64,000 nt of DNA, taken from contig NC_034009.1 in assembly GCF_000346465.2 (NCBI RefSeq), positions 15,354,950-15,418,949 of the forward strand, written 5' to 3'. The notes beneath the pieces are model-generated. The model worked only from the letters and a program-made list of their open reading frames with translations. It was not told the DNA's origin and made no database searches. Shown piece after piece: positions 1 to 64,000 of this stretch. Numbering within the stretch: the stretch's first letter is position 1; every line of letters starts with the position of its first letter. A program made the position numbers and the translations under genes. Origin of the DNA: Prunus persica (lineage: Eukaryota > Streptophyta > Magnoliopsida > Rosales > Rosaceae).

Positions 1-980
1 ATGCCATAGTCAAGAGTACCTTGAATGTATCTAAGTACTCTCTTGGCAGTCCCCATATGCTTCCTTGTAGGTCCATGCATATATCTAGCTAAGAGGCTTG
101 CAGCAAACATGATATCTGGCCTTGTTGCTGTCAGATATAATAAGCTTCCAACTATTTGTCTGTACACCCTTTCATCAGCCTGTTCACCTCCATCCTCCTT
201 TGATAATTTCTCATTCATAGCTATTGGAGTTGCAACCGCTTTACAATCTTTGAAACCAAACTTGTCCAATAATGTTCTTGCATATTTTTTCTGATGCAAG
301 AAGATGTAGGACTCAGCTTGTATCACACCTAAACCTGAAAAATGGTGCAATAATCCGAGATCAGTCATTTCATATTTCTTCATCATTTCAGTTTTAAAAC
401 TCATCACCAATTCTTCAAAACTTCCTGTGTACATGATATCATCTACATATAGTGAAGCTATGAGGATTCCACTTTCTGCAGTTTTCACATATAATGTAGC
501 CTCACTAGGACTTTTCTGAAATTCTGCAGTTGTGAAATATGAGTTGATTTCTTAATACCAAGCTCTTGGAGCTTGTTTAAGACCATACAAGGCCTTCCTG
601 AGTCTATAAATTCTATCTTCCTTGTCTTTAATCTCAAATCCTAGAGGTTGATCCACATACACTTCCTCATGTAGCACTCCATTTAAGAATGCCGACTTCA
701 CATCTAACTGGAACAACTTCCACCTTTTATGTGCAGCTAAAGCAATTAATGTTCTTACTGTATCAAGTCGAGCAACTGGTGCAAATGTCTCATTAAAATC
801 AATTCCCGGCTTTTGAGTGTAGCCTTTAGCTACTAGCCTTGCTTTGTTTTTCTGAACTAACCCATCTAGATTTAGCTTGACTTTATAGATCCATTTAACT
901 CCAACTACAGGCTTATCAGATGGCCTTTTTACCAATTCCCAAGTATCATTCTTCTCAATCATCTCAAGTTCAGTTTCCAT
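1..980 (-). pseudogene. Ty1/copia reverse transcriptase and start of RNase H (copia element 1)
   Basis: Minus-strand translation of 980 down to 1 gives the copia RT domain: [38 protein letters not shown] and [14 protein letters not shown], then after an in-frame stop near 552 the palm motif SLYVDDIMY and RPDIMFA. The YVDD catalytic aspartates are still present. The coding sequence runs off the left edge of the window, so the RNase H end and the 3' LTR are not visible. Between this part and the integrase (about 980-1392) the frame is broken by several stops. It is the downstream half of an element whose gag and 5' LTR lie at 5.9-7.1 kb. Class-level identification is certain; the clade is not assigned. 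Confidence 0.88.
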
Positions 981-1392
981 GGCCTTTTGCCATGGTGCAT
1001 CTTTGATAGCTTCTTCAAAAGTTTCTGGTTCAATGATACATATATTGCATATCTCATATACCTCTGTAAGACTTTTCTATTTCAATGGAGTGTGATCAAT
1101 AACATGTGACCCTGTGTCAACTGCAGATTCTTCTTCACTATCTTCTAATAACACATCATTTTCAACTGAGTTTTCTGCTTGTATCACAGCTGTGTCGTTG
1201 ATCCCTTTCTCCTTTTCAGACACCATTTCGGTAAGTGGAATGGACACACTGCATTCTTGCTGTGCATTCTAATCCCAGCTAGCATCTTCATTGAATACCA
1301 CATCTCATGAGATATTCACCTTTTTGGTGGTAATATTATACAGTCTATACCCCTTCTCACAACTGCCATATCCTAGAAACAAATACCTTTTG

Positions 1393-2052
1393 CTAACCAA
1401 ACACTCTTAAGTGTTTAAGTCCTGGATTTTTTCCACTATAGGCTTCAAATGGCTTTTTCTTGTCCAAAGCTTTAGTTGGACATCGATTTAGAATATACAC
1501 TGCAGTATTAACAGCTTCTGCCCAAAACTCAAGTGGCATGCTCTTCTCAAACATCATACACTTAGCCATCTCCACTATGGTTCTATTCTTTTTCTCAGCC
1601 ACACCGTTCTGCTGTGGTGAATATGCCACTGTAAGCTGCCTCTCCACCCCCATTTCATCACAAAATCTATTAAACTCATTAGAGGTATACTCTCCTCCTC
1701 TGTCACTTCTCAATTTCTTAAGCTTATAACCACTTTGCAATTCAACAGTAGCCTTAAACTTCTTAAACACAGTTAATACCTCAGATTTGTATCTCAAGAA
1801 ATAGATCCAGCACATTCGAGTACAGTCATTTATAAAGCTAAGAAAATACCTGTTTCCTGCTTTTGTAACAGTTTGCATTGGTCCACACACATTAGTATGT
1901 ACCAATTCTAGTGGAGTTGTGACCCTGCTGGTTGCTTCTTTTGGAAAAGACTTCCTGCAATGTTTTCCAAAAGTACACCCCTCACACACTTCACTTGTAT
2001 TTTTAATTTCTGGCAAGCTGAGTACCATATCTTCATTCTGCAGTAGTTTCAA
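1393..2052 (-). pseudogene. Ty1/copia integrase (copia element 1), catalytic Asp changed
   Basis: An open 219-codon stretch covering the zinc-binding end (CEGCTFGKH) and the core of a copia integrase. Key motifs are ELVHTNVCGPM, KLRSDRGGEYTS and QNGVAEKKNRT. In the family the first motif is normally HTDVCGP; here the first catalytic Asp of the DDE triad reads Asn, while the second Asp (RSDRGG) and the Glu (VAEKKN) remain. The domain ends at a stop just after LRVFG, where the family usually continues without a break. The element is therefore unlikely to encode an active integrase. Confidence 0.88.
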
Positions 2053-2577
2053 GCTTTGGAAGTTTTAAGTGTCCCATTCTCCTACGCCAAATCAATGTTG
2101 ATTGACTTATGCTTGCTTTTAATGCAAAATGTAAGTCTGTTTGAAGTTTCAAAGGAAAACTTCTATTTCCTTTCATTTGCACCCTAGCCACCAGATTAGA
2201 GAGTGAGCAATCATCATAAATTTCTGCCTTGTTATCTCCAAAAATTAGGAAATATCCATGCTCCATCATCTGTCCAACACTGAGTAGGTTTTCCTTGAGA
2301 CCAGATACTAGCAACACCTCCTTAATATATTTTTTTTCCATCTTAGTTTCAACCATCAAGCTTCCTTTTCCAATAACATCAACCAACTGTCATGTCCCCA
2401 TTGCAACTTTTGCAGTTATACTCCTATCAATATCAATCAAAACATCTTCTCTACCAGTCATGTGGTTACTACACCCACTGTCCAAATACCATACATCTTC
2501 CATGGACCTTTTGTCAGCTGCATTATTGACATAGAACATAGTTGGTGTAGAGGTTACCTGAGCAGCATACTGAAGTT
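2033..2577 (-). pseudogene. Ty1/copia protease and GAG-pre-integrase region (copia element 1)
   Basis: Minus-strand reading shows the aspartic protease motif DSGCSNHMTG near 2440-2475, then VDVIGKGSLMV, the pre-integrase stretch KENLLSVGQMMEHGY and the conserved RRMGHL of the GAG-pre-integrase domain. It overlaps the integrase reading frame at 2033-2052 by a frameshift, and a stop near 2390 separates protease from the pre-integrase part. Order and spacing (protease, pre-integrase, integrase, RT) fit Ty1/copia and rule out Ty3/gypsy. Confidence 0.8.
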
Positions 2578-2578
2578 G

Positions 2579-2777
2579 CTACACTGGTTTCTTGCTATAG
2601 CAGTCTTTTGCTATGTGGCCAAACTTGTCATAGTTATAGCATTTTGGTTTGCCCTTGAATCGACACTCTCCAAAATGCAATTTCCCACAATGCTTGCAAG
2701 AATTTTTAGTTCCATGAGCAGGTTTGTTATCCCACTTTTTGCCTTTATCCTTCCAATTCTTCTTGTTAGATAAAAAG
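2579..2777 (-). pseudogene. Gag zinc-knuckle segment (copia element 1)
   Basis: Encodes NKKNWKDKGKKWDNK followed by a CX2C-type motif (CKHCGKLHFGEC) and the knuckle CYNYDKFGHIAKDC. In the usual CX2CX4HX4C knuckle the second position is Cys; here it is Tyr. This is the C-terminal end of the gag polyprotein whose N-terminal part lies at 5903-6655; the two halves are separated by the insertion at 2778-5902. Confidence 0.8.
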
Positions 2778-4097
2778 TGTAATAAAGTAATTAAAAATTC
2801 ACCCAACATAATCTCACTCTTATTTACAAATAAGAGTTTTTATTGTTTAATTGAGTACGACCAATTCAAGATAAAAATATCTCTTAATTATAATCTCTTT
2901 AGAAAGAGAAAACCCTTTGATTCCAATATGAAGAATGAAATAAATAATGGAATTTACATGATGTTACGGCTACATCTAGGGAACCCTAGACTGCCTACAT
3001 ACCCCATTTTGGGGATCAAGCCTTTTGTAGTTCTCAGATAATTTGATTGGACTTTCAAGGAATGAATGACCCCTTGAAAGAATTTGTGGTATGAGAAATA
3101 TTTTATGAAATTAGGATGAATGTGGTTGGACCAGGGATTCAATTTGATTTTGTGGTTGAAAAAGTGTTTGGGGCGAATTTGGTCAAGGGATACCAGGGAT
3201 TCTATTCAGACTTGCGGTCGTATCTGGATTGAATTTCCAAATTGCCTACGTATCCTTGGCGGAATCAAACCGGACGTAGTTCAGAATAATTTGATTTGAC
3301 TTTCAAGGAATGAATGATCCCTTGAAAGAATTTGTATATTTGAGAGATTTGAATTTGATCTCATTGAAATTTGCAGGGTAGATGACCCATAAGAAAATTT
3401 GGAATGGTTTTATACCATCTTTATTGTTAATGTCCAAAGAAAATTAAAAGGCATTTTAATGAGCCCATTAATTTATTCACATATGGTTTTTAAGGATTAA
3501 TCCATTAATCACATAATTTATTTGGACCACTTATAAAATATTTTGGGCTTTTGAGAGTTAATGGGTAATTTGTTTTGTCAACCCATCAATTTGTTTTCAG
3601 GTCTTGACATTTCCATTAGTTGGCCCATAAACAAAGAGTCCATGTCAGAAAAGCTTTGAGAGCCAGCTGCATTTGAAACCGATATCTGTTTGGAGTAGTA
3701 GAGATTAATCCAAACTGAGTCACTCCCATCTTTATCCGGAATAGTTCAAATTAAACTCAAACTGGACCAATTTCTATATCTCTTCAGCTACCTGCTAGCC
3801 ATAATCAATTCAGAGCTTTGAGTTTGAAACGCCAAAATCAAAGAGATATCAAAACAAGGTTGGTCCTTTTCTTTGCTCCTTTCTGTTAGAGTTAGACCTT
3901 ATAGCCTATTAAATTATTAGTTTAAAGTCTGGGAACTTGAAAGGCATCGTCTGTTTGTCAAAAGAAATATAGAGCTTTTGAACCAAAAAGAAGTACAAAG
4001 CTTATTATTCTTTATTTGCTACTTTTCTTCTTTTTGTCTTTTTGTTTCTTTTCATCTTCCTTGCTTTTGCTGGTCTCTCCTTGGCCTTCCCAACTCT

Positions 4098-4129
<32 letters not shown>

Positions 4130-5902
4130 GTTCTGACACAATAACATAACCTCAACCCTCTTTTATTTTAGAGTAGGTCCTGTAAGCCATTTCTTCTTTC
4201 TTTTCCTTATGTGCAACACGAATTGGGTTTCTTTGCCTAACACAACATGCACATGCCAAAGAGCTATTTTTTGTATTTTGTTCAGTTTGGCAGTACCAAC
4301 TTCATAGCTGAAGCTTCTCCCATTTTTTAATCTCAAAGTTCAACCACGAATCCATGCTTGACCTTTTTTTTGGCTTTTGTTGTTTCCTATGTGGCACACT
4401 TCCACCAAAATGGGTTTGGTCTTCACCCATTATGTGTTTAGAGTCCTTCGGATAATTAAAAATAATACTCATCTTTGGTTTTGTATTGACTTGACAGGAA
4501 GGCTTTCTTTGTTCTTGGCTTATGTTGCTTTTGGGTTCTTCAACAGCCGCAACACAGGAGGCTTCTTGGTGCGCCATTTTTTCTTTTGCTGTTTTTTTTT
4601 GCTTGCTGATGCTTTGTGCCTGCTTTTCTTTCCAATTTGATTGGAATTTCTAAGGCTTTGCATATTTCCCTTTGCAGACTCACATCATTTGAGAGGGCCA
4701 TCATACTGCCAATTGAGGTGTTGGCTTTGCTTTGTCTCAGTTGCTTCATGTTTTTCTAGCAATAAAGTGAGAAGCTTTTATGATATTTGCAATTTGCTAC
4801 AGAGGAGTGCTGGCTTAATAATTTTCTTGGGCTGTCTGGCTGGGGATTTTTTCTTTGTTGGCAAATTTTGAAGCACAGAATGTGGGTGTGAATCATCAGC
4901 TTTTGTAAACTTTCTGGCACTCAGTAATTTCTGCATCTCCTTTAATATATTTTCTTCTGTTTATTCCAATGGGTGAGACTAAAACAGAGTTATTGATTTT
5001 CTCCATTTGCAGCACGTTTTGCTACCTGTTCTTTCTCCAATCTGCAGATTTGGAATTTTGCTCTGCTGAAGGTGGGTTGAGCATGTAACAAAGCGTCGGA
5101 ACTGTTGATGTTTTCTATTTTTGGTACTCAAGAACACTCGCAAGGTCTTCTCTAAGTACCACAATGTGCCTATGGACACTCACAAGGTGTTCACAGCACT
5201 TGTACAGTGGGGTTCTTGCAGAAGCCCATCTGTAATTCACAACAGAAAGGTCCTTGTGAGAGCTCTCTTTGTGTAAGTAGCATAATTATTGCCAATTTGG
5301 GAGGATTTGTTCACATTTTTCCACTGCTGAGGTCTCTATTGATATGATACATTTCTTGATATCAAACATGGAGGAAGTTCAGGCTTCTGTACAATGGCCT
5401 CACATACATATTTTTTTACCTGCAAGTCAGTTGTTCATAAAGGATACTTAAATGAATTTGTTTATACCTTCTTAGTGGTATTGTGATAGAGCTTCGTATC
5501 TCTTTTGCTTGCTTATATTCTTTGGATTTCTGCAGCAATTCGGTGTTTTCTTTTTTTCTTTTGTGTATTTCTACAGCAGTTGGGTGCTTTTTTCTTTCTG
5601 TGTTCTTTGCATCCTTTAGTCCCTTTTTATAGACTTAGAGGAACTGACAGAGTGGAGCCAGTTATGGCCTCACGTACTGTGTGGGTGGAAGTAACTTCTC
5701 ATTACAGTCACCCCCTCAACGTACATGTTCTGATACTGCCTTCAGTACGTTAATATTTTCTTTGTAAAAATATTAATATTAATTCATTTGGGCCTAAAAC
5801 AATTTAGCAACAAGTCCACAAAACCATTTTAGCTATGAGCCCAACTTCTTTAAACTTGGGCCAATATTTAATTTGTTGTCAATGAATTTTTTTATTTCAA
5901 CA
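2778..5902 (-). mobile_element. 3.1-kb LTR-like insertion inside gag of copia element 1
   Basis: The gag frame stops at 5902 and resumes at 2777. On the minus strand the inserted DNA starts TGTTGAAATAAAA and ends CTTTATTACA, i.e. TG...CA like an LTR. A TATA-like CTATAAAAAGGGA lies on the minus strand near 5622-5634, about 270 bp from the start, as expected of a long LTR. It contains no coding domain I can recognise, and includes a T-run at about 4100-4128. Direct repeats occur near 2990-3090 and 3239-3340 (shared words include TTTCAAGGAATGAATGA and CCCTTGAAAGAATTTG). The five bases flanking the two ends (AAAAG and CTTCT on the plus strand) do not match, so a clean solo-LTR insertion is not demonstrated. 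Confidence 0.55.
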
Positions 5903-6655
5903 CTTCTGATGCTTATTATTCTGATTCCCAGTGACTTTAGCTGCTTTGGAATCTACACTCAAACTACCAAAAGCCTTCTCAGTCTTGTTCTCATGATGTC
6001 TCTCCAATCTTTGTGCAAAGCTCTTCAATGAGGCAACCACCTCTTGAACTTCAATTGCATCTAGATCCCTCGAATGCTCAATTACAGAACATATAGGATC
6101 ATACATAGGCAGCATACTAATTAACATTTTCTGCACAATTCTTTCTCTAGGCAACTCTTCTCCATAGCCTCTCATTTGATTTATCAGATCAAATAACTTT
6201 GTAAGATAAGCAGATAAGGATTCATCCTTTCTCATTCTAGTATATTCAAATTCTCTACGGAGACTTTGTAACTTTACACTCCTTACCTGCTTATCACCGT
6301 GAAATTCCTGCTTCAGGATACTCCAAGCTCCTTGAGACGATTCTTCATGAGAAATCCTAGGGAAGATCTCATCAAAAACTGCTCCCTGAATCAGCCTCAA
6401 AGCCTTAGCATCTTTCATCAGGATCTCAGTGAGAACCATCTTCCCAGTACCAATTGATTCCTCTTTTTCCTTCTTCTTCGCATCAAATTCATCAGCTCCC
6501 TTCGAATTTGAGCTTTCTATCCCTTTCTCAACAAGTTCTCGTAACGCATGACATTTGAAAATAGTTTTCATTCTTATGCTCCAGAACTCATAGTTCTCAC
6601 CATTGAAGATCGGAGCTCGTAGTTCACCACCTCCATACCCTGCCATGTTAGACAA
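5903..6655 (-). pseudogene. Gag N-terminal domain (UBN2 type) of copia element 1
   Basis: Starts MSNMAGYGGG at 6655 and reads the typical gag capsid motifs FNGENYEFWSIRMKT, AWSILKQEFHGD, KLQSLRREFEYTRM and RIVQKMLISMLPMYD. It ends in KHQK at the insertion boundary at 5902. The start codon follows the leader and primer-binding site by roughly 80 bp, the normal arrangement. This half is one intact reading frame, in contrast to the pol region. Confidence 0.85.
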
Positions 6656-6736
6656 AGATCTTCACGAAAGCAAGTTTTTCAAATCGCAGCTCACTTTCTT
6701 CACAAATTCAATTGCCCAGCTAAACAATCGAACCTG

Positions 6737-6748
6737 GCTCTAAGTCCA
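6737..6748 (-). other. Degenerate primer-binding site of copia element 1
   Basis: On the plus strand GGCTCTAAGTCCA abuts the LTR start. The usual complement of the initiator-tRNA(Met) site is GCTCTGATACCA. The match is partial (GCTCT and CCA) but the position, directly next to the TG of the LTR, supports the call. Confidence 0.5.
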
Positions 6749-7081
6749 TGTTAGAATACTCAGACTATAATCTGATTAATTTGGATTATTGGTAGACGGA
6801 GCTCAGGTAAGAAGAGAAAACAGAGAGAGAGCTTGGAGAGGAAGATGAGAAAATTGAGTCTATTCTCTCACTTAGTCACGCACAAGCTGTACAGCAAAAT
6901 ATATCTGTTGGGAATAGAATATTCCCATTTACATCATTCAAATCTAGCCATCAATTTCACTATCCTATGAGATAGCTACACCTGGCGCAATTCATTACTA
7001 CAACTAAGGGTACATCTTGGATGTCCATTGGACTGTGATCCAATGGTTCACAATTAATTCAATACAAATACTTAGCTAACA
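6749..7081 (-). repeat. 5' LTR of copia element 1 (333 bp)
   Basis: On the plus strand it begins TGTTAGAATACTC and ends ATACTTAGCTAACA, giving TGTTAG/CTAACA terminal inverted repeats. It lies directly upstream (minus orientation) of the primer-binding site and gag. The partner LTR lies beyond the left edge of the window, so LTR divergence cannot be judged. Confidence 0.65.
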
Positions 7082-7139
7082 CACTTATACTTTAACAAGG
7101 AATGGGTGAAGGCTAGTTCAGCTATTCGTACAGACCTCA

Positions 7140-7620
7140 ATTTTTCTTGTTTTGGATCCTCCTGATACTAGTCAGTTCAAGCTTAATGTTGATGGGTAGT
7201 GCAAATTTGCGTCTGGAGTCATTGGTGTTGGAATATTAATCCGTGATGATAGAGGGAATTGGATTGGTAGTTTTGTGACTAATCTGGGAGTGGTGACATC
7301 CTAGCAGCTGAAATATGGGGGTTGTTCTTTGGTTTAAAACTTGCAATCCAAAGGGGCATCTCAAATTTGCGTATTAAAATGGACTCTGCGACTGCAGTCC
7401 TACTTCTCCAAAAATCTTCTCTCTTTGTTCTACAGTCGATGGCATCTTTGTTGTCCAGTTGCTACACTCTTATGTGACAAGTGGGTGATTGTGTGATTAA
7501 CCACATCTATATGGAGAAAAACAAGGTGGCTAATTGTTTAGCGAAGGGGAGCTATAATTTTGATTTGGAGCTTGATGAGATTCCTAGCTAGGTTGAGGCT
7601 ACCTTTGATGATGATTTGTT
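7140..7620 (+). pseudogene. LINE-type RNase H (RVT_3) remnant
   Basis: Plus-strand translation contains FKLNVDG, GVGILIRDDRGNWIGSF, LAAEIWGLFFGLKLA, LRIKMDSATAVLLL and NKVANCLAKGSYNF, the recognisable order of the RNase H domain found at the C-terminus of plant L1-type LINEs and related ribonuclease H-like proteins. It is interrupted by at least three stops and one indel, and has no upstream RT. The PIF element inserted about 35 bp after its end. Confidence 0.65.
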
Positions 7621-8438
7621 AAGAGTTCCTAGAACTCGTACTGTCCCCGTCATTTAGAGGGGTGTATTCAATTAGGATTATAAAACGTTTAAAAAGATTT
7701 TAAAAATCCGGGTGTATTCAATTTGGATTTATACAAACTTTAAAAGAGGTTTTACAAGTTTGGGTGTATTCAATTCGAACTTGTATGAACTTTTAAAAAG
7801 TCCATTCAAATATGGGTGTATTCAATTAGGATTATAAAAAAGTTGAATCAAATCTAGGTGTATTCGAATGGTCATATATTTGGAAGGATTTCATTAAGTG
7901 ATAAATTTTCGTAGGTTTTAAGCGAAGAGGTATAAATAAATAACAAAGACCATAATAAATCCAACTTCCCCCCCAAATATTTTCATCAGACGTTTTTCTC
8001 TCTGCAACAGAAGACAAACAGCTTCCTTCCTTCATCTGTGAAGGTATGCTCCCTATTTTTTCTTTGATCAATACCTCGTTGGGTTTTCTTTTTCCATAAT
8101 TTTTCTTCATTGTGTTTTTCTTGTTATTATATTATAGTTTGGGGTTAGGGTTTATGCTTGTTACTAGGGTTTATGCTTGTTTACTAGAGTTTATGCTTGT
8201 TACTACTTGTTTTTCTTCTGAAATATCTATATGCGACTAGATAGAAAATTGAAATAATTGACAGCCTTTCTATAATCGTACAAAAAAATTGAGACAAATA
8301 TAGATGAACATTATAAAAACGAAAATCCAAAAATTTCCACTTTTAAATACTGCTTTGGAAGCCTAAACGACCTCAAAAGCCCAAAATTCACCATACGTCA
8401 CTGCGAAGCTGTGAGTTTGATGCTACAAGATTATAATG

Positions 8439-8735
8439 CTTGGAGTGTGGAAGGGAGTAGAATGTTGTTGCAACTCATGGTTGATGCTGCAAGCCGAGGA
8501 TGACGTGATGATAATGGAATGCTAACCAAGGCAACTGTAGAAACCAAAATACTCCCCAAGATTAATGAAAAACTTAGGTGTCACAAAACCTATTCTCAAT
8601 ACCAGAGTCAGTTGAAGTACTTTAAAAGAGAATACCAAAAATATTCACAGCTTCTCCATCACAGCTCTGGGTTTAAGTGGGATCCAACCACAAAGAAATT
8701 CACTGCTCCTGAATAAGTTTGGAAAGACTACTTTA
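8439..8735 (+). pseudogene. SANT/Myb-like DNA-binding ORF of the PIF element
   Basis: Reads WSVEGSRMLLQLMVDAA, then after a stop TKATVETKILPKINEKL, YSQYQSQLKYFKREYQKY and SGFKWDPTTKKFTAPE with VWKDYFK after another stop. This is the Myb/SANT-like domain (Myb_DNA-bind_3 type) carried as the second gene of plant PIF/Harbinger elements, where it works with the DDE transposase in binding element ends. At least two in-frame stops make it a pseudogene. Confidence 0.7.
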
Positions 8736-8863
8736 AGGTTAGATTATTAAATTTTCTTTAAATAATTCCGTTTGGTAACTTGAATACATAATTCTGTTAA
8801 ATAAATGTTTTATTTAGTTTGTTTATGTTTAATAAGATCTTTTAAACTTTTGGGTTTATTTCA

Positions 8864-9524
8864 GGATTGTATCGGAGCTATTGACGGCACACATATTCCA
8901 GCAATGGTAATGGAACGCGACGTAAGCAGCTATCGTAATCGTCACGGTGCAATACCACAAAATGTATTAGCAACTTGTAACTTTGATTTGGAATTCATAT
9001 ATGTTCTTAGTTGGTGGGAGGGCTCAGCTCACGATTCAAGAATACTACAAGATGCTTTAATAAGGAGGAATGGACTTAAAGTGCCACAAGGTATTTTTAA
9101 ATTTTAAATTTTTTCTTATTGTTTACATTAGCTCATACATTGGATATATACTAACATATGTTTACATTAGCTCATACATTGGATATATACTAACATATGT
9201 GTAATCTATTATCAGGGAAATTTTTCTTAGTGCGTGGATTCTGGATTTCCAAATCGATGCCAATTTTTGGCTCCATTTCGAGGTGTTCGATATCATCTCC
9301 AAGAGTTTGGTGGTCAAGGTCGTGCACCTGCAAATGAAATTGAGTTGTTCAATCTTCGTCATTCGTCCTTGAGGAATGTCATTGAGAGGATATTTGGTAT
9401 ATTTAAGTTACGATTTATAATTTTCAAGTTTGCACCTCCATTCCCATATGCGACACGAATACAGATCGTGTTAGCTTGTGTAGGACTACACAATTTTCTT
9501 CGAAAAGAGTGTAGATCTGACTAA
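8864..9524 (+). pseudogene. PIF/Harbinger DDE transposase (DDE_Tnp_4)
   Basis: First part reads DCIGAIDGTHIPAM, RNRHGAIPQNVLATC and GSAHDSRILQDAL; second part VDSGFPNRCQFLAPFRGVRY, NEIELFNLRHSSLRNVIERI and LACVGLHNFLRKECRSD. The catalytic Asp (AIDGTH), second Asp (AHDSRI) and Glu (NVIERIFG) are present. The parts are separated by an apparent intron (9092-9214) with a GT start and CAG end; within it a 40-bp block is directly duplicated at about 9120-9199. The N-terminal part of the protein is missing and the second part has an indel just after KFFLV, so it is broken. Confidence 0.85.
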
Positions 9525-9720
9525 TTTTCTGTTGAATTGGAGGACGAATCTTCTTCATCTTCATCGTTACCGGTTAATGAATGGAATCCTGAACTAGTTT
9601 TCCAAACACAAGAATAGCAACAACAGAATGCTAATGAATGGAGAGTTGGTATAGCTTTGGATATGTGGAGAGATGCTGGGTACAATGACAACAATGAGAA
9701 CCAAGGATAATGAATGAACG

Positions 9721-10370
9721 TTAAATTTTTCTTAAACTTTTCTTTCAAATTTGTAATACATTTGTCACTATATTTCTTATGAATTTTGCTTTTCATTAAA
9801 CATAATTTTATTTCATGTTGTTGAAGGAAAAGATGTTATGAATTTGGTTTTTTATTTCATGTTGTTTAAAATTTTATTTTATCTTTTTTATATACAGCAA
9901 TGTTACTATATACATTGACAGCATTGATAGGGAGAAGTTTAATAAAGTCATGGTTTTGATGAGATCTCAAAGCAAATAAAACAAGGATGGCCACATACTC
10001 AAAATTTCTGTAGAAGACAGAGGCCTACTTGAGCACGTCTTTTGTTTTGTTTTGTTTTTTTTTTTTTTTTCAGGTTTGATAGTTAAAAGGTTCTGTTTAA
10101 TTTAGCAGACAAGCATGACATATATTTTCGATAAGCAACAAAGCTTTTACTCTCATCCGTCGGCTAGTCTAACCTTATTATTCAAGCTAGACCAGTTCAG
10201 AATTTATATGGTCTTTGCCTGCAATTGCCATTATTCAAAATATTTTTTATTGCAATTTGGACAACCAATGCTTGGATTTGAATAGATGTGTAAAAACAAT
10301 GATTGGATTCTCGTTTCTGTGGGCAGGTTTGTTTTTTATTTGGACAAACTTAGATTAGAAATAGCATCGT
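9721..10370. other. No gene recognised
   Basis: AT-rich sequence with a T-run near 10050-10070. I see no reading frame with family motifs, no LTR ends and no inverted copy of the PIF terminus. Confidence 0.5.
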
Positions 10371-10446
10371 GCATTGCCTGCAGCACTAGCTTTGACAGCC
10401 GATCCAATTGCTTCTCTAGTTGACACAGCATTCATTGGTCAAATAG
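10371..10446 (+). pseudogene. DETOX/MATE transporter exon fragment
   Basis: About 25 codons reading LPAALALTADPIASLVDTAF followed by IGQIG, a stretch highly typical of the first transmembrane region of plant DETOX (MATE) efflux transporters of the FRD3/EDS5-like group. It ends at a plausible splice donor (GTCAAATAG followed by GTAC). No further MATE exons are visible on either side, so this is an isolated exon left by duplication or rearrangement. Function cannot be inferred from the fragment. Confidence 0.6.
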
Positions 10447-10519
10447 GTACTTTGCTTCTTGTTTTTTTCATTTTGAACTGTGAATATGTTCTTCCATCTG
10501 AAACAAGTACTTTTTGTTT

Positions 10520-10620
10520 TGAGAAAATTATTATTCTGAAACATCATTTTTCATACTTAGCCAATATTTTTATATAAAATAATTTTTCGTGTATGATATG
10601 AATGCATGAAGGGACCTAAA
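10520..10620 (+). repeat. Dispersed repeat, copy 1 (second copy near 56360-56462)
   Basis: Shares a long similar stretch with 56360-56462, including CATTTTTCATACTTAG, TGTATGATAT and GAAGGGACCTAA. No terminal structure was identified, so the element type is unknown. Confidence 0.55.
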
Positions 10621-10804
10621 GTCAATCTAGGTACAAAGCCTTATATGTTCAATCCACAAAAAGTTTTATAAGAATAACCTAACTCTTACGTATTAAAGAA
10701 ATAAAAGCCGCAACTGACTGTTGCATAGCAGGCTTTTTTATAAATTATTTATAAATAAATTATGGCCAAACTTACACCTCTGTTAAAAAATTCTTAGGTC
10801 CGCT

Positions 10805-11089
10805 AGTGAATGTCATTGATATTTTTTTGAATCATTATATATATATGTTTGCTATCTAATCACCCTTTAGGTGTCTCCATTGGAGAATATGGGCTAGTAC
10901 CAGAATCGAATTTGCCAATACTACCCCTTAGACCCCACAAAACCCCCCAATCACTCCATGCTCTTCCCTTTTCATGGAATCTTGTCCACGTTCTACCCTC
11001 AGTTCCCCTCCTATACACACCCAACCAATTATTATTTAAACCCCTCCTTGCTTCTTAACAATTTATCTCATCACACATTGTCCTTGCAA

Positions 11090-11124
<35 letters not shown>

Positions 11125-11290
11125 CAATATATCTTCTTTATTATCCTTTGCTTTTCTACTTCTCATCAAGTGGACAAAAACCAGTCGCGTAGGCAGGTTC
11201 GTCTCATGAGGCAGTCCATCTTTGATCAGGTTTTTCTTTTTCTTTTTCATCTCTTTACCTTTTCTTTTTCCCTTTTTCTCTTCAAATTTA
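10805..11290 (+). pseudogene. Truncated inverted copy of the AHP gene: promoter, exon 1 and start of intron 1
   Basis: This segment matches, in inverted orientation, the promoter, 5' UTR, first exon and first intron start of the AHP gene at 13880-15046 (homology reaches to about 15535 on that side). Exon 1 reads DKNQSRRQVRLMRQSIFDQ before a GT donor at 11230. Two changes show it is dead: the start codon position is GTG (11170-11172) instead of ATG, and the TATA box has become ATTATTTAAA. No later exons follow. It carries a (CT)n tract at about 11092-11125. The copies differ by many substitutions and indels, so the duplication is not recent. Confidence 0.8.
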
Positions 11291-11441
11291 AATTCCTCAC
11301 TTTATTAATCTTCAAACTCGTAATATATATTTTACAAGGTACTAATGCAGGGACACATTGTTCATATCATACATGTAATGCATATGACACCATTAAGTGT
11401 TAGAAGTATGTCCTAAAAGCTAATCATTAGATTAAATCATT

Positions 11442-11922
11442 AGTGCTGTTAAACGAATCCTAAAATTAACTGAGTACACCTTATGATCTAAGTACATCCT
11501 AATATTTTAATTAAAATGTAAATTTAACTAAGTACACTCTATTAAACTACCAAAAATACCCCTGGTACATCCTAATATTTGTAGCATTATTTTATAGTTG
11601 ATTTTCAGCTTGATTTTTTTAATAGTGTTTATAAATCTTTGACTTTTAATATAGATTTATGCTTCTACTAAAACTGTTGACACTTTTTTTGCAATTCCAA
11701 CTTCTTGCAATCACCACCTCTTTCGTTAAAAACACAATAGGACAAGCAATCTCTTAATTAGGGTTGAATATGGTTAGTAAGGTGTACTTATTAAAATTAT
11801 ATTTGTTTCACAATTTCATATATCCTTTTTGGTCATTTTATATTAGGGTAAATCAGTAATTCAATATATACTTTTATAGTAGGGTGTACTCAGTTAATTT
11901 TAGGGTTCGTTTAGCAGTACTC
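11442..11922. mobile_element. MITE with 43-bp terminal inverted repeats, Mutator-like
   Basis: Left end AGTGCTGTTAAACGAATCC matches in inverted form the right end GGGTTCGTTTAGCAGTACT, and the similarity continues through AAAATTAACTGAGTACACC. Flanks TAAATCATT (11433-11441) and TAAATCTTT (11923-11931) agree at 8 of 9 positions, consistent with a 9-bp Mutator-type target duplication. No coding capacity. Confidence 0.72.
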
Positions 11923-11989
11923 TAAATCTTTCATAGAAACTTCATTTAAACTAATCAGTTGGGTTAACATAAAAGGACAAATATGTCAA

Positions 11990-12799
11990 CACAGGTAACG
12001 ATTCATGTGTAACCATCAACCTACTTGACAAGTCCATGGATTTATGAGATAAGGAAAGTGATCTAAAGAGGTTAGATGCAAAGGGACCTTTCCCTATAAC
12101 TCAAACAAAAAGTGTTCCTGGTCATAGAATCGATCAATTGGGCATTGAAGAAACTGCAAAGACTGGTACACACTTTATCTGCTCAATTATGAGGATCACT
12201 AGTCTCGAGTCATTATTATATGGACACTAAGATAAGTGCGTAGGTGCTTGCTAGGGAGTAAGTTCATTGAACGCGATCAAGTTAAGGAATCTTGTATGGA
12301 AGTTCTACTAGCATGTTAAACAAGATTTCTTTGGTTGCAAAAACGCAAGGTTAATCCTTAGACTTGAGGCACCATGGTTGTCTTATGAATGCATAGTTAG
12401 TCTCTGATTGTATCATAAGGTTGAGCTCATCTTTGGGCTCGATTCAAGGTAACGTCAAAATCCTCGACAAGTTCATAGAAGCAAGTGAGTGTATGACAAG
12501 GGATCTCAACTTTTAGTAAGAGGGAGAGAATGTATGAGATATGATTTAGGAATCTTCAGCTAGAGTCGGAGCACAATTGAGAAATAGTCTTCTAATTGTG
12601 CTCATATTGAATCATATAGCCAAGAGCGATCACGTTGGGGATTTGACATGGATTATGTATCCTATTAATGAGATCAAGAACATTATGAAATAGAGAGGGA
12701 TTGAATTACATTGTAATTCCAACTAAATGGGTTCTCCTAATATAGAAAACAAAGACTTTTACAAAGATTTGTATGGATGATATCACTGAAGGGAGGAGA
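11990..12799 (+). mobile_element. Possible non-coding internal region of an LTR element, with polypurine tract
   Basis: Contains no open frame with recognisable motifs. It ends in the purine run GAAGGGAGGAGA (12788-12799) immediately before a TG (12801), the arrangement of a polypurine tract and 3' LTR. The left boundary and a 5' LTR are not visible. Non-autonomous LARD-like origin is an inference. Confidence 0.35.
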
Positions 12800-12800
12800 C

Positions 12801-13515
12801 TGTGAAAATTAAAAATGAAATTAATTAAAATCCCTTAATTAATAAAATACATCCATATGTGTGTCAATTTTAATTGGGTTAGGTGAGTTAAGGTTTTTAA
12901 CCTATGTCTTTAGAAGTCATTTTACAAAGGGATAAATTTATCTTAAAATTTTTGAAGATAAGTTTGGTGGGGAAATAGAACATGTGATGGAAATAGCAGC
13001 ACTCTTTAACAAGTGAGATAGTGTTGCCCTAGCCACTAGGTAAAAGGCATTTATGTATTATGAGAAAACAATGTAAGAGTAGTTTTGGTATGAAAATGTT
13101 AATTCCGACTTACCGTTTCCCAATCCCACCTAAGCCTTACGACTAGAGGTCGTTACCTCATAATTACAAGAGACAATTATCAAATTTCCCAAAATTGGAA
13201 TAAAATTTTCCCTTACCATTTTCAGCATAAATCCCATCTTTGGGTATGACAATCCTTACCCATTGCTACCACCACATTGCTACCAAATGCATATTTATTG
13301 TTTTTCCATTTTCAAATACGGGTATCAAAAACGTTTTTGATGTTTTTGTTGGTAGAAAATTGTTCTCTGTTTAAACTACCAAACACATTCTCAAATCTTG
13401 AAAATTGTAAGACGTTATGAGACAAGCCTTAAATATCTCTCCTCTCTGCTTTTGCCTCTCTCTCTCTCTCTCTCTCTCTCAAGCAAATATTAGAAAGAGA
13501 CTAGTTATCTGGTAA
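12801..13515 (+). repeat. Candidate 3' LTR of the non-coding element
   Basis: Begins TGTGAAAATTAAAAATG right after the purine tract. A (CT)n tract lies at about 13455-13483. The right boundary is a guess because there is no second copy to compare with. Confidence 0.3.
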
Positions 13516-13879
13516 GGGTGAATTTGATTTAAATTTAGCGGGCATTGATTTGGGCCTCAAGACCAAGGGTGTGTTGATCCAACCCCAGAAATTTTGAAGC
13601 ATTCTCATTGTATATAATAAAGCCCATTTCATATTCTAGCAAGGAACATGATAATCATGAAGAAAAAAAACTTAATTGCATAGCTTACAGGGAAAATTTT
13701 TTTTTTTTTTTTTTTTTTTTTGAGAAAAGCTTACAGGGATATTAGAATCCAAAAGCACCTAATTAAGTCTCCTAATACAATCTAACAGAGGTTGGAACAC
13801 ATACATAGTACAAAATCCACCAACCACTCAAATTAATTGTAGCCTCTGCCTCTCTCTCTGGCTGTCAATAATTTTCTCT

Positions 13880-15046
13880 TCACTTGGGGCGACGTGCTGT
13901 CTCAATAGGTCCAGCTTGCCTTGCCAACTGAAAGACAAAAAAAAAAATCAAAAAATAAAATAAAATCAAAACACATTTTAATATATATATATACACACAC
14001 ACACATGCTGGTGTAATTTGGAGAGTTTACCTGAAAATAAGCCTCAAGCCTCTTCTTCAGTGTTGCATGTTCTCTCTTCAATGCTTGGAAAGTCCTCATG
14101 CATCTGGATTTACCGTCAAAACTTTGAAGTGACTTACCAACTTTATTTACACATTTTTTCCCTTTTTAAATTTATTCTCTATATTATCATTTTATTATAT
14201 GTTTTGTACGATTGTAAAAAGGGAAGACTCAAATTCGAGTTAAGAGAATATAATTATGATGAGAGTTTTTTAGAGATTGATGCTAGAATTGCGTAAGTAC
14301 CCTTCTCCATTTCCTGCCTTGCAATATTCCCTAAACTGTTGGCACTCAGCTTTTACCTTTTTGGCTCCGATGCTGCGCACCAATTAAGAGAAATGTTTAG
14401 TTGGGATTAAATCTTGTCATCTCAAAAGCCAACATAGAATATACTTACAGATTCCTTGCTAATATTTCTTAAAATTAATAACAAATTGAGGACGTTTTAT
14501 TTTTTTACCTTGAGCTACTTCCCTTGAACTGATGCATGTAGCCGTCCAATTTATTAAAATCATGAGGGGTCTTCTCTCTGCATATACATACTATACATTA
14601 TTATATGTCCCTGACATAAATATTGTCATTAAAAAGAAGTGAAAATTATAATTTGACCCACAGCGCCAGCTCTATGGTTTGGAGTGATCTAGATGAATCT
14701 TGGTAGTAGGATGTAGCAATTTCCTCCACAAAATTTGGGTTAGCATCATCTTGCAGCTCCTCCAACTGAATAAACTGCTCGTCCAGAAATCCCTGAAATT
14801 CCCAAAAGTTTTGAAAATGAAGAGTGCTAAAATAGCTACAAGTGCACATTAGTTTTTCTTTTTTTGAATTACTGTTCTGGGATTATTGTGTTGTGCTATA
14901 CTTTTTGAGAACTTATGTCCAATGCATGTTGCACGTATGATAAACAAGGGAAAGGGAAAAGGTAAAAAGAGATGAAAAAGAAAAAGAAGAACCTGATCAA
15001 AGAGGGACTGCCTCATGAGACGAACCTGCCTCTGGTTCTTGTCCAT
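13880..15046 (-). CDS. Histidine-containing phosphotransfer protein, AHP4-like, complete
   Basis: HPt protein that carries phosphate between cytokinin-type hybrid histidine kinases and nuclear response regulators. Six coding exons on the minus strand: 14993-15046, 14662-14792, 14509-14577, 14301-14372, 14031-14103 and 13880-13927, all with GT/AG borders and matching phases, giving 148 aa (the family is about 145-155 aa). Order: MDKNQRQVRLMRQSLFDQ, GFLDEQFIQLEELQDDANPN, FVEEIATSYY, the HPt core YMHQFKGSSSSIGAKKV, KAECQQFREYCKAGNGEG, TFQALKREHATLKKRLEAYF and tail QLARQAGPIETARRPK. The phospho-accepting His in HQFKGSS is present, so it is not a pseudo-HPt of AHP6 type. Best resemblance, from memory of Arabidopsis, is AHP4. 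A TATA box sits about 110 bp upstream. An inverted 5' fragment of the same gene lies at 10.8-11.3 kb. Confidence 0.93.
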
Positions 15047-15155
15047 TGAACAGCAAAGGATATAAAGAAGATATATTGGGGAGAGAGAGAGAAGAGAAGA
15101 CAGTGGGAAGAAGAAAGTGTGATGAGATAATTAAATTGTTAAGGAGCAAGAGGGG

Positions 15156-15165
15156 TTTATATAAT
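15156..15165 (-). promoter_or_regulatory. TATA box of the AHP gene
   Basis: Minus-strand ATTATATAAA about 110 bp upstream of the start codon at 15046. A pyrimidine-rich leader follows. The equivalent position in the dead copy is mutated. Confidence 0.65.
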
Positions 15166-15539
15166 ACTTTGGGGGTGTGCAGGAGGAGGGAAACTGAGGG
15201 TAGAACCATGAAAAGGAAGAAGAGCATGGAGTGATTGGGGGTTTTGTGGGGCAAATTCGATTCTGGTACTAAGTGAAATAAATAAATAAGTGATTGGTAT
15301 TGTTTATGAATTATGTTAAATCTGGAATGATCTGCTTCTACATGTAGATAGATACCTTATTCTAAATAGTAAATACCCCCTCATTTAGATATTATCATTT
15401 TTTTTAAAATTGAATTGGGTTAAATTAAAATGCCTAATGCACTCAAATCCATCCCATATTCTCCACCTAAAGGTTGATTAGATAGCAACATATAATGATT
15501 CAAAAAAATATCTATGACATTACATGTACAGTTTTTATG

Positions 15540-15562
15540 TGTAAAGGTTTTGGTGACTTTGC

Positions 15563-15596
<34 letters not shown>

Positions 15597-16769
15597 TTTT
15601 CTGAGTTTTTTTTTTAATAATCACTCACCAATTGGTTAAATTCTATTCCCCTTTATAATTAACAAACACATGAACAATTAATCAAAAGGTACATATTTCC
15701 AATAGGAGTGAGATTTAGGTTTAAAAAGCAAATCCATGGTTTGATGCCGCCCCTTTACGTATTTTTAGTGGCCACCTCAAGCATGCATATACGTGACAAA
15801 CAATTCATCCTGAAACTGAAAGAACCCAAAAGCTAGCATGAAACTAAAGCCAAAAGAAGGCATTATATAAGTTCATAACAAATGCATGCGGTGGCCGATC
15901 ATGAATTTTTTTTGCGGAGGTATAATTTTAAAAGATTAAAAGCTTTATAATAATTTATTATTTTTTTGGAACCACATATTTGAAAGGCCAAATATTATTA
16001 CAAGAAAAACGAAATTAACGCAGTAGTTGCTGAAGATGAAAAACAAACCGCAGCATGTTTGATGAACTTACTTCGGAAGCTTGATCGATACAATTTTTTA
16101 TTTCTTGACACAAGACTTAATCTATGAATCCATTTTTATAAAAGACTAGAGTTCTCTCAAAATAAAAAATAAAAAAGAAAAGAAGAAAAAAAACAGACTT
16201 GGTGGTGGAGACGTAAATAAAATGTATCAATTTGATGATATGTTTATAAGGACTTGGATTGTATTGGTGGGTGGGGACGTAATCAAAAAGGGAATTTTTT
16301 AAAAAAGGCAAAATCTCCTTAAGAAGGCTTCATTTAAAATAAAAAATAAAAAATCTCCTTAAGGAGATTCCCTCCTTTTCCGTCTACAGCACGCAGAGTT
16401 TCCTTCTTCTTCTTCTTCTTTTTTTTTTTTTCCTAGTCCAAAACTACGTGATTTTATCCAGACATTAAAAAAAAAAAAAAAATACAAGCGCACAGCGCAG
16501 CTGCACAACAAAGGGCGCAAGAAAAGCAGGTATTTTGTCGAACAGGTAAAGTACACAATCAGACTAAGCGAAGGGGCAACTTTCCGGCACCTTCAACCTT
16601 TTATCCGTCAAGAGGATGTGTAATTACATCTCTTGCAATCACATGTGAAGAATCACTCCCAAACTAACCCTACATTTTGTTTAAGACTTTATGATGTAAT
16701 ATACTCTCTTATTATCACCCATTCACATGTGAAGATCAAGACATAATAGTTAAACATGAGTGCAACTTA
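15540..16769. other. Intergenic, no gene recognised
   Basis: AT-rich with an (AT)n tract at about 15567-15594 and T/A runs. A perfect 18-nt palindrome AATCTCCTTAAGGAGATT lies at 16352-16369, preceded 30 bp upstream by a partial copy of its left half. No coding motifs seen. Confidence 0.5.
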
Positions 16770-17342
16770 GGGGCGTTTAGTAACGTTTTCAAGGCCCTGT
16801 TTTCATTTTCTACCAAAAACACGTTCGGTATGTTGTTTTCATTTTTTGAAAACAAATTCAAACTCATGTATAAAAACTGAAAACACCAAATTATCGTTTT
16901 CATTTTCTACCTAGTGTATTGGTCCGATTGATTTCTTTTTTGTTTGATTTTTTTTTTTGTCTTTTTTTAATTTGTCATTTTTTCTTCAATTTTTAGTTTT
17001 TTCGTTCCGCTTCATTATTTTATTTTGCTACACCAGTGTATATTAATTTTATGATAAAACCATCATATATTATTCAATTTCATATTTATTTTAAACTAAA
17101 GATAATATAATTTTATTATCTGGGTTTTTCTAAAATTAGAAATTTTATTATTATTTTAATTATACATTATTATTCTCAATTATACATTTTTCATTGTTTG
17201 TAATAATTTTATCCTTTAAAATATCACTATTTTTAATTTCTGAATATGTTTTCCAATTAATCTACCAGACCCATTTTCGAATCCTGAAAATGCAAATTCT
17301 TTTTCTTATTTTCATTCTCAGAAAACATTACCAAACAGACCC
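16770..17342. mobile_element. Tourist-like MITE (573 bp) with TTA target duplication
   Basis: Left end GGGGCGTTTAGTAACGTTTTC-like and right end GAAAACATTACCAAACAGACC are imperfect inverted repeats. TTA occurs directly outside both ends (16767-16769 and 17343-17345), as in PIF/Harbinger-derived MITEs. The terminus differs from the PIF family at 7657 and 51943, so it is a separate family. Confidence 0.7.
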
Positions 17343-17345
17343 TTA

Positions 17346-18549
17346 TATTCCCGGGCATAAGAGTATATATGTATAGTAGTCGTTTTGCTGCTAATATCTG
17401 CTTTTGATACTATAATAAAGTTAGAGCATATCTAATGCAAAACCAATTGACCCATTGGTGAAGAGGTTTAAGATCTTACACTATTATGCAGGGCTTAAAT
17501 CCCCGATATAATATTTTCTTTCTACAAATTTGTAAGTATACCTACTTATATATAGACATATATAAATTTTTATTATTTTTTTAAAACTTAGAAGTATTTT
17601 CTTGTATATATAGTTTTAGAAAATTAGATTATCATGATTAGATATTTCGTTTGTATAGGTGACATTTTTTAATTTGTTGCAGAAAGAATCGTATCATATA
17701 TACATAGGTCCATTTGTAATACTGTTAAGTTATGCCTTTCAATTCTAGCTATACCATGATGGAGGAAGCCACAGATTACGATAGGTTAAAGTGACTTCAC
17801 ACCACAGCTTGTGTTTTACACAAGTTAACCCCTATCAATTTTCACTACAGCTTTTAGGGCCCTAAACAGAACTGATTATGAGTTCGTTCTCAAATGCCTT
17901 CCATTATGTATATCTCTCTCATATGACAAATCAAATTTTTCCCTAGTTAATTGTATCCTTCTTACTAGTCTGAACAAAATAGCTCCTCAGCTTCATTTTC
18001 TTCTTTTCTTTTCATTAGGTTAAAAGATAGGGATGCAACCCGAAAACGTTTTAAGAGATTATATATTTTATGTGCGATCGCCTAATTACATTTGAATGTA
18101 AAATTTAATGCTGGTATAGCAATCGTTATTCAGAATGAGTTTAGGCCAAAGAAAAATAAAACTTGAACCTTTTCATGTAGCTTCTTGTTTGTTTTTATTT
18201 TATTTTATATTTATATATAGTGAAGTCTAAGCTTCCTGTGGAAAAAATTGTTAATAGATAGAATAATTTTTTTGCTGTTTTTGAGTTCTAGAATAATCCT
18301 TGTTACAGTGGTAAATATAAGATTTGGTGGGTAGAGAATATTGGTAGAGAATCATCAAGCGACCAAATTAATGATTGACACAGCAACTTCACCTAGCAGT
18401 GGTCCTTGTCATTTCTGCCTCTAAATCTCACTCTCACTCTACCTGCAATTTCTTTCAGCAAGATATTAAAAGGAGAAATAAGTGTTTAAGAAGAGATTCT
18501 CCCTTTATTCCTCTGCCACACCCAAGTGAGAGCAGAAAGCAGGAGATGT
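17346..18549. other. Intergenic, no gene recognised
   Basis: AT-rich sequence without recognisable coding motifs, RNA genes or element ends. Confidence 0.45.
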
Positions 18550-18557
18550 ATTTATAC

Positions 18558-19600
18558 GCAAGGTCTAAAATATCTATGGTTTTAAAAATATTCGTCGTCT
18601 GAAAATATAAATTTTTTTAATTGAAATATCGGGAAATTATCGATATCGATAAAAATTGAGTAAAAATCATAGAAATTGTATAAAAAAAACTTGAAATTTT
18701 TTATTGAAACTTTGGAGGATGTTTATTGAGTCAATTATCTAATACTTTATTACAAAAAATTGGAAGTAAATGTATTGCATGATGAGTTTAACTGATTTAA
18801 GTTGATTATATAGCGAGCTGACAAAATACTATGAGTGTAGAAAATATGTAGTAATTAATGAAAGAAGATTAAATACACCATAATCATTGATTTATAATAA
18901 TTTACTACAATTATGTTACACTTTATATATTGTATGGTAAGATACATAAGTGATTTAATACCCACATAGAGTTCCTATAAGGTTCAAATTTGAGTTATTT
19001 ACACTAACATCCCTTGAGGTTTTCGACTTTGTCACAAAAGTCCTTGAGGTTTTAGAAATTATAAAACCACCCCCTGAGGTTTTAAAATTGTTTTCACAAA
19101 ACTCATTTTCATTGATTTTTCATCCTAAGATTGATGATTTTATATATATAAAAAATCTCTAAATTACAAAGTTGGCCTTTGAGATTAGATTGCATATACT
19201 TCATTGAGGTTGATTTTGTCATTTGCATAAGTACTTTTTTCACTGAAATCATCAATGTTTGGATAAACAATCAACGAAAAGGGGTTTTGTGAAAACAAAT
19301 TGAAACCTCTTGGGGTGTGTGTAATTTTTGAGACATGAGGGGATTTTGTGAAAACACAAGAAATCTCAGGAGTGTTAGTGTAAATAACTCTTCAAAATTT
19401 TCATTGTCTTCATCATCTCAATGTTATCAATATTATCGATATTATAGCGATATTTTTTCCAAATATTGCTGAAGTGTGAGAGAAATTATCAACATTGATA
19501 TTTTTTGATATTATCAATACTTATACGATATGTGTATGAATATGTTCCAAAATATCTTAAATCCAAAAAAACAATAATATCCTCGATATTTTAGTCCTTA
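18558..19600. mobile_element. hAT-like MITE with exact 8-bp target duplication, carrying a nested MITE
   Basis: Left end GCAAGGTCTAAAATATC and right end GATATTTTAGTCCTTA are inverted repeats, and the 8-bp ATTTATAC flanks both ends exactly (18550-18557 and 19601-19608). Interior contains GATATCGAT-type words near both ends. Without the nested 399-bp element the unit is about 0.63 kb. The 8-bp duplication points to the hAT superfamily; no transposase is present. Confidence 0.68.
18992..19390. mobile_element. Nested 399-bp MITE, Mutator-like
   Basis: Ends GAGTTATTTACACTAACATC and GTGTTAGTGTAAATAACTC are inverted repeats. Flanks TTCAAATTT (18983-18991) and TTCAAAATTT (19391-19400) are a 9-10 bp duplication differing by one indel. 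It sits inside the hAT-like MITE and is therefore the younger insertion. Confidence 0.68.
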
Positions 19601-19608
19601 ATTTATAC

Positions 19609-21100
19609 AGTTCCTCTCAATCTGTTCAACTTTTTTTTTCCTGCAAAATGTGTGGTCACATCTGCTCCTTTGTGTCCGCTTTGTTAAAAGAGTGGAGTGG
19701 GATCGGAATATGATTATAATGTGTTATTTTTTGCTGGCATAGATTGAGATTCTTTTTCAATCACTTTCTTCTATGTCGACAAGAATCCCACCTTGGAACA
19801 AGACAATGCCTGCTCATGCATGATATATTTGTTTTATTTGTTTTATTTTTTTTAATTCTATCAAATCACATAAAAAGAACTTACATCAGCAAAATGACAT
19901 AATAATTTAGTCCCTCTTACTTCTAATCGGCCTCTTTTAGGAGATTAAAGGATGTGATAGTTCAGGAGAAAGTTTGTAAGTTAAAATCTAATTTTCGAAG
20001 AAAGTAGAAGTTTATCAAGTATAGATTTGTTCTTGGATTTTGTGTTTATATTGTATCACAGTATTCCCTAAATGCAATGGGTTTGGGATGAGAGAATTAG
20101 CTGCTACAGGACAAGACCATATGGGGAAATATACCTTTTCTTCAATAGTCCTGAAAAGGAATGCGCTTCTGGGAATAATCCAAATTTGTGGGCATTGATG
20201 CAATCATACACAAGTTAAGCTTTAAGGTTGCTTTCTTGATGACCTTTCTCCAGATATTTTATTGCAGCATCAATTCTGCACATCTTTATCACAAGAATCC
20301 ATTATTTGGTATAACACGTTATTCAATCCATTATTTGGTATAACACATCTTCATCATGATTTTTGTCTCTTCTGCCAAATTTTTATCCAAATAAAACTGA
20401 ATGAGACATGATCCTGGTTGCATATCTGAAAAAGAAATAACTTAGTTGGTAATAATGGAACCACCAAATTTATTGATGGCAGAAGATTGTGAACAAAATA
20501 ATAATAAAGGGAAAAAGGAAAAGCCAATAATCCTTCCAACCTTTGGCTCCACCCGTGTAGAAGTGTAATACAAATTAGGAAAAAATATGGGCTTACATGT
20601 GAATTCACAAATTATGGGCTTACATGTGAAAAACCTAACTAAAAGATAAATTTATAATAAAACTTATTTCTTGCATTGAATTTATATATAAACCCTAAAA
20701 CTTATAAATTGAAGAACAAAACCCAATAAGGGCTAGTTGTAATTTATTTTAAAAAAATTTGAATGATGTGAGAAATGCTATTATTATCATTGCATTATGA
20801 TTTTTAGAAGAAAAAAAAACATTGATGACATTGTTGTAATATTAAGGTTTTTCAAGGGGGCATGGTATATTTAGTCAATTTGAAAAGTCAAAAAAATTAA
20901 TTTTTAAGATTTCGGTATTGTAGGGTTTTTCTATATTTGGGCTATATTTATGGGCTTACATGTGAAAAGCCCAAACTAAAAAAGAGAACAATTTTGTGAA
21001 TTCACAGTCATTCATATTCATTGTAATCTCCAAATCTTTAGACACTTCATACTTCAATATTGCACACCTTCAAGACAATTGAGTTTACATAGCTAACTAA
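19609..21100. other. Intergenic, no gene recognised
   Basis: AT-rich. The phrase GGGCTTACATGTGAA recurs at about 20590, 20617 and 20954, twice in a 30-bp tandem and once alone; its significance is unclear. No coding motifs or complete element ends seen. Confidence 0.45.
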
Positions 21101-21345
21101 TACCACTATACCAAAATTGTAGCAACGGATAATATCCGTTGCCAATGTGCCCTCCTTACCGTGGTACTGGTAACCGATGCCTATTACATAAAAGGCATCA
21201 GATATTATCCATTGCCTATTCCGTTATCAATTTTTTCATAAATAACGATGTCTAAGGAGTACCAAGTGCCAAAAAAACCTTGACCCCCGACGCCTAAACC
21301 TCCAATGGCATCGGTCATTTGTGTAAGACTGATGCTAAATATTAT
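21101..21345 (+). mobile_element. CACTA-like transposon end (fragment)
   Basis: Starts CACTATACCAAAATTGTAGC and is followed by short inverted words such as GGATAATATCC and repeats of GATGCC/GGCATC typical of subterminal regions of plant CACTA elements. No opposite end or transposase was found, so this is a fragment or a false positive. Confidence 0.38.
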
Positions 21346-21735
21346 TTACAGCATCACTAATCTCAAATATATTGATGCTTATGACTTAACACAACCCAAA
21401 AACCCAAAAACCATACGGCTGTTGAGACTTATGTTGTATGTCATCAATTTTTTTCCTTCTATCTTAATGCTGCTTTTAGTTATAGGCATTAGTTTTCATT
21501 GAATTGCTGATATTGTTTAACTTCAGTTTATTGTGAAAAACTGCGGTTGTGATAAGCAATAGAATCTATTTGAAAGTGTAGGCATCACACTACAATAGGA
21601 TATCAATTGCTTTCTCATATGTAGAAGCACATACAATAGAATATCAAGAGTACAATATAACAAAATAAAATTTAAAAAATAAAAGTACTCTAGGGCCGCT
21701 AGCCGGTAGCTGCAAGATAGGATTTAGAGCCACCA

Positions 21736-21773
<38 letters not shown>

Positions 21774-21778
<5 letters not shown>

Positions 21779-22147
21779 CTTCCATTGAGGGATCTCTCAA
21801 ATAAGCTTATTTGAAGGATACCCTTGTAAGACCAATTCTGCATTGTATTTCACAAATCCAAACTATCTATTTTGTAGATATTCATTCAAAGATCATCTCT
21901 ACAAAAAATCACTTGAATCCGATATCATTTGACCACTCGATTAAAATATTGAAATTTTAGTACATTTTTGAAGCACCTTGTTCATTGATTTTGTAGAACA
22001 CAATTAGATGTCTAAACGGTTTTTGATTTATCTAATTTTTTTTTGTAAAGATAATCTATGAATGAAGACTTAAAAAAAGGATGGTTTGGATTGTTGAAAT
22101 ACAATTAGTAGGGTACCCTAAATGGCATCCCTCAATAGAAGGGGACT
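21774..22147. mobile_element. MITE inserted in an (AT)n microsatellite
   Basis: Left TTCCATTGAGGGAT and right ATCCCTCAATAGAAG are inverted repeats. The element is flanked on both sides by (AT)n runs (about 21741-21774 and 22147-22165), as expected if it inserted into one microsatellite with a TA-type duplication. No coding capacity. Confidence 0.55.
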
Positions 22148-22165
22148 ATATATATATATATATAG

Positions 22166-23650
22166 ATCAGGATCGAAGGACACACATTTTTGACACTTGA
22201 CACATATTTTAAATCATTAGATAACTATTCATTCAATGGTTGAGTTTATATATCTCACATGACAAATTAGTTTCTTTAATAATTTTCTCAGGAATATAAT
22301 AATTCTATTAACCCTCTCTATCTACAACCAAATAATAATAATAAGCCTAGCCGGTGACTCTGCTGTTTGTTCTTAGATTTGTTTGTTGTTTGCGGGATCT
22401 TTGGTGGCTGTCGTGTTGTTCTATGCTGACGCAGCAGTTTCAACAATGATGTGGGTAGCTTCGGTTGCTATGCTGGTGTATTTAGAGTCTTTTCAGGAGA
22501 TTTTGCATCTTTGTTTGGGTTAGTCTTGCTTGTCAGTTATTGTAATAACAGCTTCAACTCTTTCGGGATTGATGCGTGTTTTTTTTGTTTCTCTGCGGGA
22601 CGAAGGAGAACCTGGGTTAGTAGTTTGCAATACGAAGGCTATCCTTGTCTTTTTCATATATGTGTTTATGCCGGACTGTTTTATGCCCTGCTTGGCTTTA
22701 AATGGAGGTATACTGTATAAGATTAGTGTTTTCGATGGATCCCTCTCTGGTTTGTTACCCCTTTGTGGGTAGTGTTTGTAACTCCATTGTGGGTCATATT
22801 GGCCTTTGTGTTTGTATTGCCCTCTGTGGGGTGAATTATTAAGGGCGGTTATCTATTGAGAACACCTATATAAGAACACTACATGAGAACACCGTTAGAT
22901 ATAATCTAACGGCTGCATGAAAAACAATTGTAAGTGAAACTGTTGCATTAGAATAAGGCCTTCTTCTCTATCCTCCCTCCAAAACGTCCCCTCCAAATAG
23001 ACGTCCCCTGTAAACCAACTGTTCGCTTTGTTCAATTAGGAGGTCAATTTTTTTATCAGCTTTGATTGAGGAAGAATAATAACACTGAAGAGAGAGCGCC
23101 CCTGTAATTCCTTATTAGCTTTGAAGAAGAACACTGAAGAGCGCCCTCATTTTTCTGGCTTTCTCATTTAGGCGAAACAAAGCAATCTTGGATTTTATAT
23201 TTTCATCTTTGTGGTTTGGTCATTCTGGTCTAAACATTCATTAATCCTTGAGCAATGTTGAAACTGGCTTTGAGTTGGAAACTAGTGACCGCGACCGTTA
23301 TGGTTCTGTTCTCTTGGTTTTGAAATCCTTGAGCATGGTCGAAATAGGGGTTGAGGAAGATGAAAAGTTTTTGGGGTTGACATTTAGATCTAAAAGGGCG
23401 ACATTGTGATATTTGTTGAAATTTTGAAGTTGGAAATCACTTACGGGGTAAGTGATATATTGTATTTGTCAACTTTATTAGTAGGCCTCAACATGAGTTA
23501 CGTTAGTTTGTATGTAGGTCTTTAATGTTTCATCAGAGATTCATTTTCATATCATATGCTAGTTAAGATATATTTGAAAGATCTTTGAAAGCATGTGCCA
23601 ATATTGGTATGATGGTGGTGATGTGATATTCAGGGTTAAATTGCAAGAAT
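22166..23650. other. Unassigned sequence upstream of the FAR1/MULE pseudogene
   Basis: Holds a near-perfect palindrome (CCGTTAGATATAATCTAACGG-like, 22894-22914) in sequence with the word GAGAACACC repeated. It may include the 5' leader of the downstream transposase gene; no terminal inverted repeat with the 27-kb side was found. Confidence 0.35.
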
Positions 23651-23656
23651 TGTGAA

Positions 23657-25604
23657 ATGAAGTGTGAAGGACAGGTGACACCGGAAGTAAGTTCGGAGTT
23701 CAAACCAAAATTGGAACTTGAATTTGACTGCTGTAAGGATGTGTTCAATTTCTATAACATGTATGCCGTGAAAGCCGGATTCGGCATTCGGTGTGCTACA
23801 ATGAAAACATGCACATTGACAGGAGAGGTAACAAGGAAAGAATATGTATGTTGTAAACAAGGGTATTCTTTGATAAGCACTGTTAGTCGTAAGAGAAGAC
23901 AGCGAGGTTGTACTTGAACTGGTTGCAAGGCTGAACTTGCGATTTTGTAGGTAAAAGACAAGAATAAATACATTGTTGTAGGATTCAATGAGGTACACAA
24001 CCATGAAATGACCACAATTGATCAAATCCATCTATTGAGATCTCACTGTAACTTAACAGAGTCTACAAAGGTCTATAGTGCACATATGAGCAAAGTTAAT
24101 ATCCCTATATATAAACAGGTAAGCCTTCTTGAGGTGCAAGTAGGGGAATTGGAAAATATTGGGTTTGTTAAGAGAGATGTCTATAATTATGTAAGGGATG
24201 TGCATGGTGAGGTGATTGGGCATGATGCAAGTTGCTTAAGGAGTATTTCTTGGCTGAGTAAGAAAATAATGAATCATTTTATTTCAAGATGGAGGTAGAT
24301 TCGGAAGGAAGGATGGGTAATATTTTCTGGTCAGATGCAAGGTCAAGACGAGTTTATGGTTTTTTTTTGGAGATGCGGTGGTATTTGATACGACGTTTAA
24401 CATGAACCACTATGGGATGGTCTTTCCGCCTTTGTTAGGCGTTAATATCCATCGACAGACAATGTTGTTTGGTTGTGCGTTCATAACTAGTGAAACCACT
24501 GATTCATTAGTATGGTTATTCGAGGAATTCAAGAAAGCTATGCCAGGTGAGCGACCCAAAATTATCATCACTGATCAAGATGCAGCCATATCAAAGGCAA
24601 TTGCTATAACTTTCCCAACAACATTCCATAGATATTACATATGGTATATCTTGAATAAGTTTATGGAGAAACCCAGCATTGGAGAATGTTTTTCGAAAAT
24701 GTGCAAATGCATATGGGGTATGGATACGAAAGAAGAATTTGATGCGAAATAGGACGAAATCATCACAAACAATGGGCTGAAAGACCTTCCATAGCTGAGC
24801 TCAATTCATGCTTTACGGAAGAATTGGTTTCCATCATATGTAAAGCATGTGCTCTCGGTTGGAATGTCAAGTAGTCAACGGGCTGAAAGCTGTCATTCAT
24901 TTTTCAAACAATATATTAACCGGAAAAACACATTGATGGAATTCATTGTATGTTCTAAAAGAGCTATTGGTTCACAGAGGCATAATGAGTTAATGGCTGA
25001 TCATGTTGATAACAATGAAAAACCTCCACTGTCATTTTGAACACCAATGCAACATCAAATGGCATGCATTTACACTCAGGCAATTCTTGAAATGTTTGAG
25101 AGGGAAGAATTCATAAGCCTTTTATGCTTATTCGAACTTGTAGAGCAAAATGAGACCCACTGCAGGTACAAAGTAAGTGAGTGGGTAAATTCGGGAGGGA
25201 CACGGATGAAGGAGCTTGTGCATGATAGAGATGTCGATAAAGCTTATTACAGCTGCAAAGGATTTGAATTTTGGGGTATTCCGTGCCGACACATCCTAAC
25301 CTTTTTAAGAATGAAGCAGGTTGAGCACTTTCCAGACAAGTACATATTGAAACGATGGCTTCAAAATGCAAAGTGCATCGTAGTATATGATAAGAATGAC
25401 AAAGAAATTAAAGATTGCATTGACGGTTTGCTTTTGGTTAAGAGATTGAAACTTTGCAAAGTTGCAAGTGATTTGATTGATTCGGCTTTGTTGTGTGATG
25501 AAGGTTTTGAGTTGTTGGAAAAATCATTTGAAGACGTTCATGGGAAGCTTACAAGGTTGGTGTCATCAAGAGCTCATATCGAAGAAGAACCCAAGGAGAG
25601 GTAG
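23657..25604 (+). pseudogene. FAR1/FHY3-like MULE transposase, decayed
   Basis: Domains in order: FAR1 DNA-binding (FDCCKDVFNFYNMYAVKAGF, YVCCKQGYS, FNEVHNHEM), MULE transposase (VVFDTTFNMNHYGMVF, PLLGVNIHRQTMLFGCAF, IIITDQDAAISKAI, SSQRAESCHSFFKQYI) and SWIM zinc finger (YSCKGFEFWGIPCRHIL). The order is that of FAR1-related proteins and of the transposases they descend from. The first SWIM Cys (normally CSCK) reads Tyr. There are stops in the FAR1 domain (near 23917 and 23950), a frameshift in the T-run at about 4 kb of T near 24361-24369, and further stops near 24752 and 25040. I cannot tell a dead transposon from a dead FAR1 gene; absence of clear introns and the transposon-rich setting favour a transposon. 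Confidence 0.82.
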
Positions 25605-26400
25605 GAACTAGTTCTCCCCAAGTGAGAATGAGAGATCCACATCAAGTCAAAGCAAAAGGCCATGTGAAAAGAGTTAAAGGACAAAAAGAGAAGGCAGCGG
25701 AACAACATAAACGTCGGTGCACTGAATGTAGGTAGACTGATCATGATAGATTGAGTTGTCCAAAACTTACCAGCCCGTAAGTGAATATGTTGTATATTGT
25801 GCTTTGAATTTTATGTCGTTGTTGTTTATTATTATTATTTTTTGGATGTGGCTGCTCTTCATCTTCCGAGGCAGAAGTTGGTGCTCCAATTGCAGAGAAT
25901 TTGTAGCCCACTCAGAGCATGTAGGCCAGTGAGCCTACTATGATAGAGTCATTTATGCAAGAGTTTGATTTCATTTACGGTCTCGGAGTTTTAATATTTG
26001 TTGATACCTATTTGTGTAAGTTTTGAATGTATCTGGAAGCGTTAGTAAATCTTAGATAAATGCTTCATGTCTATTGATATTGAACTATGGTCTATTAAAC
26101 ACATAAACAGTCAAACTGTGTAAAAACAAAGATACTTTTTCATTCGATAAGTATGAAGTGTCACACACATATCACATGACTTACATTAGGAGATACAAAA
26201 TAATAATAATAAATAAATAAATAAATAAAACTACATTAAAGTCAACAATAAGTTACTCGAAGATCCACTTAGTTCTCAGCATTATAGTTATCACTTTACT
26301 CAAAGCGGCCACGTTCCTCCCAATCTAGAATGAGTTTGTCATTGTAGCAATCCTGACACCACTTTAAGTTTAGGGGTTTACACTCGCAAACAATGAGAGA
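25605..26400. other. 3' region of the FAR1/MULE pseudogene
   Basis: Starts with a basic stretch in the former reading frame (HQVKAKGHVKRVKGQKEK-like) and CTECRTDHDRLSCP-like zinc-knuckle remnant (about 25700-25765), normal at the C-terminus of FAR1-type transposases. The rest is non-coding, with an (AAAT)n tract near 26200-26228. Confidence 0.5.
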
Positions 26401-26459
26401 TGGGGGCTTTGGGGGAGAAGGGGTTGAGGACCGATAATATTGAACATTGTCTGGACCTA

Positions 26460-27179
26460 CCGCGAATAGATCCCTTCACGTCTCACAAAGACGGTCGTGA
26501 AGGAAACCATGCTTGCAATAATTAGGCGTAACTCAAACTTTCGGATCCATATTTGGTTGAAGGTGGATGTCCCGGATGTCCTCTGCTGGTTGATATGGCT
26601 ATTACCAGTCATTATCGTTGCCTTTTGCTGGTTGGTGGCCTTTCTCTGTTTGGTGTACATTGCCGAAGATGATTTCCTGTGCAGAAGACGGGGTTATGGC
26701 ATCCCAGTCAATATCTTTGTGGACTCTGTAGTGAACCGTCAAAATTTCTCAAAACCTTCGTTGAAAGTCACAGACATTGTCTGGCCATACTTGTTGCCTC
26801 CTTTGTGGATGCTCAAAGATTCGTACGTAGCATCCTCCTCTATCATATGCAAATTCTATGCTTTGTGCTTTCTTCTCTGGGCACGAATTCTGTGCATCTC
26901 TTTTCTATAACGCGCTTTGTTAACTTGCCGTGTCAAATAAGCCAACTTCTGCTCAGCTTCGACACACTTCTAAGTCCAATAATGGGCCAAGAAGGAGTTA
27001 TGTTCCAATTTGTTCTTCATATCATTTATTTTCATAGCGGGATCATTGGAGTCCCCCTCGCTTGTGGAGGAGGTTGGAAGAGGCGATGGTGGTGGAAGAG
27101 ACCTTGGATATTCGGGGGCATATTCCCATGACCCATCGGAGTCCCCCTGATTCGTATTGGCACTTGAATTGGCAGACAT
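26460..27179 (-). pseudogene. Unidentified ORF convergent with the FAR1/MULE transposase
   Basis: From ATG at 27179 the minus strand reads MSANSSANTNQGDSDGSWEY, a Pro/Ser-rich stretch (RSLPPPSPLPTSSTSEGDSN), then, with in-frame stops near 26970, 26852 and 26735, a basic helical segment KLAYLTRQVNKARYRKEMHR followed by ESLSIHKGGNKYGQTMSVTF. The frame stays constant through three stops for over 400 bp, which suggests a former coding sequence. I do not recognise the family. It faces the transposase tail to tail, an arrangement reminiscent of two-gene Mutator elements, but homology to mudrB is not claimed. Confidence 0.45.
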
Positions 27180-27387
27180 GTTTTGAAAAAATCTTCAAAT
27201 TGGGGGATTCAGCTAAAGGTTTCTATAGAAAAAGACAACTCCAAAGAAGAGAAAAGAGCAAAGAAGATTTGGATGTAAGACAAAGAGTATCCCATAGCCA
27301 TAAGGCAACGTTTATGTATGATGCCCGGAAGTTTTCATTTTTTATTTTCTTTTTTTGTCCCATTAGTTTTTTCTTTTGTTTTTTGTT

Positions 27388-27404
27388 AAGTAATCGAGTA
27401 TTTG
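27388..27404 (+). repeat. Left copy of a 17-bp target-site duplication
   Basis: AAGTAATCGAGTATTTG here is repeated exactly at 34440-34456, directly after a 13-nt A-run. Together they mark a poly(A) retroposon inserted by target-primed reverse transcription, later enlarged by the copia element. Confidence 0.75.
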
Positions 27405-27439
27405 GTCACTGGAGATATTGTACTCATATTTGGCATTGT

Positions 27440-27589
27440 GTTTTAACGAGGCAACATGAGCGCATTACCCTTATGTCCCAAATAAAGTTGTACTCTTTTT
27501 CCTTCGCTTAGGTTTTTTCCCACTGGGTTTTTCCAAGCAAGGTTTTAATGAGGCAACCAATCTAGGGACATGTGGTCTTCAAGGGGGAG
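27440..27589 (+). repeat. 150-bp extension upstream of the 5' LTR, copy of the internal 3' tail
   Basis: Sequence from GTTTTAACGAGGCAACATGA to the purine tract AAGGGGGAG matches 33804-33953 with one visible difference. The target duplication lies outside this block, so it entered the genome together with the element. This is expected if plus-strand DNA synthesis began at an upstream site and produced an LTR extended at its U3 end. Confidence 0.75.
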
Positions 27590-28004
27590 TGTTGTAAATA
27601 ATATTGGTGAAGCCCACATAAAGAGAAATGATGGAAGAAAAATGATTGTATTAAGTATGGTAGTCAAAAGAAGAAATGATGGTGTTAGAAGTGGGATGAT
27701 TAGTCAAAAGATGAAATTATAATGTTGGGGAGAAATCATTATGTCTCCATTAGAAGCCTTTTACTTTGCCTATAAATAGGCTTGCTCATTCACTTGTAAT
27801 ACACACCAAAGAGAAGAGAAGAAAGAGTGAGGAAAGAAAGAACGGAAGAGAGAAAGAGAAAGAGTGGGAGTCAGAGAGAAGAGAAAGAGTGGAGTCTATC
27901 TGAGGAGAAATTCTGTCAGTGTAAACACTACAAAGAGAAATATAATCTCACTCACAATATTACAGTGGTACTTCTCATCAACTGATTATTCTAGTTTTAT
28001 AACA
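27590..28004 (+). repeat. 5' LTR of copia element 2
   Basis: Starts TGTTGTAAATAATATTGG and ends TTTTATAACA; 415 bp. TATA box TATAAATAG at 27771-27779 marks the promoter in U3. A purine-rich GAGAAAG tract follows it. Confidence 0.9.
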
Positions 28005-28020
28005 CGTTATCAGCACGAGA
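28005..28020 (+). other. Putative primer-binding site of copia element 2
   Basis: CGTTATCAGCACGAGA directly follows the LTR. It is not the usual initiator-Met 3'-end site (TGGTATCAGAGC); the priming tRNA is not identified here. Confidence 0.5.
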
Positions 28021-28065
28021 AGCTCTCAGGTGAAGGTTTTTATCCCCACATTTATTTTATTTATA

Positions 28066-28489
28066 GTATGGAGTAGGTTTATTACCCATACGGCAATATT
28101 TATTTAAAAGGGTAGCGCGGGTTTATCGTCCATGCCTTTACTTTTATTTAAAAGTATGGAGCAGAATTAGTGCCCATACAAGTACATTTACTTTTATTAA
28201 AAGTATGATGTGGAATTAACCCTCATACTTTATGAATTTACTTTACTGTACATTTACTTTTATTAAAAGTATGATGTGGAATTAACCCTCATACTTTATG
28301 AATTTACTTTACTGCACATTTACTTTTATTAAAAGTATGATGTGGAATTAACCCTCATACTTTATATTTCCTTTTATTTAAAGTATGGTGCGGAATTAAC
28401 GTCCATACAGCAAGCAATTTACTTTATGAATTTACTTTATCGCACATTTAATTTTATTTAAGGTATGGTGCGGGTTTATCGTCCATACC
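28066..28489 (+). repeat. Array of eight stem-loops in the RNA leader of copia element 2
   Basis: Between primer site and gag, units of about 50-80 bp each contain an inverted repeat: 28066-28091, 28110-28136 (imperfect), 28154-28179, 28200-28231, 28266-28297, 28332-28363, 28383-28408 and 28462-28489. Arms are GTATGG/CCATAC in some units, AAAGTATGA/TCATACTTT in three, and GGTATGG/CCATACC in the last, i.e. changes on one side are matched on the other. Loops contain GGAATTAA or GGTTTAT. Three central units form a 66-bp tandem repeat. Confidence 0.8.
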
Positions 28490-28604
28490 AGCAAATTCAT
28501 AGCACTTTATTTTTTATCATCAATTAATATACCTGAATAATGAGGGCCTGAAATTCCTATTAATAAGTGGCTTAATGTCCCAGATCTCGAGCCTAAAGTT
28601 TCGG

Positions 28605-29663
28605 ATGGCAAATTTGGCAAAACTAGAGTTTGCTGCCTTGGACCTTTCCGGGGACAACTATTTATCATGGGTCCTGGATGCCAAAATTCATCTACGAGCC
28701 AATGGCCTCGGACAAACAATTGTAGATGAGAATGATGCTTCGCCTGAAGAGAATGCGAAGGCCATGATCTTTCTTCGCCGCCACATCCATGAAGCGCTGA
28801 AGAGCGAATATGTGGTGGTTGATGAACCGTTGGTTCTATGGAAAGCTCTAGGTGAAAGATACGATCACCAGAGGATGGTGACTCTCCCAAGAGCTAGATA
28901 CGAATGGACTCACTTGAGATTTCAAGATTTCAAGTCAGTGTCCGAGTATAACTCTGCTATGCACAGAATTACCTCATTAATGAGGCTATGTGGGGAAGAT
29001 ATATCTGAGGAGGATATGCTCGAAAAAACTCTGAGCACTTTTCATGCTTCAAATGTCTTCCTTCAGCAGCAATACAGACATAGCGGTTTCAAGAAGTACT
29101 CGGAACTTGTATCCTGCCTATTGTTAGCTGAGCAGAATAATGAGCTCTTATTAAAGAATCACCAATCTCGCCCAACAGGCTCAGCACCACTTCCTGAAAT
29201 AAATGCTGCATCTCAGGAAGTGAATGCCACTTCATCTCGTGGTAGTATCCACAAACGTGGGCGAGGGGGCAAGCGTGGCCGCTGGCAAGGAAGCAGAAAA
29301 GATCGTGGTGCTCGTTCAGAGGGTTTCGGTCCAAGAAGCGGTCCATCCACGAATGGCAAAAATACATCCCGTAATAAGGGAAAGGCACAGATGAGCCATG
29401 TGCCTAGAAATGTTGAAAGCACTTGTCACAGATGTGGTGCAAAGGGACACTGGGTGCGCGCATGTCGTACGCCCAAGCATTTGGCGGATCTCTATCAAGC
29501 TTCACTTAAGAACAGGAAAGTGGAGATAAATTATATTGATCATGCTCCACCAGCCACAGATGGCTCATCAGAAATATCGCGTCAGCTAAACAAGACGCAT
29601 CTGGATGTTTCTGACTTTGTTACTGAAAAAGGGAATGAAGCTTCTGAGTCCGAATTAGATTAA
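28605..29663 (+). CDS. Gag polyprotein of copia element 2
   Basis: Structural gag protein, 352 aa from the ATG at 28605 (MANLAKLEFAALDLSGDNYL matches the usual gag start; an in-frame ATG ten codons upstream is less likely). Capsid motifs: VLDAKIHLRANGLG, LVLWKALGERYDHQR and YEWTHLRFQDFKSVSEYN. A basic Arg/Gly region (GRGGKRGRWQGSRK) precedes an intact CX2CX4HX4C zinc knuckle, CHRCGAKGHWVRAC. Complete and uninterrupted, ending at a stop 26 bp before the pol frame, which lies in another phase. Confidence 0.9.
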   Translation: MANLAKLEFAALDLSGDNYLSWVLDAKIHLRANGLGQTIVDENDASPEENAKAMIFLRRHIHEALKSEYVVVDEPLVLWKALGERYDHQRMVTLPRARYEWTHLRFQDFKSVSEYNSAMHRITSLMRLCGEDISEEDMLEKTLSTFHASNVFLQQQYRHSGFKKYSELVSCLLLAEQNNELLLKNHQSRPTGSAPLPEINAASQEVNATSSRGSIHKRGRGGKRGRWQGSRKDRGARSEGFGPRSGPSTNGKNTSRNKGKAQMSHVPRNVESTCHRCGAKGHWVRACRTPKHLADLYQASLKNRKVEINYIDHAPPATDGSSEISRQLNKTHLDVSDFVTEKGNEASESELD

Positions 29664-29689
29664 ATTCCTTAATGTACTATTTGTATTAG

Positions 29690-31132
29690 ATGAAGTGTTG
29701 TTTAATTTTTCATCCAATAAAAGTGGTAATGTTTTCTTCTTTATTGATTACAGTGTGTGTGTGCTTATTTGAAGGCATGGATGTAAATTATGGATGCCCT
29801 CAAAACAAAGGTTATGGCAAAAATATTTGTCTCGCAGACAGTGCGACTACTCATACGATCCTTCAAGATCGGAAGTATTTCTCAAAATTAATGCTTACAA
29901 AAGCAAAGGTAACAACCATATCAGGTCCTGCAGATCTGATTGAAGGCTCAGGAATAGCCCAAATTATGTTACCAAATGGAACAATACTATCCATTCCAGA
30001 TGCTTCGTATTCATCTAACTCCAGAAGGAATCTATTGAGTTTCAAAGATATACGTTTGAATGACTACCATGTTGAAACAAAGAAAGAGAAAAACATGGAA
30101 TATCTTTGCATTACCTCCAGTGATACCCAAAAGCGTATACTGGAGAGGCTTTGTGCGCTCTCATTAGGGTTGTATTATACAACCATACGGACAATTGAGG
30201 CACATAGTGTCATGGACCAAGAGTCCATTGACTCAAATGCTTTTAAGCTTTGGCATGACAGGTTGGGTCATCCTGGATCCACCATGATGCGTAGAATCAT
30301 CACCAACTCTAAAGGACATCCCTTGTTGACTAAACACATTATGTTATCAAGTGACATCTTTTGCCAAGCTTGTTCACAAGGGAAGTTGGTGATCAGAACA
30401 TCACAACCGAAAGTTGATGTTGAGTCTCCATCATTTTTGCAGAGAATTCAAGGGGACATTTGTGGACCTATTCATCCCCCATGTGGACCATTTCGGTACT
30501 TTATGGTCTTGGTGGACGCATCTACTCGATGGTCACATGTTTGTCTTTTGTCTACTCGGAATATGGCATTTGCTAGACTTTTGGCTCAGATAATTAAATT
30601 ACGAGCCCAATTCCCAGATTATCCCATTAAGTCAATCAGACTCGATAATGCTGGTGAATTTACATCTCAAACTTTTGATGACTACTGCATGTCACTAGGC
30701 ATTGACATTGAACACCCTGTTCCCCATGTGCATACTCAAAATGGCTTGGCAGAAGCTTTAATTAAGCGCCTTCAATTGATAACACGCACTTTGCTAATGA
30801 AAACAAAGTTGCCAGTTTCTGCTTGGGGATATGCCATTTTACATGCAGCATCACTTGTGCGATTGAGGCCCGTCGCCAACAATCAATATTCTCCAATACA
30901 ACTCGTATTGGGGAATCAACCAAACATTTCACATTTAAGAATTTTTGGGTGTGCGGTATATGTGCCCATTGCACCACCGCAACGTACTAAGATGGGCCCT
31001 CAACGCAGATTGGAAATTTATGTTGGTTTTGAGTCACCATCTATCATCAGATATCTGGAACCCCTGACGGGTGATTTTTTACCGCACGGTTTGCGGATTG
31101 CCATTTTGATGAGACAATCTTCCCATCATTAG
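29690..31132 (+). CDS. Pol N-terminal part: protease, pre-integrase, integrase (copia element 2)
   Basis: Open 480-codon frame. Protease motif CLADSATTHTIL, pre-integrase FKLWHDRLGHPGS, zinc motif ending CQACSQGKL, and an integrase core with all three acidic residues: IQGDICGPI, SIRLDNAGEFTS and QNGLAEALIKRL. LRIFGCAVYVPI marks the end of the core. The true start is uncertain; the first clearly homologous residues are VNYGCPQNKGYG. The frame leaves the family sequence in the T-run at about 31073-31080 (a 1-nt indel) and ends at 31132, while the RT domain continues further on. Confidence 0.88.
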   Translation: MKCCLIFHPIKVVMFSSLLITVCVCLFEGMDVNYGCPQNKGYGKNICLADSATTHTILQDRKYFSKLMLTKAKVTTISGPADLIEGSGIAQIMLPNGTILSIPDASYSSNSRRNLLSFKDIRLNDYHVETKKEKNMEYLCITSSDTQKRILERLCALSLGLYYTTIRTIEAHSVMDQESIDSNAFKLWHDRLGHPGSTMMRRIITNSKGHPLLTKHIMLSSDIFCQACSQGKLVIRTSQPKVDVESPSFLQRIQGDICGPIHPPCGPFRYFMVLVDASTRWSHVCLLSTRNMAFARLLAQIIKLRAQFPDYPIKSIRLDNAGEFTSQTFDDYCMSLGIDIEHPVPHVHTQNGLAEALIKRLQLITRTLLMKTKLPVSAWGYAILHAASLVRLRPVANNQYSPIQLVLGNQPNISHLRIFGCAVYVPIAPPQRTKMGPQRRLEIYVGFESPSIIRYLEPLTGDFLPHGLRIAILMRQSSHH

Positions 31133-31210
31133 GTGGAGAAAAATCTGTGTCTAAAGAACAAGGCAAACTCATTCCTGAAAAACGACATGAATTATCGTGG
31201 AATGTATCCA

Positions 31211-31944
31211 CATTGTCTCATCTCGATCCTTATACTGCTCAATGCGAAAACGAAGTGAGAAGGATCGTTCACCTCCAAAGTATTGCAAATCAGATGCCAG
31301 ATGCATTTAATGATGCAGCAAAGGTGACGAAATCTCATATCCCAGCTGCAAATGCACCCGCACGGATTGATGTCCATAATGGACAAGGCAATGTGCCAGC
31401 AAATGGTTCATCTGTTGCAGGCCTGAAGTGTGGCAGACCACTAGGCTCAAAGGATTCAGTTCCTCGAAAGAGGAAGTTGATGGACAAAATGAATCCAAAT
31501 GAAATAAATAGAGAGCCCACAATTCATAATTCAAATGCCCCCAAAGAGGGACAGGTACTTCCTGAAAAGGAAAACGTCATTGTCTCATCTCGATCCTTAT
31601 ACTGCTCAATGCGAAAACGAAGTGAGAAGGATCATTCACCTCCAAAGTATTGCAAATCAGATGCCAGATGCATTTAATGATGCAGCAAAGGTGACGAAAT
31701 CTCATATCCCAGCTGCAAATGCACCCGCACGGATTGATGTCCATAATGGACAAGGCAATGTGCCAGCAAATGGTTCATCTGTTGCACGCCTGAAGCGTGG
31801 CAGACCACTAGGCTCAAAGGATTCAATTCCTCGAAAGAGGAAGTTGATGGACAAAATGAATCCAAATGAAATAAATAGAGAGCCCACAATTCATAATTCA
31901 AATGCCCCCAAAGAGGGACAGGTACTTCCTGAAAAGGAAAACGT
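31211..31944 (+). repeat. Tandem duplication of 367 bp inside pol
   Basis: 31211-31577 and 31578-31944 are near-identical direct copies (few substitutions, e.g. CAGGCCTGAAGTGTGG versus CACGCCTGAAGCGTGG). The word CATTG occurs at both borders and again after copy 2 (31945), a microhomology at the junction. It covers the linker between integrase and RT. Because 367 is not a multiple of 3, the duplication shifts the frame. Confidence 0.92.
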
Positions 31945-33727
31945 CATTGGTGAGACAAGTGCCCTTGGAGTGGCAACTGTACCTGAAAGTCAAGAAATCT
32001 CCATAAATTATGCGTCCACTGATGAATTGTGGAGTAGAAATGAGATAATAAAAAATGATGATATTGAGCCATGCTCTATTAATGAATGTACACAGAGGCA
32101 AGATTGGCCCAAGTGGAAAGATGCAATCCAGGCAGAATTAAATTCTTTGGAAAAAAGGAGTGTTTTTGGACATATTATTCCAACTCCACCCAATGTGAAC
32201 CCTGTAGGTTACAAGTGGGTATTTACAAGAAAGCGCAATGAGAAAAATGAGATCTCAAGGTATAAAGCGCGACTCGTTGCGCAAGGTTTTTCACAAAGGC
32301 CTGGAATTGATTATGTGAAAACGTACTCTCCAGTAATGGACACAATTACATTCCGTTACTTAATAAGTTTGGCGGTTTCGGAAAAACTTGAAATTAGACT
32401 CATGGATGTCATTACTGCATATCTGTATGGAGAATTGGATACAGATAGATACATGAAAGTTCCAGAAGGATTCAAGCTGCCTGAAGCAGCCAGAAATAAA
32501 CCACGGGGCATGTTCTCAGTTAAATTGAGAAGATCATTATATGGGCTAAAACAATCTGGACGAATGTGGTACAATCGTCTCAGTAAGTATTTACTGAAGG
32601 AAGGATACACAAATAATCCTATTTGCCCATGTGTGTTTATTAAGAAATCAGAGTCTGGATTTGCGATAGTGGCAGTATATGTCGACGACATGAACCTGAT
32701 TGGAACTTCTGAAGAGCTTCAAAAGACTGCTGATTATCTCAAACGTGAATTTGAGATGAAAGACCTTGGAAAGACAAAATATTGTCTTGGCTTGCAGATT
32801 GAGCATAGTGCTAATGGAATTTTGGTGCATCAATCAAATTATACTGAAAAGGTATTGAAACGGTTTGGCATGGATAAAGCCCATCTACTTAGCACTCCAA
32901 TGGTCGTTCGGTCGCTTGACACTAAGAAAGACCCATATCGTCCAAAAGGGGATGATGAAATGGTCCTTGGTCCAGAAGTACCATATCTTAGTGCAATAGG
33001 TGCTTTATTGTACCTGGCACAATGTACCAGACCAGACATGTCATTTTCAGTAAATCTGTTAGCAAGGTACAGTTCTGCTCCAACAAAGCGACATTGGACC
33101 GGCATCAAACATGTTCTACGATACCTTCGTGGGACAACAGACATGGGCTTATTCTATTCCAATGAATCGACCAGCTCCCAGAGTATTGTTGGTTATGCAG
33201 ATGCAGGATATCTCTCTGATCCACATCAAGGACGATCACAGACTGGGTATGTATTTACATGCGGAGGAACTGCAATCTCATGGCGCTCAACGAAACAAAC
33301 ACTAGTGGCCACATCTTCCAATCACTCAGAAATACTTGCCCTCCATGAAGCCAGTCGTGAATGCGTTTGGTTAAGGTCGGTGATCCATCACATCCGAAGC
33401 ACGTGTGCCCTACCCTCAACAACAGACACTCCAACAATCCTGAATGAGGACAATGCAGCTTGTATTGCTCAGATCACAGGAGGGTATATCAAGGGTGACA
33501 GGACTAAGCACATATCACCAAAGTTTTTCTATACACACGAGCTCCAGAAGAGTCAAGAAATCAAAGTCAGACAAATCCGCTCAAGCGATAACCTGGCAGA
33601 TCTCTTCACTAAATCATTGCCGAAATGTACATTCCAAAAGTTAGTGCATGGCATCGGATTACGACAACTCTGTAAGAAATCAAGTTGGAGCATGCAAAAT
33701 CAGGGGGAGCATTCAAGAGTCCTCTAA
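31945..33727 (+). pseudogene. Reverse transcriptase and RNase H (copia element 2)
   Basis: RT motifs: WPKWKDAIQAELNSLEKRSV, NPVGYKWVFTRKRNEK, ARLVAQGFSQRPGIDY, KLRRSLYGLKQSGRMWYNRL, AVYVDDMNLIG (catalytic YVDD), TRPDMSFSVNLLARY. RNase H motifs: VGYADAGYLSDPHQGRSQTG, SNHSEILALHEASRECVWL, NEDNAACIAQ, DRTKHISPKFFYTHEL and NLADLFTKSLPK. This part is intact from the duplication to the stop at 33725-33727. It is in the integrase phase again, but only because the T-run indel and the 367-bp duplication offset each other; the stretch between is out of frame. Confidence 0.9.
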
Positions 33728-33944
33728 CACAGGACATATGCGCGTTGTACTCTTTTTCCTTCGACTAGGGTTTTTTTTTCCTCACCGGGTTTTTCCTAGC
33801 AAGGTTTTAACGAGGCAACATGAGTGCATTACCCTTATGTCCCAAATAAAGTTGTACTCTTTTTCCTTCGCTTAGGTTTTTTCCCACTGGGTTTTTCCAA
33901 GCAAGGTTTTAATGAGGCAACCAATCTAGGGACATGTGGTCTTC

Positions 33945-33953
33945 AAGGGGGAG
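33945..33953 (+). other. Polypurine tract of copia element 2
   Basis: AAGGGGGAG immediately before the 3' LTR. A related repeat unit upstream (33757-33830, CACCGGGTTTTTCCTAGCAAGG) precedes the point where the 5' extension starts, and may have acted as a second priming site. Confidence 0.8.
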
Positions 33954-34368
33954 TGTTGTAAATAATATTGGTGAAGCCCACATAAAGAGAAATGATGGAA
34001 GAAAAATGATTGTATTAAGTATGGTAGTCAAAAGAAGAAATGATGGTGTTAGAAGTGGGATGATTAGTCAAAAGATGAAATTATAATGTTGGGGAGAAAT
34101 CATTATGTCTCCATTAGAAGCCTTTTACTTTGCCTATAAATAGGCTTGCTCATTCACTTGTAATACACACCAAAGAGAAGAGAAGAAAGAGTGAGGAAAG
34201 AAAGAACGGAAGAGAGAAAGAGAAAGAGTGGGAGTCAGAGAGAAGAGAAAGAGTGGAGTCTATCTGAGGAGAAATTCTGTCAGTGTAAACACTACAAAGA
34301 GAAATATAATCTCACTCCCAATATTACAGTGGTACTTCTCATCAACTGATTATTCTAGTTTTATAACA
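33954..34368 (+). repeat. 3' LTR of copia element 2
   Basis: 415 bp, TGTTGTAAATA...TTATAACA, with TATA box at 34135-34143. One difference from the 5' LTR noticed. Confidence 0.9.
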
Positions 34369-34439
34369 CATTGCGACTACTCTGTATTTTTTTATGTGTT
34401 ATCAATAAAATTACTATCACTTTTAATCAAAAAAAAAAA

Positions 34440-34456
34440 AAGTAATCGAGTATTTG
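34440..34456 (+). repeat. Right copy of the 17-bp target-site duplication
   Basis: AAGTAATCGAGTATTTG after the poly(A) run; identical to 27388-27404. Confidence 0.75.
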
Positions 34457-34477
34457 ATTTAATTAGGTTCAATTCAG

Positions 34478-34567
34478 ATTAAAGCCTCGTATTAATCACA
34501 GGATTAAAGCCTCTTATTAATCACAGGATTAAAGTTTCTTATTAATCACAGGATTAAAGCCTCTTAA
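34478..34567 (+). repeat. 25-bp tandem repeat, about 3.6 copies
   Basis: Units start ATTAAAGCCTC or ATTAAAGTTTC at 34478, 34503, 34528 and 34553 and contain TTATTAATCACAGG. Confidence 0.85.
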
Positions 34568-35676
34568 TTTTCCCTTTGATTTGTTTTTCGTTGGGTTATA
34601 AAGGAGGAGTGGTGTCTTCCCTTTAATTTTTTTTTTTTTCAAAGTGTTCAAAAGCTAAATGCCAATTATTTATTTGGGTTGTTGTTAACTTCATGGGTAA
34701 TTAATATAGAAAAGTGGAAAGTTTGTTAGGTTAGAATAAAGGTAAATCAGGAAAAATCTTATTAAAGTATTGTTTCTCTCTCATAATAATGTCATCAATT
34801 AAATAAAAAATGAATAATTAACTATAGTTAAACCCATGGACATGTGTAAACTTTTGGGAAGGGTGGTGAGGGTACACCTTGAGTTAAAGTTGTGAGCAAA
34901 AATGCACCCTTTACCCAAACCTTTATTAATTATATTAAAACCAAAAAATGAATAAAAAAATAATATCTTTAAAATAACAATAAAAGGAAATCAAATAAAA
35001 AGCAACAAAAAAAAAAAAAAACAGAAAATACCATTTTAGTTTTTTAATATTTTATTCATATTTGAATCAATTTAATAAAAAAATACCATTTTCCCCCTGC
35101 ATTTAACAAAAAAAGTTAACAAAATTGATTGAAGGACTATTTGTCATAATGAATGTGAACTCTAAAACGATTAACCCAAATACTAATGAATACTTCTTAG
35201 TCAAAATATTATTTATGAAGCTTTAGTGAACTCTAAATGAAGTGTTGTTGAAGCTATAATGAATCATTTCGAAGCCTTTATGAAACATATTTTGGTGGCA
35301 AAGAAGTGATGCGGCAACATTGCGAGTTTGGTTGTGTCATTTCTCTATTATTTTATTGCATTAATTTTAAAATTATAAAAATATATGAAAGCTTTAAACA
35401 AGTTCCTTGCAATGACTCTTCGTATTTAAAGTTGTAGGGGTCTTTTTGTTCCAGCAGCTTGACGAATGGGCTTGGGTTGCTGTAAGAGAAAGACAAACAA
35501 AATTCCCTCAGTGTTTGAGTTCAAAAACCAGGCTCCAAAAGAGTTTTGAAAAGTTTGCTGAAACCTTAGAAAACACTTTTGGATTCTTTTCACTAATAAC
35601 CAGATAAACGTGATAGATTAATAAGTGACTTGGCTTGAGGAGTTTGTGGCATGGGAGCTAAGCCTTCACAAGTTTA

Positions 35677-35734
<58 letters not shown>

Positions 35735-37900
35735 AAAAGCATGAACTTCTTACAGAGAGAAAAGGTTCAGAATAGGGAAGAGGAAAATTAGGAAGATTTC
35801 TATCTCAGGAAGAGAAAGAAAGCAATGGAAGTAGAAGACGGGGTGTCTTGAGTAAATTTCCAGTCGCTTGACAAAGCTTGGTCGCGCTCTGGATGATGGG
35901 TCTTTGTTGGGTAGAGGAAGCTCCTTTTATAGGCGCTTAGAACCCTAATTTTATCGATCCTTCATTCTCACTTTTCCTTCGCTTCTTTCCATTCAATCCT
36001 ATTAAGGGTTCCAAGAGTTTTATGCAGCTAGACCTCTTTATAGGGGTGAGGCGCCACCCACTTTTCTCCTTGGTTTCATAATAGAGCTCGCAGAAGAAAA
36101 GAAGAAGGGATAGAGCATTTGCCCAACGGGTACTCCTCTTATGCACATGAATTTCCTTTGATTTCTGCAATGGCCTCTTGTTTGACTTGTTATGGAGCTT
36201 TACAAGGGCTAAATACGATACTAGATATTTTATAAGGCGCTGGGCTGGGCTTTTCCTAAGGTATTGGGTCGTTGGTACTCTATTTCCAGCGGTATATGAG
36301 TTTTGTTTTGTCAAGCTGCTGGAAGTAGCTCGTTTGCCTTGTTTTGGCAAGGTGTTGGGCGTTTTAACTAATGTGGGGTTTTCTAAGTGTTGCAGCAGAC
36401 CCTTAGATATTCTCCTAAGGTATTGGATCACTTTTCTCTCTCTCATGCTAACCCATGTACTTGTGCCTGAGGAATGGACTTGAGTTTTAATGCCCTAAAG
36501 CGTCCCAAAACTTCCATTCCTTAAACCCTTAAAGGGCCTTGAGAGTGCTTGTACCCATCCATATCACAACCTTCTCAACAAGCCCCGAATATTTACATGC
36601 CTTGGGCCCACTTAAGCTTGTAGCATGGCTTGGAATTAGAATAGCGGTTCTTTTGCTTGGCATCACATGTTTATTTAGCATGTTTGTACTTGAGTTCTAT
36701 TATGCAATAATAAGCTATGGCCGAGCCAAGTAGCACTTGACAGGTCAGTAAGCGTGAATTTAGAGAGCTGGTGCGTTTTGACTCTTTTGACGTGGCGGAT
36801 CCGTGTGTTTGCTTGGTGTGGCGCGTGGCCCATAACTCGCGCAGGTGCATCCCACAAGTTCTCATATGTCCCAGTTGGGCTCCTTTTGCGGTTAAATATT
36901 TGTGCTGGGCTAGGAATGAGCCTGGGCCCAGCCTTTGGATTTTTGAATCTCAACAAAAGTGTCAAGGCAACAAAGATTTCTAATTTTTTGCTTTCAACTA
37001 ACACACACAATATGGTTCTTGTTATCCTGCATTGATAAAATTACATATTTGAAATCAATAAGCAAACCTCTAATACCATATTACGAACATAATTACCATA
37101 TAAGAGATCAAATAAATGCTTAAATTCCAAAACTCACCCAATTACTTCAAAAAGGGAGAAAGAAAAATAGACTTCCAAATAAATTTATTCAGCACTCTAT
37201 TTAGTAATTTATTTTTGTGGATATCAGCATTATTTTATTCAAATGAACCAAAATGGAAAGACAGTAGAGTATGAACCTCATTTGTTAGAAACGGTAACTG
37301 ATTTCAAGCCTTTGAGAAGGTGACCTTCACGAACAACGTAGCGTTTGCGTGAGTACTGTAGCCCAATCCAATTAGAACGAACGAGATAAAGCCAACCATT
37401 CATTCTTTGATTACTTTGCAACCTACCCGTTTCGAAAAACCTCGATTGTCAACAAATCCACCTATGTTGTTTCAATTCTGTGCCTTTTAGGCATTTTTAT
37501 TAGACAAAAGAAATATGTTCAGAGAAAATAATATTTTAAAAAAACTTCAATTAAAGCACAAAAATTTATCCAGAGAAAAGTACACATAATAAACCAAACA
37601 TATTTTCCCCATATTTTTATAGTTTTTCTTCACATCTTACAGCTTGGATACATATAGGATACTGTATTAAGTGTCCAAAGCAGAATTTTTACACCTTCAT
37701 GAAAGCACATGCGTTTGTAACAAATATGCTCAAAATGAACCACACATTTGTTCCAAACAAAAATACTGAAAAGAACCAAAAATAATTTTCTCCAACGATG
37801 GTTTACTCCATGGTGATCCTGTCCCAGTTGTAGCTTAGGACAACACATCTTGCATACAAATGGAACAGGTCAAACCCTTTGTGTGCTTCTGCTTCCCTCA
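34568..37900. other. Long stretch without a recognised gene
   Basis: Contains a (GA)n microsatellite at 35684-35732 and a minus-strand TATA-like CCTATAAAAGGAGC near 35918-35932 followed by G/A-rich sequence; this may be part of a long LTR, but no ends were found. At about 37068-37080 the plus strand reads CCTCTAATACCATATTA, resembling a degenerate primer-binding complement next to an LTR start, without further support. No coding motifs. Confidence 0.4.
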
Positions 37901-37989
37901 TCTGCACTGCCTCATTAGAACCACTGCACCTTTGAAAACCTTTCCTTTTCGCAAGCCTAACCCTCACTTTCATTATTTTCACTGATCAA

Positions 37990-38215
37990 AGGTGTAATTT
38001 TACTTTTGTTTTCTCCTTCCCCAAGGTTTCTTCATACCATCTTAGACGTATCTTCTGACGTTTGATTTCCATCATCAATGCATCGTACTGCATCTGTTTG
38101 ATACAAGCTGCATCATCGTGGTCTTCAGATGAAAACTTTATGCATTTTGCAGCTCATTCAACAACATCTTCAACTTTATTATTCCTTTGCGACAAAGGCT
38201 TCGCATTTTTTGGTT
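37990..38215 (-). pseudogene. Small coiled-coil ORF fragment, unidentified
   Basis: Minus-strand frame reads KPLSQRNNKVEDVVE, stop, AAKCIKFSSEDHDDAACIKQ, MQYDALMMEIKRQKIRLRWY and EETLG. The helical, charged character resembles the C-terminal part of SANT-type proteins carried by PIF elements or their domesticated relatives, but it is too short to name. Confidence 0.3.
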
Positions 38216-38401
38216 GAGTTGTTATAAGTATGGGGGGATTTTGATAGGTGAACACATTGTGAGTTTAGGGTTGTTTGGAGCAAGTGGTGGTGCAATGGGA
38301 GGTAAAATATTGAACTTTGGTGTTTATATAGCAATACCCATATTGATTTTACCCACCAAAATTAAACTGTTGACTTGGAGTGGGGAGCTGCAACTTTAGT
38401 T

Positions 38402-38815
38402 ACCTTCATAACTGGTAATGTGATATCTGCATTATTAGTATCATAAACGCTATTTTCATTTTCTTTACTGGTGATATGCATTGATATTTACTATCATATT
38501 TGCCAAGATGAAACTGTTGACTTGGTCATATTCAAATGTAACTAAGTTACCTTCATAACTGGTGATGTGATATTTGCATTATTAGTATCATAAACGCTAT
38601 TTTCATTTTCTTTACTGGTGATGTGCGTTGATATTTAGTATCATATTTACCAAGATGAAACTGTTGACTTGGTCATGTTCAAATGTAACTAAGCCATAAT
38701 TGGTGATGTGATATTTGCATAATTATTGTCATCAAAAGTATTTTTATTTTTTTTGACTGGTGATGCGCGTTGATAATTAGTATCATAAATGCCAAGACCT
38801 GTTCGCCTCTAGTTG
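38402..38815 (+). repeat. About 150-bp tandem repeat, 2.8 copies
   Basis: Units start at 38402, 38552 and 38696 with CTTCATAACTGGTGATGTGA-type sequence and share GATGAAACTGTTGACTTGGTCAT. A partial unit (AAATTAAACTGTTGACTTGG) precedes the first copy. Copies differ progressively, the third being the most diverged and deleted. Confidence 0.8.
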
Positions 38816-38955
38816 GGGCAAGAAGAGAAATTTGCCGCTTCCACCTTCATCGAGGTGTGTGAATTGTCCTTTCAGTCACACCGGTTGGCAAACGAAGACA
38901 ATAATACATGTATATCCAATGTTTTCTTTGTCCACAAATAGTCGTACCGTGTTAA

Positions 38956-39790
38956 TTGAATAAAGTAAGGCGACGACAGTTGGGAAACTTTCCAATATAT
39001 AGAACCCGACACTTTCTTGTTGGTCCAGAAAGGACACCGTTAACTATTCCTCCAGATACCATTTTTACTCCCTCTTCTCCAACAACCCAGATGGACATCC
39101 CAAACTTGCCATGGTTATCGGTGCTGTTTTTGGTTGCAAAGCACTCCTCTGAAGATCTATACAGCATGTTGGGGACATACAAGTTATTTCAAGAAATGCT
39201 CAATGATCGTGAGGTTTGGCGAACTGTGTCAATAGAGAAGTACTAGTGGCACGAGGATTGGTACGGGTTTTTTTTTTTTTTTGGTTCAATTGGTATGGGT
39301 TTCATGAAGGCAAAATTGTTGAGTTCTTGTAAAAGTGCAAAAAACATAACAATCCAGAAATCACTCACAGACAAGCTTTTCATGACTTCTTCATATGCAA
39401 AGATGATGAGGCGGTCAACATGAGGGTGGCAACTATGGCAGGGCATATGGAATCCTGCTACATTGTTGGCTTGCTAGAGCTATTGAACCCTAGTGAGGGC
39501 AAGGAGGATGCAATGGAAAGTTTATGCCATCTAAGTAAAACCAAGAAAATTGACATGCAAGCATGCATGGATTCAATTATCTATCGACTGCTGAGGTATA
39601 GTTTGGGTGTGGTGACTCCTCCAACGCTTGCAAAGTTTACTGCTGACGAAAGTTATTTTCAAGAGTGCTTTCATTGTGAGGGTAATTGGGAGTAGTATTT
39701 ATCATGGGACCGTAGGGTTAGTTACTCTTACGACGCAGAGTCTTGGAATTACTTTGAACTTGCAAATGGAAGAGGGAGCTGTTGATACTC
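38956..39790 (+). pseudogene. F-box protein At2g35280-like, broken
   Basis: Reads NLPWLSVLFLVAKHSSEDLY, SMLGTYKLFQEMLNDREVWR and TVSIEKY, resembling the degenerate F-box start of the At2g35280-like family (substrate adaptors of SCF ubiquitin ligases). After a stop at 39246 and a frameshift the family C-terminal part follows: MRVATMAGHMESCYIVGLLE and LNPSEGKEDAMESLCHLSKT, a Sel1/TPR-like stretch, ending ECFHCEGNW. The T-run at 39269-39284 lies at the break. At least one stop and two frameshifts. Confidence 0.55.
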
Positions 39791-39879
39791 AAAATGGCCC
39801 GGCCAATATTGAGTCCAACTTAGTGATTAGATGTGCTGGGTCTTCAGCAGGGAAGAGGGCTAAGGCCCTTGGTGAAATA

Positions 39880-40286
39880 TAGGTTGATGGGAAACCTGCA
39901 GAAGACAAAGTGGGAGAAGCAATCGTTAAGCTTCGGACACCGGTGTGGTGCCGGCCGAAGGCTCTCCGATGCCTAAGTCAGTTACAAGTAGTAATTCTGG
40001 CAGAGTAACAGTAAAAGTGGGAGAATAGTTGTCCTTTGTACCTGGGTACTGTTCCCTATTTATAGGGAGGTGAGGGTAGGAGGTTTGCACAAAGTTCCAA
40101 TGTGGGACTTTGTGCAAGTCGTCGTGGTGGCGACACGTGTCCTGGAGATTAGGTTTGGCAGTTGGGAGCTTCGGCAGGTGTCTGGCACCTCAGAAGTGTG
40201 TCTTCCTTCGGCACAGGAGAAGGCGTGGCTGCCTTGGTGCTAGTCACTTTGGTGCTGGGTCTGCTCGGTTCATTATGGTGCAAACA
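39880..40286 (-). repeat. 3' LTR of the gypsy element
   Basis: On the minus strand the LTR begins TGTTTGCACCATAATG directly after the purine tract ACTTGGGGGA (40291-40300) and has a TATA box TATAAATAG (40056-40064). The 3' boundary near 39880 is uncertain because there is no partner LTR and no target duplication to compare. Confidence 0.55.
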
Positions 40287-40290
40287 GTAG

Positions 40291-40300
40291 TCCCCCAAGT
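40291..40300 (-). other. Polypurine tract of the gypsy element, with a second copy at 40399-40408
   Basis: Minus-strand ACTTGGGGGA just upstream of the LTR. The same ten bases occur once more 108 bp upstream (40399-40408). The inner copy is the better candidate because a TG-initiated LTR follows. Confidence 0.6.
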
Positions 40301-40494
40301 TCGCGGTCGAGAAGTAACTTCTGGGTTGGGAACTTGTGAGTTTTTATAATTGTAACTGAGCATTCCAGCTTCGTTGGGAGTCGTAGGGCACTCCTTAGTC
40401 CCCCAAGTTGGCAAGCTAGGAGTTGCGTCAACACATGGTAGCTGGGTACCGGGGTACTTGGGCATGTTGCAGATAAGATGGGAGCTGGGTCAGT

Positions 40495-40592
40495 AGGGGA
40501 GCCAGACCTTCGAAGGAGCCAGGTCTTGTGGAAAAATTCGGAGACTCCAATTCTTCCATGGCTCTCGCCGTTCGGCAAGGGTCTAGCTCCCT

Positions 40593-40628
<36 letters not shown>

Positions 40629-40840
40629 TGAATGGCCAGGCCATTTGGAAATTTTGGACTCTCCATAGTTCTTCCATGGCCCTTGCCGTTCGGCAAGGGT
40701 CTAGCCAATTTTTTTTTGTTTTTTTGTTTTTTTTTTTTGAGCTTCGGGAGCTAGGCCTTCGAGGGAGCCGGATCTTGAAAATTTTGGAGACTCTCAAAAT
40801 TTTGCCATGGCCCTTGCCGTTCGGCAAGGGTTTAGCCATA
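40495..40840 (+). repeat. Roughly 120-bp tandem units containing the hairpin motif
   Basis: Three successive units share GGAGACTC or GGACTCTC, then CTTCCATGGCCCTTGCCG-type sequence and GGCAAGGGTCTAGCC. They are separated by T-runs at about 40595-40627 and 40711-40738. They form the left part of the hairpin array. Confidence 0.75.
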
Positions 40841-42090
40841 TACATATATTTTTTGTTTTGAATGGCCAGGCCTTCTTGAGTTGGGGCTTGGGCATGTGGA
40901 AAGAGTTGGGCCCGTGATGGGCTTCAGCAAGTAACAAGGCCTAGGGTTTTGGGAGGAGGAGGTATACAAATAAGAGGGTGGCCACCATGCCGTTCGGCAT
41001 TTCCTCATTCGGCACCTTGGAGTAGAACAAATTCCTGGAATCCCCTTGCCGTTCGGCAAGTTCTTGGAGTCACGGTTTTGTGCTTGTATTGATTTTGGCT
41101 TCGGGTCAAGGGAACAATGCTTCGGCAAGCGGCACAAACTTGGAAGGGTTGGTGACGGCTGGCCAAACTTGGAAGGGGCTGGACAGCCTGTGGCGCAAAG
41201 AAACTGCTGGGGTGAAATTGCCGTTTGGTTGGAAACGGCTGGGCTGTTTTGGCTAGGCGTCGGGGTGGTGCTTCGGCAGCAAGACTCGGCAGGCTAGTTG
41301 GGTTGTGCTGTGCCGATCGGCAGGGTTGGTCCGAGGAGGTGTTGCTGTGCTGCGAGCACATCGGTAGTGGCTGGACACTTGCCGTTCGGCAAGGGTGATT
41401 GGGGAGCAGGGCTCGGTGTGAGCGAAGTCAGCGGGAAGAGATTGGCTTCGGCAATTGAGCTTGCCGTTCGGCAGGAGCCTTGGGGATGGCTGGAGTTGTG
41501 CTTCGGCAGTTGTGAGCACGGCTGCGGCAGTTGTGAGCACGGTTTTGGCACGGGTTGGCTTCGGCAGCAGCACGATTGTGATTTTTCTTCGGCAAGCCAA
41601 GGCATCAGCACCGAGTTGGATTTTGTTTTTGGCAAGGCAAGGTAGCAGCACCAATTTGGATTTTGAAGACCCTTGCCGTTCCGCAAGGGTGATTTGGCCT
41701 AGCTGGACGAGTTGGCGCGGTAGCTGGAGCATGGGGGAGCAAGGGTGAGTGGTGCTTCATTTTTGTTTGCTCAGCCCTTGCCGTTCGGCAAGGTTGAGGT
41801 TTGGTGTAATTGGAGCCGAGATCTTGTGTTGTTCGAGGTGCTGGACCTTCGACGCATCCGGGTGGAGTTAGACTGTCCATACTCGGCAGGTGAGTTATCC
41901 GTATGTTTCTGTTCGGGCCTTGTCGTTCGGCAAGCCCAGCTGAATTATGTTGTGAAATTGGTTTGGGTGTCTTGATAAAATTTGGGTCTTGGCCTTGTAG
42001 TAGGATTGGGCTTACGAAATAGGCTAGGACACGTGAAAATATGGGGACTCCATTTTGTTTTTGCACGGGCCTTGCCGTTCGGCAAGGCCC
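40565..42090 (+). repeat. Array of about twelve GC-rich inverted repeats, CTTGCCGTTCGGCAAG
   Basis: Copies: 40565-40580 (variant), 40680-40699, 40811-40830, 40987-41000, 41045-41060, 41311-41322 (loop variant), 41378-41393, 41460-41475, 41670-41689 (one mismatch), 41776-41793, 41919-41934 (one G:T-type change) and 42067-42090. Each is a stem of 5-10 bp around GTTC. Outer arms differ between copies but stay complementary: CCCTTGCC/GGCAAGGG, ATGCC/GGCAT, GGGCCTTGCC/GGCAAGGCCC. Many isolated half-sites (TTCGGCA) lie between. The array fills the space between the antisense gene's 5' end and the 3' LTR. Confidence 0.88.
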
Positions 42091-42234
42091 CTAAATTTCC
42101 CTCAATTTTTGTTTTTGGTTTGTGTATTTTGAAAATTGAATTTCAAATTGTGTGTAGGTACAAGGGATTTGGGAGGGAATATGAAAGGGTGCTAGGGTTT
42201 GTTCGTGAAACGAGGCGTGGGTACCCTTAGTTGG

Positions 42235-42639
42235 CTACAAATAGGAACTTGGAGTGGTGAAGGCACCACACTTGAGTTGAGTTGAGAAAAATTGTGAGAA
42301 TTTGAAGGAGAGGAGAGGCGATTTCCGGCGATTAGTTTGTGGTGGTGCTTGTGGCTGAGGTGATTTCCGGCGAGTCGTTCGTGGTGGTGCGATTAGACCT
42401 CATTTCGCTTGACTTTTTGAATTGAAATGTATTGTTTTGCATGAACATGTTGAAGGCTAGGAAGAACACATTGAACATGAGCATGAACATGATGAACACG
42501 TTGAACATATGTATGAACATGTAGAATTCTTGCCTGGATACCAAAGAACATGTAGATTTGCCAAATTTTTGTTGTTGTGGTTCGATCCTCCTTGCATGTG
42601 CATTAGTTCCTTTTTCATGTTTTTTTTTGCAAATTGTAG
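42235..42639 (+). promoter_or_regulatory. Putative promoter and leader of the antisense gene
   Basis: CTACAAATAGG (about 42236-42246) is TATA-like and is followed by a leader. The phrase GATTTCCGGCGA occurs twice (about 42320 and 42361). GAACA/GAACATG words recur about nine times at 42441-42532. The ATG at 42640 comes directly after TTGCAAATTGTAG, a plausible splice acceptor, so a 5' UTR intron is possible. No transcript evidence. Confidence 0.45.
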
Positions 42640-44880
42640 ATGTCTGAAAGTTCTGATAGAGAAAGTCCTGAGCCCCCTGCCTTTGGCGGGGATGACACTG
42701 AGAGTGAAGAGCCCAGCCAATATATTTGTTCTGAAGAGGAGAGTTCAGAGACAGAGGGTATGGTAGAAGGAACCATAGAAAGTAGGATGATAGGGCCTGG
42801 GGGTGAGAGGGCTGAGCCATCGGGAGACTCTGGGTCGGCTGCATATAGGGAGATGCAGAGAAATTATATAGAGTTAGAGGCTATAGCAAATCGGGTTCTA
42901 GCCTTGCCTCAAACGCAAGAAGTGGGTTCGAGCAACCAGGCATCACCATCAAGGTCTGTGGGTATAGCCGTGGCTTCGGTATCAGAGGGATTAGACATCC
43001 GGGTTGGTGTCCCGTTGTCGCGGCGGAATACACTTACAGAAGCGAAATTGGCCCAGCTACGAACAGATTTTTGTGTGCCAGCCTATGTGGGCTTGAGGTT
43101 ACCCACTGAGGCCGATATAGTCAGATATCCTTCGGATGGCTCCGTGATGATTTTTACGGATATGTATCGGCACGGCTTCAGACTACCGTTTCATCCGTGG
43201 GTTCAGATGATGTTGGCCAAGTTGGGGTATGCACCGGGGCAGTATAATCCCAACTTTTGGATTCTTCTTCATGGGGTGTATATTGCCTGGTGGTTGGCTG
43301 GGTTAGGGGAGCCAACGTTTGAGCAATTCATGTACCTGTACTCCATTTCGAAGCAGCAGGGGAATTTTGGCTGGGTACAGGCCAATTGCCGAAAGGCGAA
43401 GGAGAGGGGTTATTTTATTGGACACAAGCCCACAACGCAAAAGTCCTGGAGGAACAGGTGGTGCATGGCCTACGGGGACTGGGAGAGTCCTCCAGGGAAG
43501 AGCGTTGTCCAGCACATTCCTACCCACTTCCAGTCTATAGGTCCTTAGCCCCATCCCTTAAGATTGTCTAATGCTTGATTGTGTTGTCTTGGCTCCTATT
43601 TTTGGTTCTGTATTTTGTCTGTGCCAGTATAAATGGCTAAGTAGTATCTGACCTTTGGTGCAGGTTCAGTGAAGTGGGGGCCTATCTCCAAGGAGCAGGA
43701 AGACGAGGTTGAGTGGGTGAGGGCGCAGTTGTCGGAGACTGAGCGTGAGTGCGGGAACCTAGTCACGCAGAAGAATTTGTTTGAGTCCGGACTCCTTCAA
43801 GGAAGTAAGTACCTGGGTCACATTTATGAGTTGTGTGCTGGGCCTTTTGTGGTTGTGACTAATGTAGTTGTTTTGTTTGTTTGGACAGTGGCTGGCATCA
43901 TAAGGGGGAGCACGAAGGTGGCCGTAGACATTGATGAGGCCGAGATGCAGAAGCGGCTGAGGGAGTCTCGGGCCAAGAAAGCTGAGAAGAGTGCTGGAAA
44001 ACGACCCAGGGATGATGACGAGGGTCGGGTCGCGGACGTGCTGGGGAAAAGGAAAGCCTTGGAGGAGGCTCATCAGCATGTGATGGGGTCAGGGCCGAGA
44101 CTTCCGCCCTTTGATCTGCAGGCACCGCCGAAGCTACCCTTCGGCATGGAGGACGTGTTCGCTGAAGGGGTAGAGAAGGTAGACTTCGGCAGGCTACGCC
44201 AGCAGAAGAAGGAGGTCAACCTGGCGATGCACCGGCAGGAGGTGCCTTTAGTGAACGTTTTCCTGGAAGGCGTGAAGAGCGACCCTGAGGCTCTAGCGAG
44301 GACTCCAGCTTCTTCCTTCATTGACCGGGCCCAAAAGACGATCCTCACCTCTGCCTATGTAAGTGTTTAGGTCCTTTTTGAATGTATTTGTGTTGGAGTA
44401 TTTATGTGTGGATTGACTAACATGGTGTTTGTTTTGCAGGCCTTTGGCGAGATGTACGTCAGCATGGCCAAGGCTGACAAGGAGATCCAGAGGCTGAAGA
44501 GGCGGGATGAGCTAGCCAAGAGCAAAATGGCGGAGGCGCAGGAGGCCATCCGAGAGAAGAACGCCTTGCTGGTTCAAAAGGCGGCCCTGGCCAAGGAGGT
44601 GGAGGAGCTGAAGAGATCGAGGGCCGAGGAGGTGGCTGCTGCCCGAGTCGAGGCGATTGAGTCCTTCCGATCCTCAGAGGAGCTGAAGAGCTACATCATG
44701 GACCGACTGGTTGATGAGCAGCTTCGCTGGGAAGATAGGTTGGTTAGGTTCAACCCCTCGGTGGAGATTAACTTTGACACCAGTGGCGAGCCTCCTGCAC
44801 ATACCCCTCCTGCTGATGCTAGCGCCCCGACACCAAAGGCTGAGCCGGCCAGTGAGAATGCCCCGTCGACCGAGTCTTGA
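42640..44880 (+). CDS. Antisense spliced gene of the gypsy element: putative gypsy-type transposon domain protein
   Basis: Four coding exons, 42640-43540, 43664-43804, 43889-44358 and 44440-44880. The introns begin GTCCTT, GTAAGT and GTAAGT and end CAG. The phases join exactly, giving 1953 nt or 650 aa. N-terminus is acidic and Ser/Glu-rich. Residues about 125-290 (FCVPAYVGLRLPTEADIV, YRHGFRLPFHPWVQMMLAKL, NPNFWILLHGVYIAWWLAGL, GYFIGHKPT) resemble the putative gypsy-type transposon domain (PF04195, Transposase_28). A basic stretch with KKAEKSAGKRPRDDDEG follows, then a C-terminal coiled coil rich in Lys/Glu/Ala (KADKEIQRLKRRDELAKSKM). It converges with pol, their stops lying 321 bp apart. Tat elements such as Grande and Retand carry antisense ORFs at this place; their function is unknown. 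Confidence 0.78.
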
Positions 44881-45201
44881 AGGCGTTGCCTTCGTTATAT
44901 TTTACAGTGATTTTGTACTTTAGTGATTGTGTTGGAACACTGCTTATTTTGTTTATGTATGAACACTTGTCCTTGCCTGGAGCAAGGGTGTTTTTATTTA
45001 TGATATGAGACTTGGTTTGATATCAATTGTGTTAGTAAAAATGATAACAATGTGAGTGTATGAGAATGAGCCGGAGTCAGGCATTTCATTGAAATAGATG
45101 CCGAAAGGCAGAAGGTACAAGTGGTCTAGGGTCTAGATACCTTACTTCTACCTTACAGTAAATAATCAAGACCAAAGTATTATCCTAGGGTCTAGATATG
45201 T
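44881..45201. other. Convergent 3' region between antisense gene and pol
   Basis: About 320 bp holding the 3' ends of both transcription units. TCTAGATACCTTACTT and TAGGGTCTAGATA recur (about 45128 and 45186). No coding sequence seen. Confidence 0.5.
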
Positions 45202-46330
45202 TTACTTGTAATAATACTTGAGGTGGTCAGCATTCCACGGGTGAGGCAGCGTCTTGCCTGTGGAATCACGAAGCTGATAAGTGCCGGGGCGGCAGATTTT
45301 GATAATCTCATAAGGACCTTCCCATGTAGGGCCGAGGGTACCTTCGCTGGGATTTTTGGTAGCCAAGGAAACTTTGCGCATGACCCAGTCCCCCATTTTG
45401 AAAGCACGGGGCTTGACTCGGGAGTCGTAATATTTGGCGATCCGTTGTTTGTACGCGACATTACGCATGTTCGATTGGTCCCGGAGCTCGTCAATGAAGT
45501 CGAGGTTGAGGGCCAACTGCTCGTCATTGGCCGTGGCATCGTAAGTGGAGGTTCGGTATGTGGGCTGGCCAATCTCTACCGGAGCCACGGCCTCGGTTCC
45601 AAATGATAGGGAGAACGGCGTTTCACCCGTGGATGTGCGGAAAGTGGTGCGGTAGGACCAGAGTACTTCTGGGAGTAGTTCTGGCCAGCAGCCCTTGGCT
45701 TTGTCAAGTTTTGTCTTGAGGGTCTTCTTGATAATTTTGTTCACGGCTTCGACCTGGCCATTGGACTGAGGATGGGCTGGGGAGGCGAAACACAGACGAA
45801 TCTTGAGGTTGGAACAAAATTGTTTGAATTTGGCGTTGTCAAATTGCCGGCCATTGTCGGTGACGATGGAGTTAGGGATGCCGAAGCGACATACAATGTT
45901 TTGCCACACAAAGGATTCGATGCGAGCCGCAGTGATGGTGGCCAAGGCCTCGGCCTCAGCCCACTTGGTGAAGTAGTCTACGGCCACGACTGCATACTTG
46001 ACTTGGCCCTTGCCCTCTGGCATAGGTCCAATGAGATCCAGTCCCCATTGGGCAAATGGCCAAGGGCTGACGATGGCAGTCAACGGTTCAGCCGGGAGTT
46101 GTGGAATGTTGGCAAATCGCTGACACTTGTCGCATTTCTGGGTGAATTCCTGGGCGTCAGTGTGGAGCGATGGCCAGAAGTATCCTTGGCGGATTGCCTT
46201 ATGGGCCAGCGAGCATGCGCCCGAGTGGTTACCGCATATGCCTTCATGGATTTCTCGGAGGACATAGTGACCCTCCTCTGGAGTCAGGCATCGGAGGTAA
46301 GGAAGGCTGAAACCCCGCTTGTATAAGGAG
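45202..46330 (-). pseudogene. Gypsy integrase with HHCC zinc finger
   Basis: From about 46330 the minus strand gives the zinc-binding segment HEGICGNHSGACSLAHKAIR and CDKCQRF, then the core with all three acidic residues: WGLDLIGPM, IVTDNGRQFDN and SNGQVEAVNKII. The C-terminal part (FKMGDWVMRKVSLA, GPTWEGPYEIIKI, WNADHLKYYYK) is complete to the stop at 45202. The integrase itself is uninterrupted; the upstream stop at about 46372 separates it from the second RNase H. Confidence 0.88.
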
Positions 46331-46371
46331 CCGTTAATGATCAGGAAACGGGCAGAGCGATGGCGAACGCG

Positions 46372-46917
46372 TCATGCTTCTGCCGGATTAGCCGGTAGTG
46401 TTTGGTTCTGTAAGAACTGGAGGATGGGGTCCATCCATGTAAGGCTGTGATCAATAGTGCAGATGAGTGGGGCTTGTGTGCTGGGCTGGGCCAAAAACTC
46501 GATGTGGATGTGGCGACCCATTCCTTGTTCCAAGGCTGATGCCAACCTGGCTAGTGCATCGGCATGGCTATTCTCGGAGCGCGGCACTTGCCTGATAGAG
46601 TGGGCGTGGAAGGTCGCCAGCAAGTGCCGAGCGCGCTAGAGGTAGGCCGTCATAGAGGCATCCTTAGCCGTGAAGTCCTGGTTGACCTGGTGGACCACGA
46701 GTTGTGAATCGCTGAATATCTGAATTTGCCTGGCGTCCATCTCTTTGGCTAATCGAAGACCAGCTAAGAGTGCTTCATATTCGGCCTCATTGTTGGAGGC
46801 TTGGAATTTGAAGCGAAGGGCGTACTCGAGGGCAACCTTGTCTGGGGAGATGAGAACAAGGCCGGCCCCACAGCCCTGGGCATTAGAAGAGCCGTCTACG
46901 AATAAGGTCCACAGGGG
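46372..46917 (-). pseudogene. Second (archaeal-type) RNase H of the gypsy element
   Basis: Minus-strand reading: WTLFVDGSSNAQGCGAGLVL, SNNEAEYEALLAGLRLAKEM, IQIFSDSQLVVHQVNQDF and RSENSHADALARLASAL. The Asp, Glu and Asp of the RNase H active site are visible in VDGSSN, NEAEYEA and SDSQL. It follows the RNase H that is fused to RT, so the element has two. Stops at about 46637 (YL stop RAR) and 46918 interrupt it. Dual RNase H is the basis for assigning the Tat lineage. Confidence 0.85.
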
Positions 46918-48480
46918 CTAGGTTAGGTCGAGATTGCCTTCGGTGGGGGTTTGGTCCTGGCTGGGAGGGGGATTGGGTTCGGTTATGGGCTGGATGGCTG
47001 CCGAAGCTTGAGGCTCCGTGAATTCGGATAAGAAGTCAGCAACGGCCTGTCCCCTCATAGCCGGGCGGGGTTTGTAATGAAGATCAAACTCGCCCAGTTC
47101 AATGGCCCATTTGACCAGCCTCCCAGAAGTTTCTGGGTTCTGCAACACCTGTCGGAGTGGTTGGTTGGTTAAGACATGGATGGTGTGAGCTTGAAAATAT
47201 GGTCGGAGGCGTCTTGCTGAGACGACCAGGGCAAACGCCAATTTTTTGATGTCCGGGTACCGAACTTCGGCATCTTGCAATGCTTTACTAACATAATGCA
47301 CTGGGTGTTCCGCGTTGTCTTTTGATCGGATGAGCACAGAGCTAACAGCCGAAGCTGAGATGGAGAGATAAATCACGAGGATGTCTCCGTGCTCAGGGGT
47401 TGACAATAAAGGGGCCCGGCCCATATACTCCTTGAGCTCGCTGAAAGCCGTGTCGCATTCAGCAGTCCAGGTGATGTTTCTTTTGGTGCCTTTAAGGGCC
47501 TTGAAGAATGGGGCGCAGCGGTCAGTGGCTTTGGAGATAAATCTGGTCAGGGCTGCGACACGCCCTGTAAGGCTTTGGATATCTTTGACCGTCTTAGGTA
47601 CCGTCATGTCTAAGATGGCCTGGATCTTTTCTGGATTGGCCTCAATACCTCTCTGGCTGATCATGAAGCCCAGAAATTTGCCGGAAGCCACCCCGAATGC
47701 ACATTTGGTGGGGTTAAGCCTCATTTTGTACTGCTTCAGGATGGTGAACATGGCGGAGAGGTTAGGGATGTGTTGGTCAGCCGTGCGACTCTTGACTAGC
47801 ATGTCATCGACATAGACCTCCATGGTATTGCCAATCAAGGGGGCGAAGAGGTGGTTCACCAGACGCTGATAAGTAGCCCCGGCGTTTTTGAGGCCAAAGG
47901 GCATCACCTTATAGCAGTAGAGGCCGCGGTCCGTAATGAAAGAGGTGTGGGCCTGATCTTCGGGGTGCATGAAGATCTGGTTGTAACCTGAATAAGCATC
48001 CATGAAGCTAAGGAGGGCGTGGCCGGCTGTGGCGTCGACTAGCTGGTCAATGCGGGGTAGCGGGAAGCTATCCTTTGGGCAAGCCCGATTAAGGTTGGTG
48101 TAGTCGACACACATGCGCCAGCCCTTTCTTGGCTTGCGGACCATCACGACGTTAGCCAGCCATGTAGGATAATCAACCTCCCTGATGAATCCGATGTTGC
48201 TCAATCGATCAACCTCCGCCCTTATGGCCTCATAGCGCTCGGGATCATAAGCGCGGCGCTTCTGTCGGACTGGTCTGACGGCAGGATTGACGCTAAGCCT
48301 ATGGGATATGATGTCTGGTGATATGCCAGGCATGTCATTGTAGGACCATGCGAAGACTTCGGAGTTGAGGCGGAGGAAGGCGACCAGGTCAGAGCGAAGT
48401 TCTGGCGAGATGGAGGTGCCGATCCGGACTTGTCGATCCGGGATATCGTCATGGAGGGTAACCAGCTCCAGGTCCTCCAT
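46918..48480 (-). pseudogene. Gypsy reverse transcriptase and first RNase H
   Basis: Open 520-codon frame beginning MEDLELVTLHDDIPDRQVRI. RT motifs: GFIREVDYPTWLANVVMVRK, MCVDYTNLNRACPKDSFPLP, MPFGLKNAGATYQRL and MEVYVDDMLVKS with the YVDD catalytic pair. RNase H part: YLSISASAVSSVLIR, HYVSKALQDAEVRYPDIKKL and GQAVADFLSEF. A stop (48481-48483) separates it from the gag-protease frame and another at 46918-46920 from the second RNase H. Confidence 0.9.
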
Positions 48481-48483
48481 GGG

Positions 48484-50070
48484 TTAAGCCTGTGGTGCGA
48501 TGGACTCCTCCCTTGGGTCTTCAGGTGGTTCTGTGCCAGCTTGAGGAGGGGCGGGAGCCATGGTTACCGAAAGGGCCTCGCTCCTAGGTTGGCGATTGGT
48601 GGATTTTACTGCTGAAGCATAGCAGCTTCGGGCCCCGAGTTGGTCGCCGCGCACCGTGCCTGGGCCATTAGGAGTGGGAAACTTCAACAGCAGCATATGC
48701 GTGGAAATAAAAGCTCTCATTTGGGCCAGGGCTGGGCGGCCGAGGATGACGTTGTAGGCTGTGGGGCAATCGACGATAAGGAAGGGGGTAGTGATCGTCG
48801 TCCGCTGGGGTGCGGCCCCAATTGAGATAGGGAGATGAATGCTGCCAATGGGCTGGACCACATCACCCGAGAAGCTCACAAGGGGTGTGATGCTTCGGTC
48901 GAGTAGGTGAGGCGGGACCTGGAGTTCATTGAAGGCTTCGGCAAACATCACACTGACCGAGCTGCCAGTGTCCACCAGGATACGCCCAACGTCGAAGTTA
49001 GAAATGTCAGCCCGGATAATGAGTGGATCGTCATGGGGGAGGATAACACCACGCTCCTCCTCCTCGCAGAAGGTAATGGGGGCCCAGCCAGTCCTGTGGG
49101 TCTTTGGCAAGCGTCCCTGCTCGGTGCTGAAGACCTGGTGCGCATAGGTGGAGCGGACATAATGTTTGATGGAGTTGTTGGAGGTGCCAGCCAGGGTAGG
49201 ACCTCCGCTGATGGTGGAGATCATGTTGATTTGTCGTTGGTGAGGGTTAGGCGGGGCTGGTATGTTGCGTACATAGTTGTCCAGCTTTCCCTCGCGGATG
49301 AGCCCTTCAATTATGTTGCGCAAGGCAACACAAGATTCGGTGTCATGGCCGCTGAATTGATGAAAGCGGTAGAAGACACCCGTGTTTGGCAGGGGCTTGC
49401 TAGATGGTCTCCGGGGGGGTGGCTTGGGGATGATAGGAGCTTCACGCACCAGGACATTCTCGTAGGTGGTGTTGAGGGTGGTAAATACTTCGAACCTGGG
49501 CCTGGGTGTGAATGGAAGTGGGGCCCGATCAGCAGGTCTAGGAGGGTTGCCTCCACTAGAGTAGTGGTGGTTGCCATGTCTGCCACGTTTGTTATTACCG
49601 AAGGGATGCTGGTAGCTATCCTTCCGCTTATGTTGTTGGTTGTCCTGGGCACTCGGGGCAGGGGTAGAATGCTGAGGTGGGGCTGGGGCGGGTGCTGAAG
49701 CAGGTGGAGGATCAGCGAAAGCGTTGCGCATCAGGTTAGCTGGGCCACGCTTGGAATTGAAGTATTCGGCCTTAGCATGGACCGCTGCCTGCTTCATCAG
49801 CTCTGCATATGTGTTCCAACTGTTGCTATGAACAAGGTAGCGGAAGTTGGACTCGCGGAGGCCGCTCTTAAAAGCGCCGAACGCAGCGCGATCGTCAGTG
49901 TCTGGGCAGCGGGAGTACTCATGACTGAACCGAGCTGCATATTCCCGAAGGGGTTTGTCCTCAGCCTGCCTAAGCATATACAAGTCGTCGGCAGAGTATA
50001 GGCGATCAGTTTGGATCATAAAATGGTCCAGGAACGTCTGCTTGAGACTATCGAAGGAGTTGATGTGCGG
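48484..50070 (-). pseudogene. Gypsy gag (C-terminal part) and protease
   Basis: From about 50070 the minus strand reads INSFDSLKQTFLDHFM, LRQAEDKPLREYAARFSHEY and FGAFKSGLRESNFRYLVHSN (retrotransposon gag domain), a Pro/Ala-rich linker, a CCHC-like segment (FHQFSGHDTESCVALRNIIE), and the aspartic protease VGRILVDTGSSVSVMF with YNVILGRPALAQ. The active-site DTGSS is intact. The frame upstream of about 50070 differs because of an indel in a C-run (CTCCACCCCCG on the minus strand). Confidence 0.88.
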
Positions 50071-50665
50071 GGGTGGAGCCTGTAGAACCAATTCAGGGCC
50101 GCGCCGCTGAGGTGGAAGGGAAAAGGAGGCACATGCCTTCATCAGTGAGGCCTTTGCACCCAAGGGCAGACTGGAAGGAGTGGATGTGGGTGAGAGGGTC
50201 CTCCGTGCCAGTGTAGAAAGCGATGCGGAGTGGCTAGATATCTTTCTCCTGGTGGTAGTGGAGGATGCGTTCGGTAAAGGGCCCTGGTCGTGGTTTTGCC
50301 CAGAGGGGTTGATGGCTGCGTTGTTGTTCGCTTTCCAGGCGCCGGACCTTTTCAAAGAGAAGCCTCATGGCCGGGTCGGCATGAGGAAGAGTTTCAGGTG
50401 CCAAAGGCCTGGGGGCGGGGCAGACAGGGACTGGGGATTGTTCCCAATTTTTCAGCTCCCCGGTGTGGTAATTTGGCCAGGTCTCTGAATTATAAAATTC
50501 CCAAGTATCCGAGTCCCCGACACCTTCCTCGTCGGGTATGCGGACGGGGGCTGGCGAAGGGCCCAGGTGTGTCACCCGTGGGTCTTCGAGGTTGACAGGG
50601 ATAGGGATCGGCCTTGGCTGACGGTCCGAGAGGCGATCCCTGCAATCTTGGTAGATCCTGTAAAT
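50070..50665 (-). pseudogene. Gypsy gag N-terminal part, truncated
   Basis: Minus-strand frame reads YQDCRDRLSDRQPRPIPIPV, MRLLFEKVRRLESEQQRSHQ and PRPGPFTERILHYHQEKDI, then a stop at 50234, then PLRIAFYTGTEDPLTHIHSF and LSGAALNWFYRL to the frameshift near 50070. GTEDP and LSGAALNWF are typical gag words. The beginning is lost where the tandem repeat starts at about 50665. Confidence 0.75.
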
Positions 50666-51550
50666 ACGTATGGAATTTCCCCCTAATTTCGGGATTTTTC
50701 CTACATTTGAAACTATTTTTGCAACAAAAAAAAAAAAGTTGAATAAAGTAATCCGGAAATCTCTTTTCACTAACATAATGATTTAAATATCGAATTTAAA
50801 AGGAGAAATAAGTGTAGGGTTTTTCCCATATTGATTATAACCCAATAGGAAATTTCCCCTTTATTTTCTGATTTGTCCTGCATTTTTATGATTTTTGCAA
50901 CAAAAAAAAAAGAATAAAGTAATCCGGAAATCCCTTTTCACTAACATAATGATTTAAATATAAAAATTAACCAAAAACTCCTTGCGAAGTAACCAAAAAC
51001 TCCTGACGAAGTATTCTTCCCCACAGATAATTAGGAATTCCCCCCTTTTTCATATTTTTCCTGCATTTTTTACGAATTTTGCAAACAAAACAATTAAAAT
51101 AATCAAGAAATGCCAAGTGGCAGTACTAGAGTGGGGAGCTGCAAACCTCAACGACACGCGGCGCATTCCCATGCCACCACACGCCACTTTTTCAATTTTT
51201 TATTCATTTTCACTTAAATATTCATTTAAAAATCGAATTTAAGGGGGAAAAATTCCTCCGGGATCGTGACGAGATTTCCTTCGATGACATATCCGGAAAA
51301 AGGCCGCAGCATACAAATTTGGATATAGGATTAGTGTGATCGAACAAATAAGAGTGTAAGGTTTACTAGTGTTTTCATTTGCATCATCCACGTCTAGAGT
51401 TCGCTCCCTAATTTTATTTTTCAGTGACTCCTAAACTCAGTATTGTATTTTCCGTATAAAGTATTCTTCCCCTTATATACTTAGGAATTTCCTCCATTTT
51501 TTTTTTCAGATTTTTCATGCATTTTTTTTCGAATTTTGCAACAAAAACAA
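50666..51550 (+). repeat. Degenerate tandem repeats of about 175-180 bp and related blocks
   Basis: Copies starting GGAATTTCCCC-like at about 50671, 50849, 51030 and 51486 share TTTTGCAACAAAAAA, AATAAAGTAATCCGGAAAT and CTTTTCACTAACATAATG. The third and fourth are fused to the block with GGAGTGGGGAGCTGCAAACC also found at 51590 and 53575. Non-coding. Confidence 0.7.
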
Positions 51551-51942
51551 AAAACGAATAAAATAATCAGGAAATGCTAAGTGGCGGCGCTGGAGTGGGG
51601 AGCTGCAAACCTCAGTGACACGCGGCGCATTTTCATGCCACCACACGCCACTTTTCTAATTTTTTAAATTCATTTTCATATGCATCGGCTCCCAATACTT
51701 TGGTTCTTAAGTACTTTTAACAACTGATATCTGTGGCTAAAAGTCAATTTTCACATAGTGGCTAAGTGACTCATCGCTTCATAATGGTAGATTTGAAAGC
51801 TTGAGGGCCAACGGAAAGAATTGGAAGAGAGTGGGCTGTTGCCCTCCACGTTTCATATTCCTTTTTTATTTTTCTTTTTTTTTTTTAATATTATAAGGAC
51901 AAAAATGTAAAATTCTTATATGTTTTTGAATAATTTCATTTA

Positions 51943-53146
51943 GAGGGGTGTATTCAATTAGGATTGTATACGATTTTGAAAGTTTTTTTTTTAAGTGACA
52001 GATTTTCTGGAATTATATAACTCCTATAGGTTTTACTATAGACTTCCATACTTTTGTATGAACTTTTGTTATAGATTCAGATATATTTGTATAGACTTCC
52101 CAATACTATTTTCTTTTATCGCTCTTTCTTCCCAACACTATTTGCTTTAAACTATCTTGACCTAGCCACTAGTCGACCATCCCTTTTTTTTTTTCCCCCT
52201 CCAAATTCTTCCTCTACTTGTGTGCACAACAATGAATTTTCCTTTGAATTCTCCATGAGTTGGAAACTTTCATACCTAAACAATGAATTTCCCTTTGAAT
52301 TTTCCATGAGTTGGAAACTTTCATACCTAAACAATGAATTTCCCATGAGTTGGAAACTTTCATACCTAAACAATGAATTTCCCATGAGTTGGAAACTTTC
52401 ACACCTAAACAATGAATTTTCCTTTGAAATTTCCACGAGTTGGAAATTTCCATTTGATTTTGTTCACGAACAACAAACTCTTCGTCCAAAAATTCAATTT
52501 AAAAAAAAAAAAACCCTTTGTCCAAAAAGCAAGGGCCCTATCATCTGGTTGTGTTATCGGTGATGGAAATATATCTCAACCTTTCGCCACCTTGATGTTG
52601 GCTTCACACCGAGAGATCTCCAAGGGAAACTTATTGGAGATCGAGAAATCTCTAGCCGAGCTTTCCTCCCAGCAACTCCAACTGGTTGATTTGAAGAAAT
52701 CACTAATAGAGGAGCTTTGCTTAATACATGACGCTTGTAACCACCCAAGGTTAGTGCATGGCTTAGTGCATTGTTTGCCAAACGATGGAAAAAAATTTAA
52801 CACAGAGAGGAAGAAAAAAAAAAACGTCATATGAAGTCTTTGGGGTGGAGGTTGGACTTATGTTGGCCTTTATTATTTATACCTAAACCCTACAAATTCT
52901 CCAAACTCCAACACTTAATTAAATCCTTCCAAATCTATCTTCTTGGTAAATTTATTTGGACTTTTTCCAAGTCCTAATTGAATACACCCACATTTAGATG
53001 GATATTTTAAAAGTTCAAATAAGTCTAAATTGAATACACCTAAACCGTTATAGACTTTTTAAAAGTTTGTATAAATCCAAATTGAATACACCCGGATTTT
53101 TAAAATCTTTTTAAACGCTCTAGAATCCTTATTGAATACAACCCCC
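51943..53146. mobile_element. Non-autonomous PIF/Harbinger element (1204 bp)
   Basis: Left end GAGGGGTGTATTCAATTAGG matches in inverted form the right end CCTTATTGAATACAACCCCC; TTA flanks both sides (51940-51942 and 53147-53149). The right 180 bp contain four spaced copies of the reverse word AATTGAATACACC. Left end and subterminal words equal those of the PIF element at 7657, so both belong to one family. No transposase. Confidence 0.85.
52230..52455 (+). repeat. Minisatellite of 51- and 39-bp units inside the PIF element
   Basis: Units at 52230, 52281 (51 bp each), 52332, 52371 (39 bp each) and 52410 (partial) share CAATGAATTT, CCATGAGTTGGAAACTTTC and ACCTAAA. The 12-bp difference is loss of CCTTTGAATTTT-like sequence. 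All units are multiples of 3, so an open frame runs through (repeat NNEFPFEFSMSWKLSYL), but coding is unproven. Confidence 0.85.
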
Positions 53147-54173
53147 TTAGTTTTTTGGCATTGACAATTTATGAGTTTGCAGCACATAATATACGATTAT
53201 TTTGATGAAAATTATGTACCTAAAGTTGGGAAAATAAAAGCCAGTCCCTTAAAAAAAAAAAAAAATTAATTAAAAAAAAACCTTGACTATTTGGTATGCT
53301 CTACTCACATGCAGGTCGCATAACTGTTCGGTACACCAAAGTGAACGTTCCAAATTGTAATATATTTTGGAAGCGTGTATATCAAAAGTTTCTGGAAAAT
53401 GATTCAAGCATTAGTGGACCAGAGCAATGAACATATCAAGCCAATGCTTTTCGGTTCAAGACTATCAACCAACAGTGTTCTCTTTGGAAGGCATGCTTGA
53501 CTAAGGCCAATACGAACCCACAAAGTGGCTCAACAAAATTTGAATAAAATAATCAGGAAATGCCAAGTGGCGGCGCTGGAGTGGGGAGCTGCAAACCTTA
53601 GTGACACGCGGCGCATGCCAATGCTGCCACACACCACTTTTCTAATTTTTTATTCATTTTCATACGCATCCGTTGCTAAAAGTCAATTTTCACATAGTGA
53701 CTAAGTGACTCATCACTTCATAATGGTAGATTTGAAAGCTTAAGGCCAAGGGGAAAGAATAGGAGGAGAGTGGGCCGCTGCCCTCCACGTTTCATATTCC
53801 TTTTTTTTTCTTTTTTTTAATATTATAAGGACAAAAATGTAAAATCCTTATATGTTTTTGAAGAATTTCATTTGATTTTTTGGCATTGAAAATTTATGAG
53901 TTTGCAGCACATAATATACGATTATTTTGATGAAAATAATGTACCTAAAATTGGGAAAATAAAAGCTCGTCCCTTGAAAAAAAAAAACTTCTGTTTGTTT
54001 GGTATGCTTTACTCCAGACGCAGGTCGCCTGACTGTTCGGTACACCTAAGTGAACGTTCCAAATTGCAATATATGTTCTTGCTCACCACTAGTACGTAGC
54101 ATGCAGTCGGCAAACCTTTTAAACCTTAAACTATAGCCCGATCCAAATTAACAAAATAAACGCCAAATCGGAG

Positions 54174-55696
54174 ATGGGATTTGAGCGTGAGCATATTGTG
54201 CTGCTTCCCATGATAGCTAAGGGTCATCTCATACCATTCTTGGCACTAGCAAAGCAAATGCAACAAAAAACAGGGTTTACCATCACCATTGCCACAACCC
54301 CACTCAACATTCAATACCTGCAAGCTACCATTTCCTCAACTTCGTCATCATCAAACACTCAATCACACTCCAACAATTTTGACATCAACTTGGCTGAGCT
54401 TCCATTCTGCAGCTCAGACTTTGGCTTACCCCCAGACACTGAGAACACAGAGAATTTGTCTATGAAACATATTGGAGATCTTTGTGCTGCAACAGTGAAT
54501 CTTGAAGGTCCTGCTCGCCGCCTGATCTTGGATATCATTGAAAAAGAAGGCCGGCCGCCACTTTGTATTATCTCTGATATTTTCTTTGGATGGGCTACTC
54601 ATCTTGCAAAGAGCTTAGGCACTGAGAATGTGACTTTCACAACATGCGGTGCTTATGGCAGTGCAGCCTTCATGTCCATTTGGCTTAACCTCCCACACCG
54701 TTCCACAGCTTTATGCGACGGCTACTTCACGCTACCCGGGTTTCCAGATCAGTCTCGTTTTCATATCTCTCAGCTGGACCACTATTTAAGAGCAGCAAAA
54801 GGTACAGATTTTTGGCCAAAATTTTACCAGTCCCAGCTTTCGCTTTCTACCAAATCTTTTGGTTGGTTGTGTAACACAGCTGAGGAAATTGAGCCACTTG
54901 GATTGGAGATTTTGAGGCATTACTTTAGGCTTCCTGTTTGGTCCATTGGACCTCTTATTCCCAAAGATGCTCTCAAGAACTCATCCACTTCGGATTTAAG
55001 AGTTTCAAGGCAACCTGCTGAAAAATGCATGGAATGGCTGGACTCACATGGTTCAGATTCTGTTGTTTATATTTCCTTTGGTTCTCAGAACACAATCAGT
55101 GAAACACAGATGATGGAATTGGCTATTGGGTTAGAAAAAAGTGGAAGGGCTTTTATTTGGGTCATTAGGCCTCCAGTTGGGTATGATATATGAAGGGAGA
55201 ATTCAGAGCTGAATGGTTGCCTCCAGGGTTCGAAGATCGAATGTGTAAAAGCAAGCAAGGCTTGTTGGTGCACAACTGGGCACCACAGTTGGAGATTTTG
55301 TCACACAAATCCACGGGGGCATTTGTAAGTCATTGTGGGTGGAATTCAGTGCTGGAGAGCCTAAACCAAGGAGTTCCGATTATAGGGTGGCCTTTGGCAG
55401 CCGAGCAGGCGTTTAACTCAAAGATGCTGGTGGAGGAGATGGGTGTGAGTGTGGAGCTGACAAGGGGAGTGCAGAGTGTTATTGTTGGCAAGGAGGTGAA
55501 GAGATTGATAGATTTGGTAATGGACAAAGGTGGCGAAGGAGGAGAAATGAGGAAAAAAGCTGGTGCAATTAAGGCGCAGATAAGAGCAGCAATAAGAGAG
55601 GAGGCTGAATTCAAGGGATCTTCTGCAAAGGCAATGGATGATTTTCTTGAAACCATCCTATCAGCAAGACAAGAACATAAATCTATTATTGGTTAG
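54174..55696 (+). pseudogene. UDP-glycosyltransferase (UGT92-like), interrupted by a frameshift
   Basis: Family 1 plant glycosyltransferase, transferring sugar from a UDP-sugar to small molecules in the cytosol. From ATG at 54174: HIVLLPMIAKGHLIPFLALA with the catalytic His (residue 18), IISDIFFGW with the activating Asp (135), VVYISFGSQNTI before the sugar-binding part. The frame ends at TGA 55191-55193 after VIRPPVGYDI and continues in another frame as KGEFRAEWLPPGFE. The 44-residue PSPG box is 55277-55408, starting WAPQLEILSH, containing HCGWNSVLESLNQG and ending in Gln, as in glucose-using enzymes. Apart from a probable 2-nt insertion near 55189 the gene is complete (about 507 codons, normal length, no intron). 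It may be a recent pseudogene or a sequencing error. UGT92 assignment is from overall resemblance. Confidence 0.82.
55277..55408 (+). other. PSPG box (UDP-sugar binding motif) of the glycosyltransferase
   Basis: 44 residues from WAPQ to the final Gln (PLAAEQ). All hallmark residues (HCGWNS, E, GVP, P) are present, so decay has not reached the sugar-binding site. Confidence 0.85.
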
Positions 55697-57160
55697 ATAT
55701 CTTTACTAAATTTTTCTGATCCATTTATCTTTTCCCTTACTTCAAGCCTCTTGTTCAACTAATTGCGTTGTATTACCTTGTTATAAGGTTGAAGATGAAC
55801 AACCCATCAATTTTCATATGCAGCCCATGTGGAAGGTAAAGAAAGCGGGTCTGCCACATTAGGACCACTCTCTGGGGCCAAAGCTACATTGGGACTAGTG
55901 TGGTCTCAAGTTTTTTTATATTTTAAAAGTAATATATTGTTATGTATTTTTATATGTATATTATTTGAAGTACTTTGTATTTTGATATGTATTCATATGT
56001 GTTGTGATGGACCTATTAAGACACAAGGTGTCTACTTGCTTGGCTGGTGGTGTTGCACTTTAGGTGTGCAGATTACCTTATTTCTATTTTCAGTATTTAA
56101 GTAAATGTCTTTGTCCTTTTATTTTCATTTACTTAAGTTTACAATGTAAATTAGGAAGTACCCCTTATTGGATTCAAATAAAAATACTAGAAAATCAAAT
56201 TCTCACCAAATCAAAATTTGAAAAATCAATTTTAGTGCAAAATACGATTTAGGCTAAAAATGATGGTTCATTAAGTCAATATATATTTCATGCTAAAATC
56301 TCATAAAATCAAGTTTTCTTATTTGATGTGTAAAGAATAAAAGCCGCCAAAAATTATATTGAGAAAATGATTATTCCGAAAAAACCATTTTTCATACTTA
56401 GATAATATTTTTACATAAAATATTTTTTCATGTATGATATAAATTTATGAAGGGACCTAAGGTTTTTTTTAATTTGTGAAATTTTGATTTTTTTTCTTTC
56501 TATTGGGTTTAATGGGGGAAAAAGCTTTAAAGATATTTGCTAAATCGCTACTCTTTGTCTATCTCTTGCAATTTTTCTTGTTCAGAATGTATTTGTCTAT
56601 TCCTTTGTCGAGGACAATTATGATTATAACCAATAAGCAACATAATTCTTGACATATGTGAAATATATATTATTTTTCGTATGTATTGTGAGTTCGAATT
56701 TTTGATTCTTTATAATTTGTAAGAGACCTCTACACACATGAAATCATAACTTCGCCACTGCAACTCTCCCATCTTTCCGTAAGCTCCTGATCCTTTTTTT
56801 TAATAAAAAATTTCCAACAGCTACTCCAAAAAAGTTGCTGTTTCATTTATTTTTAATTCCAACATATACAACGGGAAAAATTCATATCTATACTAAATCT
56901 AACTCTGGATCAACCTAGCTAGCCTGTTTGAACTTTTGACATAGAAGCATTTCTGGCAGAGCTTTCCTTTTCCTTTTTTGTCCTGTTGATTTCAGCTTAA
57001 ACATAAAACCCAAATATTTAAGTACAAGTCACGTTCCTGTTTTACAATAGTATAATATCTTCAGCAGAAAACGATTTCCTGCGTTCATTAAAACACGCAC
57101 AGGACATTTCACTAGTACTACGTTGTTGAGAGTATTTTTTTAATAATTTAATGGTAATTA
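55697..57160. other. Intergenic, no gene recognised, includes dispersed repeat copy 2
   Basis: AT-rich. Copy 2 of the dispersed repeat lies at about 56360-56462 (see 10520-10620). GCCACATTAGGACCACTCTC and GCTACATTGGGACTAGTGTG (about 55852-55902) are two imperfect copies of one phrase. No coding motifs. Confidence 0.45.
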
Positions 57161-57174
57161 ATCACCAATTAAGT

Positions 57175-57585
57175 GTGGTGAGCAAAAATATTCTCATATG
57201 ACATTATCAACGAATTTATTAGCCAATCTCGTGTAGTCTTCGCATTGCAAATTAATGGTGAGTAAGAACCAACTGGAGTTGCGCTTAGCCTGAGTCTTGA
57301 TGGAGACACAACGGGAGACCTCCTATTTCTTTGGTCTGCCACGACACCTTTTTGGTGAATGGCAGGCAGAGAACTGAATAATAGGCATAATATCAAAGGG
57401 CTCAGAGGTTGCTGAACCTTGGGAGACTGGGGGAGGTGCCTGAGAGATGGGATCATTTAACGCTGGAACCACATGGGCCACAGTGATGTCTGGCTCATTC
57501 AGTGAAACTGACGGAACACGCGGCGCAGCAGTAGAACTCTCAGACTGACATCGAAGATAGGCCACTGCATCAAGCACTGTGTCAT
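57175..57585 (-). pseudogene. Fragment ending in an AT-hook-like KRCRGRPKK
   Basis: Minus-strand frame reads AVAYLRCQSESSTAAPRVPS, a Pro/Ser-rich stretch, and ends ACHSPKRCRGRPKK. A basic RGRPKK end after a low-complexity linker is common at the C-terminus of gag-like ORF1 proteins of plant L1 LINEs, but also in other proteins. The LTR copy at 57586 cuts it off. Unidentified. Confidence 0.35.
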
Positions 57586-59234
57586 TGTTTGGGCCAAAAT
57601 CTTGTTCATCCAATCCAACGCTACAGGCCTAGAATAATAAGGACAAAAACGCTGGGCCTAAAAAGTCTGGATTCTGAAAATAAACATGAACCAAAGGTCC
57701 AAAATCCAACAAAAGCCCAGCCCAGAACCTATCTCAAGCTTGGGCTTCGAAGAAACTAAATTGGGCTTGGTATGATCAAAGTAAAAAGTGTTAACCCAAA
57801 AGAAAATAGACCCACGTGATTTTTTTCTCTCCAACTTGGAAAAGTCAAACAATTTCAACTGGGTTGATAAAGAGTTGACAGAGGCAGGCAAAAAGAAGGG
57901 ACGTCTCTGAAATCTCTACCACCACAAGATCAAAACCCTTTTATACATTCAGAGATATTGTTTCTTCTCCAAAGAAAATATCATCTTTCAAGGGATACGT
58001 AGGCTAAAGTTCTCAAAAAGAGATAAGCAGGAAAACAGGGAGTTGTTCAAACTGGAAAAGCAAACTGAACATCACGGTTTGAGCACTCACAAAGGGGCAG
58101 TTGGAATTAAAGAGGGGCTAGGTTCTCTTCCAAAAAACAGAGAAGTGATTGGTCTTAAAAGAACTGACTATTGATAGCCTATCTGTCAGAATTGATAAAA
58201 ACCCCTTCTTCTTTGTATTTAAAAATGGAAGATCTTTTGAGAATTTTGCCGCCCATTATTGAAAGAAAGAAACCTACTCCAGAACATTTCTTTAAATATA
58301 AAGAGAGGGTGAACATAGCAGAGGACACTCATTTTCAACAATCAATCAAACAATCAAAAATCAACCAAAGGCAAGAAACTCAAAATGATCACTTGATCAC
58401 TGAGAACCTTCAAACAAACTGGAGCAACCAAAAGCTCATTTGAGCCACAAAAGAAGCCAGCTATAGATCAGAACTTCCAAAGTTCAGACTTAGAGAAATA
58501 AGTCATTCAAAACGAGACTTGTCTCGTTATAAATTTGGTTCAGCAAAAGCCAAGACAAGCAGAGTTTGAGTTTTCACAAATATAAAAACCTCAACGAATT
58601 TTATAGTGTAGTTCCAGCTTATTAAGTCCTCAAGTCCAACCACTTCTGCCCCTTCAAACTAAAGAAGCTGCAGTTCTGCCCGCTTAAAAGCCTCCCAAGG
58701 CTTGAAGTAGATTAAAGCTCTGCCAAAATTGAACTTTGGTGTCGATTTATAGCTAAAGTTAAGCAGTTGAAGTTGTTAACAGCTCAGTCCAGCATAAATA
58801 TACTCAGTCCAGCCCGGATCAGAAGTTTCTACCCAAGCAGAAATGGAATTCTAGCAGTCTTTTTGTCTTTCTAGAGTTGATTTTTCCCTTTTTAATTCTG
58901 TAGAAGGCAGTTCTGCCTAAAACAGTCCACTTTATTGTCATCTATTCTGGCTAGAACTACCAATTTTATACTGTGATAAATTATGAAGTCCTCAACATTC
59001 TAAGGCAGGAAAAGAACTTACTTGGGAGATATACCTCACCCAGATTCACAATCGCTTGTTTAGAAATCAGTAACATGGGGCGGGAGTTATCTGTTTCAAA
59101 GAAGTCTGCTAGGATTTCTAGCGGTGGCACGCTTGCACACCAAAGAAAGTTGGCTTGTTGACCAGTCAACGGTTTTCAAGGCAATGGGGAACTTGGCCTT
59201 TCCATCACAGGAATAAAAACAAAACGGGTGAATA
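57586..59234 (+). repeat. Large LTR (about 1.65 kb), copy A, plus orientation
   Basis: Begins TGTTTGGGCC and ends CGGGTGAATA (a changed CA end). It is homologous in inverted orientation to 60420-61978: shared words include GACGTCTCTG, GGACACTCATTTTCAACAAT-like sequence, CAGTTCTGCC and CTTACTTGGGAGATA. A TATA-like TAAATATAAAGAGAGG lies at about 58289-58304. No internal region or partner follows, so it is a solo LTR. The five bases outside the ends (GTCAT and GTGGC) do not match. Confidence 0.72.
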
Positions 59235-59265
59235 GTGGCGGAGAGGTAGGACCGAGGGAGAGATG

Positions 59266-59472
59266 TGTTAGCAAGATCCTAGTGTAATTAGGAGATTTAC
59301 TTCCTAATATATTATGATTCTATTTATTTACTTTTGTATAGATATTATGTAATTAGGACTTTATCTTAGTTTCCTAGTATAACCCTAATAGGGTTTGTAC
59401 TCTTGTATTATAAATACCTCATTTTGGAGAATGAAATATAATATGAAAATATTCTACCCACTTTATTTGACA
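59266..59472 (+). repeat. 5' LTR of copia element 3 (207 bp)
   Basis: Starts TGTTAGCAAGATCCTAG and ends ACTTTATTTGACA just before the primer-binding site. TATA box TATAAATA at 59408-59415. The 3' LTR lies beyond the right edge. Confidence 0.8.
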
Positions 59473-59484
59473 TGGTATCAGAGC
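59473..59484 (+). other. Primer-binding site of copia element 3
   Basis: TGGTATCAGAGC, the standard complement of the initiator tRNA(Met) 3' end, directly after the LTR. Confidence 0.92.
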
Positions 59485-59775
59485 AAACTTTTCTAGTGAC
59501 CTGTGTGTTGTGCCCACCTGTATTCTAGCCCTATATTTTTTCTCTACCTGTGCCGTGTGTGCCCCCTTTGGGTTTGTGAGTTGTGTTGTCGTGTTCATGT
59601 CATTCCTGTCTTCATGCATCTGCCGTATTTGCGCCTTTGCTGTGTTCTGCGGTGTACTCTGCTGTGTTTATACCTCTACTGTCTTCGTGTCTGTCTTCGT
59701 GCATCTGCTGTATTTGTGCCTCTATTGTGTTCCATTGTACACTCTGCCGTGATCTGTTGAATTTCTGCTGCAATC
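59485..59775 (+). other. Leader of copia element 3, gag missing
   Basis: Only about 290 bp separate the primer site from the protease frame; no capsid or zinc-knuckle motifs occur. The leader contains imperfect repeats (TCTTCATGCATCTGCCGTAT at 59611 and TCTTCGTGCATCTGCTGTAT at 59694). A gag of about 1 kb appears to have been deleted. Confidence 0.65.
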
Positions 59776-60419
59776 ATGGGTGATAACTCCTTTGTTGGTG
59801 CTGTTGGTGCTGCTTCTGGAAATTTATTTGGTTCAGACTCTATTCCAGGTACTGGCTCCAATACTTGGATAATTGATACTGGTGCTTCTGATCATATGAC
59901 TTATGATGCTACATTTTTTGATGAGTTGTCTAGTAACACCCGTGACCCATACATAACTAGTGCTAATGGCTTGCCCTTTTCAATTACTGGCGAGGGCACA
60001 ATCTCTCTCACTCCTACTCTGTCCTTGTCCCATGCGTTACTCGTTCCTAATATCCACTGTAACTTGTTTTCTGTTGGCCAAGTACTTGATACTCTTAATG
60101 CTTCTGCCACTTTCTATCCTACACATTGCTCTTTTCAGGATCTCAAAACTTGCGAGACGATTGGGCATATTAAACGGATATGGGGGTTATATTATTTGAC
60201 ATTGCCTTCTGCACCAGTTCGTGATCGTGTTGTTCATACTATTCAAAGTTGCAGTGTCAAGGACAAACAACAAATTTGGTTATGGCATCGTCGCTTGGGA
60301 CACCCGTCGTTCGGCTACCTTGAGCATCTGTTTCCATCTCTATTCATCTTTTGTGATGAGTCCCGTTTTAAGTGTGAGACATGTATTTTGGCCAAGAGCC
60401 ATCGCACTGTGTTTCCTTT
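59776..60419 (+). pseudogene. Protease and pre-integrase of copia element 3
   Basis: Protease motif TWIIDTGASDHMTYD intact; then LLVPNIHCNLFSVGQVLDTL, LWHRRLGHPSFGYLEHLFPS and the zinc-binding CETCILAKSHRTVF. The frame is open to 60419, where the solo LTR is inserted between the zinc motif and the integrase core. Confidence 0.88.
60415..60419 (+). repeat. Target-site duplication CCTTT, left copy
   Basis: CCTTT here and at 61979-61983 flank the solo LTR exactly. Confidence 0.85.
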
Positions 60420-61978
60420 TGTTCACCCGTTTTCGTTGTTTACTCCTGAGGTGGAAGGGCGAAGTTCCCCACTGGCTTGGAGACCACTTGTTGGTCGACA
60501 AGTCAGCTTTTCTTGGTGTGTGAGCGTGCCACTGCTAGCAATGTAAATTCTAGCAGACTTTTTTTTTAGAGTGGATAACTTGCGCCCCAAGTTACTGACT
60601 TCTAAAACAAATGATTGTGAATTTGGGTGAGGAATATCTCCCAAGTAAGTTCTTTTCTTGCCTCAGACTGGTGAGGACTTTCATAATTTATCTCAGTATA
60701 AAATGGTTGTTCTGGCCAGAATGGATAATAATAAAGTGGACTGTTTTCAGGCAGAACTGCCTTTTACAAAATTAAGAAGGGAGAAATCAACTCTAGAAAG
60801 ACAAAAAGATGGCTGGAATCCCATTTCTGCCTGGGTAGAAACTTCTGATCCGGGCTGGACTGGGTATATCTGTGCTGGACTGTGCTGTCAACAACTTTAG
60901 CTGCTTAGCTTCAGCTGTAAATCGATACCAAAGTTCAATTTTGGCAGAGCTTTAATCTACTTCAAGCCTTGGGAGACTTTTGAGCGGGCAGAACTGCAGC
61001 TTCTTCAGTTTGAAGGGACAGAAGTGGCTGTTCTCGAGGATTCAGCAAGCTGGAACTGTGCTGTAAAATTTGTTGAGGTTTTCATATTTGTGAAAACTCA
61101 AACTATGTTTGTCTTGGCTTTTGTTGAACCAAATTTGTAAAGAAAGGGATCTCGTTTTCAGAAGACTTATTTTCTAAGTCTGAACTTTGGAATTCTGATT
61201 TGAAGCTGTTTTTCTCTTGGGATCCAAGTGAGCTTTTGGTTGTTTTCTTGTTTGTTTGTTTTTTTCATTGATTGATGAATTGAGTGTCCTTTGTTTCCTT
61301 GCCTACTTTCGTTTTTATAAGAGACCCTCCTGGGGAGGTGATTTTTAATCCTAAATAATGGGCGGCAAAAAAGATCTCTTATAATGTAAAGTAAAAAGGG
61401 TTTCTTATCAATCAAGGCAGATAGGTTCTGAGCAGTCCCTTCCCTGGTTTCCTGGGTGGCAGCTTTCTAATTCATCCAACGCCACCGTCTATGTGGGCTT
61501 TTTATGGCGGTTTGGCTCTTTTTCTTTTGTATTTTCTGAATGGTTCCCCGTTTTTCCGTTCTGATTTAGAAAGCGTGATCCGTGAATTTCTTGGGAGATG
61601 GTGTATTGATTTGGAGCAAAATCTCGAACACAGATGGGTTTTTGATCTTCAATTGGCAGTGTTTCAGAGACGTCCCTCTCACATTTTAAACTTTAGTTGG
61701 AATTGCTGACTTTTTCAAAGTTGAGGCAATCACGTGGGTGTGTCTTTGATCCCTTGGGTTTGAACCTAACAAAAATTACGGGCTGATCTTTGAAGCCCTT
61801 TTCGGAAGTTTCCACGTCTGGGCTTTCTTTGGGCTGAGGCTTTGTTTTCAACATTTTTGGTGTGAAGCCCAATCTATCTGGATCCCATTTTTGTTTTTCT
61901 CAAGTCTTTGGGCTGGGCAGGCAATTTTATCATGGGCCCGTCTTTTGGACTTTGGCGTGCTGAATTTGGGCCCAAACA
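60420..61978 (-). repeat. Solo LTR (1559 bp), copy B, minus orientation, inserted in copia element 3
   Basis: Plus-strand ends are TGTTCACCCG and GGGCCCAAACA, flanked by the 5-bp duplication CCTTT. Minus orientation follows from homology to copy A and from a minus-strand TATA-like CTTATAAAAACG at about 61312-61325. No internal sequence remains, so it is the product of LTR-LTR recombination. With copy A it forms a 1.6-kb inverted pair about 1.2 kb apart. Confidence 0.9.
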
Positions 61979-62720
61979 CCTTTGAGTGACAGTAAAGCTG
62001 CAAAACCTTTTGATTTAGTACATTCGGATGTATGGGGACCTGCTCGTGTGACTTCTAATGGTTTCCGTTGGTTTGTCACTTTTATTGATGACTGCACTCG
62101 CCTAACATGGGTGTATTTGATGAAGGATAAACATGATGTTGCTTTTATTCTTTCTGAATTTTGTGCCATGGTGTCTACTCAGTTTCATGATCGAGTCAAA
62201 GTGTTTCGGATTGATAACGGAGGTGAATATGTGAATAATCCCTTGACCATTTTTTTCGTAATCAAGGCATTATCCACCAAACTACTACTCCATTTACTCA
62301 TCAACAGAATGGTGTGTCTGAACGCTAGAATTGTCACTTACTTGAAGTTGCTCACTCCCTTCTATTAGACATGTCTGTTCCCCATCATCTTTGGGGTCAT
62401 GGTGTTTTGGCCGCAACCTATCTGATTAGCCGTACCTCTAGTCGGGTTCTTGATTTCAAGACTCCGCTCGATGTATTGTGTGCCCATACTTCTCCAGTCT
62501 CTGTCTCTTAGTTGCCTTCGAAGGTGTTTGGGGTTGTTGCCCACGTTCATGTCTACTCTCATCAACAGAGTAAACTGGATCCATGTGCTCTCCGCCGTGT
62601 CTTCATTGGTTATTCTACTACTTATAAGGGTTATAAATGTTATCATCATCCTACTTAGAAGGTGCATGTTACTTTGGATGTGACTTTTCATGAAGAGGTA
62701 CTGTACTATGTTACTCATTC
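61979..62720 (+). pseudogene. Integrase of copia element 3
   Basis: Resumes with SDSKAAKPFDLVHSDVWGPA, FVTFIDDCTRLTWVYLMKD and VFRIDNGGEYVNN; after a frameshift at about 62245 HQQNGVSER is in another frame, followed by HHLWGHGVLAATYLISRTSS and LDPCALRRVFIGYSTTYKGY. The three acidic residues are traceable (HSDVWG, RIDNGG, VSER), but stops at VSER and later positions break the frame. Confidence 0.85.
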
Positions 62721-62829
62721 CTCTCCAATTCAGGGGGAGAGGGGGAGTAAATTGGAGAGTATCGGATTGCAGGATCTTGAACTTAGAGAAGTGGGTGAGG
62801 ATGATACAAATGATGATCTCGGAAAGAAA

Positions 62830-63085
62830 ACGACTGGTCGCCTAGTAGATAGCAACCGGTCGCACAGGTCTGGAGCAAAAGAGGACGCACTCTGCCTAGA
62901 AACAACCAGTCGCCCAGATGGACACAACCGGTCGCGTGACTCGATGCCTGATGATAATACACTCTGCCTGGAAATGACCGGTCACCTAGAAGATAGCAAC
63001 CAGTCGCGTGACGCTGATTCGGGTGTTGAAAGGCTGGAAACGACCGGTAGCCCAGATGGGTGCGATCGATCACCTGGGTCAACTG
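62830..63085 (+). repeat. Degenerate in-frame repeat between integrase and RT of copia element 3
   Basis: Four imperfect units of about 60-75 bp with consensus protein TTGxxxDxxxRS: TTGRLVDSNRSH, TTSRPDGHNRSRD, MTGHLEDSNQSRD and TTGSPDGCDRSPG. At DNA level words such as GACCGGTCG and CAACCGGTCGC recur. The frame is open through the array (62662-63186). It lies in the variable linker, where copia elements show low conservation. Confidence 0.75.
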
Positions 63086-63189
63086 ATGCTATTCCATGTG
63101 TTTCCTGTGAATACGAGTTTGATACAATACCCCCTTTACCCTGCCATTACCCTAGTCCAATAGTGATACTGAGTCAAGTGAGTTAATTT

Positions 63190-64000
63190 ATGATGATCTG
63201 TCTGTGTCTACTTATCAATTACCCTCACGAACTACTCGTGGGAAACCCAAAGTACAATATTCTCCTGATATACATGCCAAATTGAAATATCCCATTAGCC
63301 ATTATGTCACAACTCATCGTTTATCTAAGTCATATGCATCATATTTGTGTCAATTATCTAGTGTATGTGTGCCAACTAAGCTGTAGGATGCTCTATCTAA
63401 TCCAAAATGGACGGATTCCATGAATGTGGAAATGGATGCCTTAAACAAGAATAAGACATGGAATTTAGTTCCTTTGCCACAAGGGAAGAAAGCAGTTGGA
63501 TGCAGATGAGTGTTTACTTTGAAGCATAAGGCTGATGGTTCCATTGATCGTTACAAGGCTTAATTGGTAGCCAAAGGGTATACTTAGACATATAGAGTGG
63601 ATTATCTGGAGACATTTGCTCAAGTGGCAAAGCTCAATACTGTGCGTGTGCTTTTATCCCTTGCTGCTAACCATGATTAGCCCTTATTGCAGTTTGATGT
63701 CAAAAATGCATTTCTACATGGCAACCTTCAGGAAGAGATTTACATGGATCTTCCTCTTGGTATTCATGTGACCTCTAAGGAGGTGTTGTATGTAGATTGC
63801 GGAAGCCCTTGTATGGATTGAAGCAATCTCCAAGAGCGTGGTTTGGAAGATTTGTTATATCTATGTAGAAATTTGGGTATGTGCAAAGTAATTTGGATCA
63901 TGCTTTGTTTCTGAAGCGCCACAAGGGTAAATTGACAACTTTAATAATTTATGTTGATGATATGATTGTAACTGGAGATGATCAGACAGAAATATAGAGT
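63190..64000 (+). pseudogene. Reverse transcriptase (N-terminal part) of copia element 3, runs off the window
   Basis: Reads SNPKWTDSMNVEMDALNKNK, TWNLVPLPQGKKAVGCR, stop, VFTLKHKADGSIDRYKA, stop, [27 protein letters not shown] and, in a third frame, the start of the YVDD region (IIYVDDMIVTGDD, near 63940-63978). At least four stops and a frameshift near 63790. The RNase H and 3' LTR are outside the window. Confidence 0.88.

Follow-up and report, generated by a model that had tools for sequence, protein, structure and literature searches.

A same-strand array of TTCGGCA palindromes upstream of an antisense TRP28-like gene in a peach Ty3/gypsy retrotransposon: candidate DNA recognition sites

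In the VANDAL elements of Arabidopsis the motifs of VANC21 are described as dense, same-oriented and non-coding, with C and T types that follow the subgroup (PMC5735166). The peach array reported here resembles that system in its short word (YAGTATTAY in VANDAL), which is likewise dense, non-coding and held in one orientation, in an element with a gene for a candidate reader, in the fast turnover of the region, and in one-letter subtypes that differ by subgroup (PMC5735166). The hosts differ, the VANDAL elements being Mutator-type DNA transposons and the peach element an LTR retrotransposon with gag, reverse transcriptase and integrase. VANC arrays grow as tandem repeats, whereas most of the words described below have unrelated flanks and many form palindromes. 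For VANC, binding and loss of methylation were demonstrated (PMC5735166); for the peach array they would be predictions.

A second comparison is with the Retand elements, in which repeats and an antisense gene, of TRP28 type in Retand and TRP28-like here, also lie between pol and the 3' LTR (PMC11963269). In its treatment of repeats the Retand survey counts tandem repeats of at least three copies; that treatment mentions neither a word nor an orientation, and does not connect the repeats with TRP28 (PMC11963269). The plant mobile domain proteins MAIN and MAIL1 and their 'DOWN' motif also tie a transposon-derived domain to a short promoter motif; the motif reported from the MORC1 promoter, CATGCAGTTT, is unrelated to TTCGGCA, and is located in host promoters rather than in the array of an element (PMC7156037, PMC9899485).

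The window analysed here is a stretch of 64,000 nucleotides of the Prunus persica genome (NC_034009.1, positions 15,354,950 to 15,418,949). The array belongs to a Ty3/gypsy retrotransposon that reads along the minus strand (Table 1), with reverse transcriptase and RNase H ahead of integrase in the gypsy order. Its 3' LTR and the 5' LTR in another copy matched over 512 bp at 95.7% identity, and in 39 other copies the match started at query positions 869–881 (window 39768–39780), at the LTR edge. The region from pol to the 3' LTR (45202 to 40290) is about 4.9 kb, and both this length and that of the LTR fall inside the ranges given in the Retand survey, 2.9–6.6 kb and 315–1,194 bp, respectively (PMC11963269). 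Other copies ceased to match near 50660, beyond the gag ORF, where the 5' part of the element is cut or displaced. AT-rich repeats occupy 50660–54074 in place of the expected 5' end.

Several other features were recorded in the window. A Copia-type element (27440–34369) has LTRs (27440–28005 and 33804–34369) that are 99.6% identical, so its insertion is recent; its pol carries a 372-bp tandem duplication (31211–31582 and 31578–31949). Adjoining the Ty3/gypsy element is a tandem duplication of about 147 bp (38356–38797). An inverted repeat of about 0.8 kb at 58425–61242 has arms that are 85% identical and about 1.2 kb apart, and an ORF at 54174–55193 gave a marginal UDP-glucosyltransferase match (E 4.2e-4).

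Table 1. Coordinates in the window of the array, the antisense gene and the parts of the host element
Feature	Position	Strand	Basis or remark
The array, 12 irregularly spaced palindromes of the form CYTGCCG[T/A]TCGGCARG, some of them imperfect	40564..42086	+	Repeat and pattern search
Seven lone forward TTCGGCA words inside the array	41008, 41121, 41272, 41447, 41502, 41560, 41588 (41008..41594)	+	
TATA-like CTACAAATAG, past the array and ahead of the antisense gene	42235..42244	+	Seen in the sequence
Antisense gene with introns	42640..44880	+	Alignments of Prunus relatives, splice-like sites
First-exon ORF of the antisense gene	42640-43548	+	Weak match to PF04195 (Transposase_28, TRP28)
3' LTR	39780 to about 40290	-	Starts TG on the plus strand; about 511 bp
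Integrase core (rve) ORF	45202..46083	-	Domain search
Reverse transcriptase and RNase H ORF	46918..48480	-	Domain search
gag ORF	48484..50355	-	Domain search

The antisense gene was delimited from annotated Prunus relatives, which align along 42697–44877, and from the splice-like sites visible in its sequence. The PF04195 match of the first-exon ORF (E 3.9e-4, 21 bits) was under the cut-off of 26.2; the same domain is present in the precomputed annotation of several homologues (P0028, P0057, P0067 and P0069). Two structure models of the product, of modest confidence, gave no solved-fold match. The TATA-like sequence marks a putative promoter, and the strict TACAAATA/TATAAATA TATA pattern was found in only 5 of 30 copies.

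An earlier note on this DNA had described about twelve irregularly spaced repeats in 1.5 kb, lying between the antisense gene and the 3' LTR, and on both counts it was correct. The pattern is more pronounced than that description, which mentioned neither the lone forward words among the palindromes nor the minus-strand course of the element. Twelve in-register copies of a 15-nt core start at 40563–42070, with a variable spacing of 59–264. CTTGCCGTTCGGCAAG is exact at six sites (40682, 40813, 41045, 41378, 41777 and 42071), has one mismatch at four (40564, 41460, 41672 and 41919) and three mismatches at one (40986), and the twelfth palindrome, at 41311, has TGCCGATCGGCA. With up to three mismatches and both strands counted, CTTGCCGTTCGGCAAG gave 21 matches against 0.21 expected, a number reached in none of 100 shuffles. 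Genome-wide (227.5 Mb), the 14-mer TTGCCGTTCGGCAA occurred 278 + 242 = 520 times against 0 + 1 for its reversed control, and CTTCGGCARG 1307 times against 189. The array is placed between the 3' LTR, which extends to about 40290, and the start of the antisense gene at 42640, and therefore lies on the upstream, promoter side of this gene. Its start is about 275 bp from the LTR and its end about 550 bp ahead of the antisense start codon; from the start of the last palindrome to that codon the distance was 517–722 bp in 30 copies, and 517–593 bp in 27 of them.

The unit that recurs is the directional word YTTCGGCARG, either alone or with an inverted left half added. Orientation and context were determined in 30 family A copies, using 1.5 kb upstream of the antisense gene in each (45 kb in total). 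Loci were oriented by the majority palindrome strand, which equalled the antisense-gene strand in 30 of 30; a lone word was TTCGGCA without a preceding CCG, and expectations were taken from 30 shuffles. The palindrome core was found 121 times forward and once in reverse (3.2 expected), and lone words 166 times forward and twice in reverse (3.5 expected). In the window itself no reversed lone TTCGGCA was present between 40290 and 42640, against the seven forward ones of the array, and the 3' LTR contains two more forward words (40170 and 40207). Lone words with full flanks (n = 165) stood in 97 distinct contexts, with no strong preference outside the consensus YTTCGGCARG, and palindromes (n = 137) in 39, with the consensus given in Table 1. 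The palindrome centre is TT or another pair, and was AA once in 122. Recognition is probably directional, given that lone half-sites are roughly as frequent as palindromes and that AA is rare at the centre. When 7-mers were counted without prior choice, TTCGGCA ranked first by distinct contexts (84) and second by ratio to expectation, after CCGTTCG, which is part of the palindrome. The most frequent of its 21 single-letter variants reached 24 forward occurrences, compared with 291 for the word.

The antisense-gene search, in which 130 of 306 candidates were scored, is a lower bound and gave at least 131 matches; the upstream DNA of 41 of these was studied, in three sets (30, 6 and 5). Palindrome clusters were compared with gene strand for 100 of the 520 palindromes, with matches to the family A gene taken from C1 and C2; for a partial match the query offset served to extrapolate the gene start. 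At 14 of the 24 listed clusters an antisense gene lay downstream, and 63 of 65 palindromes were on its strand; at the other 10 no antisense gene was detected among these matches.

Pairing of the outer arms was measured in 151 palindromes, reduced to 54 distinct contexts, from 30 family A sequences (the window and L010–L038) and from L002, L004 and L008. The mean beyond the core was 2.06 bp, against 1.27 bp for re-dealt partners, and 2.06 was reached in none of 2000 shuffles. The excess was located at offsets 1, 3 and 4 (z 3.8, 2.7 and 3.7), was weak at offset 2 (z 1.5) and was absent at offsets 5 to 10 in the 54 contexts, 16 of which had no outer pair. Arms that differ between copies yet still pair, as proposed earlier, were thus found above shuffled partners, to an extent of only about 4 bp and outside those 16 contexts. 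The arm changes are correlated, so the objection that related elements might show uncorrelated arms fails.

The distal part of the array is hypervariable. In seven distal 100-bp bins a locus aligned with 4.5 to 11.4 of 29 others, compared with 28.3 to 29 of 29 in the bins near the gene, and copies with first exons 98–99% identical can have only about a quarter of the array in common. Array matches between copies numbered 3355 on the same strand and 0 on the opposite strand. Aligned words were compared in matches of at least 100 bp and 70–97% identity that ended at or before query position 1100, of which 131 were left. The word was identical in 77.9% of 208 aligned cases, compared with 37.0% of 1913 for any 7-mers and 32.2% of 143 for other NNCGGNN words. 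Its CG was kept in 88.5% vs 72.7% (difference 0.157, bootstrap 0.070–0.227). The word is retained in aligned stretches while the spacers vary; the spacers thus turn over, with recombination as one of the causes, and the word stays. Flank homology was examined in the first 1100 bases of each locus, with 279 words having full flanks and 60 of 142 words as controls. One-sided homology was found in 462 and 216 of 37,532 pairs, close to the random rate of 0.97% per side, and the word is therefore not a frequent switching point; it may have a minor role of this kind.

In subfamily B the protein is about 49% identical (approximately 45–51%), mostly over residues 122–301, and the word differs by one letter. 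Its six loci contain TTCGGTA 25 times forward and never in reverse, TTCGGAA 12 times forward and 3 in reverse, and TTCGGCA once forward and 5 times in reverse. TACCGTTCGGTA was present in 4 of the 6 loci, and genome-wide this 12-mer occurred 126 times, about twice the 57 of its reversed control. Since the sites of different loci are homologous, the number of independent ones is small. With 25 shuffles per locus, TTCGGTA exceeded the shuffle maximum in one locus (7 vs 5) and tied with it in two. Fully conserved motif columns were 4 of 9, against 219 of 954 for any 7-mers, in four of the six loci, two near-duplicates having been dropped. One B locus, L040, carries GAACGGCA repeats.

More distant loci were mixed. 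In L047 (59% identical), repeats of about 65 bp carry TTCGGCA in both orientations, and the repeat of L046 (54% identical) is a different one; among decayed relatives, the words number 3, 1 and 0 in L048, L049 and L050. At the palindrome clusters L001, L002, L004 and L008, tandem units of about 53–57 bp with the reversed core GTGCCGAAGG stand beside forward palindromes, and no antisense-gene match was found in the 3-kb stretches analysed; L004 and L008 are neighbouring stretches of one place, which holds forward palindromes plus a reversed tandem array. A third TRP28-type subfamily (L051–L056) was found by PF04195 search. The earlier note had counted equally active antisense genes without the array against its proposal, and antisense genes that lack the array were found in part: TTCGGCA is absent from four of these six loci (L051–L054), and in the other two it is sparse, with one word in L056 and two per strand in L055. 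The latter also has six reversed TTCGGTA, in a distal part where a B-type palindrome maps. In L051 and L054, AGCCCAG or GCCCAGC repeats were above shuffle maxima. Across L051–L056, AGCCCAG/GCCCAGC repeats were seen before the start codon, with AATTAGG, AATTGGG or GATAATA words upstream and not TTCGGCA.

Of the three readings offered in the earlier note, a multi-site region for a dimeric protein, an RNA structure in the 3' UTR and a repeat made by recombination, the multi-site binding region appears best supported, and the palindromes and lone words are best described as candidate sites; an RNA structure or neutral duplication is a poorer fit. The part of that proposal that stood is a word that recurs with unrelated flanks, is kept above its surroundings and is oriented to the antisense gene; 'dimeric' applies only partly, lone half-sites being common. 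A functionless repeat, with palindromes spread by duplication and template switching, would agree with the hypervariable distal array, its matches confined to the same strand and displaced by more than 300 bp in 14% of cases, with the lower raw probability of a homologous right flank given the left for the word (0.53) than for control words (0.82), and with the variable 3' repeats described as usual in Retand elements (PMC11963269). Duplication and recombination do shape the spacers. They leave unexplained a word that changes far less than its surroundings, which weakens this reading, that is not a frequent switching point and that recurs in unlike repeat units, and we regard absence of function as highly improbable.

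Somewhat less improbable, and still poorly favoured, is a role in RNA, in which hairpins or an oriented binding word in the 3' UTR of the genomic RNA would serve packaging, export or stability. The strict orientation of the word and the pairing of the outer arms beyond the core point that way. When both strands of one 291-nt piece were folded, the plus strand was more stable than shuffles (z -2.69), but the genomic-RNA (minus) strand was little more so (z -1.30), and no Rfam match was found. This unremarkable genomic-RNA fold and the presence of both orientations at L004/L008 and L047 make RNA structure less likely, as do lone words, which lack a conserved hairpin and are as common as palindromes. 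A host transcription factor could also read the word. The element would then have accumulated binding sites that enhance its antisense and LTR promoters, and TRP28 would not be the reader. We consider this unlikely, and give it some weight because 10 of the 24 listed clusters were without a detected antisense gene; the presence of the word in dissimilar repeat units elsewhere (other elements at L001, L002, L004 and L008) also favours it. The one-letter difference in subfamily B would be unexpected for a single factor, however, and a literature search gave no paper tying the word to a plant factor.

The reading we prefer, tentatively and at a little less than even confidence, is that the array is a multi-site DNA recognition region, most likely read by the antisense TRP28 product, with an anti-silencing effect like that of VANC. 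Sites for a sequence-specific protein are suggested because a directional word is kept while its surroundings change, upstream of a gene of a family that others have predicted to bind DNA (PMC11963269), and because the word of sister subfamily B differs by one letter. Such a protein would read YTTCGGCARG as DNA, some sites having gained a second, inverted half-site. The likeliest reader, the element's own TRP28-type product, would be expressed from a promoter that lies past the array and ahead of its start codon, and would be bound along the array and at one or two of the LTR words. Binding may then sustain the activity of the antisense promoter or protect it from silencing, and perhaps do so for the LTR promoter too, in the way that VANC acts on VANDAL arrays. 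Against TRP28 as the reader stand the PF04195 match below cut-off, the lack of a fold match for the two models, the 10 of 24 listed clusters without a detected gene, the few independent sites and mixed words of subfamily B, the array-less third subfamily and the word-poor L048–L050.

A wider proposal, that Retand-type elements run their own sequence-specific anti-silencing or self-activation, with TRP28 and the word changing together (TTCGGCA to TTCGGTA), is possible but more doubtful. If true, LTR retrotransposons would have an independent counterpart of VANC, and the antisense genes as well as the variable 3' repeats would gain a function. According to the 2025 Retand survey, it is unknown what TRP28 proteins do, and likewise how the repeat arrays arose and what they are for (PMC11963269). 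A specific, oriented word that persists amid changing surroundings offers a definite candidate target, and turns the question of TRP28 and the array into one binding assay per subfamily. If the TRP28 product binds the word, LTR retrotransposons would join the VANDALs in carrying target-specific regulators.
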